DNA of 64,000 bases. Source: Fragilaria crotonensis (taxonomy: Eukaryota; Bacillariophyta; Fragilariophyceae; Fragilariales; Fragilariaceae). Positions 1-64,000 of the stretch are shown here, piece by piece. Position 1 is the stretch's first letter. The number at the start of each line of letters is the position of its first letter. The notes under the pieces are model-generated. The model was given only the letters and a program-made list of their open reading frames with translations. It did no database searches and was not told the DNA's origin. Position numbers and translations under genes: made by a program. The DNA is taken from contig JAKSYS010000024.1 in the NCBI GenBank assembly GCA_022925895.1, forward strand, positions 149,880 through 213,879, given 5' to 3'.

Positions 1-1947
1 ACAAATGACTCCACTGTTAATGTATGGATCGACAGGTCTATCGTAGAAGGAATTATTGGTAACATGCTCTTTGATCCTGATGATGATGACTCCTTGACCA
101 AGGAGCGTTTTCTGTCGGTCTTCAAGCTTCAAGAACAACCTTCCGAGACAAACGTCGAAGGTGGTGCTGGAGAGGGTGACCGCGATACTGGCGTTGAAAA
201 CTACGTTGCTACGGTTTCGTCAAAATGCAATTCTACTCATGCATCAAAATGGTTGCCAGTGGGCTGTCCTTCCGTCAAGCATCTAGGGTAATGCAAGATA
301 TGAAGGAAACGCTCGGCCTTTCAGCCCTTGGATCGATGTGCCCACAAAAGTAAGCAGCTTTGTTCGAATCGTGTGTGCATCAAATTTGCAGACTATCTCA
401 GCGATTCTGAAGGAGTCCTGGGCTTTCTATTGCGCTTGATGGAGGAAACAAAAGTGATACGTCGTATCTCGACGTCAGGATTCGCGTCGTTTCAAGTTGT
501 GGTGTGCTGTCAAACTTGCATTTGCTTGCAATCCCAATGCGAGACCGTCACACTGGCGAACACATGTACGACCTCGCATCAACCGCACTTGATAACCTGG
601 CCCCTGACTGGAGGAACCGAATCATCTCAGTCACTACTGATGGCGCCTCAAGCATGACGGGTCAGTACCGCGGAGTAGCTTCTCGGTTCGGGAATGCTGC
701 ATTGCCAGGATTCTATCGAGTCTGGTGTGCATTGCACCAGCTCGACCTTGTGTTGCAGCGACTTTACAACTCTTTGTGCGACGACTCATTTGTCGGCACG
801 GTGACATCTATGACCGGTCACCTGCGAAGGCAGTTCAACCTGATTGCAGAAATGGGATCGAAGTGTCCACGATTTGTCAACACTCGTTGGATGTCAATGA
901 GCAAAGTCATCAAATGGTTTGTCGCCAACCGAGTGGATATCATTGCACATCTAGCAACAAAAAACTGTCAACTGGGCGCCGACGGATGCTTGGTGGATAG
1001 TCACGTGCTGTTTGAACCGTGTTATGAAGGTTGTCGATGCCACTATTGTATCGCTTCAAGGGAAGCAGCTTCAGGTCTCAGCACAGCGTCAAATTCTCGA
1101 AGGGCTCATTGTGGACTTGTGCAAGCTTGGCGGCGCGGTTTTGGGACCATTGTCGCTTGACGAAATAGCACGATTGCAGACAAATGATGGCATCGATCGT
1201 TTGATGACTCCCTTGTCCCCTCCAAATGATTCTCTTCAGGATCCGAATGTGACATCAAGAGTACGAGAGTGGCATGTTCACAAAGGCAAATTCGCAATGA
1301 AACTCGACGACGCTCATAAATTTGTTGAGAATTGTGGTTCTTTTGCCATGGAGCGACTTCAGGAAATGTCAGCTTCTTCTGACGGTGCAAATCTCTTGAC
1401 CTATACACAAGTCTTGAATAGTGTTGCTCACATGTTTGTTGATCTCGTCAGTGGTATTGACTCAATTCAAGCGGAGCGAGATGCTTCAAATAACTCCTCT
1501 GATTACATGCTCCCACCGGCAACACCTTCTCAACTGGCTGCTGTCAGCAATCGTGATTTTTCTATCTTGATTCAGCAACAACGTGAGCGCCTCCTTCATA
1601 CGTGGCAGAGCGCTGAGATTGATACCCTTGAGGAGCTTTTTAATGATCTGAAGTTGCTACTTGCGCAAGATGCTCGCATCAGGGCGATTGTGGAAAGTGA
1701 AAAACACTCGAGCTCATTTGCTGAGGCATGGGCTCCATTTGACAAGCAGTTTGCACCACTTAAGCAATTCTTTGGTGGTCTTGCAACCGTGTTTCCTGGA
1801 ACTGCAACCGTCGAGTCTGATTTCTCGTTGATAAACTGGGAGAAGGACGACTATCGTTCGAGTCTCACTGATTTCTCGCTTGAGGGTATCCTACACAGCA
1901 AACAATACTTTGAATTGCTTGGAATAGCAACTAATATGAATGATTAA
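1..1947 (+). pseudogene. hAT-family transposase, frame-disrupted and 5'-truncated by the window edge
   Basis: Conceptual pieces in different frames together read as a hAT transposase. A central part (about 430-1000) carries ALDGGNKSDTSYLD-like and TTDGASSMTGQYRG text followed by RVWCALHQLDLVLQ and FVNTRWMSMSKV, all typical of the hAT RNase-H-like core. The last part (1012-1947) ends in ATVESDFSLINWEKDDYRSS, the C-terminal hAT dimerisation region. The frame changes near 290, 350, 500 and 1000, so no intact protein is encoded as written. The N-terminal BED zinc finger would lie outside the window. Whether the breaks are mutations or sequence errors cannot be told here. Family assignment is quite secure from the dimerisation motif. 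Confidence 0.8.
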
Positions 1948-2574
1948 ATGGTTAGCACATAGTTTTCAGTAACATCCCTGCAGTATGGCACTTCAAATCA
2001 GCCTCGAGACACGCTGTAGTAGGCATCACCAGAATAAACCCAGGATAAAACCAAAAAAAACCCCGGAATAAGCTTATTCGGGTGTTTCTGGGGGATCCCC
2101 CAGTTTTACACGGCCTGGTGGCCGGGTGGCCGTGTGTGGCCGTGTGGCCGTCCCAAAATAATTCACGGTGACAAAGGATTTGGTGTCAGTCCGTCCTACT
2201 CCCGACTCCCGAGGGACTCCCGATTCCCGATTCCCTATTCACATTGATTTCTCCATATGCATACATAGTTTTGCTCCTCGTACAGTAAGTCTAACCGTGA
2301 GTACGTGTGCTCCGGTATGCCGCTTTTGTTGTAGTGGCGTACTCGAGTAGTGGCTATCATATGTACTGTAGTACATGGAACCGGTACTTGCACTCAATCC
2401 GGCAACGTCGTACAAGTATACAAGTATACGGTATTCGCAACGGAATCTCCATTCTGTGGATTTGGATGGATGGATGGAGGGACGATTTCACAGGCCTGTC
2501 TCAAGTCTCAAGTCGCGCACTCCACATATTTTTAATCATTTCGCTTAGGATCGCAAACCACCAGCAATCTCACC
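1948..2574. other. Non-coding stretch between hAT relic and WARS, with palindromes
   Basis: No gene seen. It contains a 14-bp palindrome centred on AAGCTT (2066-2079), a 16-bp palindrome centred on GGATCC (2088-2103), and a run of GTGGCCG-type repeats (about 2115-2150). These could be the 3' subterminal part of the hAT element. From about 2170 to 2574 the sequence is presumably the promoter and 5' leader of the next gene. Confidence 0.5.
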
Positions 2575-4782
2575 ATGTCCGACGTTTCTGCTGCTGCTCC
2601 GGCTGCTGTGAGTACTGATGGTACCGAAGCGAATACTGGTAGTGCAAAGGATGTAACTGCAAAGGGAAAAGACAAGGCAAAAGAGAAGGATAAACGTGTG
2701 ATTGTCGTGAGTCCCTGTCCTCCATCGGTTGCGACAGCCTACATGATCCTTCGTGGGACGGTGGCAGGTCTTTTAGGCTTGGATTTGAATGCGACACTGC
2801 AAGAACAATCTCCATCACAAGTCGAAGTATCAATCCTTCAACCCACATACATCAAGGAGGGAATTCCATCGGCCAAATTCAGCATTACGGTTGGCAAAAA
2901 ATTGGGATCAGGTCTGGTCACTCTGCCGGAGGATCCAAACGAGCAAGCATCATTCTTAAATCTGATCGAAACGACCGCCAATCGAATTGTAAATGATGCC
3001 ATGCCAATCCAAGCTACCATGATGGCTTCACAATCACAGGCACAAGAAAGATACGGATCGCATATTTTGAATCAAGGGCTTCGTGCTCGTCCCAAGAAGA
3101 GCACTGACAACAGTAACAACAGCGCTGAGAATGAACAGATTTTGGTGGCACAAATTCAAAATTTAATTACTTGCGTCCCACCTGCCCTTCCATATTCCAC
3201 AACAGAAGGTCTTACCATTGTTTTGGATCGGAAGCAATCGTTTGTGAGTTGTGGAAAAAAGGCCAAGAAAGCAGAAGTCGTTTTGAAATTTGTCGCAACG
3301 ACAACAACAACGACTGCTGGTACAGAAAATCATGTCGCAACGCTTGAGATTGAACCTTTTGCGCCAGATTCCATCCAGGACTTGCTTCTTCCCGAAGGAC
3401 AAGTCCTATACGAAGCACAACAACAGCAAGAACAAGCTGAGGCTGCTTCTGCTGCTGCACTCGCGGCGGCGGAAGCTGCGAAACAAGCCACCGAATCCGC
3501 CGAGGATACCAAACCGGAAACACAAGATGCTGTTGTCGATGACATGGTCGTCAATGCCTTTGAAGTATCGGGAAAGATTGACTACACCAAACTCGTTGAT
3601 AAATTCGGTTCTAAAATCATTGACGACGATTTGATGCGTCGTTTGAAGGCTCTAACGGTCGGACAGGGCCGAGTCCCCAACTTGCATCGATTCTTGCGTC
3701 GCAACATTTTCTTTTCCCATCGAGATTTGACCGCCCTCCTGGACTGCGTCGAACAGGGTCGACCCATGTATCTCTACACTGGTCGAGGACCATCGTCCGC
3801 GGCCATGCATTTGGGACATTTGGTACCATTCCTGTTCACACAGTGGTTGCAACAAGCATTCGACTGTCCACTTGTCATTCAAATGACAGACGATGAGAAA
3901 TTCTTATTCAAGGGACAGTACGATGACGAACAGGGTGACAATTTGAATTACTTCGCTGACCTGACCATTGAAAATGCTCGTGACATTATCGCATGTGGTT
4001 TCGATTACAACAAAACCTTCCTCTTTAGCGATCTCGATTACGTCGGCGTCATGTACCCCAACATTGTTCGCATCTGGAAGGCAGTCACGACCAACACGGT
4101 CAATGGCATCTTTGGCTTTGACGGGACCAGCAACATTGGTAAGATTGCCTTTCCCGCCATTCAGGCTGCACCTGCCTTTAGTTCCAGTTTCCCCGTCGTT
4201 CTCGGTGGTGCCCCGCCCGATACGGCATGTCTCATCCCCTGTGCGATTGATCAAGATCCATACTTTCGCATGACGCGAGATGTGGCACACAAGTTGGTTC
4301 CCAAGACTGCTACCACTGCCGGCAGTCCTGCAAGCAATACTTTGGGTGGCAAACCTGCCTTGATTCACTCTAAATTCTTCCCACCTCTCCAGGGTGCCGA
4401 GGGCAAAATGAGTTCGTCCGATTCCAATTCGGCCGTCTTTTTGACGGATACTCCAGAAGAAATTGAATTAAAAATCAAACAGCATGCCTTCTCCGGTGGA
4501 CAAGAATCGAAGCAATTGCAACAAGAATTGGGTGCCGATCTGGATGCGGATGTGGCCTACCAGTGGTTGCGATTCTTTTTAGAAGATGATGATGAATTGG
4601 AAGCTATTGGTCAATCGTACGCATCGGGGAAGGGTGAGTATTGGAGCACGGGTGCTGTCAAGAAACGATTGGTGCAAGTCTTGCAAGAATTGGTGGCGGC
4701 CCATCAAGAACGAAGGGCCAAGATTTCCGATGATGATGTTCGCAAGTGGATGGTGGAACGTAATATTTTGAAATCGTCGTAA
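2575..4782 (+). CDS. WARS: Tryptophanyl-tRNA synthetase, cytosolic eukaryotic type, with N-terminal extension
   Basis: Single 735-residue open frame starting at an ATG in a CACCATGTC context. The C-terminal half is a class I TrpRS: SSAAMHLGHL (HIGH motif, His about 412), VIQMTDDEKFLFK, FGFDGTSNIGK and GKMSSSDSN (KMSKS motif, Lys 611). This matches eukaryotic cytosolic WARS; it would charge tRNA-Trp in the cytosol. The protein is far longer than typical eukaryotic WARS. Residues about 35-240 form a separate domain with text such as ANRIVNDAMPIQ and AQERYGSHIL that recalls AlaX/AlaRS-type editing domains, as reported for apicomplexan TrpRS (inference). An Ala/Glu/Gln-rich linker follows at about 275-310, just after that domain. 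There is no obvious WHEP domain. The gene is uninterrupted and converges on the ADCS gene. Confidence 0.93.
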   Translation: MSDVSAAAPAAVSTDGTEANTGSAKDVTAKGKDKAKEKDKRVIVVSPCPPSVATAYMILRGTVAGLLGLDLNATLQEQSPSQVEVSILQPTYIKEGIPSAKFSITVGKKLGSGLVTLPEDPNEQASFLNLIETTANRIVNDAMPIQATMMASQSQAQERYGSHILNQGLRARPKKSTDNSNNSAENEQILVAQIQNLITCVPPALPYSTTEGLTIVLDRKQSFVSCGKKAKKAEVVLKFVATTTTTTAGTENHVATLEIEPFAPDSIQDLLLPEGQVLYEAQQQQEQAEAASAAALAAAEAAKQATESAEDTKPETQDAVVDDMVVNAFEVSGKIDYTKLVDKFGSKIIDDDLMRRLKALTVGQGRVPNLHRFLRRNIFFSHRDLTALLDCVEQGRPMYLYTGRGPSSAAMHLGHLVPFLFTQWLQQAFDCPLVIQMTDDEKFLFKGQYDDEQGDNLNYFADLTIENARDIIACGFDYNKTFLFSDLDYVGVMYPNIVRIWKAVTTNTVNGIFGFDGTSNIGKIAFPAIQAAPAFSSSFPVVLGGAPPDTACLIPCAIDQDPYFRMTRDVAHKLVPKTATTAGSPASNTLGGKPALIHSKFFPPLQGAEGKMSSSDSNSAVFLTDTPEEIELKIKQHAFSGGQESKQLQQELGADLDADVAYQWLRFFLEDDDELEAIGQSYASGKGEYWSTGAVKKRLVQVLQELVAAHQERRAKISDDDVRKWMVERNILKSS

Positions 4783-5533
4783 ACATGTTGCGAGAGTGAG
4801 CACGAGAGTGAAATAGTACTCCGTACATGTTAACATGTTAACCTATATTAGCTATAGGTCCAACATGGGAGACGGAGCATGGCCGAGAGGAGTGAAGTAG
4901 GACGTTGTTTAGGGAATCTTACCTGTGAAACGCTTTAAAACGAACTACTATCACTACCAGTAGTTATGTCATATCGATTGTCTCGTGCGTGTGAACTACA
5001 CGTAGGATTGATTCGCATTGATGCACGCGAAGTTTCCTTCACGAAACGACATGTTTGCCGTCAAGGATGACATAAAACAACGCTATAGGAGCCGCGCGAC
5101 TGCCTCCATCCATTGCTGGAGCATCAGCAAACACAGTTCAAACGAATGCCTCTCGTTTTCACATTGCCGTCATCATCACTACAATGTACCCGACTTTTGC
5201 CACTCAGTTCAATCTTAACGGTGACAATTGCGGCGGAGACTTCCCTTGAAAAGAAGGCCTACAGATCCTTGAAAAAAAAGTTAAGGGTAAGTAACCCATG
5301 TTTTAGTAGAGATTATAACTGAATTGTTATGATGTCAATGATGTCGGTGAGTCGTGACATTTGGTCAATAGAATGCTTTCACGTGTCCGCCATGGTTCTG
5401 TTGAAAGTCATGTCAGTTGATCCAAATGATATGCAAAAGCCCAACACACGGTCTCCTTTCAAAAACGATATTGGCCGCCCCAGACAGTTGAGCAACCGAG
5501 CATAATATGCAACTCGAGATGCAGACACCTCAG
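4783..5533. other. Intergenic region between two convergent genes
   Basis: Holds the 3' ends of WARS and of the minus-strand ADCS gene. A GTTAACATGTTAAC palindrome lies near 4829-4842. No ORF here has recognisable similarity, and no RNA gene was seen. Confidence 0.5.
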
Positions 5534-8500
5534 TCACTTTGGAACCTCCACATTCAGTTCGAGTAAACTTTCTGCTGCTGTTGCTGGTGCGTGATTGCCG
5601 TCATGAGAATCTCTACTAGTAGGACTGGATGCCCAAATCTCAACAGCTTCCTTGACGGCGCGAGCCTTAAGAAGCATCTCCTCGTATTCATCATCCGATT
5701 CGCTGAGCGCTGTAATGGCGCCGCCAGCGCCAATGCTGACCTTCCATCCATCATCGTCATCACCATCACCACCACCGTCAGTCAATGGTGTAACGACAAT
5801 TGATCGAATAACAATGTTCATATCCATTCGTCCATTCAAACTTAGATATCCCAAACACCCCGCATACGGACCTCGACTGACTCCATCCTCCATTTCCTCC
5901 AGCAATTCCACAGTTCGTCGTTTGGGTGCACCCGTCATGCTGCCACCTGGAAAGCACGCAGTCAGAACGTCCAGAGCCGTCTTGTTCGACTCCAACACTC
6001 CTCGAATTGTGGATACCAATTGATGGACAGTCGCGTATGTTTCAATTGCCATGAGTTTGGGAACATGGACGGTACCCGTCTGACAGACGCGATTCAAATC
6101 GTTGCGCAACAAATCAACAATCATGAGATTTTCCGCACGATTCTTGATGGACGTTTGCAATTCCAGTGCCACGACCGTGTCCATGAGAACAGTATTGTCG
6201 TCATGATTTGTAGTACTGCTGCTGCTATTGTTGCTGTTATTGGTGGAATGATATCGAGGTGCAGTCCCCTTGATGGGTTTTGCCTCAACAATAAAATCGT
6301 TGGTTTTGTCCGTGGACGGTCGCACCGATACGAATCGCTCAGGTGACGAACAACAAATGGTCATTTTGGCGCTCGGGCCCTCTTTCGGTGTTGTTGCTGT
6401 ACCTTGAAAATTCACATATGCGGCAAATGGAGCAGGATTGCGGTTTCGTAGAATCTTGTACAATCGAAAGGGATCCAACATCGTCGAACTGGGAGCGACG
6501 ACTGTTGCCTCCAATTGATTCGTCAAGCACAATTCGTATGATTCCCCCAATCGAATTTGTTCATGACAATTGGCAATATCGGCTTGGTACGCAGATCGAG
6601 ACCGATTCGGAACAAAGTGGAGAGGCACTAAAGGCTTGGACTGTGGCAGCGGCTGCTGTTCTGGTTCCTTTGCTGTCCTTGTCATCGACATTGTCGACAG
6701 AGAACGCAAGATTTGTTCTGTACTCGATATCCAATTAGTTGGGGACGACGTTGGTGTTGTCAATTCGATTAAATGCCAAGTATCCTTCCAATGATCGTAA
6801 ATGAGACATTGATCGCAAAACAAAAATGCGGCTGTGGGAACATGAGGATTGGTCGATGGTCGCGTTCTTGTGGCAGGGGGAGTATTGGAACGCGTCGGAG
6901 GCACATTGTCCATGTTTTCGAGTTGATCCAGTTTGCGTTGCGTATCACGCCGTACGTCGTAGCCTAAATAACCGAGATGACCACCAACAAAGGGCAAGTC
7001 TGCGGCATCAACATCATCATTACCATCATAGATCAATTCCACGCCCTTATGATGTCGCTCGAGATAGTCCAAAACGTCCTCCACCGAGTCGTCCCTTTCC
7101 CTGGTGCCGTCGCTGTGAGTGACATACACGCCTCGTGTTTCCCAATCGGCATGCTCTTGTCCATAGTAATCAATTCGTCGACTGAGAGGTCCCGTCATGC
7201 CAGCCAAAATGGAATATCGCGTCATGTTGTCCGCGTCGTCCGTATTGTTTTGTTGTTGTTGTTGCAAACTGGAATCTAACCAAATGGCAGGAAGGGATGC
7301 ATTTTGGTGATATAATGCTTCAAAGGCTCTAGAAGTCGATACTCCCAAGCCAGTCAGGGTTCGAACGGACACTCGATACACCTGTGGTGGTTGTGGTGGT
7401 GGTGTAGCTTCTACCGTGGCATACATGGCTGCCTCGATGATTCGAGGTGGAGGAATCATTCTGGCACGACGAGTGTCGGTATTTCGTTTGACACATGATT
7501 TCAAAAAGTTATCCATCATGGTCCGTCCATGTGGTGTTCCTATGCTTTCGGGATGAAACTGAACACCATATTGGGGCAAAGTCTTGTGTTGGAGTGCCAT
7601 GATGACACATTCTCCAGTCGTTGGATCTGTGTACTGTGCCGTGACGGTAAGAGCATCGGGTATATCGTAAACTCCAAGAGAATGATAACGAGTGACTGGT
7701 ATGGATTCTTCTGGAATTCCTTCCCATAACATAGAATCCGACGACGATATCAATTGAATGTCATGAACTTGTCCATGTACGGGTGTTAGACATTCTCGTA
7801 CTGTGGCACCATGCACGTGTGCCAAGGCCTGATGTCCCAAGCACACTCCAAGGAGTGGCAATTGCAATTGAGTCGCATGTCGAATCCAATCCAAAGTGTA
7901 TCCCATATCTTGAGGACAGGAGGGACGTCCAGGTCCTGGACTGAGGATAATGGCATCACAAGGAGGGAAATTTGGAACACGTTGATCAGTTTGTTGAGGA
8001 TTGTCAAGGTCGCACGGCAAAAAATCCTTGGTGAGAACCAGCGGTGGTCGAGTGCAGAGACTTGCAATCATGTCGTAAAGATTGTAGGTATACGAATCGT
8101 AATGATCAATGAGAACGACTTGCAAATCGTACTTTGCTTGTTTAATTTCGATTGCGGCACCATTCATGCCATTCACACCATTAACACCATCACTGTGATG
8201 CCGTGAATGAGCTTTCAATAATGTCGTCGTATCGGCATGCTGAAAGGATTGTACCGGTACTGGTAACACAGGTCGTTGAACGCCAGTACCAGAACGCCTA
8301 CCAGAATCACCATTCTGCCGGGGTGCACGAATGAAGGCAGTCCTTGTACGGGTGCTGCGTGTCGTTGTGGTTCTTGCATGCCAATGTCCATGGACAAAGC
8401 TCGTGACCACTGGAGAGGGTTGTACCAATCCAAGTAGCAGTACAAGAAGTAATATACAGCATGTACGTTTCGTGCATTGATGCAACAACATTGTCGTCGG

Positions 8501-8572
8501 TGGTCGTTCACCCCGACCAACAAGCAGTAATGACAATGAGCAAAGAGACCTGAACATGATGAATAGAAACAA
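5534..8572 (-). CDS. ADCS: Aminodeoxychorismate synthase, bifunctional PabA-PabB fusion, probably plastid-targeted
   Basis: A 1012-residue frame. The N-terminal half is a class I glutamine amidotransferase: VVLIDHYDSYTYNL, LSPGPGRPSCP, GVCLGHQALAH (catalytic Cys near residue 244) and QFHPES. The C-terminal half is a chorismate-binding enzyme: ESYELCLTNQ, CSSPERFVSV, KPIKGTAPR, ENLMIVDLLRNDLNRV, FPGGSMTGAPK and IGAGGAI. The PIKGT form favours PabB over anthranilate synthase TrpE. It should convert chorismate and glutamine to 4-amino-4-deoxychorismate for folate synthesis. The leader is hydrophobic (CILLLVLLLGLVQ) and ends VVTSF followed by an Arg/Thr-rich stretch, like the bipartite plastid presequences of diatoms. 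An internal Met at 8491 gives a cleaner signal peptide and may be the real start. Low-complexity inserts (Asn/Ser) occur in the PabB half. Confidence 0.93.
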   Translation of the reverse strand: MFLFIMFRSLCSLSLLLVGRGERPPTTMLLHQCTKRTCCILLLVLLLGLVQPSPVVTSFVHGHWHARTTTTRSTRTRTAFIRAPRQNGDSGRRSGTGVQRPVLPVPVQSFQHADTTTLLKAHSRHHSDGVNGVNGMNGAAIEIKQAKYDLQVVLIDHYDSYTYNLYDMIASLCTRPPLVLTKDFLPCDLDNPQQTDQRVPNFPPCDAIILSPGPGRPSCPQDMGYTLDWIRHATQLQLPLLGVCLGHQALAHVHGATVRECLTPVHGQVHDIQLISSSDSMLWEGIPEESIPVTRYHSLGVYDIPDALTVTAQYTDPTTGECVIMALQHKTLPQYGVQFHPESIGTPHGRTMMDNFLKSCVKRNTDTRRARMIPPPRIIEAAMYATVEATPPPQPPQVYRVSVRTLTGLGVSTSRAFEALYHQNASLPAIWLDSSLQQQQQNNTDDADNMTRYSILAGMTGPLSRRIDYYGQEHADWETRGVYVTHSDGTRERDDSVEDVLDYLERHHKGVELIYDGNDDVDAADLPFVGGHLGYLGYDVRRDTQRKLDQLENMDNVPPTRSNTPPATRTRPSTNPHVPTAAFLFCDQCLIYDHWKDTWHLIELTTPTSSPTNWISSTEQILRSLSTMSMTRTAKEPEQQPLPQSKPLVPLHFVPNRSRSAYQADIANCHEQIRLGESYELCLTNQLEATVVAPSSTMLDPFRLYKILRNRNPAPFAAYVNFQGTATTPKEGPSAKMTICCSSPERFVSVRPSTDKTNDFIVEAKPIKGTAPRYHSTNNSNNSSSSTTNHDDNTVLMDTVVALELQTSIKNRAENLMIVDLLRNDLNRVCQTGTVHVPKLMAIETYATVHQLVSTIRGVLESNKTALDVLTACFPGGSMTGAPKRRTVELLEEMEDGVSRGPYAGCLGYLSLNGRMDMNIVIRSIVVTPLTDGGGDGDDDDGWKVSIGAGGAITALSESDDEYEEMLLKARAVKEAVEIWASSPTSRDSHDGNHAPATAAESLLELNVEVPK

Positions 8573-8705
8573 AATCGCCTCTTTATGTCAGGGTCATCAT
8601 CATTCGTGTTCTTTCGTATATTCTTCTTGTTGTTCTTGCTATTGCTGTCGGTAGAATCAATTGATGTTCGATGTGGTCAGGTCAATGCGTTGAATGCTGA
8701 GGTGG

Positions 8706-9128
8706 TAAACGAATAACGGCATTGCGATCGTGCGTCAGCCGTTTGGGCATCATGTCACAAACTCTCAAATCGAGATGTCTCGAGTTTCACAGGACATATG
8801 AACACGTCACGAGATATTTACAGTACTTACGAATAGCGTGCGTACGAGCAGGTCTAAGCGCATAAGAGGAAGTCGGTAGGTATCGCCCGGTGTCTACGCA
8901 AGTTCGAGAAGGCCGATATCACGAGCCGAGCTTCGATGGGCGTTCCTTGTGGATAACTCATCACTATTCCACAAGGAAATAACAAGGGATTACATATGAT
9001 TGGTTCAAACATCGGAAGGCGATGTCAAGTCCACTATCCTTGCATTTTTACAAATAACTTATATTTTTAAAACTACTACTTTGGGAACTAGATCCCCAAT
9101 TCGTTGCTCAAGCGCATCGATTTGTTTA
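8706..9128 (+). repeat. 5' LTR
   Basis: 423 bp, begins TAAACGAAT and ends ATTTGTTTA, so the termini are short inverted repeats but not the usual TG...CA. A TATA-like stretch (TTATATTTTTAAAA) near 9058-9071 may be the promoter core. It matches the 3' LTR except for one inserted A there. Confidence 0.95.
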
Positions 9129-9163
9129 CGCTTCCTCTGCGCTTTTAGTAAGTTACAACCAAG

Positions 9164-10387
9164 ATGGCTGATCCTGCGGCAGGAGCACAGCCTCCGATGA
9201 TCCGCTTCGCATTGTCGCCAGCTCTAGCAAACCGAGATGTGCTTGATTATAATCAAGTAGCTGCGGCAAAAGTCTACGTCGCAGCATCCTCGCCAGTTTC
9301 GATCGAGTTCGATTGTAAGCCAGAGAATCTACAACTCTTCCTCGACCAAGTCAGGGACAGAGCCATCGCCCATGAATGGCAACACATTCTCCTCATCCCG
9401 AAGGACGGAAATGAAGCCGAATCCAGGGATCTGATTGACTCCTATGGGGAGTTATCTTATGAAGATGTCAAGGCGCATGTTCTTACATACGTCGACACCG
9501 AGTCCAGGGAAGCACAAGACTCATTCATGATGTACTTATGCATCATGAGCTCCCTATCCAAGTCTGCCCAGCGACAAGTTCGACTCAGGGGCAAACAACA
9601 CCCTTTCCAGCTTGCGGAGACAGGCTCGGGACCACTTCTCCTGAAAGTCGTGATCATGGTCTCACATGTAGACACCCGAGCCACAATCAACTCAGTGCGC
9701 ACGAAGATGTCCAGCCTCGACCAGTCCATGAGAAACCTCGAGTCAGATATCGAGAAATTCAACGAGTATGTCATCGGACTAGTCGAACAACTCCAAGCCC
9801 GCGGACAAGAGACCCAAGACTTGTTGGTGAACCTTTTCAAAGGGTACAAGGCGTGCAAGGACCTCGAGTTCGTTGACTACATCAAGAAGAAAGAAGACTT
9901 GTACGAAGAAGGGGGAGACGTCTCTACTGAGCAACTCATGGAGTGGGCACTGAACAAGTTCAAGACTCGCCAAGAGAATCTCACCTGGTGTCAGAAATCA
10001 GACGAGGAAGAGACCATCATTGCGCTCCAGGCGCAAGTTCAGTCCCTCATCCACAAGACTAAGGGAAAGGCCAACGACAGTGCGGAAAAGAAGAAAGTCA
10101 AAGGAAATACCAAGTCCAGAAATGACTATCGTGCACCGTGGATGAAAGAACCTCCAAAAGAAGGAGAAACCACAACCAAGGACGTTGATGGAAAGCAGTG
10201 GCATTGGTGTTTGACTCACGATGCGTGGGTACGTCACAAACCAGAAGAGTGCAAGGGACTTGGGTTCAGGGCGAATAACCCCAACCCCACTCCAGCGATT
10301 GGAAAATCGGGGCCGGTAATGAGACTCTCCAACGCCCTCTCTGCCATCGATAACGACGAGGATGATAACGATGACAATGACGAGTGA
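9164..10387 (+). CDS. gag: Copia Gag protein
   Basis: 407 residues from the first ATG after the 5' LTR. It has no database-like motif I recognise beyond its position, a Gag-like helical middle (residues about 180-300) and a basic, Lys-rich tail. There is one Trp-His-Trp-Cys segment (QWHWCLTHDAWVRHKPEEC, about residues 345-365) that resembles the WCxxH...H...C zinc knuckle seen in diatom Copia Gag. The frame ends in an acidic DDNDDNDE tail and a UGA at 10385-10387, directly followed in the same frame by pol. Expected role: capsid formation around the element RNA. Confidence 0.85.
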   Translation: MADPAAGAQPPMIRFALSPALANRDVLDYNQVAAAKVYVAASSPVSIEFDCKPENLQLFLDQVRDRAIAHEWQHILLIPKDGNEAESRDLIDSYGELSYEDVKAHVLTYVDTESREAQDSFMMYLCIMSSLSKSAQRQVRLRGKQHPFQLAETGSGPLLLKVVIMVSHVDTRATINSVRTKMSSLDQSMRNLESDIEKFNEYVIGLVEQLQARGQETQDLLVNLFKGYKACKDLEFVDYIKKKEDLYEEGGDVSTEQLMEWALNKFKTRQENLTWCQKSDEEETIIALQAQVQSLIHKTKGKANDSAEKKKVKGNTKSRNDYRAPWMKEPPKEGETTTKDVDGKQWHWCLTHDAWVRHKPEECKGLGFRANNPNPTPAIGKSGPVMRLSNALSAIDNDEDDNDDNDE

Positions 10388-10419
10388 CGGGTAGGCCCAA
10401 CGCATTCGTGCGTTGGGCC
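10385..10419 (+). promoter_or_regulatory. Candidate stop-codon readthrough signal between gag and pol
   Basis: The gag stop is UGA followed by CGG (10385-10390). After three more bases comes a perfect hairpin: arm GGCCCAACGCA at 10394-10404, loop TTCG, arm TGCGTTGGGCC at 10409-10419. Pol continues in the same frame without another stop. UGA-CGG with a stem-loop a few bases downstream is the known type II readthrough context. The function here is inferred, but the arrangement is unlikely by chance. Confidence 0.75.
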
Positions 10420-10432
10420 ATGGCGGCAAACC

Positions 10433-13400
10433 ATGCAAATCTCAATGTTGGGAATTCTACCTTTCCCGGTAATCCTGGGACAATGGGCAGCATGGATCAC
10501 CGTCATAGCTCTCGCCACGACCTACATGTATACATACATGATTGACAACAAGGAAGAGTTAGAGGGGGTAATCTATAGATTACGAGTGAACTCTTTATTC
10601 AAGTCAAGGTCTGTGTGGGAGATTGTCGAAAATATCACCGGCCAAGTATGGGGAGTCGTCGACGAATTCGTTAGGACAAACTGCAAAGTGGACAAGACAA
10701 GGAGGTATCATCAGAAAATCACGATCAAGAGGTCCAAGGCGACACCACCGAAGTTTCGGAATCGAGGTCCAAGGAGGATGAGCAACGTCCGGAAGACCAA
10801 GAGGCGGCCCTACGAACGCGTCCTGACGGCAATGTCAGCCATCATGGCGTTGAGCGCCACCAAAGTGAAGCCAAGGTTCCTGACTCGATTCGATTCGGAT
10901 TCCAAACCGATCCGTGTCGATAATTGCGCGTCATTCTGCATTTCGAATGATATCAAAGATTTTATCTCCGCCCTCACTCCTATCCAAAGGAAACTAAAAG
11001 GGATAGGCGGCCTCCTCGGTAACATTCAATCGGGTACCCTTCAATGGGACATTGAAGACGATATGGGTCGGACGCATCAGATACGGATACCTAATTCGCT
11101 TTATGTCCCAGACTCCCCGTCAAGATTGCTCTCCCCTCAACACTGGGCACAAGAGTCTAATGACGTGCGTCCGAACCCGAGGGGAACTTGGTGCGCTACC
11201 TACCATGACAAAGTGGTACTACATTGGGATCAACGACAATTCCAACGAACGCTTTCCCTTGATCGGAATGCGTCCAACGTCGCCACGCTATACACAGCAT
11301 CCAGTTATGTCAATTATTCCGTGTTCTGCGCGGAATGCGACGGTGACGAGCCCAATAGCATCGTGGCATTCGATATTAATCTCATCTCGGATGAAGAGGA
11401 AGGCGAAGAACGGGGCCCAGCGAAGGAAGTCGACATCGAAGCGGCGAAGCAATTCGTTCACCAAGAAGTCGAAGCGACGTGGCCGGAAGGCCAAACTTCT
11501 CCGTCAGGGTTCGATTTTGACCAACCTCGCCGGTCAATCATCCCATCAGAGTCTGCCGAACAAGAGAACAGGGACGTGCGTAATGACGTCATGACGGAGT
11601 TTACTCACGTGCATCAACGACTGGGACATTTGCCACCCGCCAAGATCCAAAAGATGGCCGCAGCCGGATTATTACCGCGAAGATTGGCAAAGTGTCAAGT
11701 TCCGGCGTGCCGCAGCTGTCTCTTCGGGCAAGCTACCCGTCGACCGTGGAGGAGCAAACCCAAGAAAGGGGAGACTCCAGGAAAATTGCGGACGGCTTCC
11801 CAACCCGGACAGTGCGTCAGCGTCGATCAGCTTGAGTCTACCACGCCTGGTCTAATCGCTCAGATGAAGGGGTGGCTTACGAAGAAACGCTACCGGGTAG
11901 CGACTATATTCGTCGACCATTTCAGCGGTCTGTCCTATGTTCATTTACAGAAGACTACCAATGCAGCTGAGACTCTCGAGGCCAAGGTAGCATTCGAACG
12001 CTTTGCTCAGCGACACAATGTAAAGATTACTCAGTACCAAGCTGACAATGGACGTTTTGCGGAGACAGTCTTTCTGGAACATGTGCGACAGTCACACCAA
12101 ACTATCACGTACTGCGGGGTCAACGCGCACTTCCAAAACGCGGTCGCCGAAAGGCGGATCCGAGTCTTACAAGACCGGGCGCGAACCATGTTGCTTCATG
12201 CGAAGCAGCGATGGCCGTCGGCGGTGGAGTCTTACTTGTGGCCCTACGCTATCCGACTCACCAACGAGATACACAACGCCACTCCAGACATCACGCGGCA
12301 TGATCTGAAGTCCCCCCTTGAGTTGTTTACAAGCACGGCGGTGACTCCGGATCTGGGACATTTCCGACCGTTCGCGTGCCCGGTCTACGTCCTCGACAAC
12401 GCGATGCAGCAAGGCAAGAAAATTGACAAGTGGGAGGCACGATCCCGCATTGGCTTGTATCTAGGAATGTCAATGGTTCATGCTCGCAGTGTCGCACTCG
12501 TGCTTAACCTGACCACGGGACACGTATCGCCTCAATTTCATTTGAAATTCGACACACACTTTGACACAGTTCGGGCTATTGCGCCGCAACCGACGGTATG
12601 GCAACAAGCATGCTACTTCCGCCCATATACTTCATTGGTAAAAGCCAAGACTCACCGTTCCAGAGGGAGGACCAACGAAGATGTCGAATCCCCACTACGC
12701 AACGACGAGGAAGAGGATCAACAACGAAACGACAGTCACGGCGAACAATTTCGGCCCGAAGGAGCGACTCCTACGCAAACTTCCAATCAGGAGGGAATAG
12801 ACAACGAACCTTCCCCAAATATCGATCAGGTGGATGGCAGGCGACGTTCCGGGCGCACGAGGCCAGGGTCGATACTCGACCGTGAGGGTATTTGGGTGAC
12901 CATGGAAGCACAATTGGAGCTCGATCAACCGTACCATGTGGCATTTGAAGTGTTGAGAGAGCCGCAAGAAGATCCAGACGATCCCCATCCTCTCAAAGCA
13001 TATGCAGCCTCCGCAGATCCAGATACGATGTATTATCACGAAGCCATGAAGGCGCCCGATAAGGACAATTTCGTAGCAGCGATGCGACAAGAGGTTCAGT
13101 CACATACAGACAACGAAGTTTGGGAAATCGTTCCTTCCGCTTCGGTCCCAGAGGGAGTGAAAGTATTACCATCAGTCTGGGCGATGAAACGAAAGAGAAA
13201 AATAGCGACGCGGGAAGTTTACAAATGGAAGGCCCGACTTAATATCGACGGTTCCAAACAAGAACATGGCGTCAACTTTTGGGAGACGTTCAGTCCAGTG
13301 GCATCATGGGCAGCTATACGGATGGTCCTCATTGCCGCATTACTAAATGGGTGGCAGACCCGGCAGGTCGACTTCGTACTCGCGTATACTCAAGCCGACG

Positions 13401-14629
13401 TGGAATGTGAGTTGTATATGAAAATGCCAAAGGGATTTGAGATGTCCAAGGAAGGCGAGTTTGTCTTGAAACTAAAGAAGAACCTCTTCGGACAGAAACA
13501 AGCGGGTCGAGTATGGAACAATCACCTGGTGAACAAACTCCACTCCATCGGGTTCAGGTCCAGTGCGATCGACGAATGCCTATTTTATAAAGGCAAAAGT
13601 GTCTTCGTTTTATACACCGACGACTCAATTCTGGCCGGCCCAGATCCCATAGAACTCGACGACATCCTCAAACAAATGAAGGAATGCGGACTCAATCTTA
13701 CCGTCGAAGGAGACATTACTGACTTCCTGGGGGTCCAGATCGATCGAGTAAAAGGAGGAAAGTTCAGACTCTCTCAGCCTCATCTCATTGAAGACATCTT
13801 GAAGGAATTAAGGCTCGAAGGAACCAACGTGACTACCAAAACTACCCCAGGGGCATCAAGTCAACCGCTACTGCGACATCCAACGTCAGATCCCTTCGAC
13901 GGGCATTTCGATTATCGAAGGGTCATAGGCAAAATGAATTATCTGGAGAAGTGCTCCAGGCCCGATATTTCCAGTGCAGTGCATCAATGTGCCAGGTTTG
14001 TCGCAGATCCCAAGGTCGAACACGGAAAAGCCCTTAAGTGGATCGGACGATATCTTGCGGCGTCCAAAGACAAAGGGATCATTTACAGTCCAAAACTCAA
14101 GGCAGGGTTTGAAGTGTATGTCGACGCGTCGTTTTGCAATAATTGGGAACCGGACACGGCGGAATGGGATCCGGACACGGCGAGATCTAGGACTGGCTAC
14201 GTGATCATGATCGCGGGCTGTCCCATAGTGTGGGCATCCAAGTTGCAAACCGAAGTAGCACTATCTACCACCGAGAGTGAATACATTGCGTTGTCTACGG
14301 CTACTCGTGAAGTACTACCATTGATGGAACTCATTCGGGAAATGCATCAGTTCGGATGTTGGAAGCAAAGTTTGCGGCCCATTTTTCATTGTAAAGTTTT
14401 CGAAGACAACAGTGGAGCTATCTACTTGGCAACAGGGGTGAAGCATCCCAAGATGCGGCCACGGACAAAACATATCAACATAAAGTATCATCACTTTCGC
14501 GCGAAGGTCATGGATGGCACTCTGTCCATTCATCAGGTGCCCACAGAGGAAATGCTCGCAGACTTGTTGACTAAAAATTGCACCGAAGCCATTTTACTTC
14601 ACCTTCGACCCATATTAATGGGATGGTAA
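10433..14629 (+). CDS. pol: Copia Pol polyprotein (protease, integrase, reverse transcriptase, RNase H)
   Basis: 1398 residues from the first ATG, but the frame is open back to the gag stop at 10387, so it is probably made as a Gag-Pol readthrough product. Order of domains: a hydrophobic and basic N-terminal piece; protease with VDNCASFCIS (residues about 162-171; DNCA in place of the usual D-S/T-G-A); GAG-pre-integrase HQRLGHLPPAKIQ with CRSCLFGQ; integrase with D at VSVDQ, D at QADNGRF and E at NAVAERRIRVLQ; reverse transcriptase with WKARLNIDGSKQ, QVDFVLAYTQA and YTDDS (near residue 1061); RNase H with VYVDASF, WASKLQTEVALSTTESEY and the terminal DLLTKNC. Uninterrupted, so the element may be active. 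Confidence 0.95.
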   Translation: MQISMLGILPFPVILGQWAAWITVIALATTYMYTYMIDNKEELEGVIYRLRVNSLFKSRSVWEIVENITGQVWGVVDEFVRTNCKVDKTRRYHQKITIKRSKATPPKFRNRGPRRMSNVRKTKRRPYERVLTAMSAIMALSATKVKPRFLTRFDSDSKPIRVDNCASFCISNDIKDFISALTPIQRKLKGIGGLLGNIQSGTLQWDIEDDMGRTHQIRIPNSLYVPDSPSRLLSPQHWAQESNDVRPNPRGTWCATYHDKVVLHWDQRQFQRTLSLDRNASNVATLYTASSYVNYSVFCAECDGDEPNSIVAFDINLISDEEEGEERGPAKEVDIEAAKQFVHQEVEATWPEGQTSPSGFDFDQPRRSIIPSESAEQENRDVRNDVMTEFTHVHQRLGHLPPAKIQKMAAAGLLPRRLAKCQVPACRSCLFGQATRRPWRSKPKKGETPGKLRTASQPGQCVSVDQLESTTPGLIAQMKGWLTKKRYRVATIFVDHFSGLSYVHLQKTTNAAETLEAKVAFERFAQRHNVKITQYQADNGRFAETVFLEHVRQSHQTITYCGVNAHFQNAVAERRIRVLQDRARTMLLHAKQRWPSAVESYLWPYAIRLTNEIHNATPDITRHDLKSPLELFTSTAVTPDLGHFRPFACPVYVLDNAMQQGKKIDKWEARSRIGLYLGMSMVHARSVALVLNLTTGHVSPQFHLKFDTHFDTVRAIAPQPTVWQQACYFRPYTSLVKAKTHRSRGRTNEDVESPLRNDEEEDQQRNDSHGEQFRPEGATPTQTSNQEGIDNEPSPNIDQVDGRRRSGRTRPGSILDREGIWVTMEAQLELDQPYHVAFEVLREPQEDPDDPHPLKAYAASADPDTMYYHEAMKAPDKDNFVAAMRQEVQSHTDNEVWEIVPSASVPEGVKVLPSVWAMKRKRKIATREVYKWKARLNIDGSKQEHGVNFWETFSPVASWAAIRMVLIAALLNGWQTRQVDFVLAYTQADVECELYMKMPKGFEMSKEGEFVLKLKKNLFGQKQAGRVWNNHLVNKLHSIGFRSSAIDECLFYKGKSVFVLYTDDSILAGPDPIELDDILKQMKECGLNLTVEGDITDFLGVQIDRVKGGKFRLSQPHLIEDILKELRLEGTNVTTKTTPGASSQPLLRHPTSDPFDGHFDYRRVIGKMNYLEKCSRPDISSAVHQCARFVADPKVEHGKALKWIGRYLAASKDKGIIYSPKLKAGFEVYVDASFCNNWEPDTAEWDPDTARSRTGYVIMIAGCPIVWASKLQTEVALSTTESEYIALSTATREVLPLMELIREMHQFGCWKQSLRPIFHCKVFEDNSGAIYLATGVKHPKMRPRTKHINIKYHHFRAKVMDGTLSIHQVPTEEMLADLLTKNCTEAILLHLRPILMGW

Positions 14630-14638
14630 TCATCTCTC

Positions 14639-14649
14639 ACGAGAGGGAG
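14639..14649 (+). promoter_or_regulatory. Polypurine tract of the Copia element
   Basis: Purine run GAGAGGGAG immediately before the 3' LTR, where plus-strand DNA synthesis would be primed. Assigned by position and composition. Confidence 0.7.
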
Positions 14650-15073
14650 TAAACGAATAACGGCATTGCGATCGTGCGTCAGCCGTTTGGGCATCATGTC
14701 ACAAACTCTCAAATCGAGATGTCTCGAGTTTCACAGGACATATGAACACGTCACGAGATATTTACAGTACTTACGAATAGCGTGCGTACGAGCAGGTCTA
14801 AGCGCATAAGAGGAAGTCGGTAGGTATCGCCCGGTGTCTACGCAAGTTCGAGAAGGCCGATATCACGAGCCGAGCTTCGATGGGCGTTCCTTGTGGATAA
14901 CTCATCACTATTCCACAAGGAAATAACAAGGGATTACATATGATTGGTTCAAACATCGGAAGGCGATGTCAAGTCCACTATCCTTGCATTTTTACAAATA
15001 ACTTATATTTTTAAAAACTACTACTTTGGGAACTAGATCCCCAATTCGTTGCTCAAGCGCATCGATTTGTTTA
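14650..15073 (+). repeat. 3' LTR
   Basis: 424 bp, same as the 5' LTR with one extra A. It is followed directly by the target duplication GGTGG at 15074-15078. Confidence 0.95.
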
Positions 15074-15078
15074 GGTGG

Positions 15079-16420
15079 ATGTTGGCATTATCGGAACTTG
15101 TGAGCCAGCAGTCTCAAAATGTGATGGCGTGCGGAATCACAATGCACAATATTTTGCATGCTCGTATGTACTCGTCCGCTGTACGAGCAAATGTAGTACT
15201 ACCCTAGGACACTACTGTCGTAGCCTGAGGAATCGAATGGAATTGGATGAACTCGTGGGAGGAGGAGGGCGGAGGAAGCAAAGAGAGCGAAGAATCCGTG
15301 GCGATGGCGTGGCACAGGGCGACGCAGCGTAACACAGGGCGCGCTGTGCGGAAATCGGAACAGAAAATGAAGAACGTGCCGCTCTGGTGTGGGTTCCAGG
15401 ATCTTGCCCATATCATATTCACCCACTGCCCACTGCCCACCCACGTCGGATGGTGGTTGGCTCTTCGTGGTGGAGGAACGTGTGCGTCTCAAATCATGAG
15501 TCAGATTGAGCTCAGTACCAGTACGACAGTATTACTGGTACAAGAATCGAACTACTACTGTGATACTACACTACTAGCCTTCTGTAGTACTCGAGCACGC
15601 TCCAAAAATTTGATTATCGTAGAGCTCGTCTATTCATTAATCCGCATTACAACATTCCTACCGTCACTTAGTACTAGGTTCTACAGCACCCGACTACAGG
15701 TTATGTAGTGGTTAGTGCAGGTACATACGACAGTAGGACAGTAAGGTATCAATTGTATACTGTAGTATTCACAGTACTCTACTCTAGTAGAGTACAATAA
15801 TACTACACAGAGTATGAATACCACCGTATTACACTTCAACAGAGAGACGCTTTTTCACTTTCTACATCATAGTATGATAGTAGTCTACTGTCAACTGTCA
15901 ACTACCATTCGGAGTTCGGAGTAAATGCGCCAGAGTACGCGGCATGAGAATGATGATGATGATGTCATGACAACATATGATAAAATTGAGACAACTCTGC
16001 TTAAACTGCACTTTCATGTTTCATGCTTCACCATTCACCAGGGACCCCGAGCGCAGGATTGTTGAGAGTGGCAAATGGCAAGTGATAACCAGGTGTAATA
16101 TGCTACTTGGTTAGGTTGCTGTGGTGTTGAAGCTTGAAACATCTGACGATCTCACACTCCGTTCAATCACAGACTGATTATATATCATATTCATGTCATA
16201 CTCGTAGTGCATACTACAGCATCTCATATCGCCCATCGCCCATCGCCCATCACTCTCATTCTGGTCAGTGGTGAAGTCATAAGCTACCAGGTACAAGTGC
16301 TGCGCACTCTAGTATAACACGACAATCTGCTCGCCTCGCAGTCCCCGAGCATATTTCTTGGTAGAAAGAAGATACTTGAGACGACTAGCCGTGCCTGATA
16401 CGAGCATTTTGTTCCGCAAA
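15079..16420. other. Intergenic DNA rich in GTAC words
   Basis: No convincing gene. From about 15500 to 15900 it is dense in AGTACT, GTACTC and CAGTAC type words and in TAGTAG runs. A short tandem repeat CATCGCC occurs near 16230-16250. The last part is presumably the promoter of the next gene. Confidence 0.5.
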
Positions 16421-17445
16421 ATGGGAGCCACCAAATCCAAATTGAAACGCAATGAAAGTACTCCGACAATGGCCTATGGTCGATTGCATATTTATGAATC
16501 TCCTGGTAATCGTTCTCGACTCGCACAAGCCCATGCCCGTACGCCCGTCATTACCCGCGGCGCGTTCAGCAGTCAACGCAACCACAACAACAACGATAAC
16601 AGCCACACTCCCTTGATTCGATCCTTTTCTGCCGATGGATTGGGATTGTTACGAACACTCACAACTGCTCCTCATCATTCACATCCGCACAATACTGAGA
16701 ATAACAAGGAATCCACACCACTGTTGGCAGGATATCCACTTCGAACTACCAATTACTACGATGCCCCATCAGCACTTGTCAATGACGATTTCGAGGAGGA
16801 AGAGGACGTACCGTACGATACTACTGGTCCGGCACTCTCACTTTGGATTGTCCCTGCCTTGTTGTGTGGTCTTTCCTATGGTACGTGTCTGCTGGTGTGT
16901 TTGCGACGAATGAGTATGTGCCAGTGCGCTCACGAACATTTACTCATTATCATCATCCTCATGATGAAGCACTCTATAATATTTTCATCAAATTGGGTTC
17001 CTATTCCATCCACCCGGTACTTGGTGGAGTTTTGCTACAATTCGTCGCTGCTCTCTTGGGATTGATCCTACTCGCATTGCAACATGTTTCTCAACAACAC
17101 CAACAACATCAACCACCATCATCATCCATATCATCATTCAACAATGACAAAGATAATCAAGAAAATGGTCAAGATAATGACAATCAACAACTCCTCGAAT
17201 ACGACAGACCTGGTATCCTCTGGTCCATTTGTGCCGGAATCGCGGTCGGGGCTGCTGAAATGTTGAGTTTTTTCGTCAGCAGTCGTGGTGTTCCTGCCGT
17301 TCATTCCATACCCGTCATTATTGGTGGCAGTGTGCTGTTTGGAACCATTTTGGGATGCGCCCTCTTACAAGAAAATTTATCACCTTGTGGATGGTGTGGT
17401 GTTGCCATGCTTGTTGCCGGTATTGTTTTGGTGGGGACGGATTGA
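16421..17445 (+). CDS. EamA/DMT-like multi-pass membrane transporter (two exons)
   Basis: Exons 16421-16880 and 16970-17445, joined across an 89-bp GT-AG intron (GTACGT...GAAG); the splice gives 311 residues. After a long hydrophilic N-terminus (residues 1-145, with MGATKSK at the start that could be myristoylated, and a His/Asn-rich part) come hydrophobic segments: LWIVPALLCGLSYALYNIFI, GGVLLQFVAALLGLILLA, GILWSICAGIAVGAAEM, IPVIIGGSVLFGTILGCALL and GWCGVAMLVAGIVLVG. The pattern of paired helices and the final small helix after a QE-containing turn resembles EamA (drug/metabolite transporter) proteins, about half the usual ten helices. Substrate unknown. A non-ATG extension upstream is open but not needed. 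Confidence 0.72.
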
Positions 17446-17794
17446 GAAACGAAATGGATAACCATGGTTGTTGATGTTGATGTTGATGTTGATGTGTGCT
17501 CTTGATTTTGATTTTTTAGACTAACGTACAGTATAGAGAGAGTCATGATTTTGATTTGACATCGAGTATTGCCATGACATGGAAGTGTGCGATTTGATTC
17601 ACCCTGTCTCGGCTGTCGTGGCGCTAACATTTGGAAAAATGTACGCCACTTTCGTCGATAAGCGAAACAATTCACTGGTACTCAACTTTGCATTTGCAGA
17701 ACCCACACGAAGTATGGCGAGCATCATAACGATTGTCTATTTGAATTCATATTTCAATAGTAGTAATGCAATAAATGCATCATCATCATCGTCA
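17446..17794. other. Short intergenic region between convergent genes
   Basis: Contains a GTTGAT-type tandem hexamer repeat around 17470-17492. Otherwise 3' untranslated sequence of the two flanking genes; no gene seen. Confidence 0.5.
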
Positions 17795-19056
17795 TTACAT
17801 GCATTGAGTCAATCGTTGTGCGACATGCTCATACACGACAAAGCCAATCATGGAGGCAGGTACGGATCGCAACAATTTCAATCCAAATCCACGGTACAAC
17901 CCGCCCGGTTCCAACATTAATTCCTTGGCTGTCCCCCAAATCGTCTGATCCATCGAACCGGCTATATTTTGTAATTTGAAATGATGTTGAGAGTACAGAA
18001 TCGAATCAAAAGAGGGTTCGAGGTGAACATTCATGACCAAATGGAAATAAAGACAAACGGTGAGAACCACTAGATCAAGATACATCGAGCCAGAGGGATA
18101 GATAGACTCTTTCGGGAGCGGCAGCAATACTCCTATTCTACAAATGGACGTACCTTGAATGCGCGTCTTGATGAGATCCGCGGGATAACCAACACCCTGT
18201 AGTACGATATGATGAAGGAGCAATAACAATCAGTACAAGAGTATTCATGCAGACACCAATCGAAGAATCAGCACGACAACAAATGCACAAAAATAGTACG
18301 TACCCATGCTGCGGTTGCGGCAAACGCACCCGACAGGAGTGGGACAGTCAAGGACTTGTGATATCCACCATCACTGCTACTGTTGTTGTTGCTATCGGAT
18401 GATGAACGATCCTGGACAAGCAATCCTGATAGGTATTCCTTGGACATTTCATAGGAAACGAACCATACTCCATGAGGAATTCCATCGCGCAACAGTGTGG
18501 CACCAAGACCTTTCCAAATGGATGCCATGGATGAGATCGCTGTTGTAGTAGTAGTAGTGCTTGTGCCAGAGGCAATCGCAGCAACACTTGCTGCTGGGGT
18601 TCCAAGCAAATTGATTTGCAATTGTACCTTGACAAGTTCAATGGGTGACATGAGGAAGGATTGGAGGACCCCGCCAGTACATCCACCGACAAAAATTCCC
18701 CAATATTGATTGTGGTTGTTGCTGTTGGTATCATTGTCAAGAGTCGAAACATCACTTGGTTGTCCATATCGTTTGCCAATACCATATCCTGCCATTAGGA
18801 GTGCATTTTGGAACGGCACCGCTCCAATCATGGGCAGAGCACCTCTCCACAATTTGACAATCCCAACTTGTGCAATCAAGGTGCGAGTGGAAGCAGCTGC
18901 TGACGCTGCTGTGCCGAGTCCTCCAATCAGTTTCGAACCGGCCTGACGACGAGTCAAAATGGTATCTACTGGCTGGCAGCAAATGACTGCCGCCGCACCA
19001 GAGCACCAACCAGCGGACAAATCAATCAATGATTCCTTATTCAGGAATAATGACAT
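17795..19056 (-). CDS. Mitochondrial carrier family protein (three exons)
   Basis: Exons read 19056-18304, 18196-18154 and 17961-17795 with GT-AG introns of 107 and 192 bp, giving 320 residues. Three repeats of the solute carrier family 25 fold are visible: CCQPVDTILTRRQ (repeat 1, degenerate signature), MSPIELVKVQLQ (repeat 2) and GYPADLIKTRIQ (repeat 3, encoded by the 43-bp exon and its joins), each followed by a G-x-x-x-L-W/Y-R/K-G segment such as KLWRGALPM and GLYRGFGLKLLR. It should exchange a small metabolite across the inner mitochondrial membrane, most like amino-acid/acylcarnitine-type carriers, but the substrate cannot be read. A Ser/Asn-rich insert lies between repeats 2 and 3. It is divergent from the ureohydrolase gene. 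Confidence 0.9.
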
Positions 19057-19532
19057 GTTCTTGGTTGTTGTTCTTGTTGTTTAATTGCTGCTCTGCTTCT
19101 TCTCCTGTTGGATACCCCCGCCAATCACAGCAGCACCATCCACAACGGGTGTGGATGTTTGTTGGAAGTTGGAAATGTCGCAATCTGTCAAGAATTCGAT
19201 CTTTCTCGGTCGACGTACGTACGGATAAAGAAAATCTTTGACCATGAATATGTTTAAGGGGTGTCATAATCGTCTGTCACACGCGGACGTCCCTATGTTA
19301 ATTGGGTATTTTGGAGGATTTTTTTGACTCCGTGGTGTCATGATACTGGACCCCTATCATCATCTGTGGATGCCGCCGGACAGACCGACTGACACTTGAT
19401 TGATCATGGAAGTTGATGTGTGTTGTGTGGAAAGTATGCATGATATGCATCGCACACATCGCCACATCTCACATCTGCTCATCCGTCATCACACCATCAC
19501 ACGTTCACTTTCACCCATATATATCTTTCATC
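19057..19532. promoter_or_regulatory. Divergent promoter region of carrier and ureohydrolase genes
   Basis: 476 bp separates the two start codons, which point away from each other. A nitrogen-metabolism enzyme paired with a mitochondrial carrier suggests possible shared regulation (inference). Short CATC/CACATC repeats occur at about 19440-19500. No specific factor site is claimed. Confidence 0.45.
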
Positions 19533-21315
19533 ATGATGCGCCCTCCACCACACGGTGCCCGCCGCACTGTCTTTCAGGCCCTGACTAAGCCATCATCCAA
19601 GAAACAAATGATGCGAGCCCATCATCCTGATCCGTTCAATCCCAAAACAACCAAGGGATGGGCCAATGCCTTGAAGGTGCGTTTCATTTGTTGGTTTGAA
19701 TCATTGCGTAATGCGAGTGCTCTGTACCACCTCGTGCTGTAGTGCAAGGCAAGCTCGATCAGTTGCTCCATCGTCCATGGACCATTTGATGCGATTATTC
19801 TTCATCGCAGAACATGACAAGCGGAAAGATCGTGTGCGTAGGTAGCTGCGAGTGTCAGTGCGAGTGTTTTTTTAGTGTCTGTGCGAAGGCCTTCACGTCA
19901 CAGTTGTCCTACACTACTCGAGTTCACGAGTACTTCAGTACGTCGGTAGTCGAGTACGCCATTATGACTCCTACACTCGTTCCACTTGTACTGTCATACA
20001 GAGAACTCCCACTAAATGTGCGAATACTTGACTACCAGCCGCTCACATTATATCCTTCTCATCATTCGCCAACAATCCAAATCAACGTCAAAATTCACGA
20101 CGCGAATTCAATGTTACTAATCCTTTGGTAGGAAGCCACAATTCCTACCACCCACGCCGAAGCCGAAATCGCCCGCGGCCTTGCCCTTGGTCTTCCAGGA
20201 GCATCCAGCATCAACGACAAGACCATTCCCACATTTTCTCGCGGCGAACTCCCTCACTTCGCTGGAATCAACACCTTCCTCAAGGCCCCCTACTTGGAGG
20301 ACGTCAATCTCGTTGGTAATTACGACGCCGCCGTTGTGGGCGTTCCCTTTGATGGGGGCTGTACCTACCGCGCGGGGACTCGATTCGGACCGCAGGGGAT
20401 CCGACGCATATCGGCACTCTACACGCCATACAATTATGAAAAAGGAATCGATTTGCGAGAACAAATGACACTCTGCGATGTTGGCGACGTCTTTACCATA
20501 CCCGCCAACATTGAAAAGTCATTTGATCAAATATCCAATGCCGTTGCACACATTGCGGCGCAGGGGACCATGCCCATCATTCTGGGAGGCGATCATTCGA
20601 TTGGATTCCCGACTGTTCGGGGATTGGCGTCCGTCACGTCCAAGAATATTGGGATTATTCATGTCGATCGACATGCCGATATTCAAGAATTTGATTTGGA
20701 TGAACGCATGCATACGACACCATACTTCCATGCGACCAATTTGCCAAATGTGAATCCCAAGAACTTGGTCCAGATTGGAATCGGTGGATGGCAGGTGCCG
20801 CGTGCGGCAGTCAAGAATATGATTGATCGGGAGACAAATATCTTTACAATGGAAGATGTGGAAACGATTGGTATTGAAAAGATTGCAGAAATGGCTCTGG
20901 AACGTGCATGGGATGGATGCGATGCCGTCTACATGAGTTATGATATTGATTCCATTGAAGCTGCATTTGTACCAGGGTGCGTGTGTTGACAGTTGGCAGA
21001 ATCTCGTTTATCCATACATGCACGCCTTCGTCCATGACCGTTTGACTCACGACCTTGCTTTTCCATTTTCACAGAACTGGTTGGCCGGAACCGGGCGGTC
21101 TCCTTCCTCGCGAGGCACTGAAGCTTGTCGGGCTGATTGCCAAGGAGGGATTGTGCGGTATGGAGGTGGTGGAGGTGAGCCCTCCGTACGATCACGCCGA
21201 CATTACCTCCCTCATGGCCCTCCGCATCGTCGTGGACGCATTGGGTGCCATGGTCAGCCATGGAACCATGGGCAATCACAAGCACATTATTGATAAGCCA
21301 TTTGTTCCATTTTGA
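19533..21315 (+). CDS. Ureohydrolase (arginase/agmatinase family), guanidine hydrolase-like, four exons
   Basis: Exons 19533-19676, 19811-19831, 20132-20976 and 21075-21315, all with GT-AG introns; the 21-bp second exon is unusually small. The splice gives 416 residues. Manganese/nickel-binding motifs of the family are present: GGDHSIGFPT, IHVDRHADIQE and SYDIDSIEAAFVPG, then TGWPEPGGLL and EVVEVSPPYD. In the second metal motif the usual DPxxxPG is AAFVPG. The long N-terminal part (HAEAEIARGLALGLPGA, FSRGELPHFAGINTFLKAP) and LCDVGDVFTIPANIEKSFDQI are features I associate with the cyanobacterial Sll1077/GdmH guanidine hydrolase branch rather than agmatinase. Expected reaction: guanidine or agmatine to urea plus ammonia or putrescine. 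Family certain, substrate uncertain. Confidence 0.9.
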
Positions 21316-21876
21316 ACGAAGCATAAGGTACATTTGCCGAATTGGGTTAACATTGCTCATTCTAAATAATATCTTTCCTACAAATGCCTACAGCAGTGCA
21401 GTACGAGTACTTTCTAGTTTTGGGTTTCACAACAAAGACACCCGCTCACCTTGGAAACGCATGCAATTCCATGTTCCCTCGCGACTCGCTTGCTGACGAA
21501 GCAGCAAACCAAGATTCCGTTTTGAGACAACTTCGACTACAGCCGTTTTCGACATGAACGCAAATGACGTGCGATTTTATTAGCCTTCTTTTAAATCGCA
21601 TCTTGGTACAGTTGTAATGGTTTTTCGTCGCAAGATAAAAGGATTGGCCTTAGTGTACTAAATGCTATTGCAGTACTAATAAGGGGAATTTCTTGTTTGT
21701 ACCTCCGCCAATAAAACGATAATGACAGCCCTTCCTATAGAGAGTACACATAAAAATCCTAATCCTTGCTTGTAAGGAAAGGAATTGATGACGCGAGCGT
21801 TCGGAATACTTATCCACCAATCCGATTAATTCCTTCGTCGGAATAAATTCTGCTGAGTCGACTGCCGATTTCAAAA
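21316..21876. other. Intergenic DNA downstream of the ureohydrolase gene
   Basis: No gene seen. The final part runs into the inverted-repeat element that starts near 21877. Confidence 0.4.
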
Positions 21877-22941
21877 TCCGATTAAATGTCATTCAAATGA
21901 CGTCGGCATACGACACGCCACTTAGAACCGGTGTAGAAAATTTAGCTCCACGTGGAAGCCATATAAGAAGGGAATTTCAGAATTATTCTTGAAAATATTC
22001 TTTCAACGCAAATCTGCCGCCGGCCCTCCCACTCACAGTCGAAATTTGAACGCTCACTTACATTATTTACAATTATATCTATGCATATATACATACAACA
22101 CACGATACCAGTACATGTACTCCTGTACAATAAATATAACACCACCTCGTCTATACTCCAGTATTGTACTCATATGCACCAGCTGCGGCACAAATCGATT
22201 CATAAAATACGACGAAGACAAAACTACGACCTTTTGATACTGCATTTCTACAGGAGCGGGTCGTCGACTGTACTCCAGTAGCGCAGTTGACATGTACAGT
22301 GTACTCCGAGTACAGTACTGGAGTACCTGGTACACTACTACCGGTAGATATGAAATCATGCTACTACAAACTACAATACGTCGATACGAACGCAACTACT
22401 ACAGTACGACTAAAATGCTACTACCTGGTTCTCCGGTACGTCGGTACCAGTGCTCGTACGCCGGTGTTGCTGTTGTCAAGTGAGACCCATCAAAAAATGC
22501 TCTGAAAATCAATCAAAACAGGTTCACTCCCATTGTCATTACAAATGACTGCCTACAATTGCTACAAGTAAAGAAGACAAAGACTGGAAGTAAGAAAAAG
22601 GGTCAACTACAAGAGAAATGGACCCACAGTTGAGGGTCCATTGTCACAAATTACAATTTGGTATTTTGTGTAAACCGGATGCGTTCTACCGGTAGACTAA
22701 GACATACATTGACCTCCGTTTCTACGTCTTTTCTACGTTCCTGTGTAGGATTATACCGGAGCGCCCGTACAAGTCAAATTCAAAATTCAGCGCGGCTCAA
22801 ACGAGCACAAAACGGCCATGTAGCCGGCCGGTCCGAGCGTGCCAGATTATTTGACGGACGATGAAATCAGAAACGGATGAGTTTTTTTTTCAGGATTCCT
22901 ATGATGTCACGAAAACGTCACATGAATGACATTTAATCGGA
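21877..22941. mobile_element. 1.07-kb non-autonomous inverted-repeat element
   Basis: The left end starts TCCGATTAAATGTCATTCA (21877) and the right end is its near-perfect reverse complement, ending at 22941; the arms match over about 28 bases, with AAA/TTT also paired outside. A possible degenerate 9-bp target repeat (6 of 9) lies outside (21865-21873, 22945-22953). The left arm ends in TGACGTCGGCA. About 23 of 32 bases match the ends of the 12.5-kb element at 30752-43266, so it may be mobilised by that transposase. It has no coding capacity. Its interior (about 22440-22660) resembles the interior of the element at 43406-44463, including a tract around CTACAATTGCTACA. Confidence 0.75.
22460..22655. 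repeat. Dispersed repeat shared with 43960-44170
   Basis: Shared words in the same order include GTTGTC, CATTGTCA, ACAATTGCTACA and CAGTTGAGGGTCCAT; similarity is roughly two thirds to three quarters by eye. In this copy ATGGACCC and GGGTCCAT can pair around an 8-base loop (22617-22640). Confidence 0.55.
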
Positions 22942-23254
22942 TTTGAGGTTTCAGTTATTCAGATACGTCGCTTCCTACAAGCAGATCATACATACTGTAG
23001 AAACTGTAAAACGATGCACAGGAGTGAGTAGTAATACCAGTACCACGAATACGTTGGGAAGCGCATGATATGTTCAACGATTATATGAATGCTCGACTAC
23101 GTGTGTACTTCGTGAATCGTAATCCAGTACTCGGAGTACTACGTATGCCCCCTCACAAAAGGCTACATCTGATGGAAGAACACATGTACAAGGACTTCTC
23201 TTCCGACATTAATCATTAAGCCAAGCGATAGCGATAACGAAGACAAGGACGACA

Positions 23255-24079
23255 ATGAAACATGCGTTCCAAGCTCTTCCGTTGAATACGGTTCTTGGTC
23301 ACATTGGTGTGGGCATGGCTAGTGCATCCTTTTGGCGAGGTGCATGGTACATGTTGGATGACTGTCTCTATCCCGGAGATCCATTCCGTTCTGCCATGGC
23401 ATCCTTCGGTCTTGGTACTGTTGGAATGCTAGCTTCGCAAGGATTGGTGAATAAGATGGATGCATTGGCCGCCACAACGTCAAACACCGTCTTTTCTCTT
23501 CATTCACATTCCAAAGGCGTTGGAATTTGGCATTGGCGAATCGGCCAAGTGGCGCGCTTTGGAGCAATCTACGCCCTTGCCGGAAGCTGCATATTGATAT
23601 GGCGCGGCACATGGGTCATGTGGGATGTCGTGTACGAACATGCCCACCACTGTCCTATTCAAAAGACGGGACCTCGCGCCACGGATGAACATCACGCAAC
23701 CTATTCGGGTCTCGTGTCGCATCTCACGGCCGTGGTAGGTCTGCTGTCCTGCGGACTCTTTGCATCCGTCTTGGCACCTCCAGCGGCCGTGGCCGTCGTG
23801 ACGAATGCTGCAGTCACAGCCGCCTCGCGTCCACAAGTACGAAATTCAGCCTCGTTGCACTTGCCCCGATCGTACGCGTTGATGCACACTACAACATTGT
23901 CACGACACGCTGCAACATCATCTGCTGTTCGAAAGCACATTTCGCCTCGAAACGATCGAGTTTTGGCCAGGCCCTCGTCTTTCACATTCGGTATGCAAGG
24001 TAGCGGTGGCGTCATGGGAATGAGTAGCGCAGCACAATCGGGCGCTCGTCGTATATTCTCTGCATCGACGTTTGGTTGA
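23255..24079 (+). CDS. Small multi-pass membrane protein with two WRGxW motifs
   Basis: 274 residues, single exon. Hydrophobic segments near residues 12-30, 48-65, 100-120 and 155-190. Two related half-repeats are visible: GMASASFWRGAWYMLDD and GSCILIWRGTWVMWDVVYE, i.e. a W-R-G-x-W-x-x-x-D pattern twice. That pattern recalls the Fuseless-type family of membrane proteins, but I am not sure. The C-terminal 90 residues are basic and Ser-rich and look disordered. A reverse-strand frame overlaps it but has no coding character. Function unknown. Confidence 0.6.
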   Translation: MKHAFQALPLNTVLGHIGVGMASASFWRGAWYMLDDCLYPGDPFRSAMASFGLGTVGMLASQGLVNKMDALAATTSNTVFSLHSHSKGVGIWHWRIGQVARFGAIYALAGSCILIWRGTWVMWDVVYEHAHHCPIQKTGPRATDEHHATYSGLVSHLTAVVGLLSCGLFASVLAPPAAVAVVTNAAVTAASRPQVRNSASLHLPRSYALMHTTTLSRHAATSSAVRKHISPRNDRVLARPSSFTFGMQGSGGVMGMSSAAQSGARRIFSASTFG

Positions 24080-24497
24080 TCGTTCCATCGTTTAGAGTGG
24101 TCTTTGGGAACTCGAAGTACTGCATGTACTTTGACACCGCGTTGGAGGTTAAGTAGTACGGATACGGGACAATCGGAGCAGGATTGGCTGCTCGAATGAA
24201 CGGTACACTTTTCGACGGGACGCCGAAGTAGCACTCGGAATTGTGGGCAATGTCGTTCGAGTTGCGGACACTTGGTCTCTGACGATTGATACGTGTGTTT
24301 TGCTGCAGTCACGCTTTCATCGCGTGGACTGTATTACGTTGATTTTGTGCATGCGGTTCTCCAACAGTCGCCTAAGATTCGACGACAAGGATGTCAAATC
24401 CTTGTTCGAGATTCTGTGAACTGTTTTAAGACATTTCGTGTGGTTCCCTACGTATGTTAAGGTTGCATTAACAATAATTTTGATTATATTTGAATTG
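24080..24497. other. Intergenic DNA
   Basis: No gene seen. The last 40 bases (TTTTGATTATATTTGAATTGT) resemble the downstream flanks of the other small-protein paralogues, so the duplicated unit probably begins here. Confidence 0.4.
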
Positions 24498-25040
24498 TCA
24501 TGTTACCTTGTTGTTGTCCAGATCGTTGCGGCAACTCCGGGTGCATCTTTTTGGCGCCACAGGAAATTCCAAAGAAAACAGACCTCGCTCAATAGCATCA
24601 CCAAGTTTTTCGGCAAGAAGTCCCGCCAGTTCCGACAATGGTAAATCGTTCTCGTCTCGATCAGTTTGAGAGGGAGAGTTGCCAATCTCCTCTTCTGGGT
24701 AGTCAAGCAATATATCCCTGCGTTTGGTTTCCAGGAATTTTTGAGCTTCAAAACAGGCCTCCCTTGAAACCGATCGAAGTGATTCTCGTCGTCGGTTTTG
24801 CTTGAAACAAGAATGCGATGAAATGCACAACTCTTCCGTCGTCAAGCGGTCCGGTCGCTTCGTTTGACTAGTAGTACAAGTCGCTCCATGACGACGGTTT
24901 CGACGACGTGATTCAATTTTGCCTGTTTTCTCGTTCACTTCGTGAAGAGGAGCAATAACGCTGGTCCGATGATCAACAGTACTCCGAGGAGAACACTCGA
25001 TTTCCTTTGGGATGGGGAATCTTCGATGCGATGCATTCAT
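24498..25040 (-). CDS. Small paralogous protein, copy 1 (PIPKEIE / RRRESL / LAGLLAEKL family)
   Basis: 180 residues, no known domain recognised. Three conserved blocks define the family in this window: an N-terminal RRFPIPKEIE; a middle NRRRESLRSVSREACFEAQKF; and a C-terminal DLPLSELAGLLAEKLGDAIERG that should form an amphipathic helix. Between them are basic Arg/Ser-rich and acidic variable stretches that look disordered. No signal peptide or membrane segment. First of five minus-strand copies spread over 30 kb. Conservation of the blocks with divergence elsewhere supports real coding. Confidence 0.7.
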   Translation of the reverse strand: MNASHRRFPIPKEIECSPRSTVDHRTSVIAPLHEVNEKTGKIESRRRNRRHGATCTTSQTKRPDRLTTEELCISSHSCFKQNRRRESLRSVSREACFEAQKFLETKRRDILLDYPEEEIGNSPSQTDRDENDLPLSELAGLLAEKLGDAIERGLFSLEFPVAPKRCTRSCRNDLDNNKVT

Positions 25041-26937
25041 GATGATGGTTACACCTGTTATTGTGTTTCTTGATTTCCTTTTTGGACCAGTGGCGCGCCG
25101 GTATTTGTGTGTGTGTGATGATGAGTGTGTGTTGGGATGTCGAGAGTCAAGCAGTGTCTCGTGTGTGCAACATTTTCGCCCTTGTTTTACTGTGTGAGAG
25201 GGAACTCTCGACCGGGAACGAATGCGAATTCTCCATGATTGTTACTTCAAGTTCTGGTTTTGTGGTTCAACTCAATTGGTCACATGCACATTGTATGATC
25301 GTAGAAACAAAAAAGTTCGCATTTGTTCGTCCGTGCCATCATGTCATTGTCCTAACTACTCGTGTAACTGCATTGAAACTTCAAACATGAATCATGTTAT
25401 GGTACTTCGACAGCGATGGAAGAAGGATAATCCAGTATTGTCATGATTACATTTAAGATGGCATCTTGAGTGTTGCTCCCCGCTGACGCCCGAGGACCGA
25501 CCCTACGTCATCAGAATTCTTCCTGAACAGATCTTGGAGTTGCAGCGAGGAGTAGTACGTAGCAGTAATTTGTCCATGCTCGTGTTAACTTTTTGTGGGT
25601 CGGTTGACAGTACTCGGAGTGGAAAGAAACAAAGAAACTGCACAGGAGTAGTAAACAGCGTACCAGTAACTACGGTATTAATGGAGCAGACGTACTCCGA
25701 GTCTTTGTAGTATGAAACAGGCGGTCATCTCACTGCGCTTCTCTGCTAGAGCAACCGGTAGTAGCAATTGGATTTTGAAGGTGGTGAACGCACGCCATTT
25801 CTCCAGATACTCCGATCCCATCAGAATGCAGAATTCAGTGATATCCTAGTCGCAACAGGCTGCTGTCCATGCCATGATTTTGTAATTCTTCAGCAAATGA
25901 GCTCCGACCCGGCTTGAAGCAAAGCGTCTCATGGCCAGGAATGTTCGCAGATACCCTGTCCTACAAATCCATTGTCACACGCCGAATAGCGCTTTTCAAC
26001 AATTGCAAGAACACTTAATCATGTACAAGAACTCGTAATTGACAGACACTGGCATCTACGGTAGTTCCGCGTGTGAGATGCTGCCAACCACCATTATGCT
26101 GCGAGTCATGGTGAATGGTACGTGTTGTTGTTGATGCTGTCCATTGGACTTTAGCTTCTCAGCTCTAACCTTTTTCTTATTGTCTAATAGACGATGAATA
26201 TCGGTTCGCAGCGCATAGCAGCAGCCATGCCGTAACTGAACGACTTGAGTTGCCACTGTCACGTTAACTTGGAGTGGAAGAGTTGACAGCGTTGACAAGA
26301 GCCAACACGGACGAAGTAGGGTACACACTCGAAGTTATCGAACGAGTCATCACGGCTTTATTGACATTGTTGCGATTGGTTCAACGCGGACGCTTCACCA
26401 TTCCTCGGTTCATTCAAAGAGGGATTTGCCTCATACGATGCAACTGCACCGTCAGTTCAAGCCGGTGGATCTTATCCACTCTACGAAACTCGTCGTAGTT
26501 GAATCTCATGAAGCAGCCCAAGACGCTATACTGCCTGAGAGATTGCCCCAGAATTGCCTATTGGATATCAAGGTCAGAGTCCATGTATTGACCTACGGAA
26601 ATCGTGTTCAAGGATTCCATATTATTTACCTCGTCAAGAGCTTGAAGCGTGCACAAATATCAAATAGATAGAGTCGCGCAGCATGATTCGCTGTTCGAAT
26701 TTCGCCCTGATGATGTTGACAATCGACAGAGCGAGATCGGAGAAGCTCGATAACGTCGCTTTCGGGACTCTAACTATTCTGGTTTCACCAAATTCTGCGC
26801 ATGGCGGAGTATCAGGTGGAAGTCAATGAGATGGGTTTGTACGACAACCATGCCAAAATGTCCTTCATTCGAGGTCGCGTTCTCTATTTCAAACATGCAA
26901 ATACCCAAGAAACTAAGGAATAATGTGATGGCATTGA
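25041..26937. repeat. Non-coding DNA with relics of duplicated units
   Basis: No intact gene. The stretch around 26800-26930 (CGGAGTATCAGGT..., CCTTCATTCGAGGTCGCG) resembles 51040-51110 and 51255-51345. Short ORFs at 26274-26671 are of doubtful coding status. GTAC-type words are frequent at 25600-25710. Confidence 0.45.
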
Positions 26938-27468
26938 TTATATTTGACTTATTGCCCCTTCGTTTTCTTGGGAATGCTCAAGATTCACATCCTGGTACAT
27001 TTTCTTGCTGCTACCAAGCGAGAGTGAATCGTTAAAGGAGAACAAACCTCGCTCAACCGCATCATCAAGTTTTCCTGCCATGAGACCTGCTAACTCCGAC
27101 AACGATAATTCGTTCTCGTCTCGCACACGCTGAGACGTACAGTCGCAGCTCTCTTCGGAGTATTCAAGCAAAATCTCCATCTGTGTGGCTTCCATGAATT
27201 TTTGAGTCGCAGCGCAAGCCTGACTTGAAACTGCTCGAAGGGATTCTCGTCTTCGGTTTTGGTTGAAGCCAGTAGGTGGGGACGTGCAGAGTTGCGTTGC
27301 AGACTGCTTCGAGTGCTTCCTTCGTTTGGGATCACGTCGTCCGCTTCGTCGACGTGATTCGATTCTGCCTGCATCTTCGCCAGTTGTGTTGAGGGTCACA
27401 TCGTTGCAAGGACTGTTGTTGAACTCGATTTCCTTTGGGATGGGGAATGATCGATAAGCAGCATTCAT
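26938..27468 (-). CDS. Small paralogous protein, copy 2
   Basis: 176 residues. Contains YRSFPIPKEIEF at the start, NRRRESLRAVSSQACAATQKF in the middle and LSLSELAGLMAGKLDDAVER near the end, then a short Ser-rich and polar tail. It is closest to copy 3, including flanking DNA. The start ATG lies within a conserved context shared with the other copies. Function unknown; no targeting signal seen. Confidence 0.72.
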   Translation of the reverse strand: MNAAYRSFPIPKEIEFNNSPCNDVTLNTTGEDAGRIESRRRSGRRDPKRRKHSKQSATQLCTSPPTGFNQNRRRESLRAVSSQACAATQKFMEATQMEILLEYSEESCDCTSQRVRDENELSLSELAGLMAGKLDDAVERGLFSFNDSLSLGSSKKMYQDVNLEHSQENEGAISQI

Positions 27469-29015
27469 GGTTGAGTGCGTTTATGTCGAATACATGAGGC
27501 GGAGCAGAAATTTTGCGTTATCCAGATTATGTCCACTGTCCACTGTATGTCGAGAGTCATGACTTTTGACGAAGTCATCGCGAACACGTATCATATTCTC
27601 CATGACTTCTTCTCTGCAACACGCCCCTCCAAACATTTTCTTGGCCACGTGTACTTGAAGCAAATCGGTTGTTTTTGTCTTAGCAATGCCTATTCGGATG
27701 CAAAAATGATTTATCTATCATTTGTCATTTTGGGTTATCATAATAAATTTTTCGAAGTGACTCCGAAATGAATGCTCGGTCCGATGCATTTCAATGTGCG
27801 GGGTAACAGCATTGCATATGCAAGGACTCGGTGACACATGTCTCCCTGCGACGTGGTAGTCTTGCTGGCATTTTCAAAAAGACTCCAAAGGTGGGGTCAT
27901 CCTGCGAGAGGTGGTTGCACGCAGACTGCTGTGATACGGCTCGGAATTTGTACTCGCCGCTACAAGTACCAGTCCTCTTCATGATGCACTCGACGCGATG
28001 TGGTTCAACAATGTCGTTTGAACCATGAAAGGCCACTGAGAACGGACACAAGCCAACTGTTGATGGCACTTGGGATCACAAAACAATGACATTTGAATGA
28101 CTCAATCAGATCGGTTAAGCAACCTTGGGGCGGAAATCCTTTTTCGCGAGAAATCAGATCGGGAAGGAGCCACTTAGTCCAACGCAAGCGGCGGAATCCA
28201 TTTGAAGAGAAAACCAGTACGCAATAATAGGCAGTTCAAGACAGCTCTATACGAGAAGGCTTCTGAGTTTACAGAGACGAGTTACTGATCTGGGAACAAC
28301 GTGGTATTTCTTTTGAAGTTTTGATGTTGACACCATACGCAACGAGAGAGGGTGAGAGGTGTTTCGAGCACACCAGCTGATCTCGTTGGGTCAATGGGGT
28401 TGTCGTATTGCATCAATGTATTCAAATGAGAGAATTTTTATCATCCGGCTCAACCGAATCTTTGGTTTATGAGTACCAACCGAAGGATGCACTCGGATGT
28501 TGTTCATGGAACGAATTGGTTGGACTCCAGCGACCAATCTGCGATACTCGTAGAAGTCCCAATTCGTGGCCTCCTAACACTGGACTATCGATGCAGTGCA
28601 GTCTGATAGGGTACCCAATAAGTTATGCTTTTGTTTTCGAAAAATGAGAGTCTACCCACTCGACCTTCGGACATCATTTTATTAGCGACTCGTGAACACC
28701 AGGTACATCGACTGGACCTGATGCAAAATCATTAATCAGGAAAAAGTCGCGTTTCATACTCCCATCTCTAACACAGTTGTTAAATTGACATTCGGCCGAG
28801 CATCGAAAAACTCGGAGCTTACTGGTTACCATCGAGTGGTTCTGTGCTTGGTGGAGTGCCGTGTCGACGTCAATGTCAAAGATTTGCTGTACTTCAGCGA
28901 TTCCAAGGAATCATAAGAGGTAATGTTTACCATTTTCCAACATGCGCAATGCCTATAATTTAATAATCATAAAACGACATTGATTTTACTTGAATTATAG
29001 TCAGTACTTTCCTTG
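27469..29015. repeat. Non-coding flank of copies 2 and 3
   Basis: Upstream flank of copy 2 includes CGAAGTGACTCCGAAATGAA (27757) and GGTGGGGTCATCCTGC (27892), both repeated upstream of copy 3 (29780, 29910) and, in part, copy 4 (46277, 46398). So promoter-side DNA was duplicated along with the genes. No other gene recognised. Confidence 0.5.
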
Positions 29016-29519
29016 TCATAGTGGTATACTCTGATGATTCATATCCTTGTGCATTTTCTTGTTGCTACTAAGCGACGGTGAATCGTCAAACGAGAACAGA
29101 CCTCGTTCAACCGCATCATCAAGTTTTTCTGCCAGGAGACCAGCTAACGCTGACAACGATAGCTCGTTCTCGTCTCGTACACGAGAGCGAGAGTCGCAGC
29201 TCTCGTCCGTTGAATATTCAAGCAATATTTCCATGCGAGTGGTTTCCAAGAATTTTTGAGCCGCCGTACAAGCCGTACTTGAAACTGATCGAAGTGATTC
29301 TCGTCTTCGGACTTGCTTCAAGCTCATAGGTGGTGGTGTACACAAATGTGCCGATGACTGCTTGTTTGTGGGATCGCGTCGTCGGCTTCGACGAGATGAT
29401 CCTGTGGATCCGACTCTGCTTGTGTCGTCGCCCGTTGTATTGAGAGCAAAGACGTTGCCAAGACAATTGTTGAACTCGATTTCCTTTGGGATGGTACATG
29501 ATCGATTGGCGGAATTCAT
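29016..29519 (-). CDS. Small paralogous protein, copy 3
   Basis: 167 residues when started at the ATG (29519) that aligns with the paralogues; an open extension upstream to 29636 has no counterpart in them. Blocks: CTIPKEIEF, VRRRESLRSVSSTACTAAQKF and LSLSALAGLLAEKLDDAVER. A SRRSRRRDP basic stretch separates blocks 1 and 2. Nearest gene to the left end of the 12.5-kb element. Confidence 0.72.
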   Translation of the reverse strand: MNSANRSCTIPKEIEFNNCLGNVFALNTTGDDTSRVGSTGSSRRSRRRDPTNKQSSAHLCTPPPMSLKQVRRRESLRSVSSTACTAAQKFLETTRMEILLEYSTDESCDSRSRVRDENELSLSALAGLLAEKLDDAVERGLFSFDDSPSLSSNKKMHKDMNHQSIPL

Positions 29520-30751
29520 GGTTGCGAGTTGGTCGTTCGTGTATTGAGGAGTTCTTGATTTGTGTGCCTGTTTGTGCGTTCGTCGTTGTGTATTGTGGAG
29601 TTCGTGATTGTGTGCCTTGTGCGATGCCTTCACCAAGAATTCTAATCGACTTCAACCTTGAACTAGTTTTATCGTTGTGGTTCAACAAAACATGGTTTTT
29701 GTCTCGACGATGCTTCATCTGATCCTATATCTTTTTTCTACGATTACCTTTTTATGTTTGTTAGTAATAACAAATATTTCGAAGTGACTCCGAAACGAAT
29801 TCTCGGTCAGTTGCAGTTCGATATCGGTTCAACAACTGGCTTCACGCATTTCAGCATCACGATTTGGCATCTAAGGAATGAGTCTTTCTGGCATTCTCAG
29901 AAAAGTCAACGCGGGGTCATCCTGCATATGGTCCTTAGGTACTTACTGTAGGTTTCAACCCACGTCCCATTCAATGAGTTGTTGAATGATGCAAATTTCA
30001 ACTTGTGAATGAAGGATGATAGGATGATAGTCCGTGTTACGACTACCGGTAGGGTTCAATTACAGGATTCTCCGAGTACTACAGTACATTCTACATTGAT
30101 ATGCCATTCTTGCCAGTTTTGGCATCATTAGAAACCTTCTTGATGCGGTTGTAGTACGCAGCAACCTCTGTGAGCGGATATTTGTTTCCAAGTACGAAAG
30201 GCATTGCTGTCGAATGGGCGAAGACCTCTGCTTACCGCACCGCCCTTCTCTGAGTTATTGCCTCCTTTTTCCTCCTTTCTAGCTAGTTGCTGGAGTAGTG
30301 GTGGCACGGTCGTTTGCTTCTTTAGTTCTTCTGAATGTAATTGTTTAATAAAGTGAATTCACTACAATTACAAGTGTGTTGCTGTGCCAATAAAAAAACA
30401 AATCCATCACAACTGTATTTGTAGGAATGTTTTATCTCAGTAAAACTAATCTTGAATTAAACATGAGCGAACCCCTACATTGCAATCATCCCTTTGACTG
30501 TACTAGTAGTTGCTAACTCTATTAATTCCCTTGCATTTTGTTTGTTCGCAAATGCGACCATTCTGAATCACATTCGTTGGCATATGTCTTACTTTGTTTA
30601 GTGCGTCCTACTATTGGTCGATGTTGACATGTTGACCCCTCAGTATGTAGCTCTATTCGTTGGTTTGTTCATGCACTGATAGATGAGATAACGAGGATGT
30701 GACCAATGTCCAGCCGTCGTCCGTCTGACCTTCATTCTCGTACATATGAGA
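29520..30751. other. Upstream flank of copy 3 and DNA left of the large element
   Basis: Shares blocks with the upstream flanks of copies 2 and 4 up to about 29930. From 30000 to 30750 nothing recognisable. Confidence 0.45.
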
Positions 30752-30783
30752 TCCGATTAGGTTTCACCAATTTGACGTCAGCA
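30752..30783 (+). repeat. Left terminal inverted repeat of the 12.5-kb element
   Basis: Begins TCCGATTAGGTTTCACC and ends TTGACGTCAGCA; identical in reverse complement to the right end. Contains the palindrome TGACGTCA. Confidence 0.88.
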
Positions 30784-31103
30784 CCCACGTCACAGTAATA
30801 AACTACAGTGAGTCCTCCTGTAGAAGATTTTTGAAGACATCGGAAATTTGAATGGCTGACAAAACACGGAATCTTTGTTGTTGACTTCTGTCGGCGCTTT
30901 TCCTAACGCGCATGTCAACCCTTTGTCATGCCAGAAAGATAACTGCTACATATCTCCTTCTATCAGTGATTCATGTGTTTCCCTTGTTTTGAATCACTCG
31001 AACTTACATTACTTTGTATTCGATTACAACCTAGTAGGGTTGCAAATCTCCTTGAATACAAGTACACTTTTCTTCTTAATCAACACCAACAGAACTTTCT
31101 TTC

Positions 31104-31785
31104 TGTACGAATTTCGATCTTCAAATAGTCTCGAATGGACAAGTAACAGTGTGTCAGTATGATGACGACTATTTTGTGTACGAATTTCGATCTTCAAATA
31201 GTCACGAATGAACAAGTAACAGTATGCCAGTAAGAAGACGACTATTTGGTGTACGAATTTCGATCTTCAAATAGTCACGAATGAACAAGTAACAGTATGT
31301 CAGTACGATGCGACTATTTGGTGTACAAATTTCGATCTTCAAATAGTCGCGAATGGACAAGTAACAGTATGCCAGTAAGAAGACGACTATTTGGTGTACG
31401 AATTTCGATCTTCAAATAGTCACGAATGAACAAGTAACAGTATGTCAGTACGATGCGACTATTTGGTGTACAAATTTCGATCTTCAAATAGTCGCGAATG
31501 GACAAGTAACAGTATGACAGTAAGAAGACGACTATTTGGTGTACGAATTTCGATCTTCAAATAGTCACGAATGAACAAGTAACAGTATGACAGTACGATG
31601 ACGACTATATGGTGTACGAATTTCGATCTTCAAATAGTCACGAATGAACAAGTAACACTATGACAGTACGATGACGACTATTTGGTGTACGAATTTTGTT
31701 CTTCAAATAGTCACGAATGAACAAGTAACACTATGACAGTAAGAAGACGACTATTTGGTGTACAAATTTTGACCTTCAAATAGGC
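31104..31785. repeat. Palindromic 73-bp tandem array 1
   Basis: About ten units with period 72-73. Each unit has a core GACTATTTG ... CAAATAGTC (9-bp inverted arms around GTGTACGAATTTCGATCTT) and a linker containing GAACAAGTAACAGTATG. Less regular at both edges. It lies between the left end of the element and the 3' end of the DUF6824 gene. Same orientation as array 2. Confidence 0.92.
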
Positions 31786-31817
31786 TACTACATACAGCAT
31801 GTACGACTACGATGAAC

Positions 31818-33412
31818 TCATTTCTTGCATTCTTCATCCGAAGTACTGTAATTGCCGTCCCGAATTAATGTTTGCTTCCAAACACTTTGTCTATTGAAAC
31901 ACACGTTGCACCACCAAGTGTTTTCGAGCTTTCTCTTTTCATTGCAACACATGGAACATACATGCTTCTTACATTTCCGACACGAGTGCTTTGAAGGCTT
32001 ATTGCATTCAATACAAGCATCATCCTCGTCACCAGCTTTCTTACTTCCTGTCATCCGCTCTTTTGAAGGCTTATTGCATTCAATACAAGCATCATCCTTC
32101 TCACCAGCTTTCAAACTTCCTGTCATCCGCTGTTTTGAAGGTTGCTTGCATTCAATGCCAGCATCATTGTCGTCACCAGCTTTCCTCTTTCCCGTCACCG
32201 TACTTTGTTTCCCAAAGTACACTGATTTCCTTAGACGATCCCGAACCTCTTTCCTTACTTTTTCTGTGTTGACACCTTTCCAAACGTTTTCCTCTTTATT
32301 GACAAAGATGTAACCTTTTTTCCGCATCTCCTCTAGCACTTCACCTGCAATATTGTCCTTAGCGCTTTCTGTTCGACTTTCAAACGTGGCATCTGCAGCT
32401 CTTCGGATTATCCGACGGAAAGCCATGTTTGGTGGATGTCCCTTTGGTTCATCGCGTTTACGTACTACAATACCATTTGGCGGTAGAGATGTACTTTCAA
32501 ATGGACCTGGTCCGGCCTCCAATTCATTTATTGACGGCGTCATGCCCTCCCCTTCTTTTTCGTTACACACACGTTTCATTCGCGATCTAATATACGCCAT
32601 TCCACCATCGTATGTTTTTTCCTTCCACCCTTTTTTTTCTGTCATCTCGAGGAAACGAAATCCCTCCTTTTTTAGAGTTGTGTAAATGGTACGCTGCACC
32701 TCATATTTTTCTGCCTGATTAGCTGCTGACAAGTGCATTTTCTTGAAGTCCAATGTGCGATCAAGGTACGGAATGCATTTGCGGTGCCCCTTCCCACACA
32801 GTACATCCTTTTTCCCAGGTTTGGCGATTATCGAAACACTTTCATTTTCCTTTTCAAAATTATCGCGTATAAACTTCAACGCATTTTCGACAAATGGCAA
32901 TGGAGACTTCTCGTGTGAAAGAGCAAGGATTTGCCAACACAGATTCTTCTTCTCATCTTCTGATGCAGCATATTCGAAGTCCTTCTTTAAACTTGAAATA
33001 AATGTAGCAATATGCTGTATAGACAATGGCACAAATTCACTTCCCTGCGAGAGCGCCGTGGTCGTATGTGCTCCATCAGGCATCTTTTCGGTGTCTTGAA
33101 TCTTTTCTGGTGATGTATGATCTTGTTCCTGTACTGCCTCTGCTTCACCCTTTCGTGCTGGCGACTTCGTCAACGATGGATCATCCTGCTTTCGCTGGCC
33201 TAGACCACCCGACTGCTCTTCACCACTATCCGTCTTCCCTTTTTCTTTGTTTGTCGAGGCTTTCGCGAAGTCTTTCGCAACCGCTTCGCTACATCATCAT
33301 TATTCATCTGGCACAAATCTGTTTCCCTGCCAAGCAACACTCTTTCTTTCGACAAAGGTTGCCACTGCAATATCTTGGCTAAATCAGGAAACGCATGTCG
33401 TGGTCCGGGCAT
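31818..33412 (-). CDS. DUF6824 protein with cysteine-rich C-terminus (one frame break near the start)
   Basis: The main frame (33173-31818) has 451 residues. Residues about 122-200 contain DVLCGKGHRKCIPY ... NQAEKYEVQRTIYTTLKKEGFRFLE ... GMAYIRSRMKR, the diatom-type DUF6824 domain. A second, weaker helical block resembling the same domain follows at about 255-320. Then come three near-identical repeats with C-I-E-C-(N/K)-(K/Q)-P-S-K, and a zinc-finger-like tail SCRKCKKHVCSMCC ... WWCNVCF. A frame starting at 33412 (MPGPRHAFPDLAKIL) joins it if one base is corrected in the A5G3 run near 33240, so 33412 is probably the real start. Possible DNA-binding regulator or transposition accessory protein; role not known. 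Confidence 0.75.
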
Positions 33413-33439
33413 CGTTAGTTTCCAACGAAAGCGACCGTT

Positions 33440-35473
33440 CTATCCCCTTGCTGGGACGAAGATATTTTTGTACTCATGAGCTTCTTCTCGAACCGACCCA
33501 AAGTTGCTGCTTGCTATTCTGTCAATCAGTTGAAACAAGCTCACGTACACGTCATGCAAATAGTGAGCAAATTTTCGTGTTGATGTGGGAATGTTCCTGC
33601 CCATGCCCTTGACATTGTCATTCCTGTCAAAAGTGATGTCACCTTTCACATTCCCACTCGTGTCGAATGTGACGTCGTGCACCATGACACAAAAATCGCG
33701 GATGAAAATCAATGATTTTAAACCACTTTGCGCCACATCCTTTGACGTTTCCTGAATTAGAATGTAATCTGGCGGTAAACTCAACGGTCGGAAGCGCCCC
33801 CTTCTCGATGTCACATGTCTCATTGTTCTTGTCAGTGACGACACAACCAAAATTAACGCTTTGCCGTGTGAAACCGACGTAAAACGAATGCATGTTGAAA
33901 AACCATGGTGCAACAACCTTGTCTTTCCATGGTGAGCTTTCCCTTTTCTTTTCTTCTTTTGGTTTTCGTGCTTTTGCATTTGGATCATTCTCAGGACTGA
34001 GTATGAAGTGCACCAATTTGAGGAAGAACCGGCAAATTGGCGGTGGGTCAGAACGGCGACGTTTTCCAGTTGGATCAAACAAAAAATATCCACATTTTGT
34101 ATCGTTATCATTGTTCCCAGTTTTTCCACAATTCACCGCTACGAAAACAGTCCATGAACAATCTTCATCCTCTTGTGCAGGAATGACAATAAACGGCTTC
34201 GTGAGGAGATCCTTGTGTTGTATAATGAACTCCACCACCAGAATTGTTGCCTCCATAAACCTCTTTTGGTCAATCTCGTAATGAAAGATGTGGTTTACAA
34301 ACTGTCTTCTCTCTGTATCGGTTTTTAGGTCGCGAACCGAAGATGCAACGTTCCGTCCTTCAATGAAGGATGTAAAAAAGGCTCTCCATTGTTGACACCT
34401 CAGTCATGATCTTACAAGGAATGATGGTCAGGGTCGACCAAATTTCAGCTTTACAATACCGCTGCAGCCATCCCAGAGCAATGTCCACAAAGTCTGGAGA
34501 AAGAGCGTCACCTTTGCGCGTAAGGCAACGATCTATCCAAGTCAGACGAGCACTTGGACCTTGGAATAGGTATTTTTCCATTATCGAGTTCTTCGGATGG
34601 AAGGCCTTGTCATCCCAAAATTCACCCGAGTAACAATCATAAGTTGGTGTACAAAATGTTGCCTCTTCGTATGTTAAGTTTCCCGGGAAGAAGGCATACA
34701 CGGATGGACAATCAATGGTGTTGTCATTGGGATTGTTGAACAACCTTTTCAATACTATCTGGTTTCTGGATTCTTGTGGGAAGGCAAAATATTCACGTGT
34801 AAGGCAAATCGTCAACCACTTCAAATCGTTGCTGAATCCGAGATAGTCCTTGAGTGGACTATCATCAACCTCATTGACAAAACAGTCTCTCAAAACTTTA
34901 GGAAATGCTTCAGTCCCTTCAGCCATTTCGGCAAAGTTGCGTCTTGAATAATAACCCCATGCCACTTTGTTCGCGGTCGGATTTGCTTTCAAATAAACAT
35001 TTACTTCATCAACACCCACCCTACACCTTACAACTTGATGCATAATCGAAAGCAAAAAAGTTGCCATTCCGTTGGCCTGATAGTCAACCTTTGTTGCCAA
35101 AAAGAACCAAAACAGCGTTCTCTCGTTGTACAAACGTTATAGCGCATATAGCAGTGGGTTTCTCCTTTTCCCATATACTAAGTGTCTCGCCCTTACCAAG
35201 GCAAGATGACAGTGACTTCCGATCTGAATGGTCGTCGAATATAACATGATACAATTCATAAACAGTATCACTCGCATTGTATTCATCTTCTCTTCCAACA
35301 AAGTGAAGAATACGATATTCCTGTAGGAACGTTGGTAATTGATCACGTGGAATGCGGTGGTGCCATTTCATCATCTCAATCATCGTCTTCATTACTGGGG
35401 GTTCACATCCGTCAAATGGATCATCGTCATGCGTACTGGTTGCCTTCGGCGCGCTCTTTGTCTTCGGGGGCAT
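33440..35473 (-). pseudogene. GNAT-like plus C48/Ulp1-like protein, frame-disrupted
   Basis: Four frame segments read as one protein. It starts at 35473 (MPPKTKSAPKA). The first domain (to about 34930) looks like a GNAT acetyltransferase: ICAITFVQREN, then VDYQANGMATFLLSIM (a Q-x-x-G-x-A acetyl-CoA motif), then YLKANPTANKVAWGYYSRRNF. The second (34500-33650) resembles Ulp1-type cysteine peptidases: SPDFVDIALGWLQRY, KPFIVIPAQEDEDCSWTVFVAV and GYFLFDPTGKR. The His before Trp is Ser here, and no clear catalytic Cys follows, so activity is doubtful. Frame changes lie near 35105, 34375 (T6 run) and 33775. Lies divergent to the oxygenase gene across array 2. Confidence 0.55.
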
Positions 35474-35559
35474 ACTGAGGGAGATGAGTTGTTTAAGACT
35501 TGACGACCTTCAACATATACAAATCAGGTGCAGATGCTCACAGTGTCGATTGCACTAAT

Positions 35560-37009
35560 TGTGTACAGATTCTGATCTTCAAATAGTCTTCTTAGACGAA
35601 GTAACCCGTAATTTCGATCTTCAAATAGTCACGAATGGACAAGTAACAGTATGACGGTACGAAGACGACTATTTGGTGTACGAATTTCGATCTTCAAATA
35701 GTCGCGAATGGACAAGTAACAGTATGACGGTACGAAGACGACTATTTGGTGTACGAATTTTGATCTTCAAATAGTCACGAATGGACAAGTAACAGTATGT
35801 CAGTACGATGACGACTATTTGGTGTACGAATTTCGATCTTCAAATAGTCACGAATGGACAAGTAACAGTATGTCAGTACGATGACGACTATTTGGTGTAC
35901 GAATTTCGATCTTCAAATAGTCGCGAATGGACAAGTAACAGTATGTCAGTACGAAGACGACTATTTGGTGTACGAATTTTGATCTTCAAATAGTCACGAA
36001 TGGACAAGTAACAGTATGTCAGTACGATGACGACTATTTGGTGTACGAATTTCGATCTTCAAATAGTCGCGAATGGACAAGTAACAGTATGACGGTACGA
36101 TGACGACTATTTGGTGTACGAATTTTGATCTTCAAATAGTCACGAATGGACAAGTAACAGTATGACGGTACGAAGACGACTATTTGGTGTACGAATTTCG
36201 ATCTTCAAATAGTCGCGAATGGACAAGTAACAGTATGATGGTACGAAGACGACTATTTGGTGTACGAATTTTGATCTTCAAATAGTCACGAATGGACAAG
36301 TAACAGTATGTCAGTACGATGACGACTATTTGGTGTACGAATTTCGATCTTCAAATAGTCGCGAATGGACAAGTAACAGTATGACGGTACGATGACGACT
36401 ATTTGGTGTACGAATTTTGATCTTCAAATAGTCACGAATGGACAAGTAACAGTATGACGGTACGAAGACGACTATTTGGTGTACGAATTTCGATCTTCAA
36501 ATAGTCTCAAATGGACAAGTAACAGTATGTCAGTACGATGACGACTATTTGGTGTACGAATTTCGATCTTCAAATAGTCACGAATGGACAAGTAACAGTA
36601 TGACGGTACGATGACGACTATTTGGTGTACGAATTTTGATCTTCAAATAGTCACGAATGGACAAGTAACAGTATGACGGTACGAAGACGACTATTTGGTG
36701 TACGAATTTCGATCTTCAAATAGTCTCAAATGGACAAGTAACAGTATGTCAGTACGATGACGACTATTTGGTGTACGAATTTCGATCTTCAAATAGTCAC
36801 GAATGGACAAGTAACAGTATGTCAGTACGATGACGACTATTTGGTGTACGAATTTCGATCTTCAAATAGTCACGAATGAACAAGTAACACTATGACAGTA
36901 CGATGACGACTATTTGGTGTACGAATTTTGTTCTTCAAATAGTCACGAATGAACAAGTAACAGTATGACAGTACGATGACGACTATTTGGTGTACGAATT
37001 TTGTTCTTT
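35560..37009. repeat. Palindromic 73-bp tandem array 2
   Basis: About twenty units of the same repeat as array 1 and in the same orientation; linker with GGACAAGTAACAGTATG. It separates two genes that are transcribed away from each other (GNAT/C48-like left, oxygenase-like right), so it occupies both promoters. The right-hand units drift back to the array 1 type (GAACAAGTAACACTATG). Confidence 0.93.
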
Positions 37010-37160
37010 GACGAGTGTTCTGAGTGATGTCGCCCTTGAGCACTGACGTACTTCTGACACATGCGACGTGACAGAAAGTATAAACTCTGATCACATTTTT
37101 CCTCCTTCGATTCCTTGCCCAACGCTGTTGCGAATGGTTATCAAACGGCAGAAGCAACTT

Positions 37161-37403
37161 GGAAACCATCATGAGGACGTCAAAACAGGTCACTGTTATC
37201 TGTGACTCGGGGCACAGTAACAGCAGTTCCAACCTTGACGTCACAAAAAGCATGATGAGGAGTACGGTTGTGGAATGCAAATGTAGCAACGAGGAAACCA
37301 TCATGAGGACGTCAAAACAGGTCACTGTTATCTGTGACTCGGGGCACAGTAACAGCAGTTCCAACCTTGACGTCACAAAAAGCATGATGAGGAGTACGGT
37401 TGT
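37161..37403 (+). repeat. Perfect 111-bp duplication with 132-bp offset
   Basis: 37161-37271 and 37293-37403 are identical. The offset is 44 codons, so the oxygenase-like protein carries the MRTSKQVTVICDSGHSNSSS segment twice. Each copy contains TGACGTCA, the site also present in the element's ends. Perfect identity implies a very recent duplication or an assembly duplication. Confidence 0.95.
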
Positions 37404-38503
37404 ACAGAATGATACCACAAGTGAGAACATTGGCAAGACTGGAAAACGAGGTTTTCAACATGTATATAAATCAAGGAAAAAGTCAAGCATCACGACGCAG
37501 GAAGCATACAAGAAGGCAATAGAAAATGGCAAGCCAAAGAGTGTTTATGCAAAGAAGCGCAATTATTTGAAGAAGAAAAGGCTAGATAGTTTGATGCAAG
37601 TTTCGTCGTCCCATGAGCATTCACTGGGCAAAACACTGTTGCAGAACAGTTGTAAACCATTATTCTATAGTGGAGCCGATATGGAAAACTCAACGAGACT
37701 TCGCAAATGCATAGGTGATGCGCACATGCTGTTTGCAATCAATGATCTTAAAGTCATTGACACTATGTCTGGTGCCCGTTTGATTTTACCGAGTGGGGAT
37801 AACGTATTCACTTTGATCCCACGTCCGTATGTTGTTGAAAAACTTACAAGGGTTAACCAAACCATCGAGGCACTTCATGCACTTGAGGATGCAGAATCCA
37901 AAGCAGAAGTGCGTGGAATTAAACGAGTACCTGTTGCGGAAGATAATGGCAAATACACCACTGTTGGGTTAAAGCCAAACCGTGGTTCAACTGGTATTAT
38001 CGAGTCTTGGCCGAAAACATTAAGTGACTGGAGCAAGACACAAATCCGTGACTTAATGAAGAGGTGTCATGAAGTTGCAAAGGATTCATTCCAGGGAATG
38101 ATCTTCGAGGACTCCGTAGTGCCCAATGGTTTGCCGATTGGCCAAGTATGGTAGGTATGCCATCTGAACCAATTTGGGGTAGTCTTGCCTGTGGCAAAAC
38201 TATTGTTTGAATTCGCATACCGATGAGGATTTTTTCTATTCCTTGACAACCATTATTTCGCAACATGGATTGCAACCGGGTCGGTTTGATAAATACCGAT
38301 TGGATGCCGACGTAACGAACTACTTTGCATTTGCAGAACAAGGGGTTGCCGTGGCACTGAGGCCGGGAGATATGTTACTTTTCAATCCATTGTATCAGCA
38401 CTGTTTGACATCCCGCACATTGCAATATCAAGAGAAAGATGTGTTTTGTGTGTCGTTATACCTGAAGACAGCAGTTGTTGGAGGAAACAATAATACCAAA
38501 TAG
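37171..38503 (+). pseudogene. 2OG-Fe(II) oxygenase-like protein, two frame breaks
   Basis: The open frame runs to a stop at 38154. Text then continues in a second frame (MPSEPIWGSLACGKTIV, 38157-38210) and a third (NSHTDEDFFYSL ... to 38503). Read through, the C-terminal part has the double-stranded beta-helix pattern of 2-oxoglutarate/Fe(II) oxygenases: HTD as the H-x-D iron ligand pair, LRPGDMLLFNPLYQH with the distal His, and SR three residues later. This could be TET/JBP-like or P4H/AlkB-like; I cannot separate them. The N-terminal part is basic and contains the duplicated segment. If functional it might modify DNA or a protein during transposition or silencing (inference). The stop codon TAG lies in the first unit of array 3. 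Confidence 0.6.
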
Positions 38504-39526
38504 TCGCCGTCGTACTGTACTGGTGATACTCGTACTGTGACGACTATTTGAAGATCGAATTTCGATCACCAAATAGTCGCCATTGTACTGTACTGGTGGT
38601 ACTCGTACTGTGATGACTATTTGAAGATCGAATTTCGATCACCAAATAGTCACCTTCGTACTGTACTGGTGATACTCGTACTGTGACGACTATTTGAAGA
38701 TCGAATTTCGATCACCAAATAGTCGCCATTGTACTGTACTGGTGATACTCGTACTGTGACGACTATTTGAAGATCGAATTTCGATCACCAAATAGTCACC
38801 GTCGTACTGTACTGGTGGTACTCGTACTGTGATGACTATTTGAAGATCGAATTTCGATCACCAAATAGTCGCCATTGTACTGTACTGGTGATACTCGTAC
38901 TGTGACGACTATTTGAAGATCGAATTTCGATCACCAAATAGTCGCCATTGTACTGTACTGGTGATACTCGTACTGTGATGACTATTTGAAGATCGAATTT
39001 CGATCACCAAATAGTCGCCTTGTACTGTACTGGTGATACTCGTACTGTGATGACTATTTGAAGATCGAATTTCGATCACCAAATAGTCACCGTCGTACTG
39101 TACTGGTGATACTCGTACTGTGATGACTATTTGAAGATCGAATTTCGATCACCAAATAGTCGCCATTGTACTGTACTGGTGATACTCGTACTGTGACGAC
39201 TATTTGAAGATCGAATTTCGATCACCAAATAGTCGCCATTGTACTGTACTGGTGATACTCGTACTGTGACGACTATTTGAAGATCGAATTTCGATCACCA
39301 AATAGTCGCCATTGTACTGTACTGGTGATACTCGTACTGTGACGACTATTTGAAGATCGAATTTCGATCACCAAATAGTCGCCATTGTACTGTACTGGTG
39401 ATACTCGTACTGTGATGACTATTTGAAGATCGAATTTCGATCACCAAATAGTCACCTTCGTACTGTACTTGTGATACTCGTACTGTGATGACTATTTGAA
39501 GATCGAATTTCGATCACCAAATAGTC
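38496..39526. repeat. Palindromic 73-bp tandem array 3, inverted relative to arrays 1 and 2
   Basis: About fourteen units. Each holds GACTATTTGAAGATCGAA-T-TTCGATCACCAAATAGTC (an almost perfect 37-base hairpin) and a linker with TACTGTACTGGTGATACTCG. The reverse complement of the core matches the array 1/2 core, but the linker is different. Lies between the convergent 3' ends of the oxygenase-like and transposase genes. Confidence 0.93.
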
Positions 39527-39600
39527 CCCATCCTAGTCATGATGTCGAACAAGAACGAAAGTCTAAGTCAACATTGTTATTAATTCTAAATGTACTACTT

Positions 39601-42600
39601 TTAAAAACTCCATGATGAGACATATGTTTTGCACACCTTGCCAACAGGACACCCCGAAACTAGGGACCCTTTGGGTGGTGGTTTCTCAGAAGCCATGTTG
39701 GCTTTCTCGGTGAAGATAATCTTGTCGAGTGCCTCCTCAACAAGAAGACCTCTCTCTTGTGGGCTTTTTGAGGCATCAACAAGACTAACTAGTTCCTTTG
39801 CTCTTGGCATAATGCTGTCGTACGCATTGTAACGTTCCAATTCGGATACGTCTTCATGGTGAAGAGCACGTGATCCAAAATCAATGCAGTCAGTTTCTAA
39901 ACTCGTAGATTCCATGAGGATGTCGTCATTGTCGTCAAGATGAGTATTCGTGTGCTCAGTTTCATGACCAGCGTCGATGAGTGGTTCCTCAGGCAAGTGG
40001 ATCTCTTGCGACATTGATACGGGAACAGTATTTTTGGCATTCTTCAGGGCAATCTCAACCTCATCCCTGGTGTAGTTTACGACACTGTCCAGTTTTGAGG
40101 GTTTTTGGAAAAGGGAGTCAATGGTACTTTCAGTGGCATTTCTGAATTGCTCATTTGAATTCTTCCCACACTTGTAGACACGATGGAATGGAGAGAAAGT
40201 ATGATCGTCATTCTTTGGAATAAAGTTTGGGCCTTTGCAATCATTCTCACGTATTGATTCCAGCTTCTGCTTTATCTCTTTCTCAGTTAGTGAGCAATCA
40301 CTCTCCTTCTTCATTGAGAAATAAATATATGATTTCCACCAACGTACTGAAATGTCGTGGTGACTGATGTTTGGATTGCTTGCATAATACTTCTTCACAT
40401 GCATCATGTGTGGGCAGATGACACCATTGCATTCGTAGTAGTTGCAGTCACACATCAGACAAACCCTGTTGTCAAAGTCTTGTGAGGTGACAGTGTACAC
40501 TCTGTGGAAGCATGGAATCAAAGAATGGACATCACGGTCAACTGACCGAACAACAAGCCATTTGAAAGGGCTTGCTCTCCAAGAAGCATAGCTCTCGCAT
40601 TGATCAAGAGCGAATTTCAACATGAACTCTGCAGGAAGGGTGACATCATTGACGGTGGGAGAGTTACTCCAGGTTGCTCTTCCAAACAGGGCACTAGCCA
40701 TATATCGTTGGTATAGGTCAAATTTGTTGGAATCGGTGTCAACTTGAATTTTGACAGATTTGTCAACACCATGCTGTGGAAGCACACAGGAAGGACCAGC
40801 TTTGATAGCATTATTTGTACCTTCGTGCCCAGAATTTGTGTTGGTCTCAAGTGTCTCACCCCTTCCTCAGATAAAAGCAATAACTCTGCTCTTGTGGAAT
40901 TATGTAATTGCGGATAAAGTGCAATATCTTTTCTCCACCGTCCTCCCCAAAAATTGCCTTAATAGTGTCTGATTTCAAGTACATATGTAAAAGGGCGTAA
41001 CTTCTTTGATGTTGACGATTCTTTTAGAAAAATGGTATCACAGATAACACACAGAATAAACATGTAGGTGTACTCACATTTCGTACTCGTCTTGGAAAAG
41101 TATCCCTCGGCGCATCCAGCTGTAGATCCAGGTTTTTATTACTCTTACCTGCCTCTTGGCGGCATCATCCTTGCCTCTCCGATAACCCAAGCCTTTACAA
41201 TTTCGTCGCCAGCCTTGATCAACAAGGTGCCACCCACATCGAGTACGTACTGCATTGACAAAATGTGTGGAGATGGCATAGTCAACTTGTGTCATTTCTT
41301 GGGAATCACCGTCAGTCATGATAAGTTTCACAGCATGTAGTGATTGTGCACCAAGAAGAACAGGAATGGCTTCTTGGAATAGCCAACGGAAGAACCAAGA
41401 TCGTTCATTCGGGGCAATGCACCTAACAACCACAGTCACCTTTCCATTTGAATCTTTCACAGAGAGTGTCAGCAATGGTCTGCTTTCATTGTTCGTCTCA
41501 TGAGTGCCGTCAACGCATACAACTTCAGGAAAAGCGTGGAACAGGCGCCTGCCTTCTGGTAAAACCCAACAACAGGCAATGAGTATATCCTGGTCTTCCC
41601 TTGCACCAACCGCAAGTCTGCTTTCCAAAGCATATTTCTTAAAAGTGGATGTCTCTGCCACCTCCAGAGGTACTGGCTTCTCGTGAATAGGTGAAGTGTC
41701 ATCATCAGTTGGGATAACAGAAAGGCTGGTTAGTTCACCTGATAAATCATGAGGAATGGCTTCAGTACGTGCAGCCTTTACACTGTTACCACGTAGTTCT
41801 TTTGATTTGCCATGATGATACAGACAGACATACGAGGCACCACTTTTTTTGTAAGTAACTCAACATATTCTCACAGGGTGAAGACTCCGATGCTGTTGTG
41901 GTAGCATGAACATTTGGGGAAGCCATGAAGTCTTTTGCCATTTTTGTAAATCCTTGCACATATGCCATCTGACCACGAGTAAAAATCTGACCCGTACGGG
42001 TTTTAGTAAACAGAGCCGCTTGGGCAGGCTGGATGTTGGCAACACTCATTGCAGCAACAGTTTCCAGGGTTGTAATGTCAAGAAAGCGTTTACGATTCCT
42101 TATTTCATTGGAAAGAAGAGGAGGATGGCCAGTGTGCTGATTGTTTCCAATTCCGCAAACAAGGAAAAAGCTATTATGGTCAATTCGGGAGTGTGAATTT
42201 GACACGACAAGTGCAGGAGTTACCACGTAGAGTTGAATTGCGACGTTTCAATCCGATGCCAGAACTCTTGCACCCACGGGCATTCTTCTTATCACCAGTG
42301 TAGGTGGTAACACGATAAGAATCGGTTCCAGTACTTTGGTTCGGTGTGCAGGACATTCCTCCTTCTTCTGATGAATACTGGCGGAAATTACTGCATTTCA
42401 ATACGCGTTGGTCAGTCAGTAGTACATCTGTGACATTGGTTGGGGAACGCAAACCATAACCATTGGAAACAAGGGCACAATTCCCAACAGATTTGGCAGC
42501 TTGGAGTAAGTCAGTGATAAGACTATGGCCTCCTGAATCCTTTCGAAATCCACCATTGATGGGATAAAGAGATGGACTGAACCGAATAATATGCTTGGAA

Positions 42601-42770
42601 CCCTTGTACATGGAGGTAGTGTACTGAAAGAGGTCGTACTCCGTTTCCAATGATGCATTGAAATCATCGGTTGCATGACAAAAATGACCTTTGAAAGGCA
42701 AAGAAGCAGTCCATGACATAGCCTTGAGAGCAGATAGAGTCTGGTCCACAGCATGGGGATCCTGCATCAA
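39601..42770 (-). pseudogene. Mutator-like (MULE) transposase, several single-base frame breaks
   Basis: Order of domains on the minus strand: a WRKY/FLYWCH-type zinc-binding region (RRNSTLRGNSCTCRVKF, about 42190-42240); a helical region (NRKRFLDITTLETVAAMSVANI, QIFTRGQMAYVQGF); the DDE core with VCVDGTHETN (41510) and MTDGDSQEM (41300); and a C-terminal SWIM finger, MCDCNYYECNGVICPHMM (about 40400-40460). These are hallmarks of MULE transposases, which cut and paste by binding terminal inverted repeats. Frame changes occur near 42190, 41850 (A7 run) and 40860 (G4 run); a likely intron (41077-40969) is off by one base in phase. A functional copy may exist elsewhere. Confidence 0.82.
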
Positions 42771-43234
42771 TGGTACTTCTTGTTGTGGATGATCCTAAAG
42801 AGACCGAAACATGGGGTTGGCAACAAATTAATCGGTAGGTGGTTGCTATAGTAATGCAAGCAAAATGACAACAGATAGAGAGCAAACAAGAGCGAAAACA
42901 GAACAAGGGCAACAAGAGAAACAAAAGCAGCAAGGAGAGCAAGAACAACAAGAGAAACAATAATGACAGGGAGACAAAGTGCCATACCATCGTGGTCGTA
43001 AAATATCAAAATGATGAGTTTTGTGCGAGTAAACTCAAATCCACTACTGGTACCATGTTTTATACACATCTAGACACGATCATTTTTATTTCTATTCAAA
43101 CAAATGTGGAGCAGATTTATGTTCCTTATCTAGAACGTAGTTTTGCACAAGAGTTGGTTTGAAAAGAGGGCGGTGATAAAGTCAAAGAGAAAGATTCCGT
43201 GCAAGTTAAATTCCACAACTAAAGTGCTAAAAAA
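42771..43234. other. Transposase 5' flank and right subterminal region of the element
   Basis: Purine-rich tract (AGAGCAAACAAGAGCGAAAACAG-like) at 42880-42970. No gene beyond a possible short upstream exon of the transposase. The last 80 bases show imperfect inverted similarity to 30860-30905. Confidence 0.5.
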
Positions 43235-43266
43235 TGCTGACGTCAAATTGGTGAAACCTAATCGGA
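43235..43266 (-). repeat. Right terminal inverted repeat of the 12.5-kb element
   Basis: Exact reverse complement of 30752-30783, starting TGCTGACGTCAAATTGG. Flanking sequences on the two sides share only GAGAT, which is too little to call a target duplication. Confidence 0.88.
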
Positions 43267-43405
43267 CCCGAGATGCCGAGTATTCGTGTACGTGTACCGT
43301 GGTACTGTTCCGAGTTCCACACTGACACACGTACTAAAATATTGTGACACACACCAACGTTGACGAATGCAATAACATCTCGCAGTGCTTGTGCTTAGAT
43401 CAAAT

Positions 43406-44463
43406 GAGAATGCCTAATGCACTAACAATTAAGGCGCTAACTAATCGCTAACCCAATCAAAATCCGCGGAGACGTCATCATTTCGAGTCTCGTCGTCACA
43501 GATTTTTTGCACCCCCGTCTCTAAGTGAATCAAGAAGTCATTGTTGTGTGAAAAAGAATCATACCTATGTGAATACAAATAAAACTTTACGCACATGTAA
43601 GATCATGTCATATCACATGGAAAAAATTCGGCAGTTGATGCCTTCTATGCATATGACATGTGAAGGATACATATCCTCGCGATACCTGTAGAATTTATAC
43701 TATGTATCGGTACATACGGAGTACACATTCCTCTACAAGACGAAACGACGACCACGCCGTTGATGACAAACCTACATCATTTTTATACTGCAAGTCTACG
43801 AGCCCAAAGCAACGAATAACGGCGTGGTCCAAGAACTTGTACGAACCCAAGAAACGTTCTCATGCACAGTTGCGACATACTGTAATCCATACTGGAGTAG
43901 GATGGCTTTACGCGTACCTGCTACTGGACTCGATTTAAAAACAGTACGCCGATACCGGCTACGGTGTTGTTGTTGTCATGTTGTCATCATCCTGCATCAG
44001 AAATGCTTGGAATGTTGATCAAAACCAGAAAGCTTCACCCCATTGTCACAAATACTGACTACAATTGCTACATGCACTACAGACACAGATTGCAAGCAAA
44101 GATGAAAGGATGAACTACAGAGATATTTCATGCAGATTGTCTGCAGTTGAGGGTCCATGGTCCCAGAAGTAACTTTTTGTGAGCAGTGAGCATTTCCAAA
44201 AGTGTGCGAACGTGTCAACCGTAGTACTCCAGTACTTATGATTCAAATTCTACGCACCGTTAATTTTGTTCCCAAAAAATGCGGGTCAGATTTATACTAT
44301 TATCCATATCCTTTGATTGTTCATCAGATTTGAATCTAATTGATATTTTTTGAAGAGGTCGATGACCCTTTTGGGGTTTGGCAACCCCACCCCAAATCTG
44401 GAAGATTTTGATTGGGTTAGTACTTTAGTTAGCGCCTTAATTGTTAGTGCATTAGGCATTCTC
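43406..44463. mobile_element. 1058-bp non-autonomous inverted-repeat element with perfect 9-bp target duplication
   Basis: Ends GAGAATGCCTAATGCACTAA / reverse complement; arms match for about 45 bases and, after a short mismatch, again at AACCCAATCAAAATC. AGATCAAAT stands immediately outside on both sides (43397-43405, 44464-44472). A 9-bp duplication with long inverted repeats is typical of MULE-type elements. No coding capacity. Its ends differ from those of the neighbouring 12.5-kb element. The interior shares a tract with 22460-22655. Confidence 0.9.
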
Positions 44464-44472
44464 AGATCAAAT

Positions 44473-45595
44473 GGCTGTGTGGATCAGTTTGCCTCTCACC
44501 TTTTTCATGTTGGCTGATACCAGTTGCGGCAGAGGAATGCGAAGATCTATTCCCATTGAGAAGAACAGCACCCTGGTAGACAACGACAAAAGAGCAACAC
44601 CATTCCGTGACTGTGCACGACATGGCGTCCCGAGGCAATCCTGGGGAGGAATTGACGAAAAATTCAAGCAAAAGAGCAATCATGGACGAGGAAAGATTTC
44701 ACACGCGACGTGATCAACGTAACCCTCACTCCCTTCCGATTGTCATCGTGGCTGGACTTGTCATGGAAAGCTCCAATAACAAGCTTCTGTTGATATTGGT
44801 TTACAACAAGGATGCTTTAATTTCACTGCCGAGCCATTGCGAAATGTTGCTGTTCACTTGACAACATTTTTGCAAGCCGCTGGATCAACTGCAAGCACCT
44901 ACAAGTATTTGAGCACCAAAATGGAGTGTTGGGATCCACTTGGATGCTATTCCTGGAATCGCAACACGCCCCGGCAATGGTTTCCCGCATTTTTGCTCTT
45001 GTTCCATTCCCAAAACGTCCAATCTGCGGAGACAATGGGGTTGTTCGAAAAGGTGCTGGCCTTCACGCTTGATGTTGCAAAATAATGTTTTGGCACTGCA
45101 CAACATGTTCATCCATTGGACCTCGGTGACGCTGTCATACAAGTCGGAGTCAGGGAGGCAGTTGAGTAGCATTTGACGGATGCGCTTCGCGAATAGAGCG
45201 ATACCATACAGTTTTCGACAAACCAAGCAAGAACAAACTCGGAGTTATTGCGCTGCGTTGTTGGTTCTTTTTTTTGGCAAACATGACAACATCGTTCCTC
45301 GAGGACCCACAATCAGCCCTGCGTGTGAGTGGCCGTGGCTTTCGTCATCGTTGTTCGGACTTTACTACTTGCGTTTAGTTCAGTGCATCTTGTAGATTCA
45401 GGTCGATGTCAATAATATAACGAGTCGAGGTCCTGTTAACCATTTCCAAACAAAGACATGGTCAATGAAGATAAGAATCATTTGACGACGTTGCTTTACT
45501 TTGAATTATTGTCCCTACATTTAAGTCTCTTTGTTTATTTGTCCATGGCGAAAATTGAAATCCTAATGCATTTTCTTGCTGCTGACAAGCGACGG
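44473..45595. repeat. Degenerate duplicated block downstream of copy 4
   Basis: Around 44690-44900 it resembles 49740-49990 and 50570-50830 (GCAATCATGGACGAG, TTCTGTTGATATTGG). The segment 45480-45595 matches the downstream flanks of copies 2 and 3 (GCATTTTCTTGCTGCT). No intact gene seen. Confidence 0.5.
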
Positions 45596-46057
45596 TTAAT
45601 CGCCAAACGAGAACAGTCCTCGTTCAAACGCATCACCAACTTTTTCTGAGAGGAGAGCAGCTAACTCCGACAACGATAGTTCGTTCTCATCATCTGATGG
45701 TAGTACACACTGAGAGGAGAGTGAGTCGTAGCTCTCGTCGGTGTATTCGAGTAGAATGTCCTTGCTCATGATTTCGACAAATTTTTGAGTTGCAGCGCAA
45801 GCCACACTTGAGACGGATCGAAGTGATTCTGGTCTTCTGTTTTGATGAAAGCCAATAGTCGGTGAGGACTTGCGCAAATGTGCTGACGAATGCTTCGAGT
45901 GGTTCCCTCGTATGGAATCACGCCTTCGGCTTGGACGAGAGGATTCAATTTTGCCTGTTCCTTCACCTGTCTTGTCGAGACGGGATGAGTTCCCATGATA
46001 ACGATAAGTGAACTCAATTTCTTTTGGTATGGGGTATGATCGATAGGCAACATTCAT
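45596..46057 (-). CDS. Small paralogous protein, copy 4
   Basis: 153 residues. Blocks: YRSYPIPKEIEF, NRRPESLRSVSSVACAATQKF (one Arg of RRR replaced by Pro) and LSLSELAALLSEKVGDAFER. It ends right after FSFGD, about 15-20 residues earlier than copies 2 and 3, where DNA still aligns past the stop; the tail is therefore probably lost by point mutation. Lies 2.3 kb to the right of the big element. Confidence 0.7.
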   Translation of the reverse strand: MNVAYRSYPIPKEIEFTYRYHGNSSRLDKTGEGTGKIESSRPSRRRDSIRGNHSKHSSAHLRKSSPTIGFHQNRRPESLRSVSSVACAATQKFVEIMSKDILLEYTDESYDSLSSQCVLPSDDENELSLSELAALLSEKVGDAFERGLFSFGD

Positions 46058-49000
46058 GATGGTTGTGTAGGTTTGTCGAATATGTGAGGCATATTGTGGT
46101 TATAGGTTCACTGGAGAATAGATTTCTGGATTAAATGTCATTGTGACTCTTGACGGAGCATTCGTGGTGAAGCCGACGTAGTTCAACCTATGCTGCTGTT
46201 TTTGTCTGAGAGCTGTGTCACTGGAATGAATGCCTCTTGTTATGATATGCCTTTTGATGTTTGTTTACAATGGAAACGAACGCTCGGTCAAATGCAGTTC
46301 GATATCGGTGCAACCATTGTTTAGAACACTTCCGTATCACGAATTGGCACCATGTAGGATTGAGTCGTGCTTGCATGGTCCAAGAAGTCTGTCGAGGTGG
46401 GGTCATCCTGCATATAATATCCCCGCAACAAAGGATGCGGCAATTGGCATTTGCCATTTGCAACTCTCAGACGTTGATGGATCTCGCCCTGCAGTCTTCG
46501 TCAAAGTTCAAAAAGTCGACCATGGTGGGGTCATCCAGCGTATGTCCACAATATGAATGGGAGAATGCCGCGCCCTTCGACTGTCACGGATACACACAAG
46601 TTGCGAAGACACGCCAAGACACAAGACGCAGTGGATGGATACATGTACAGTAGTAGCACCAGGTACCAGGTACTGGAGTACCGGGTATTACTGGTAGTCT
46701 ACTGAGACTGATCCGATGGCTTCTTCCAACACAGACGCAGATCGCAGACACACGGATCCGAGTCGGCGTGACATAAAGTCGCGTCACAAGTTATTTCGTC
46801 CTCCTATATCGTTTTGCTTTGCGTCTTGTTTTCTGCACATATTGCACAAATGATTTGATGCTCCCGATGGCACCAGCACCTTGTCCTCCTCTCTCATTGC
46901 AGCCTTTATGGAGGATTTGCCAACAATGTCAAGTGCACACCAGCCTTTCTTGAAATTGCAGAAATCCACCCTGACGACCTGCGTGATCTCCTTGCACAAG
47001 TGCTACTGTTTCTAGGAGGAGTTCTTGCTTCCTCCTCTTATGAACAAAGATGGTTGTAGTACTAATTAAAAGTGATTTAAGCTTGAGCTCTTGCTGCAAA
47101 CTTACCACTAATCCCTTCCTTTAACAATTTCTTGTTACCCTTAATTATAAAAAAATCTGTCTTATAGTCTGGTTTTCACAATTTTCTTATTGCTTTTACA
47201 ACACCGTCATTCTGCCCTCTGACTGTTTACCTGCAAAACTAGAGGGAATTTGGTGTGTACCTATGCACCTTCACCATGACCAATGGACCCAGTACTCCAA
47301 TTCCATTCTTTGAAACCAACAAGCAAAGCTCCTGACATCCATCATCCAGCCATTCTTGACTTGTTTGCTAGAAGAGTTGCTCAAGTACAACTCCTACTAC
47401 ATTATTTCATCAAGAAAGAGAACCACCCAAGTCCACTAGTTGCCTGTTAAAAAGCCATTGACAATACTTGATTGGTAGTTTGTGCACCAATGGTGTGGAT
47501 TGATTGTGACCCTAGGAAATCACGCCGCAACAGAGCAAGATTTCAATGTAATTTGGAACAATTGGTGCTTCCCCAATCTGCTTCAATTTCAGTGGTTTGC
47601 ATCATGAGTTAACCAAATTGCTGCCACTGTCCTCATGGTTACTAGGAAGACACAACTCACACAACTGACCACAGGTGAAGTTTTTGCATCCACCAGGTAT
47701 ACTTTAGCACTAGATATGAGCTATTATCTTATTCTTGCGTCTCTAGAGTCATGACAAATGATTGGTTGACCTAATGTTTGCATCTAACCTTTTGCAACAG
47801 ACAATGATTGTTCATGATGTTCTTGCTGGTCAGGTCCTCGGTTGCTCCTTGCTGCTCACACCACTTGGAACTCCTAGCCCTGCACCTTTTTGACTACCTG
47901 AAGAAGAAGCCAAACGGATATATTGTGCTTGATTGTTGGCTGATCAGCCTGATATCCTTGAGGAATACCCAGATGATGAATGTGAGGACATTGGTCCTCG
48001 TCCACGACCAAATGCAAGAACATACTAGCCATGCCATCATGTTGACAGCTTCTAGCTAGTATGAATGAGGAGGTCTTTATCAGGAATTACTGCATTAATT
48101 TGCAGCATCCCTGCCTGTCATTTGGCCTAGGAAATGTCAGGAGGTGCATAGCAACAAGTTCTTATTGTTGATGAATTTATCACTATGATATCTGCCTTGA
48201 TGGAGGAAGCAATTTCCATTCATTGCATGCTCGAGTGTCATTCAGCCAGACTGTGGAAATTTCTGAAGGGGAACTCAAGTAGGAACACATTGCCTTCTCT
48301 TATCTTCATTACATCATGCTCGTGGCTGCAGCTGCCTGCTGTATTGTTAATGCCCACTGACACCACCCTATGGAAAACTTTGATGATTTGTGTACACAGG
48401 CATTGGTGGGTAGTACTCACCTTGGTCCAGGATGTAGTGGCATGAATGAGTCTGGGTTTGCGAGGAGTAAGGGTGCCGTAACACGGAATATGAGAATCAT
48501 TGGCAGTCATAGTAGAGAGCCGAACCAGGGTGTTCGTTTCCGACATTTGACACTCTCCTTTTTTTATCAAATTTGATACCACAGTCCTTGTAGTACTACA
48601 TGTACTATAGCTCTACTAGAGAGTGCGTGTGTGAGCTTGACATTTGAGCATACGAGGAGATTCTAGCACTTGTACCTGGTACCGTAGGGCTAGCTACTAC
48701 CGGTAGCTAGTCCTTGGAGTGCAATGCTACCCATGACTTCAGGACAAAGGAATTTCCTCAATTTTGCTCTCTACCGGTAGTAGCCAGTAGCCAGTAGCCA
48801 CTTCCAAGTGTGACGACTTTGGCCAGCTGAGTCTGCCAGAGACCAGAGGGCATCTTCGAGGAACGATGGAGTCTCTGAAGCGGCTACTCTTGTAGCACCA
48901 GACGATGATGAGATCTCTTCGTCGCTTGTACTTTGGACTTGGGATGGTTCGCCTCTGTCCTTCTCCTCCAGTATACACTTGAATTGGAGAACTTCAAAAA

Positions 49001-49080
49001 TGTACAGTACTCCGTGCACTGGTACTGCCGACTGCCTACTGCCTACTCGAAGCAGTACAACGCTTCAACAACTATACTCC
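46058..49080. other. Gene-poor DNA: copy 4 upstream flank, then low-information sequence
   Basis: 46230-46560 repeats the upstream blocks of copies 2 and 3 (GCTCGGTCAAATGCAGTTCG, GGTGGGGTCATCCTGC, GGTGGGGTCATCCAGC). 46784-46999 on the minus strand is a short open frame (71 codons) with C-x-x-C text, coding doubtful. 47000-48570 is a distinct T/C-rich stretch with only broken frames, likely a decayed mobile element I cannot classify. 48570-48790 is dense in GTAC and CCGGTAG words. Confidence 0.4.
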
Positions 49081-50850
49081 ACTTTTGAAACAAAAGTCCG
49101 GTCATGAGGAATGATGTTGCTTGCTGCTGAGAGAAGTTTGCATCACTCAAGAAATAATGAAATCAGATTGGTTCAGAACAAGTGTGCAAAACAAGTGTGC
49201 AACGCAAGCGGGCGTCCAATCCAAAATGCGAACATGGGAGCATGGATTGCAAATACCATGTTCCTCCCGACTAGGGGTTGCAAATGCATCCTTCCATCCA
49301 CCAGTGACAACCATACCATGCATCTCACAGATTCGTATTCTAGTAGAAGATGCAAACAGACAGTGTTTGCACCATCATGCAGAAAAATTGTCTCTCATGT
49401 CACAAGTCAGAGTGGGATAAGTCAATTCGACAGAACTCCAATCATCATTGTGTGTTGTGAGGCGCCTTTATTTCATTACTTTCATGTAGGCGATGACATC
49501 CAAAATACTTATTCAATGCATGCAAATATGGAAGATTGGAGGACTTGTTATATGATGAAATATACGCACATGAGCTCTCGCCTTCGTCGTGTTGTTTGCG
49601 TCCGTGACCTGTCGCAGTGTGCGTCAAGGTGGTGTCGATGGATAGCAGCACCGGACAAGAGCACCCATTTCATTTGCCTGTGCACGACTTTTGCGGTGTC
49701 TCGAGTCAACTTGGAAGGGAAAGAGTCGGCAAGATGTAAATGGGCAATCATGGACGAGAGAGACAGGCTAAACTGTCATGGTTTTCAACAAAACCACCTC
49801 ATTCTCATCACGGCTGCTGTAATTTTATTGAGGCTCCGGAAGAAACGTTTCTGTTCATATTGGTACAACGTGGTAGCGATAGCAACGATGCCTTTGAGCA
49901 ATGTTGTCGAGGCTCGATTCCTATCATGGCCATGTTCCTGCAGGATGAACTGCACCGATACGTCTTGCAAGCACAAAGCCGGGGATCCACTTGCACTGAT
50001 GGATCTCTCAGTTGATATCATGTTGACGAGAGAAGAGGATTCCATTTGCTCGAGAGGCTAGTAGGCTCCATGCAAGGACAGGTTTGGGTGCCATCAGATC
50101 GCCTTGCTCTTCCGGTGCGTTTGTTCGATCATCACTCCTTCATCAAATACAGACGCGACAACCAACCAGTCGGGATGAGAGAGTTTGAGAGTGCAGTGTT
50201 CATAATAGTACTGAACAATGAAAATGTCAAAGGAAAGGATCCATCATTGCGATTCGGCGAATCGTGTCCCATGTGCGTGTCGAAGAAAGAAACGACACGC
50301 GGCGCGAAAATCGTCACTGAGAAACGATTCATCGCACCGACTCTCCAAAGGCCAATGTCATGATACAAAAGAGTCCTATCCAAAACGCGCAATCATGGTG
50401 GGGAGCATGATGGACTGCAAATCAGTGTACCTTGATTTTCAAGACAAGAGGGGTTGCACATGCATCCCTCCCATCCACCAGTCTTTATCTTGCCAACATG
50501 ATTCTCAAAACTCGACAGAGACATCGTCACATTGACGAGAGAGGTAGGAGAATCAGTGGGAGTTATCAAACGAAACCACCTGTTGCTCATCATCAAGGCT
50601 GCATATTCATTGAGATTCCGTTGTAAAGATTTCTTTTGTTGATATGTTGATGTTGATGCAACTCAGAGACGATAGCGAGCGACGATCATGATTGGGAAAG
50701 GGTCATTTGAGCTATGGTAAAGAGTATAGAGTATCCGTTCCTATCATGGAATTGTACACACACACCGGGTCAACTGCGCCTACAATATGCGAGCACAAAC
50801 CGGAGGATCTACGTGAAGGCTGTTACGATAACAAGGAATGACTGGGTCAT
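49081..50850. repeat. Segmental duplication block
   Basis: 49225-49310 and 50395-50490 share GGAGCATG..., AGGGGTTGCAAATGCATCC-like text and CATCCACCA. 49740-49990 and 50560-50830 share further segments in the same order. So an approximately 1-kb unit is tandemly duplicated and decayed. A 316-codon plus-strand frame (49111-50061) crosses it, but its composition (many Cys, His, Met) and lack of conservation between the copies argue against coding. Confidence 0.5.
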
Positions 50851-51239
50851 CCGAGTGATGGTCTAAGGTTGTAAGATTGATGCAGTACAGTCTGAGAGGC
50901 TGCATACATTGGCTGGACCTCGATGGTCATGACACACAAAGATGATTCAGGTCTTTCGGAGCAAGCATGACAACATCGTTTCAAGAGGGCCCCGACATTA
51001 TCCCTACATTCCTCCGCCTGCAAGGATCATTTGTTTTTCTGCGCGTTGTGGAATATTGTACTCCAGCTGTTCCCATGTATCCTTCGTGCAAGGTCGCGTA
51101 AGACGTGTCAAAAGATGTACATGATCTACTCTAGAAAATTAAGATTTCTACGCTTTGTCGGGAATCATGCTTCCAATCCCCTGTTGCATTTCGTTGTTGT
51201 CAACCAAGGTTGTTAACCCCGTTCGCTATGGGGATGTTA

Positions 51240-51400
51240 TGCTGTTTTATTCTGTGCATAGTGGAGTATCAGGTCTACGTCGGCGCAAAGGATTTGTACT
51301 ACAGCTGTTTCCACTTATCCTTCGTTCGAGGTCATTTAGGCCATGTCCAAGCATGTGCATAACCTACTACAGTGGAATAATACGAATCATGTGATGACGG
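51240..51400. repeat. Relic block related to 51040-51110 and 26800-26940
   Basis: Shared words: GTGGAGTATCAGGT, ATCCTTCGTTCGAGGTC, then CATGTGATG. Marks further decayed copies of the duplication unit. Confidence 0.45.
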
Positions 51401-51499
51401 TGATTATTAACCCTGCATTGGTGCCATCTACGTGTCGTTGGGAATCATGTTACAAGTCCTAGTGCATGTCTTCGCTGTAACAAGGTGCATCGGATGTCC

Positions 51500-51610
51500 G
51501 CCGCTCTGGCCGAACAATCAAATAGGAAGTTGAGCACGAGTCGCACGCCTCTTCAGAGTATTCAAACAATGGGTCACGTTCTCGTCGTCGGGTTTGGTGC
51601 AAGGTAGTAA
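51500..51610 (-). pseudogene. Fragment of the small-paralogue family
   Basis: CGAGTCGCACGCCTCTTCAG-AGTATTCAAACAA aligns with the acidic segment (EYSEESCDS region) of the paralogues, and GTTCTCGTCGTCGGGTTTGG with the NRRRES block, with the sequence between them deleted. The ends of the gene are not recognisable. A sixth, dead copy. Confidence 0.6.
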
Positions 51611-51864
51611 ATGATGACCCCTCTCATGATTATTGAGTTCATGCCATAGCATTCTGCAAGAAATAAAGTTTCCATAATAATACATTCGTCACCGGTGCCA
51701 ACAGGACAGCCTTCGAGTTTAGTGACACATCAAACAAGTGTCAAATTCCTGTACTACTGCACAGTGCCTTTACTACAATATATTGCCGCAAGGTAATACT
51801 CGGCCATTCTATACTCATCAGGTTAACATCACGTGCAGGATCGACGGATCTCTACTAGAACAAA

Positions 51865-53166
51865 TCAACCTCGGACCTTCACGAGGTCGTCCGGAGTCGA
51901 TGGAAGCGCACCATCCTTCAGAATCGACGATCCACTGACTTCGATGAGACTTGACGGTCTCTTTTGCGATGCGGCATAGACTTTGGTACCCGACATGCGT
52001 GCATCCAATTCTTCTTCCAATCCACGCACCATTGTTCTGAGCACTCCATCGACATTGTAAGCTCCGCCCGCAGGACGCCACAATTCTCCGACCACCTGCG
52101 ATGGTGTTTGGTGTGTGAGTAATCTCGAAAGCAAGATTACATTTTCCATCACCACTGTCGAACTCATTCACCAACTTACCCGCAAGGTCATGACAATTCC
52201 AAATGTCATGACACCAAACAAGACACCCTCGACTGTCAAAATCCGGTACCCGCCAATTGTTTGTGTCCCGGCACCCAATAAGGGGAAGCTAACTAGTTCG
52301 ATGAGGCCCAGAATCCACAACAACAGCATGTGCACTTGCGGCAACTTGCGCTGCAACGCACCCAAACGACCAGCTCGTGCCTGTCGCAAACTACGGACTG
52401 TTTCGTAGACCGAGGAAGGGACGCCGACCGATGTCATGTACATGACCGATTCCAAGGGATCGTCAATGGGACGAGCGGAAAGCAGGACAGCGGGATCGGC
52501 CTGTAAATTTTTGAGATCATCACGGACATACTGAGAAATTGACTTGAGAACTTGCGTGTACATGCCGCGCCCTTGACAGACAAGAGCTACCTGTTCGACC
52601 AACGATTTTGCCTCCGTAACTTCGTTGAACAGCGCATAGTAAACCGCTTCTTGCTGTTGGTACATGAAATAATACGTCTGTCCAACCAAAATACTGAAAA
52701 GCAGACCTGCCACGGTCAAAAAGTTTTGCACAAATTGTGATGAATCCTGCGACAAGACTTGAAAGACACCTGCGCTGTTCATGGACGAGGCTAGCAGCAT
52801 GGCAATGCCGGGGAAGGCAAACGTGGACGCAATTCCTGCTAGTACCGAAGGAACTCCAACTCGCAAAAATGTCACCAATTGCACCCCCTTGCTATCTTCC
52901 TTGGTGTTGATATCTGCATTGATCTCCATTGCGGCTGTTTTTGAAACGAGTGCGGCCGCCTTTTTCCAAATTGGAATATTGTGGCTGCTACTTGCGCTCT
53001 TTGGATTGCTACTATCCTTGTCATTTTTGTTGCTCAACGACACTGAAAGCCGCTGTAGACGAGGGAATGAGATTACCTTGCTTGGTGAGGATGTTATCAG
53101 ACCATCACTTGAAGCGAAGAGAAGCGAGAGGAGGAAAGGCAGGACGACGACACGAGGATATCCCAT
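51865..53166 (-). CDS. Multi-pass membrane protein, DUF4239-like (two exons)
   Basis: Exons 53166-52180 and 52095-51865 with an 84-bp GT-AG intron; 405 residues. It starts with a signal-like segment (VVVLPFLLSLLFASSDGL) followed by a Ser/Lys-rich stretch, so secretory or plastid targeting is possible. Hydrophobic segments: VGVPSVLAGIASTFAFPGIAM, LTVAGLLFSILVGQTYYF, LLLWILGLIELVSFPLLGAG and ILTVEGVLFGVMTFGIVM, with a long soluble loop between the second and third. The arrangement, and the WRPAGGAYNVDGVLRTM segment after the last helix, resembles the bestrophin-like DUF4239 group. Function unknown. Not related to the neighbouring small paralogues. Confidence 0.72.
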
Positions 53167-53851
53167 GGTCCTTGCGCTTTTTGTGTGTGAATCCCAACAC
53201 CACGTATGTCATCCACAAGATACGTACAGTACTCGGATCACTGGAGTATCATTACCGCAAGGGACGAAAGTGCGAAATACTCCGAACGCAGAGCATCCTG
53301 AAGCACACTTCGGTAAAACGGAAGTCTCCATACCATATATCTATATATGCATATGCATATGTGGGATAATGAACTGTACTCCAGTAGTTCATGCGTACAG
53401 TACTTGTACTCCAGTGTCAGTGGAACACTTAATACTAAATTAATAGTAGTACCATACTCGACAGTACTCCGGTGGTGCCCTTGTTTCGTAGCATACTGAG
53501 AACTGAGAACTGAGCACCACTACTGTCTATAAGTGAACGGGAACATGAGACACTATGCTACTTGGTACAGTGCTACTGGTTATGGAGTACCGCGGTATGA
53601 CCACAACAAGTATTAACTCATGGATTTCCAACTGATGGATTGATGATCCGCGCAGTTTACGACTGGTACTGAAGTTGCATGTGCATCGTGTACACATAGT
53701 AACTTTGCGTTCTGCATTCGGAGTGCACGTATCCAAACAACACGTTATATAGGAGACTTTGGACGCACGACACAGATGAGAATGACAGATGGCTGTGCCT
53801 AACGAACCATTGCTATTTTTAGCTATTCCGATGGTGAACGTCCAGATGCTT
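53167..53851. other. Intergenic DNA with GTAC words
   Basis: ATATGCATATGCATATG-type repeat near 53337-53361 and many GTACT/AGTAC words from 53370 to 53600. No gene seen. Confidence 0.45.
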
Positions 53852-54508
53852 TTAGTTCTTCCTGCAGTCCATCGCGGCTGAGTCGTCCGAGGAGTATAGA
53901 CCTTGCTCGATGGCATCAGCAAGCTTCAAGCAAAGAAGGCTTGCTAACATCGATATCGGTAAATCGGAGTTATCTGTAGGATGAGGTCGAAGTTCAAAAT
54001 TCTTCGGATCCAGTCTCGTCGCGTCAGAAAACTCACCGAGCATGTCGTTGTCCTCGGCTTTCATGCACTCTTGAACATCAGAATCGGCCTTGCTTGAAGC
54101 TGATTGAAGTGATCCTCTCCTTCGAACTTGCCCATTAACGTCGCTACTTCTGTGTGACTGGTGTGAGCGTCCCTTGGAGCGCCTGTTGCTTGTTAAATCT
54201 TGTGTGCTACCCTTGTGCTCGCGTCGACGATTCTTGTTCTTCTTCGTGACTCTTTCTGGATGCTGTCCATTGAGCTCACCAATGTTATGATGAATGCCAT
54301 CGATGTTCTTGCATGACTTGCGAGTGCGCACTGCGGTGGAGCCAGCTTTTCTTGTCTTGAACATTTTCGCGTCCTTTTTTCCGTATCCATGACTCGCGTC
54401 ACTTTCCTCTGAATTCTCGTCCCTCCCATTGATGGCAACAATGTAATGGTCATTATTGATCCATTCAATTGTCTTGGGGATGGGGAAACGCTGACATGAT
54501 CGATACAT
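53852..54508 (-). CDS. Small paralogous protein, copy 5 (most diverged, longest)
   Basis: 218 residues. The three blocks are still recognisable: QRFPIPKTIEW, VRRRGSLQSASSKADSDVQE and LPISMLASLLCLKLADAIEQ followed by GLYSSDDSA. The linker between blocks 1 and 2 is about twice as long as in the other copies and strongly basic (RRKNKN-, RRREHK-like, Arg/Lys/Ser/His-rich), which could be a nuclear localisation signal. Preserved despite high divergence, so the family is probably under selection. Confidence 0.7.
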   Translation of the reverse strand: MYRSCQRFPIPKTIEWINNDHYIVAINGRDENSEESDASHGYGKKDAKMFKTRKAGSTAVRTRKSCKNIDGIHHNIGELNGQHPERVTKKNKNRRREHKGSTQDLTSNRRSKGRSHQSHRSSDVNGQVRRRGSLQSASSKADSDVQECMKAEDNDMLGEFSDATRLDPKNFELRPHPTDNSDLPISMLASLLCLKLADAIEQGLYSSDDSAAMDCRKN

Positions 54509-55723
54509 TGTTGATTTCTTGGGCTTGATTAAAAATGTACGTGCCGATTTGTGATTCTCGGTGATGAAATCGTTGCCACAATTATGGTGTCAGATTTGTC
54601 GCATTCTTTGTTCTTCACGTGAACTTACTGTTCCTGCTTTCTGGCAGTCCGGGGTTCGGAGAATAGATGTCTACAATTATAAAGGCTTCGTTCCTCGTTT
54701 GTATATTTAACAGAAGGGATGATCCGGAAAATGACGATTGTTCTTTCAAGTGATACATCAACTGTGTCAGTGATGTCGGAAGCCGAATAAATATGCACTC
54801 GGCACTGACGTAAGTGACATTTCATTCCCTATGAGCAAAAGTGTCCCATTCTTTTGTACGACGAGATTGTGGCTGGTATGTATTGTACGTACATTTTTGT
54901 TTTTTGATTTTTCATCCACCCGTACCTTCGTGTTGTTTTGTCAGCTTTGATGATTTTTCCATACTCATCGCTCATCGGATCCGATTATATGCTGGCACTC
55001 CAAATACGTCATCAAACGACATGCTACTAGAAAGTCGAATTGCGAGTCCTCTCAACAGTACTGGAGTACTCGTTTGACACATACTGTTACACCTGATGGC
55101 AGTACAGTTCTCCTTGCTGGGATAAAGAAGATGGGCATTTCTGTCAGGATCACCATTAACCAGCCACATAGGTCATATGCAGCAATGATGCCCAATGACT
55201 TGCTATTGAGTGTTCTATAGTAGTGGTACTGCGATTACTGCAAAATTCTTCTGTCCAAAATCTGGTTGTGCAATGATTTAACATAGGTGTCGTGAAACTC
55301 AAATTGGCATCAAATCTGTGCTTGTAGCACCTCCCAAAAAATCTGACACGGAGGAACAATGCCGTACCTGAAACCGTGTGTAATTGTGAAAGTACCTGGC
55401 AGAGAAATGACAAGTGCTTCTTGCCACACTGAATCCCAAGGTGCATCGTATCATGCTGGACTATGGGTGTTCTTTTGCGGAGTCTCAGCATATTGAAGAA
55501 GGGAGATGTGCCAGAGAGATAGCTGCATAGAAAATGTAGGTATTGGTGGAGAGGGGTGGTGGTTGGTGCCTTGATTAGCTAGGATGCAGCCAGCAATGAT
55601 TTATTTGCCGCGATCGCAGGTGGAGCGAGTCGGAGACGCGGTGGTGATTTGCATGGTCACTGTTTTCAGACAGTTAGTAAATGCATTATTGATTGCTATG
55701 GCTTGCTACTTAGTAAAGAACTC
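54509..55723. other. Intergenic DNA
   Basis: Only short frames without recognisable text. No RNA gene seen. Confidence 0.4.
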
Positions 55724-56445
55724 TTAAACCAGAACTTTTTGGCGCTGTTGTTGTTCGTCTTTTCGTACTACTGGCTGGGCATTACATGCCTTGAGTGCTG
55801 GCTCTTCTGTACTAGCACTGAAAACAGAGGTAGAGCCAGTTTCAGCCATAGTGAGTGGAATGAGTGGTGTGGTGTCTATGAACCTGACCTCAGCTTTTGA
55901 TGAGGGCAAGAGTTTGTTAGCTAGTTCAATATGGAACGAGGTGGTGTCGTTTGGAGTTATTGCATCTTTGGAGCATGATTGATCATCAGCCATAGTAACA
56001 TTGAAGGTAAGGTCTTTCAATGATAATGAAAGGTATTCATTTCAAGCATCTCCAGATCATTGATTTTGAGGTATTGTTGAGAGTTTTGTTGTCCAGCATT
56101 CATGCAGAAGAAGAAATGGTATGTCCATGCTGTCATGGTCCAAGAGAAAATTGCACCAAAGATATGATGCAACTTGATCAGATTAGTTGACATCTGGTGA
56201 CATTCAAGATCAAACATAGGACCTTCCGGAATAGCATCATAGTAGCCAAGATTAGTGTAGCGATTCCAATTTGTTGTATTGCTGAGTTTTGCAGCAGTAC
56301 TAGTTGTTTGTATTCTTTGCGTGTAAGTGATGCTGTGTTCATTGCTGGTATTCATTACAATTTGAGTGAGATCAGCCCATTCATTGGTAGCAAAGGAGAA
56401 GGATGGACCCTGAAGATTGAGGGAGACGGGTTGATTGTGCGCCAC
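55724..56445 (-). other. Two adjoining open frames of uncertain status
   Basis: Minus-strand frames 56445-56017 (142 codons) and 56020-55724 (98 codons) overlap by four bases in different frames. The first contains SFATNEWADLTQIVMN and WNRYTNLGYYDAIPEG; the second is Ser/Thr/Glu-rich. They could be parts of one broken gene. I do not recognise either; base composition resembles 47000-48500, so a decayed mobile element is possible. Confidence 0.3.
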
Positions 56446-57103
56446 ACACCATTAACTTCTATTTCAAGTAAGATGAAGGCACCGATGGGAGCGCCGATCC
56501 GGTACCAGGTAGGTACCGATGTTGAAAGGCCTATACCTCGTACCGTGATACTACTGTACCGTACTCTTGTATTGCCTCGATATCAAAAGGCCTATCGTTA
56601 GTAGTATATGTAGTGGTACGACAGTACGCGGATTATGTCTGTTCTGAAACGTACGTATTCTAGCTACTATCGGTATGGCGATAGAGGTACGATACACACA
56701 TGGAATGCGATAGAGCACAGAAATACTCTCTCTAGAGAGTGGCATACCTACGGCTACTAGTAGAGTCTGGAATACGACTACCGTAGTAGAGGTGTTCAAA
56801 AAAATGGTCGCATTCTGTGGGCACAACTGACACACTCATATCATTGGTTCTCCAATCCGCGAGTATCAGCAAGGAGATCATATCTGTACATGCTGTACAT
56901 ACTTGTATGATACTCGGAGTACCTTTTACCACCGCGAGAGTGGGTCATTTTTTGAGGCCTGTGGCGTCACCCCGTAGGCCTCAACTACTACTCTAGGACA
57001 TATTCGATTGTGGGAGCTCATTTATAACAAGGCCGTTCCTGCTCATTGGCATTGCACACATTATACTACTTGGATATTGCAAATCAGCTTATAAAGGCGG
57101 AGC
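56446..57103. other. GTAC-rich intergenic DNA
   Basis: 56490-56800 is dense in GGTACC, GTACC and CTCTAGAGAG words (a palindrome CTCTCTAGAGAG at 56730-56741). Presumed upstream region of the FAD oxidoreductase gene. Confidence 0.4.
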
Positions 57104-58622
57104 ATGATTCATTTTGATGTTGTGATTGTTGGTTCCGGACCAGCAGGTCTAGCTTGCCTTTCTGGTATTCAAGAGCAGTACTCGTACGATACGTTAACAG
57201 AAGCTCAAAAACTACGAGCCGAGAAACACTGTCCTTGCGGTGCAAGGAAAAAGAAGAAGAAGCAGCGTGTTGCAGTGATTGATCCAAGCCCTCAGTGGAT
57301 GACTCAATGGCGGCAACACTTTTCAACCTTGGGTATAACAGTATTAAGGTCTCCCGCCTTGGCTCATCCTGATCTGTTTGACTCGAACGCACTCCTTGCC
57401 TTTGCCACACGTCACGGACGAAGTTCTGAATTGATCGAATCTGGCTGCGGGGACATGGCATCCTTGATACCTCTTGGACAGACCCAGGTGGGACTCTGGA
57501 AGCTCCCGACAGCAAGCCTTTTCTTGATTTTTGTGATGACATGACGAAGCGACTCCCACACGGCTATATCTGCGATTCAGTCGTTGACATATCAAAAGAA
57601 TCGGACAATGACGAGGACGAAGAGTTCTTTCACGTCATGCTTGAAAGTGGAAACTTTGTCGGAGCGAAAGCTGTCATCCTTGCTACAGGAGTTGTTGGAT
57701 ATCCATCTATCCCTGATGGCCTCAAGAATGCACCAAACGTGATCTCATGGACTCAACTTGATTCCCTACTTCTTTCGAACCAAAGAAATCCCAAGAACCA
57801 GACGACGAAACCAATCACTCGTGTGCTGGTTGTGGGTGGTGGGCTTACAGCAGTACAGGCTGCTCTGAAATGCTGTAGTAGTGGTAGCAGTAGCAGTGGT
57901 AATACCAGGATGGTGGTCACACTTTGCAGTCGTCGACCTCTCACAGAACGACATTTTGATTTGTCCCTGGATTGGTTTGATTGGAGGTCCAGTACGAAAT
58001 GTATGGCTGACTTTTACAATCACGATGACTATTCTCAACGATTGATGACCTTGCGAACCAGTCGCGGTGGTGGTAGTGTCCCACGAATGTACATGACACA
58101 GGTGAGGAAGCGACTCCAATGTGTTGTTGGCGACGTTGTGTATCAGGGCACTACAGAAAGCGGATCCATGTTGGTTGATCTTGGACAACAGCAAGAAGGA
58201 AAACCACCATGATGTTTGATGTGATTGTTCTTGCATGTGGTGTGAGTCGATTGTACCCAGAGCACTCTGTGTCAGAACCTCCTCCGACGATGGCCCGTGG
58301 AAGTCATTGGCGGGTATCCCAAGCTATCGGATGATTTGGAATGGACTGATAAATTGTTTGTCGTGGAGGATTGGGAAGTCTCAATGTCGGACCGGGTGCT
58401 GCCAATGTTGCTGGCATGCGTCGTGCTGCTCAAATTGTCACCAATGCCTTGAACCTCCGGTCTTGGCTCCGTGACGAAGAAGTAGCCAATGTGATGCGCA
58501 ATCCATTTGATGTTCTCCGTTACTCCTACAATGATGATGATGATGATGAGGAGGAGGAGGAGGAGACAGACAGTGACGACGGAACAACAACAAGCGATTC
58601 GGATTCGGATCTGTCTGAATGA
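57104..58622 (+). pseudogene. FAD/NAD(P)-binding oxidoreductase, frame-disrupted
   Basis: Reads FDVVIVGSGPAGLACLSG (FAD dinucleotide-binding motif) at the N-terminus, VAVIDPSPQWM, then after a frame change near 57515 KPFLDFCDDMTKRLP, GAKAVILATGVVGYP, VLVVGGGLTAVQAAL (second Rossmann motif) and, after further changes near 58205, 58270 and 58365, GGLGSLNVGPGAANVAG (final FAD contact), ending in an acidic DDDDDEEEEEE tail. The layout is that of flavoprotein monooxygenase/lysine N-hydroxylase-like proteins; the exact substrate is unknown. At least three single-base breaks mean either decay or sequence error. An insert of Ser/Gly lies after the second Rossmann motif. Confidence 0.7.
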
Positions 58623-59412
58623 TCGTGGTTCCACGGTATGACAGTACAAGTACGAGTAAGCTACTGGTAGCACAGGATTAAACTATGAATGTACTGGTAC
58701 TGTAGTCTGTATGCAGTATACGTACAGAGTACGTATACTGTTTCGACGCGACAGATTGGCACGGACGATATGCTGAATTCCAACTTCCAACAATACAAAA
58801 ATAGTTTCAAAACTTGATGCATTCTTAAGCTAATATTCATGGCCTGATGTTTTAAATCAACCTATGTTTGGGATATGGAACTGGTCAACCGTGCTAAACC
58901 GATAATCGTGTGAAATCGATTTTACTTAGCGCTCGAAACGCGATGAATTTTTGGTGGATGGAATTGTGGAACGTGACGTACAAAAGGCAGACACTTCAAG
59001 TTTCAAATGTGTCTATGTACTCTTGTCCAATGTATGATGTCAATGATTATTTTTGTCCACTGGTCTAAAAAACTAGCATATACGCAATATAGTGTAGATT
59101 TCTGTATTCAAACATCCTCCTTTTTACCTTCGCAGTTCGTGTGTGTGAGTTAGTGTTCGATTCGCCAAGACCAAGAAGACGAACTAATTTACTCTCTAGA
59201 GAGAGTACGAACACGACAAACCAACAACAACACCAACAAACCTTTCTCCTGTGCAAGTGTGCTGTCTTGTGCCTTGCGCCAACTTGTGTGCATGACTTGG
59301 TGCGAGGTTGCAATCATTCACAGTATTCGTCATTGATAGAGCACCAACGATTGTACAGTACTATTACTGGAGTACAACTGTACCATTATATATGTATGAC
59401 AGAAGGAACGAC
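58623..59412. other. Intergenic DNA
   Basis: GTAC words at 58640-58740; CTCTCTAGAGAGAG palindrome near 59191-59204. Promoter of the next gene presumably lies in the last few hundred bases. Confidence 0.4.
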
Positions 59413-62400
59413 ATGAACAGCTGGTTCCATCACAACTGGTTCGTGTCGACATCAGGTCGGTTGGTCGTCACTTATGCTGTTCTGGTTTTATTATGGATGC
59501 CTGTAACAGCAGCTGCAGCAGCAACGCCTGCGTCAATTCCATTGCCAGGAGCAGTACAGCACTTTGGACAAGAACCGACATTTGCAAACTCGATTGCCAC
59601 AAGGAAGTCACCCAAGGGTTCACCTGACCTGGATTATCCACCAGATTGTTTCAAAAACTCGAACAAGCCGATAAGAATGATGATGGGCGTATTGATTCCA
59701 TGGAGTTTTAGAATTTTCACATCTTTTGGGATTACCTGACGACATTGATGAATCACCACTCTCACTCTCCATGAGATTTAATTATCTTGCATGTTTGTGT
59801 CACGAATATGGAGATGACGACGACGATTGTTGTTCTGATGATAATGCCCACATTGATCTCAAGGAAGCTCGGAAGGATGAAACTCTATTATATTTCATTT
59901 GTCGCTTGACAGAGACAGCTGTGGAAGACTACTATCCATCCTCGAGTCCATCGCGAGGATTCTTCCTGGCGCCATTTACAATACCATCGTTTACAGTCTT
60001 TGATACTCCAGAACCAACCAACGAGCCCACTAACGAGCCATCGCCACAACAACAACAACAACCACATGAGCCATCATCCTTCGAATACATCACTCCAAAT
60101 CCAGTACCACCAGCCGACGACACGTCAGTGCCATCAAACGCACCAACAATACGTTGGATGCCGTGGGGTCCTATACCGCTTCCAACAACAGAACCATCCG
60201 AGGCACCATCCTTTCCTCCCTCAATAGCATTGTCGACGAGTCCATCCATTGTCACCTCAACACAACCATCACCTACTCCATCGATTACCAAGTCAAGATC
60301 TCCATCCATTGCTGCATCCAATGTTCCGTCATCACCTCCTACTACATCGATTCCATCCATTGCTACTTCAACGACTCCGTCAATACCTCCATCTATACTT
60401 CCATCTGTTACTTCATCGACTCCATCAATCACGTTTGGACCATCTGCAATCCCAACAACAACGACAACAACATCCACATCACCTGAACCAAGTACGCCTT
60501 CGCCCTCTCCATCCACGTCAGAGGTTGAAAGCAGAATGCGAATTGCATTACGAAAAACACAAGAATGGAGTGTGGCCTATCGAATGGAAATTGTGCAAGC
60601 GTTGACTCTTCTCCAAGGATCATTACGACAACGACTACAACAGCAATCGTGGCGACGATGGTTGCAGCGGCGGCGACAACAACAGGAAAGTACAGATACC
60701 AATCGACAAACAGCTCAAATTGTGAATGAAACAACTGTTTCGTGTCCATCCTCCATCACCTTGACACACGAGTGTCGGGATGTGACGATACGCGTATCCG
60801 TTCCTAACGGTACTAGTATTGAAGATGCCTCGATTGCCATTAATGATGCAATTGAAGATGGATACTTGCAACGACTGATTGCGGAAATCAATCCCGATTC
60901 GACCACGACCGTATTGGGTGTCGTTCCTTCTGAAACAGGACCGTCCACAAACGCACCAACACTGTCACCATCACCATCCAAACAACCACCAGAAAAGGGA
61001 GATGGTACCATTACACCAACCACGACTTCTACTACGAATAATGATACTGCCAACAGTGATCCATTCATTTCTGGTGCCAGTGATCCAGGTGGCATGTCCA
61101 GTGTGGCCATTGGTGCTCTTGTGGTTTTGGGGACTGCCGTGTTTTTGATTGGTTGTGCCATTGTGGTACGGATGGTGCGACACTCGTATCGCCAAAAACA
61201 AGATCGAGAAGCAGCACCACCAACAATCATTCATGCCAGGCGAGGAGCATCCTTTTCAGAAGATGACAACGACGAGATGATGAATCTCAATGATGGTGAT
61301 GTTGAACTGGGTCGTGATGTTTCCGAGGACTCACGCGCCAGGAGACGACGACATGAAAAATTGCAACAACGCGCCATTAAGTATCGAAGCGTTTCATCGG
61401 GAAGTGATAGCTTTATCGATCCGTTGGATCCATATCTCTATTCAACATCAGCTCACGAAATGTACCCGTGGCACAATAACGGAAAGACAACCGACACGGA
61501 AACAACATCAGAGTCGACACCGTTGTATGTCGATTCGTCGATCCATGCCTCTCCATACGAGGAGAACATTTACGACGGAAGAATGGCACTTGGGGTTGCC
61601 GTGGGGATTATTGCAGAGGATCGTTTCGAACAATTTGAGGACACGGGGGATCCTTTAGACACTAGCTATATGGAACGAAACGATGACGCACCGAAAGAGT
61701 TGGTACTAGCGTCTGAAACGGCGCAATTCCACCCAGATCATTCCGACGGGAGTGACTTATCAACGGACTCGGCTGATATTTGGGCCGAACGTAAGATGAG
61801 TTCGCCGGAGCAGTTGATACAGGCTTCGGAAACTGCCCAATTCGACCCAACCGCTGATCATTCTAGGGAGATATTGCCAAAGGGGTTGGCAGCTGCAATT
61901 GCAGTCTCAAATGGAATGGCTTCGGATGCGAATAGTGACACGTCAACGGATTCAAGCTCCGACGAAGAGAGTAGTAGTTCTGCCGGGGATTCCACTTCGT
62001 CAAGCAGCTCGTCAGGCAGTAGCAGCACTGAGGATCTGGCGACAGGAATTACGAATTACGACCCGAAAACTGCTGAAGTAGCTATAGCTTCTGCAACGAT
62101 GATTGGAGTCGTCGTTGGTTTATCACGGAGTGAAGACGAACGATATAATAGCGATGACGAGTGGGACACTTCTGAGACGAATGCCATCGCCGTTTCGTCA
62201 AGTGGTGCTCCAAATGCTACCTTGATTACGACGAATGCTACAAACTCCTTCAACGCTTCAGCGTCGCACGGCATACCAGATTCAACTCGAAGTTCACAAC
62301 AAGAACCTATGGTTGAATTGCTGCCAGCAGTTGCAGCGGCCTATGTCCCAGCTATGGCGTCATTCAGCGACAGCGAGTCGTCCTACAATGAAGGTCAGAC

Positions 62401-63825
62401 TAGCGATGACGAGGAAAGCGTGGCTGACATCATCGTGCCTTCGAACATCGACGCGGCATCACCTGTTACAGACGTCAATGCCATCAATACCATGTATGTC
62501 TTGCGACCTGATGACCTTCCACGAGAGCAAGGCATACGGGAATCAAAGGCCATCGGCGTCGGTGATGCCTCGGTTTCTGAGACGGCTGCTGAGGTAGAAA
62601 ATTTCATGTCGTCTGAAATTCAGATTTCGTCGCCCGATCGGGACACCTCCATGTCCGGTGAAAGAGGACTCGATGGTGGCATGATGTTACTTGCAGCTCC
62701 AGTGGTGGCCGGGACTTATTTCAGTGGTGATGCTTCGTCAAGGGGCGCCTCGGAAGGTGATATTTCGAATGTCACAACAGATCGCAATCCACTGCCAGGA
62801 GCTGTCGTTGCCGCGGGAGGAATAAGTGGAGGCGCTGTATCCTCTCTAGCGATAATGAAGTGTCGTCAGCTCCTTCCACGGCATCTCCTACACCAGCCGC
62901 CGTAGCTGGGGCTCCTTTCGGTGATGATGCTTCATCAACTAGCGACTCTTGAGCGCATCGGAAGGATTCTTTGAGTACCAACGCAGATTCAAATCCATTT
63001 TCAGGGGCTGTCATGACCGCGACAGGGATTGTTGGAGATTTGCCATCGACTGGCAGCGATAGTGAAGGATCATCTATGCCCTCCATGACGTCTCCACGGA
63101 CTTCTGTCAGTGATGATGCATCATCAAGCGGCGACTCGTCGAGCGCCTTGGAAGGGAATCCTTCAAATGCCAACGCAGATCCAAATCCACTGCCAAGGGC
63201 TGTCGTTGCTGTGACAGGGACAATCGGAGATTCGCCATCGACTGACAGCGATAGTGATGATATGGACTCACGTGGTTCTGACAGCGAGTTTGTCTCCGCA
63301 CCTTATCCTTACCATGACTCTTTTTCAGACTTCAATAGTCGACAGGTGGCAGCCGGTTCCTCAACTCCGGAGTCTTTACGTGCATCTCTCAGCGATTTCA
63401 ACGGATTCCGAGACTTTTCGCTGGCTCCCCTACCGGTCGAGGACTCCATTTCAGACTTTTCGACGAGGCAGAACTTGCATACATCCTCTGAAATCATGTG
63501 TGCTCCGATGCCAGCGACGGACTCCTTTTCTGATCTTCAGACAAGGCAACCCACATCTGCACTTTCACGCGCGTCCGTACAGCTTAGCATGACCGAAGAC
63601 CCCTTTGAGAAGTCCGGAGAAGGACCGAATACGTCGTTTGTGGCTATGGCTGGAACTAAAGTCCAAGACGCTTCCCATCAACCTGAATCATCCTTGCTTC
63701 GCTTCCAACAACGCAGGAGTCAACGCCTTTCTGCGTTTTCCTCCAGCATGCGCGCCAACTCAGTAGCGAGACGGAAGTCAACTGCGGATCCGACCCTGAC
63801 TCGTTCCACGACAGAAACGATCTGA
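59413..63825 (+). pseudogene. EF-hand / PSxxPS-repeat single-pass surface protein, frame-disrupted
   Basis: Starts MNSWFHHNW with a signal peptide (LVVTYAVLVLLWMPVTAAAAA). An EF-hand loop DKNDDGRIDSMEF lies in the second frame near 59670-59705, then the frame changes again before LGLPDDIDESPLSLSMRFNYLACLC (59726 on). Residues encoded at 60000-60530 are PTNEPTNEPS and PSxxPS type Ser/Thr/Pro repeats, a likely glycosylated stalk. A globular domain (TLTHECRDVTIRVSVPNG) precedes a transmembrane helix (VAIGALVVLGTAVFLIGCAIVV, near 61100-61165). The cytoplasmic part is long, acidic and Ser-rich, with three imperfect repeats of about 55 residues at 62680-63250. Further frame breaks near 62838 and 62950. 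Probably a cell-surface or adhesion protein of diatom type. Confidence 0.65.
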
Positions 63826-64000
63826 GGTCGAGTATGCCACCACCAACTTTTCCGGCTTATTCGACGTCCGGCTGCGGTCCCTTCATGAGCATACAGATCA
63901 GGACGATAAAGCGATTCTTCCTACTTTGATTCCGTGGTAGGTGGTGCAGATGACGTGGACACTACTGACAAGGGGAAAACGGTTTGCCTTCAAGATGCAC
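63826..64000. other. Window end, nothing assigned
   Basis: Short open stretches follow the stop at 63825; these may be a frame-shifted continuation of the surface protein, but too little is visible. Confidence 0.3.

Follow-up and report, generated by a model that had tools for sequence, protein, structure and literature searches.

A probably inactivated MULE-type transposon with accessory genes and shared dyad arrays in the diatom Fragilaria crotonensis

In Fragilaria crotonensis we identified a 12,515-bp unit (30752–43266) that is very probably one transposon delimited by 32-bp terminal inverted repeats, and that carries a MULE-type transposase gene, three further genes and three noncoding repeat arrays. 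MULEs with accessory genes and MULEs with repeat arrays are both already known. What is new here is that GACTATTTG, present 84 times in the window, the whole 64,000-nucleotide stretch of DNA that was analysed, occurs only in the arrays, where its copies are organized as 40 dyads of 37 bp. Our tentative explanation, to which we give slightly less than an even chance, is a decayed MULE whose dyad arrays served self-recognition and anti-silencing.

Ends and transposase of the element

The left (30752–30783, plus strand) and right (43235–43266, minus strand) terminal inverted repeats are identical over 32/32 positions, confirming the perfect repeats and the 12.5-kb length given by the first-pass annotation. 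With up to three mismatches allowed, the 32-bp end has two matches in the window, both perfect, compared with a mean of 0.00 in 100 shuffles. The repeat is the second longest of nine exact inverted repeats of at least 16 bases found outside the arrays in the window; the longest is part of another small element. A 1.07-kb element (21877–22941), about 8 kb to the left of the 12.5-kb element, has related ends: the pattern TCCGATTA-N13-TGACG, drawn up once the ends had been seen, has four matches in the window, which are the four ends of the small and large elements, and one match in 200 shuffles. Local alignment of the ends of the two elements, with scores equalled in 12, 54, 3 and 64 of 1000 shuffles, is weaker evidence of their relationship than the shared pattern. 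A search of Rfam over 30700–43300 gave zero matches.

The transposase gene occupies several frames on the minus strand (39601–42794), with a candidate intron near 41077–40969. As annotated, it is of MULE type: the frame at 41859–41074 (minus strand) matches the Pfam MULE model (PF10551; E = 7.9e-14, 52.3 bits against a cut-off of 27.6) and the ZSWIM1-3_RNaseH-like model (E = 4.3e-14, above the curated cut-off). By string search, the catalytic residues were located at 41511 (D), 41313 (D) and 40824 (E), with a CxxH lying between them and a SWIM-type CxC...CxH starting at 40452; we take these to be the DDE, C2H and SWIM motifs of the transposase. The candidate GT-AG intron, picked out by eye, does not restore the frame on its own, and an active enzyme from the present copy is unlikely because the gene is spread over several frames.

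Terminal inverted repeats are usual for MULEs, although some MULEs lack them. The element thus has the transposase domain, the DDE residues with C2H between them, the SWIM motif and the terminal inverted repeats of a MULE; a target-site duplication of 8–11 bp was not found at its borders (at most one mismatch, three bases of slack), and the assignment to MULEs rests on the transposase. The same test detected a duplication at the neighbouring element at 43405–44464, and found none at the 1.07-kb element. The flanks of the 12.5-kb element have a 5-mer in common, at shifted offsets only, which is not convincing as a duplication. Duplications of 8–11 bp are usual in MULEs but not universal, the table of a Mutator survey containing groups without them (PMC6446971). 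One such group, MULE-Diatoms (group 37 of this 2019 survey), is listed with one ORF, ends of 123–124 bp, a SWIM finger and 'No TSD' (PMC6446971). Compared by description, MULE-Diatoms and the present element are alike in the MULE transposase with a SWIM finger and in the 'No TSD' entry, whereas the present element has four genes, arrays and 32-bp ends in place of the one ORF with no other motifs listed there (PMC6446971). Given the match of the transposase to the MULE model, we set aside Rehavkus, for which the survey gives a minisatellite and a PHD finger (PMC6446971). Taken as a whole, the annotated single transposon is well supported by its ends, its transposase and the small element with related ends; the acetyltransferase that had been part of the claim is not.

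Three arrays built on one dyad

The three related repeat arrays of the annotation were recovered, and all of them contain the same dyad in 73-bp units. A1 (31104–31783, plus strand) holds 8 dyads; A2 (about 35580–37008, plus strand), located between two divergent genes, the one at 33440–35509 and the oxygenase-like gene, holds 18; and A3 (38495–39531, minus strand), inverted relative to A1 and A2, holds 14. The 84 copies of GACTATTTG compare with 0.58 expected in the window; with one mismatch, 13 sites occur outside the arrays, two of them in the element. Each dyad has the form GACTATTTG-N19-CAAATAGTC. Exact arms are present in 38, and the total of 40 allows up to eight mismatches. Dyads are spaced by 73 bp in 34/37 intervals and by 72 bp in the other three.

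Conservation is concentrated in the dyad. When A3 is reversed, its dyad consensus agrees with that of A1 or A2 at 34/37 positions, whereas the spacers agree at 21/36 and 23/36; between A1 and A2, the agreement is 37/37 for dyads and 33/36 for spacers. Within arrays, mean column identity is 0.98–1.00 in the dyads versus 0.94–0.95 in the rest. Dyads that stay alike while their spacers diverge are as expected of a binding site, and selection on the dyad as a putative protein site is the simplest reading of this pattern. The prediction that the arrays are protein-binding sites is evenly balanced in our estimate.

Accessory genes and state of the copy

The gene at 31818–33293 (minus strand) contains two DUF6824 stretches and a Cys-rich tail with a 72-bp coding repeat, in agreement with the annotated domain and tail. 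Judged by the profile match (Pfam PF20710, E = 6.5e-12), the DUF6824 assignment is solid. The tail appears to resemble zinc fingers weakly, namely FYVE_2 (E = 0.0043, below the Pfam cut-off) and rabphilin-3A (chain 1zbd_B, E = 0.0016). For a structure model of the DUF6824 protein, built without relatives and of too low quality to be relied on (pLDDT 52), Foldseek returned 61 PDB matches at E ≤ 10, the best at 1.5 and none below 1.

The gene at 33440–35509 (minus strand) consists of long open frames at 33440–34132, 33639–34403, 34360–35136 and 35084–35509. Outside the arrays, the element contains six frames of at least 250 amino acids, the transposase included and two of them in this gene, compared with none in 300 mononucleotide shuffles; the gene is therefore coding, as judged by length. 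Its annotation as GNAT/C48-like is not supported, as neither GNAT nor C48 (Ulp1) obtained a match in the family and fold searches. Only weak unrelated matches were returned, for example CNK2_3_dom (E = 0.0044, below cut-off) in an overlapping frame. A structure model of the frame annotated as C48-like, built without relatives, has a pLDDT of 40, too low to be informative. The suggestion that an acetyltransferase forms part of a self-protection module likewise found no support in any search.

The oxygenase-like gene (37084–38503, plus strand) comprises two frames, the first (37084–38154) with a 132-bp coding repeat and the second (38183–38503) with the motif HxD...GDxxxF...H. HxD, GDxxxF and a distal His is the usual order in 2OG-Fe(II) oxygenases, whose metal triad is HxD...H. 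The pattern was formulated after the frame had been seen; it occurs in 1/434 window frames of at least 60 amino acids and in none of 200 shuffled sets, a looser pattern occurring 0.065 times per set. In shuffles of the frame 38183–38503 itself, the pattern arose in 5/200,000 and the looser one in 60/200,000. Pfam and further profile searches of the gene gave no protein family above cut-off, and no PDB sequence matched below E = 0.1, the best (E = 0.19) being a methyltransferase. The annotated oxygenase is thus supported by its motif and not by a family or PDB match, and we would expect the reading of this gene as encoding a 2OG-Fe(II) oxygenase to be correct about two times in three.

Three of the four genes (the transposase gene, the oxygenase-like gene and the gene at 33440–35509) are broken by frame changes, each over at least two frames as seen by eye, in line with the repaired frames called for by the annotation. 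Because of these breaks, the present copy is probably dead. There is little room for introns, as adjoining frames overlap in the transposase gene and in the gene at 33440–35509 and are separated by 28 bases in the oxygenase-like gene. Assembly error was considered as an alternative cause; since the window elsewhere stays open over 748, 1017, 1069 and 1413 amino acids, decay is likelier than poor sequence. Against the decay reading, overlapping frames also occur at 411–1947 and at 16313–17445, the latter possibly with an intron, and polishing may be poor in a repeated element.

A candidate anti-silencing role and its alternatives

In the explanation that we propose, the unit is a single copy, now inactive, of a cut-and-paste transposon of MULE type that has 32-bp ends and four genes. 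The transposase of the intact parent, whose domain and catalytic motifs are observed, would have cut at these ends. The three noncoding arrays would provide a platform of about 40 dyad sites of 37 bp for an element-encoded protein, for which the DUF6824/Cys-rich protein is the likeliest candidate reader and the oxygenase-like protein the likeliest candidate effector. Acting together, reader and effector would remove a silencing mark at the promoters of the element itself while sparing host DNA, as VANC does for VANDAL.

In Arabidopsis, VANDAL elements, which are MULEs, lose methylation through their VANC protein, which binds to a nine-base motif repeated in tandem in the noncoding DNA of the element itself (PMC5735166, PMC10398659); some VANC genes contain Ulp1 domains (PMC13317346). 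As VANDAL elements are described there, the present element resembles them in being a MULE with accessory genes and with a short motif arrayed in noncoding DNA (84/84 sites here), and the peptide repeats of VANC resemble the coding repeats in two genes here, whereas VANC21 motifs are arrayed in one orientation and those here form dyads, that is, inverted pairs (PMC5735166, PMC10398659). In the frames scanned, Pfam gave no VANC-type domain (DUF1985, DUF287) even with E thresholds of 1 or 10. In fungi, 11 DNA transposon lineages carry TET/JBP oxygenases, which are thought to aid escape from methylation (PMC12730594). What they share with the present element is a candidate oxygenase gene carried by a DNA transposon; MULEs are not among the 11 lineages named there (PMC12730594), and the oxygenase-like gene here has no Pfam match to Tet_JBP. 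Phytophthora MULEs with SET also come from stramenopiles and have an accessory domain of chromatin type, but the domain is SET rather than DUF6824 or an oxygenase, and their descriptions in these sources do not mention dyad arrays (PMC6446971, PMC12730594).

With arrays as in VANDAL and an oxygenase-like gene as in the fungal transposons, anti-silencing would be the best single reading, although we consider this step somewhat unlikely, and every part of it that goes further than a MULE carrying arrays and accessory genes is what we infer. The de-silencing role suggested by the annotation has precedents in the literature (PMC5735166, PMC12730594) and agrees with the dyad arrays, which the annotation noted but did not draw on. 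Counted against the explanation as a whole are the single copy, the lack of relatives and of a target-site duplication, an oxygenase recognized by motif only, a DUF6824 domain for which no DNA-binding role is known here, and the missing VANC-type domain. Base composition bears on the question as well. The observed/expected ratio of CpG reaches 1.73 in A1, 1.98 in A2 and 1.54 in A3, compared with 0.56 for the transposase region, 0.79 for the oxygenase-like gene and 0.92 and 1.01 for the two remaining genes; for the window it is 0.97. This pattern would fit a methylated transposase gene and protected arrays. The argument is weakened in that the CpG content of the arrays derives from a few amplified units and that a stretch rightward of the element is low as well (0.67). 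Moreover, in 12/27 of the variable array columns the change is CG/TG or CG/CA (scored by eye, with no control), which suggests that the arrays were also methylated at times, the opposite of protection.

Alternatively, the extra genes may be passenger host genes, captured as in Pack-MULEs and without any function for the element, and the arrays an ordinary minisatellite grown by slippage. MULEs commonly capture genes, and the survey gives minisatellites for several of their groups, among them Rehavkus and the Phantom elements of aphids (PMC6446971); the broken state of three of the four genes also agrees with passengers. On the other hand, the accessory frames are long by the shuffle comparison above, and slippage alone does not predict dyads that agree at 34/37 positions beside spacers that agree at 21–23/36. 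We regard this alternative as unlikely, though far from negligible.

A function apart from silencing, in which the dyads serve the transposase or another transposition or transcription factor, or act as RNA hairpins, is rather improbable. Subterminal repeats are transposition-related sites in some other transposons. Dyad symmetry fits a dimer, and the position of A2 between divergent genes is like that of a promoter region. The dyads may also have an RNA role, since a transcribed dyad could form a hairpin (–11.2 and –16.8 kcal/mol). As transposase sites, however, they are poorly placed: the right end has no array close to it (none within 39532–43266), A1 starts about 350 bp inside the left end, and the 32-bp ends lack GACTATTTG. 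A composite unit, in which two nested elements, or ends joined by recombination between copies, brought the gene set together by accident, would account for the missing target-site duplication and for the inverted arrays flanking the oxygenase-like gene, but is highly improbable given that no further copy of the 32-bp end occurs inside the element within three mismatches, that all three arrays share one dyad, and that the related small element and the diatom MULE group listed as 'No TSD' (PMC6446971) also lack a duplication.

We also looked for relatives and precedents. Viral contigs contained none by the transposase, the 26-base end, the oxygenase read-through or the degenerate oxygenase motif, and bacterial and archaeal genome contigs contained none by the second oxygenase frame or the transposase; a eukaryote's genome would not be expected in such collections, so the absence carries little weight. 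The sole match to the degenerate motif, an unrelated viral-contig protein with HTDEDF, was rejected. In the open-licence literature, we found no published description of such a diatom MULE with accessory genes, and a full-text search found no paper on DUF6824.

In its most specific form, which we consider very doubtful, the DUF6824 protein would occupy the roughly 40 dyads and recruit an element-encoded 2OG oxygenase to erase a silencing mark there, making the element a self-recognizing anti-silencing MULE outside plants. If true, VANDAL-type recognition and fungal TET/JBP chemistry would be united in one element. Should intact relatives exist, their dyads, candidate reader and candidate eraser would allow resistance to transposon silencing to be tested outside plants and fungi, here in diatoms, one of which is reported to show a rise in young transposons when DNMT5a is lost (PMC9998398), and would provide a first functional context for DUF6824.

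Elements flanking the large transposon

The ends of a small element (21877-22941, 1.07 kb) were related by pattern search to those of the large element, a MULE-type transposon at 30752-43266, through the common end pattern TCCGATTA-N13-TGACG. The small element is perhaps a non-autonomous relative, and no target-site duplication was found at its flanks. A MITE-like element (43405-44464) starts 138 bp to the right of the large element; its 40-bp ends are perfect, and a target-site duplication of 9-10 bp accompanies it.

Copia-type element and paralogue-like frames

The element at 9152-14629 is assigned to the Copia type by an RVT_2 match. Its long frames, 9152-10387 and 10388-14629, share one reading frame with one stop codon between them, which may reflect gag-pol stop readthrough. 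Three minus-strand frames (24498-25241, 29016-29651 and 53852-54589) look like paralogues, with PIPK.IE, RRRESLRSVS-like and LAGLL-like stretches in common by eye; a Pfam search with the frame at 24498-25241 gave no match.

Noncoding and coding repeats

The 73-bp period of the noncoding arrays (31104-39531) is near the length of seven helical turns, and near that of half a nucleosome core. Outside the large element, CpG is strongly depleted at 47000-49000, where one 1-kb bin has an o/e of 0.17 and another of 0.42.

Within the large element, tandem repeats also occur inside the DUF6824 gene (72 bp, 31990-32184) and the oxygenase-like gene (132 bp, 37153-37403). Similarly, PMC5735166 describes peptide repeats for VANC, the array-binding proteins of Arabidopsis VANDAL elements.
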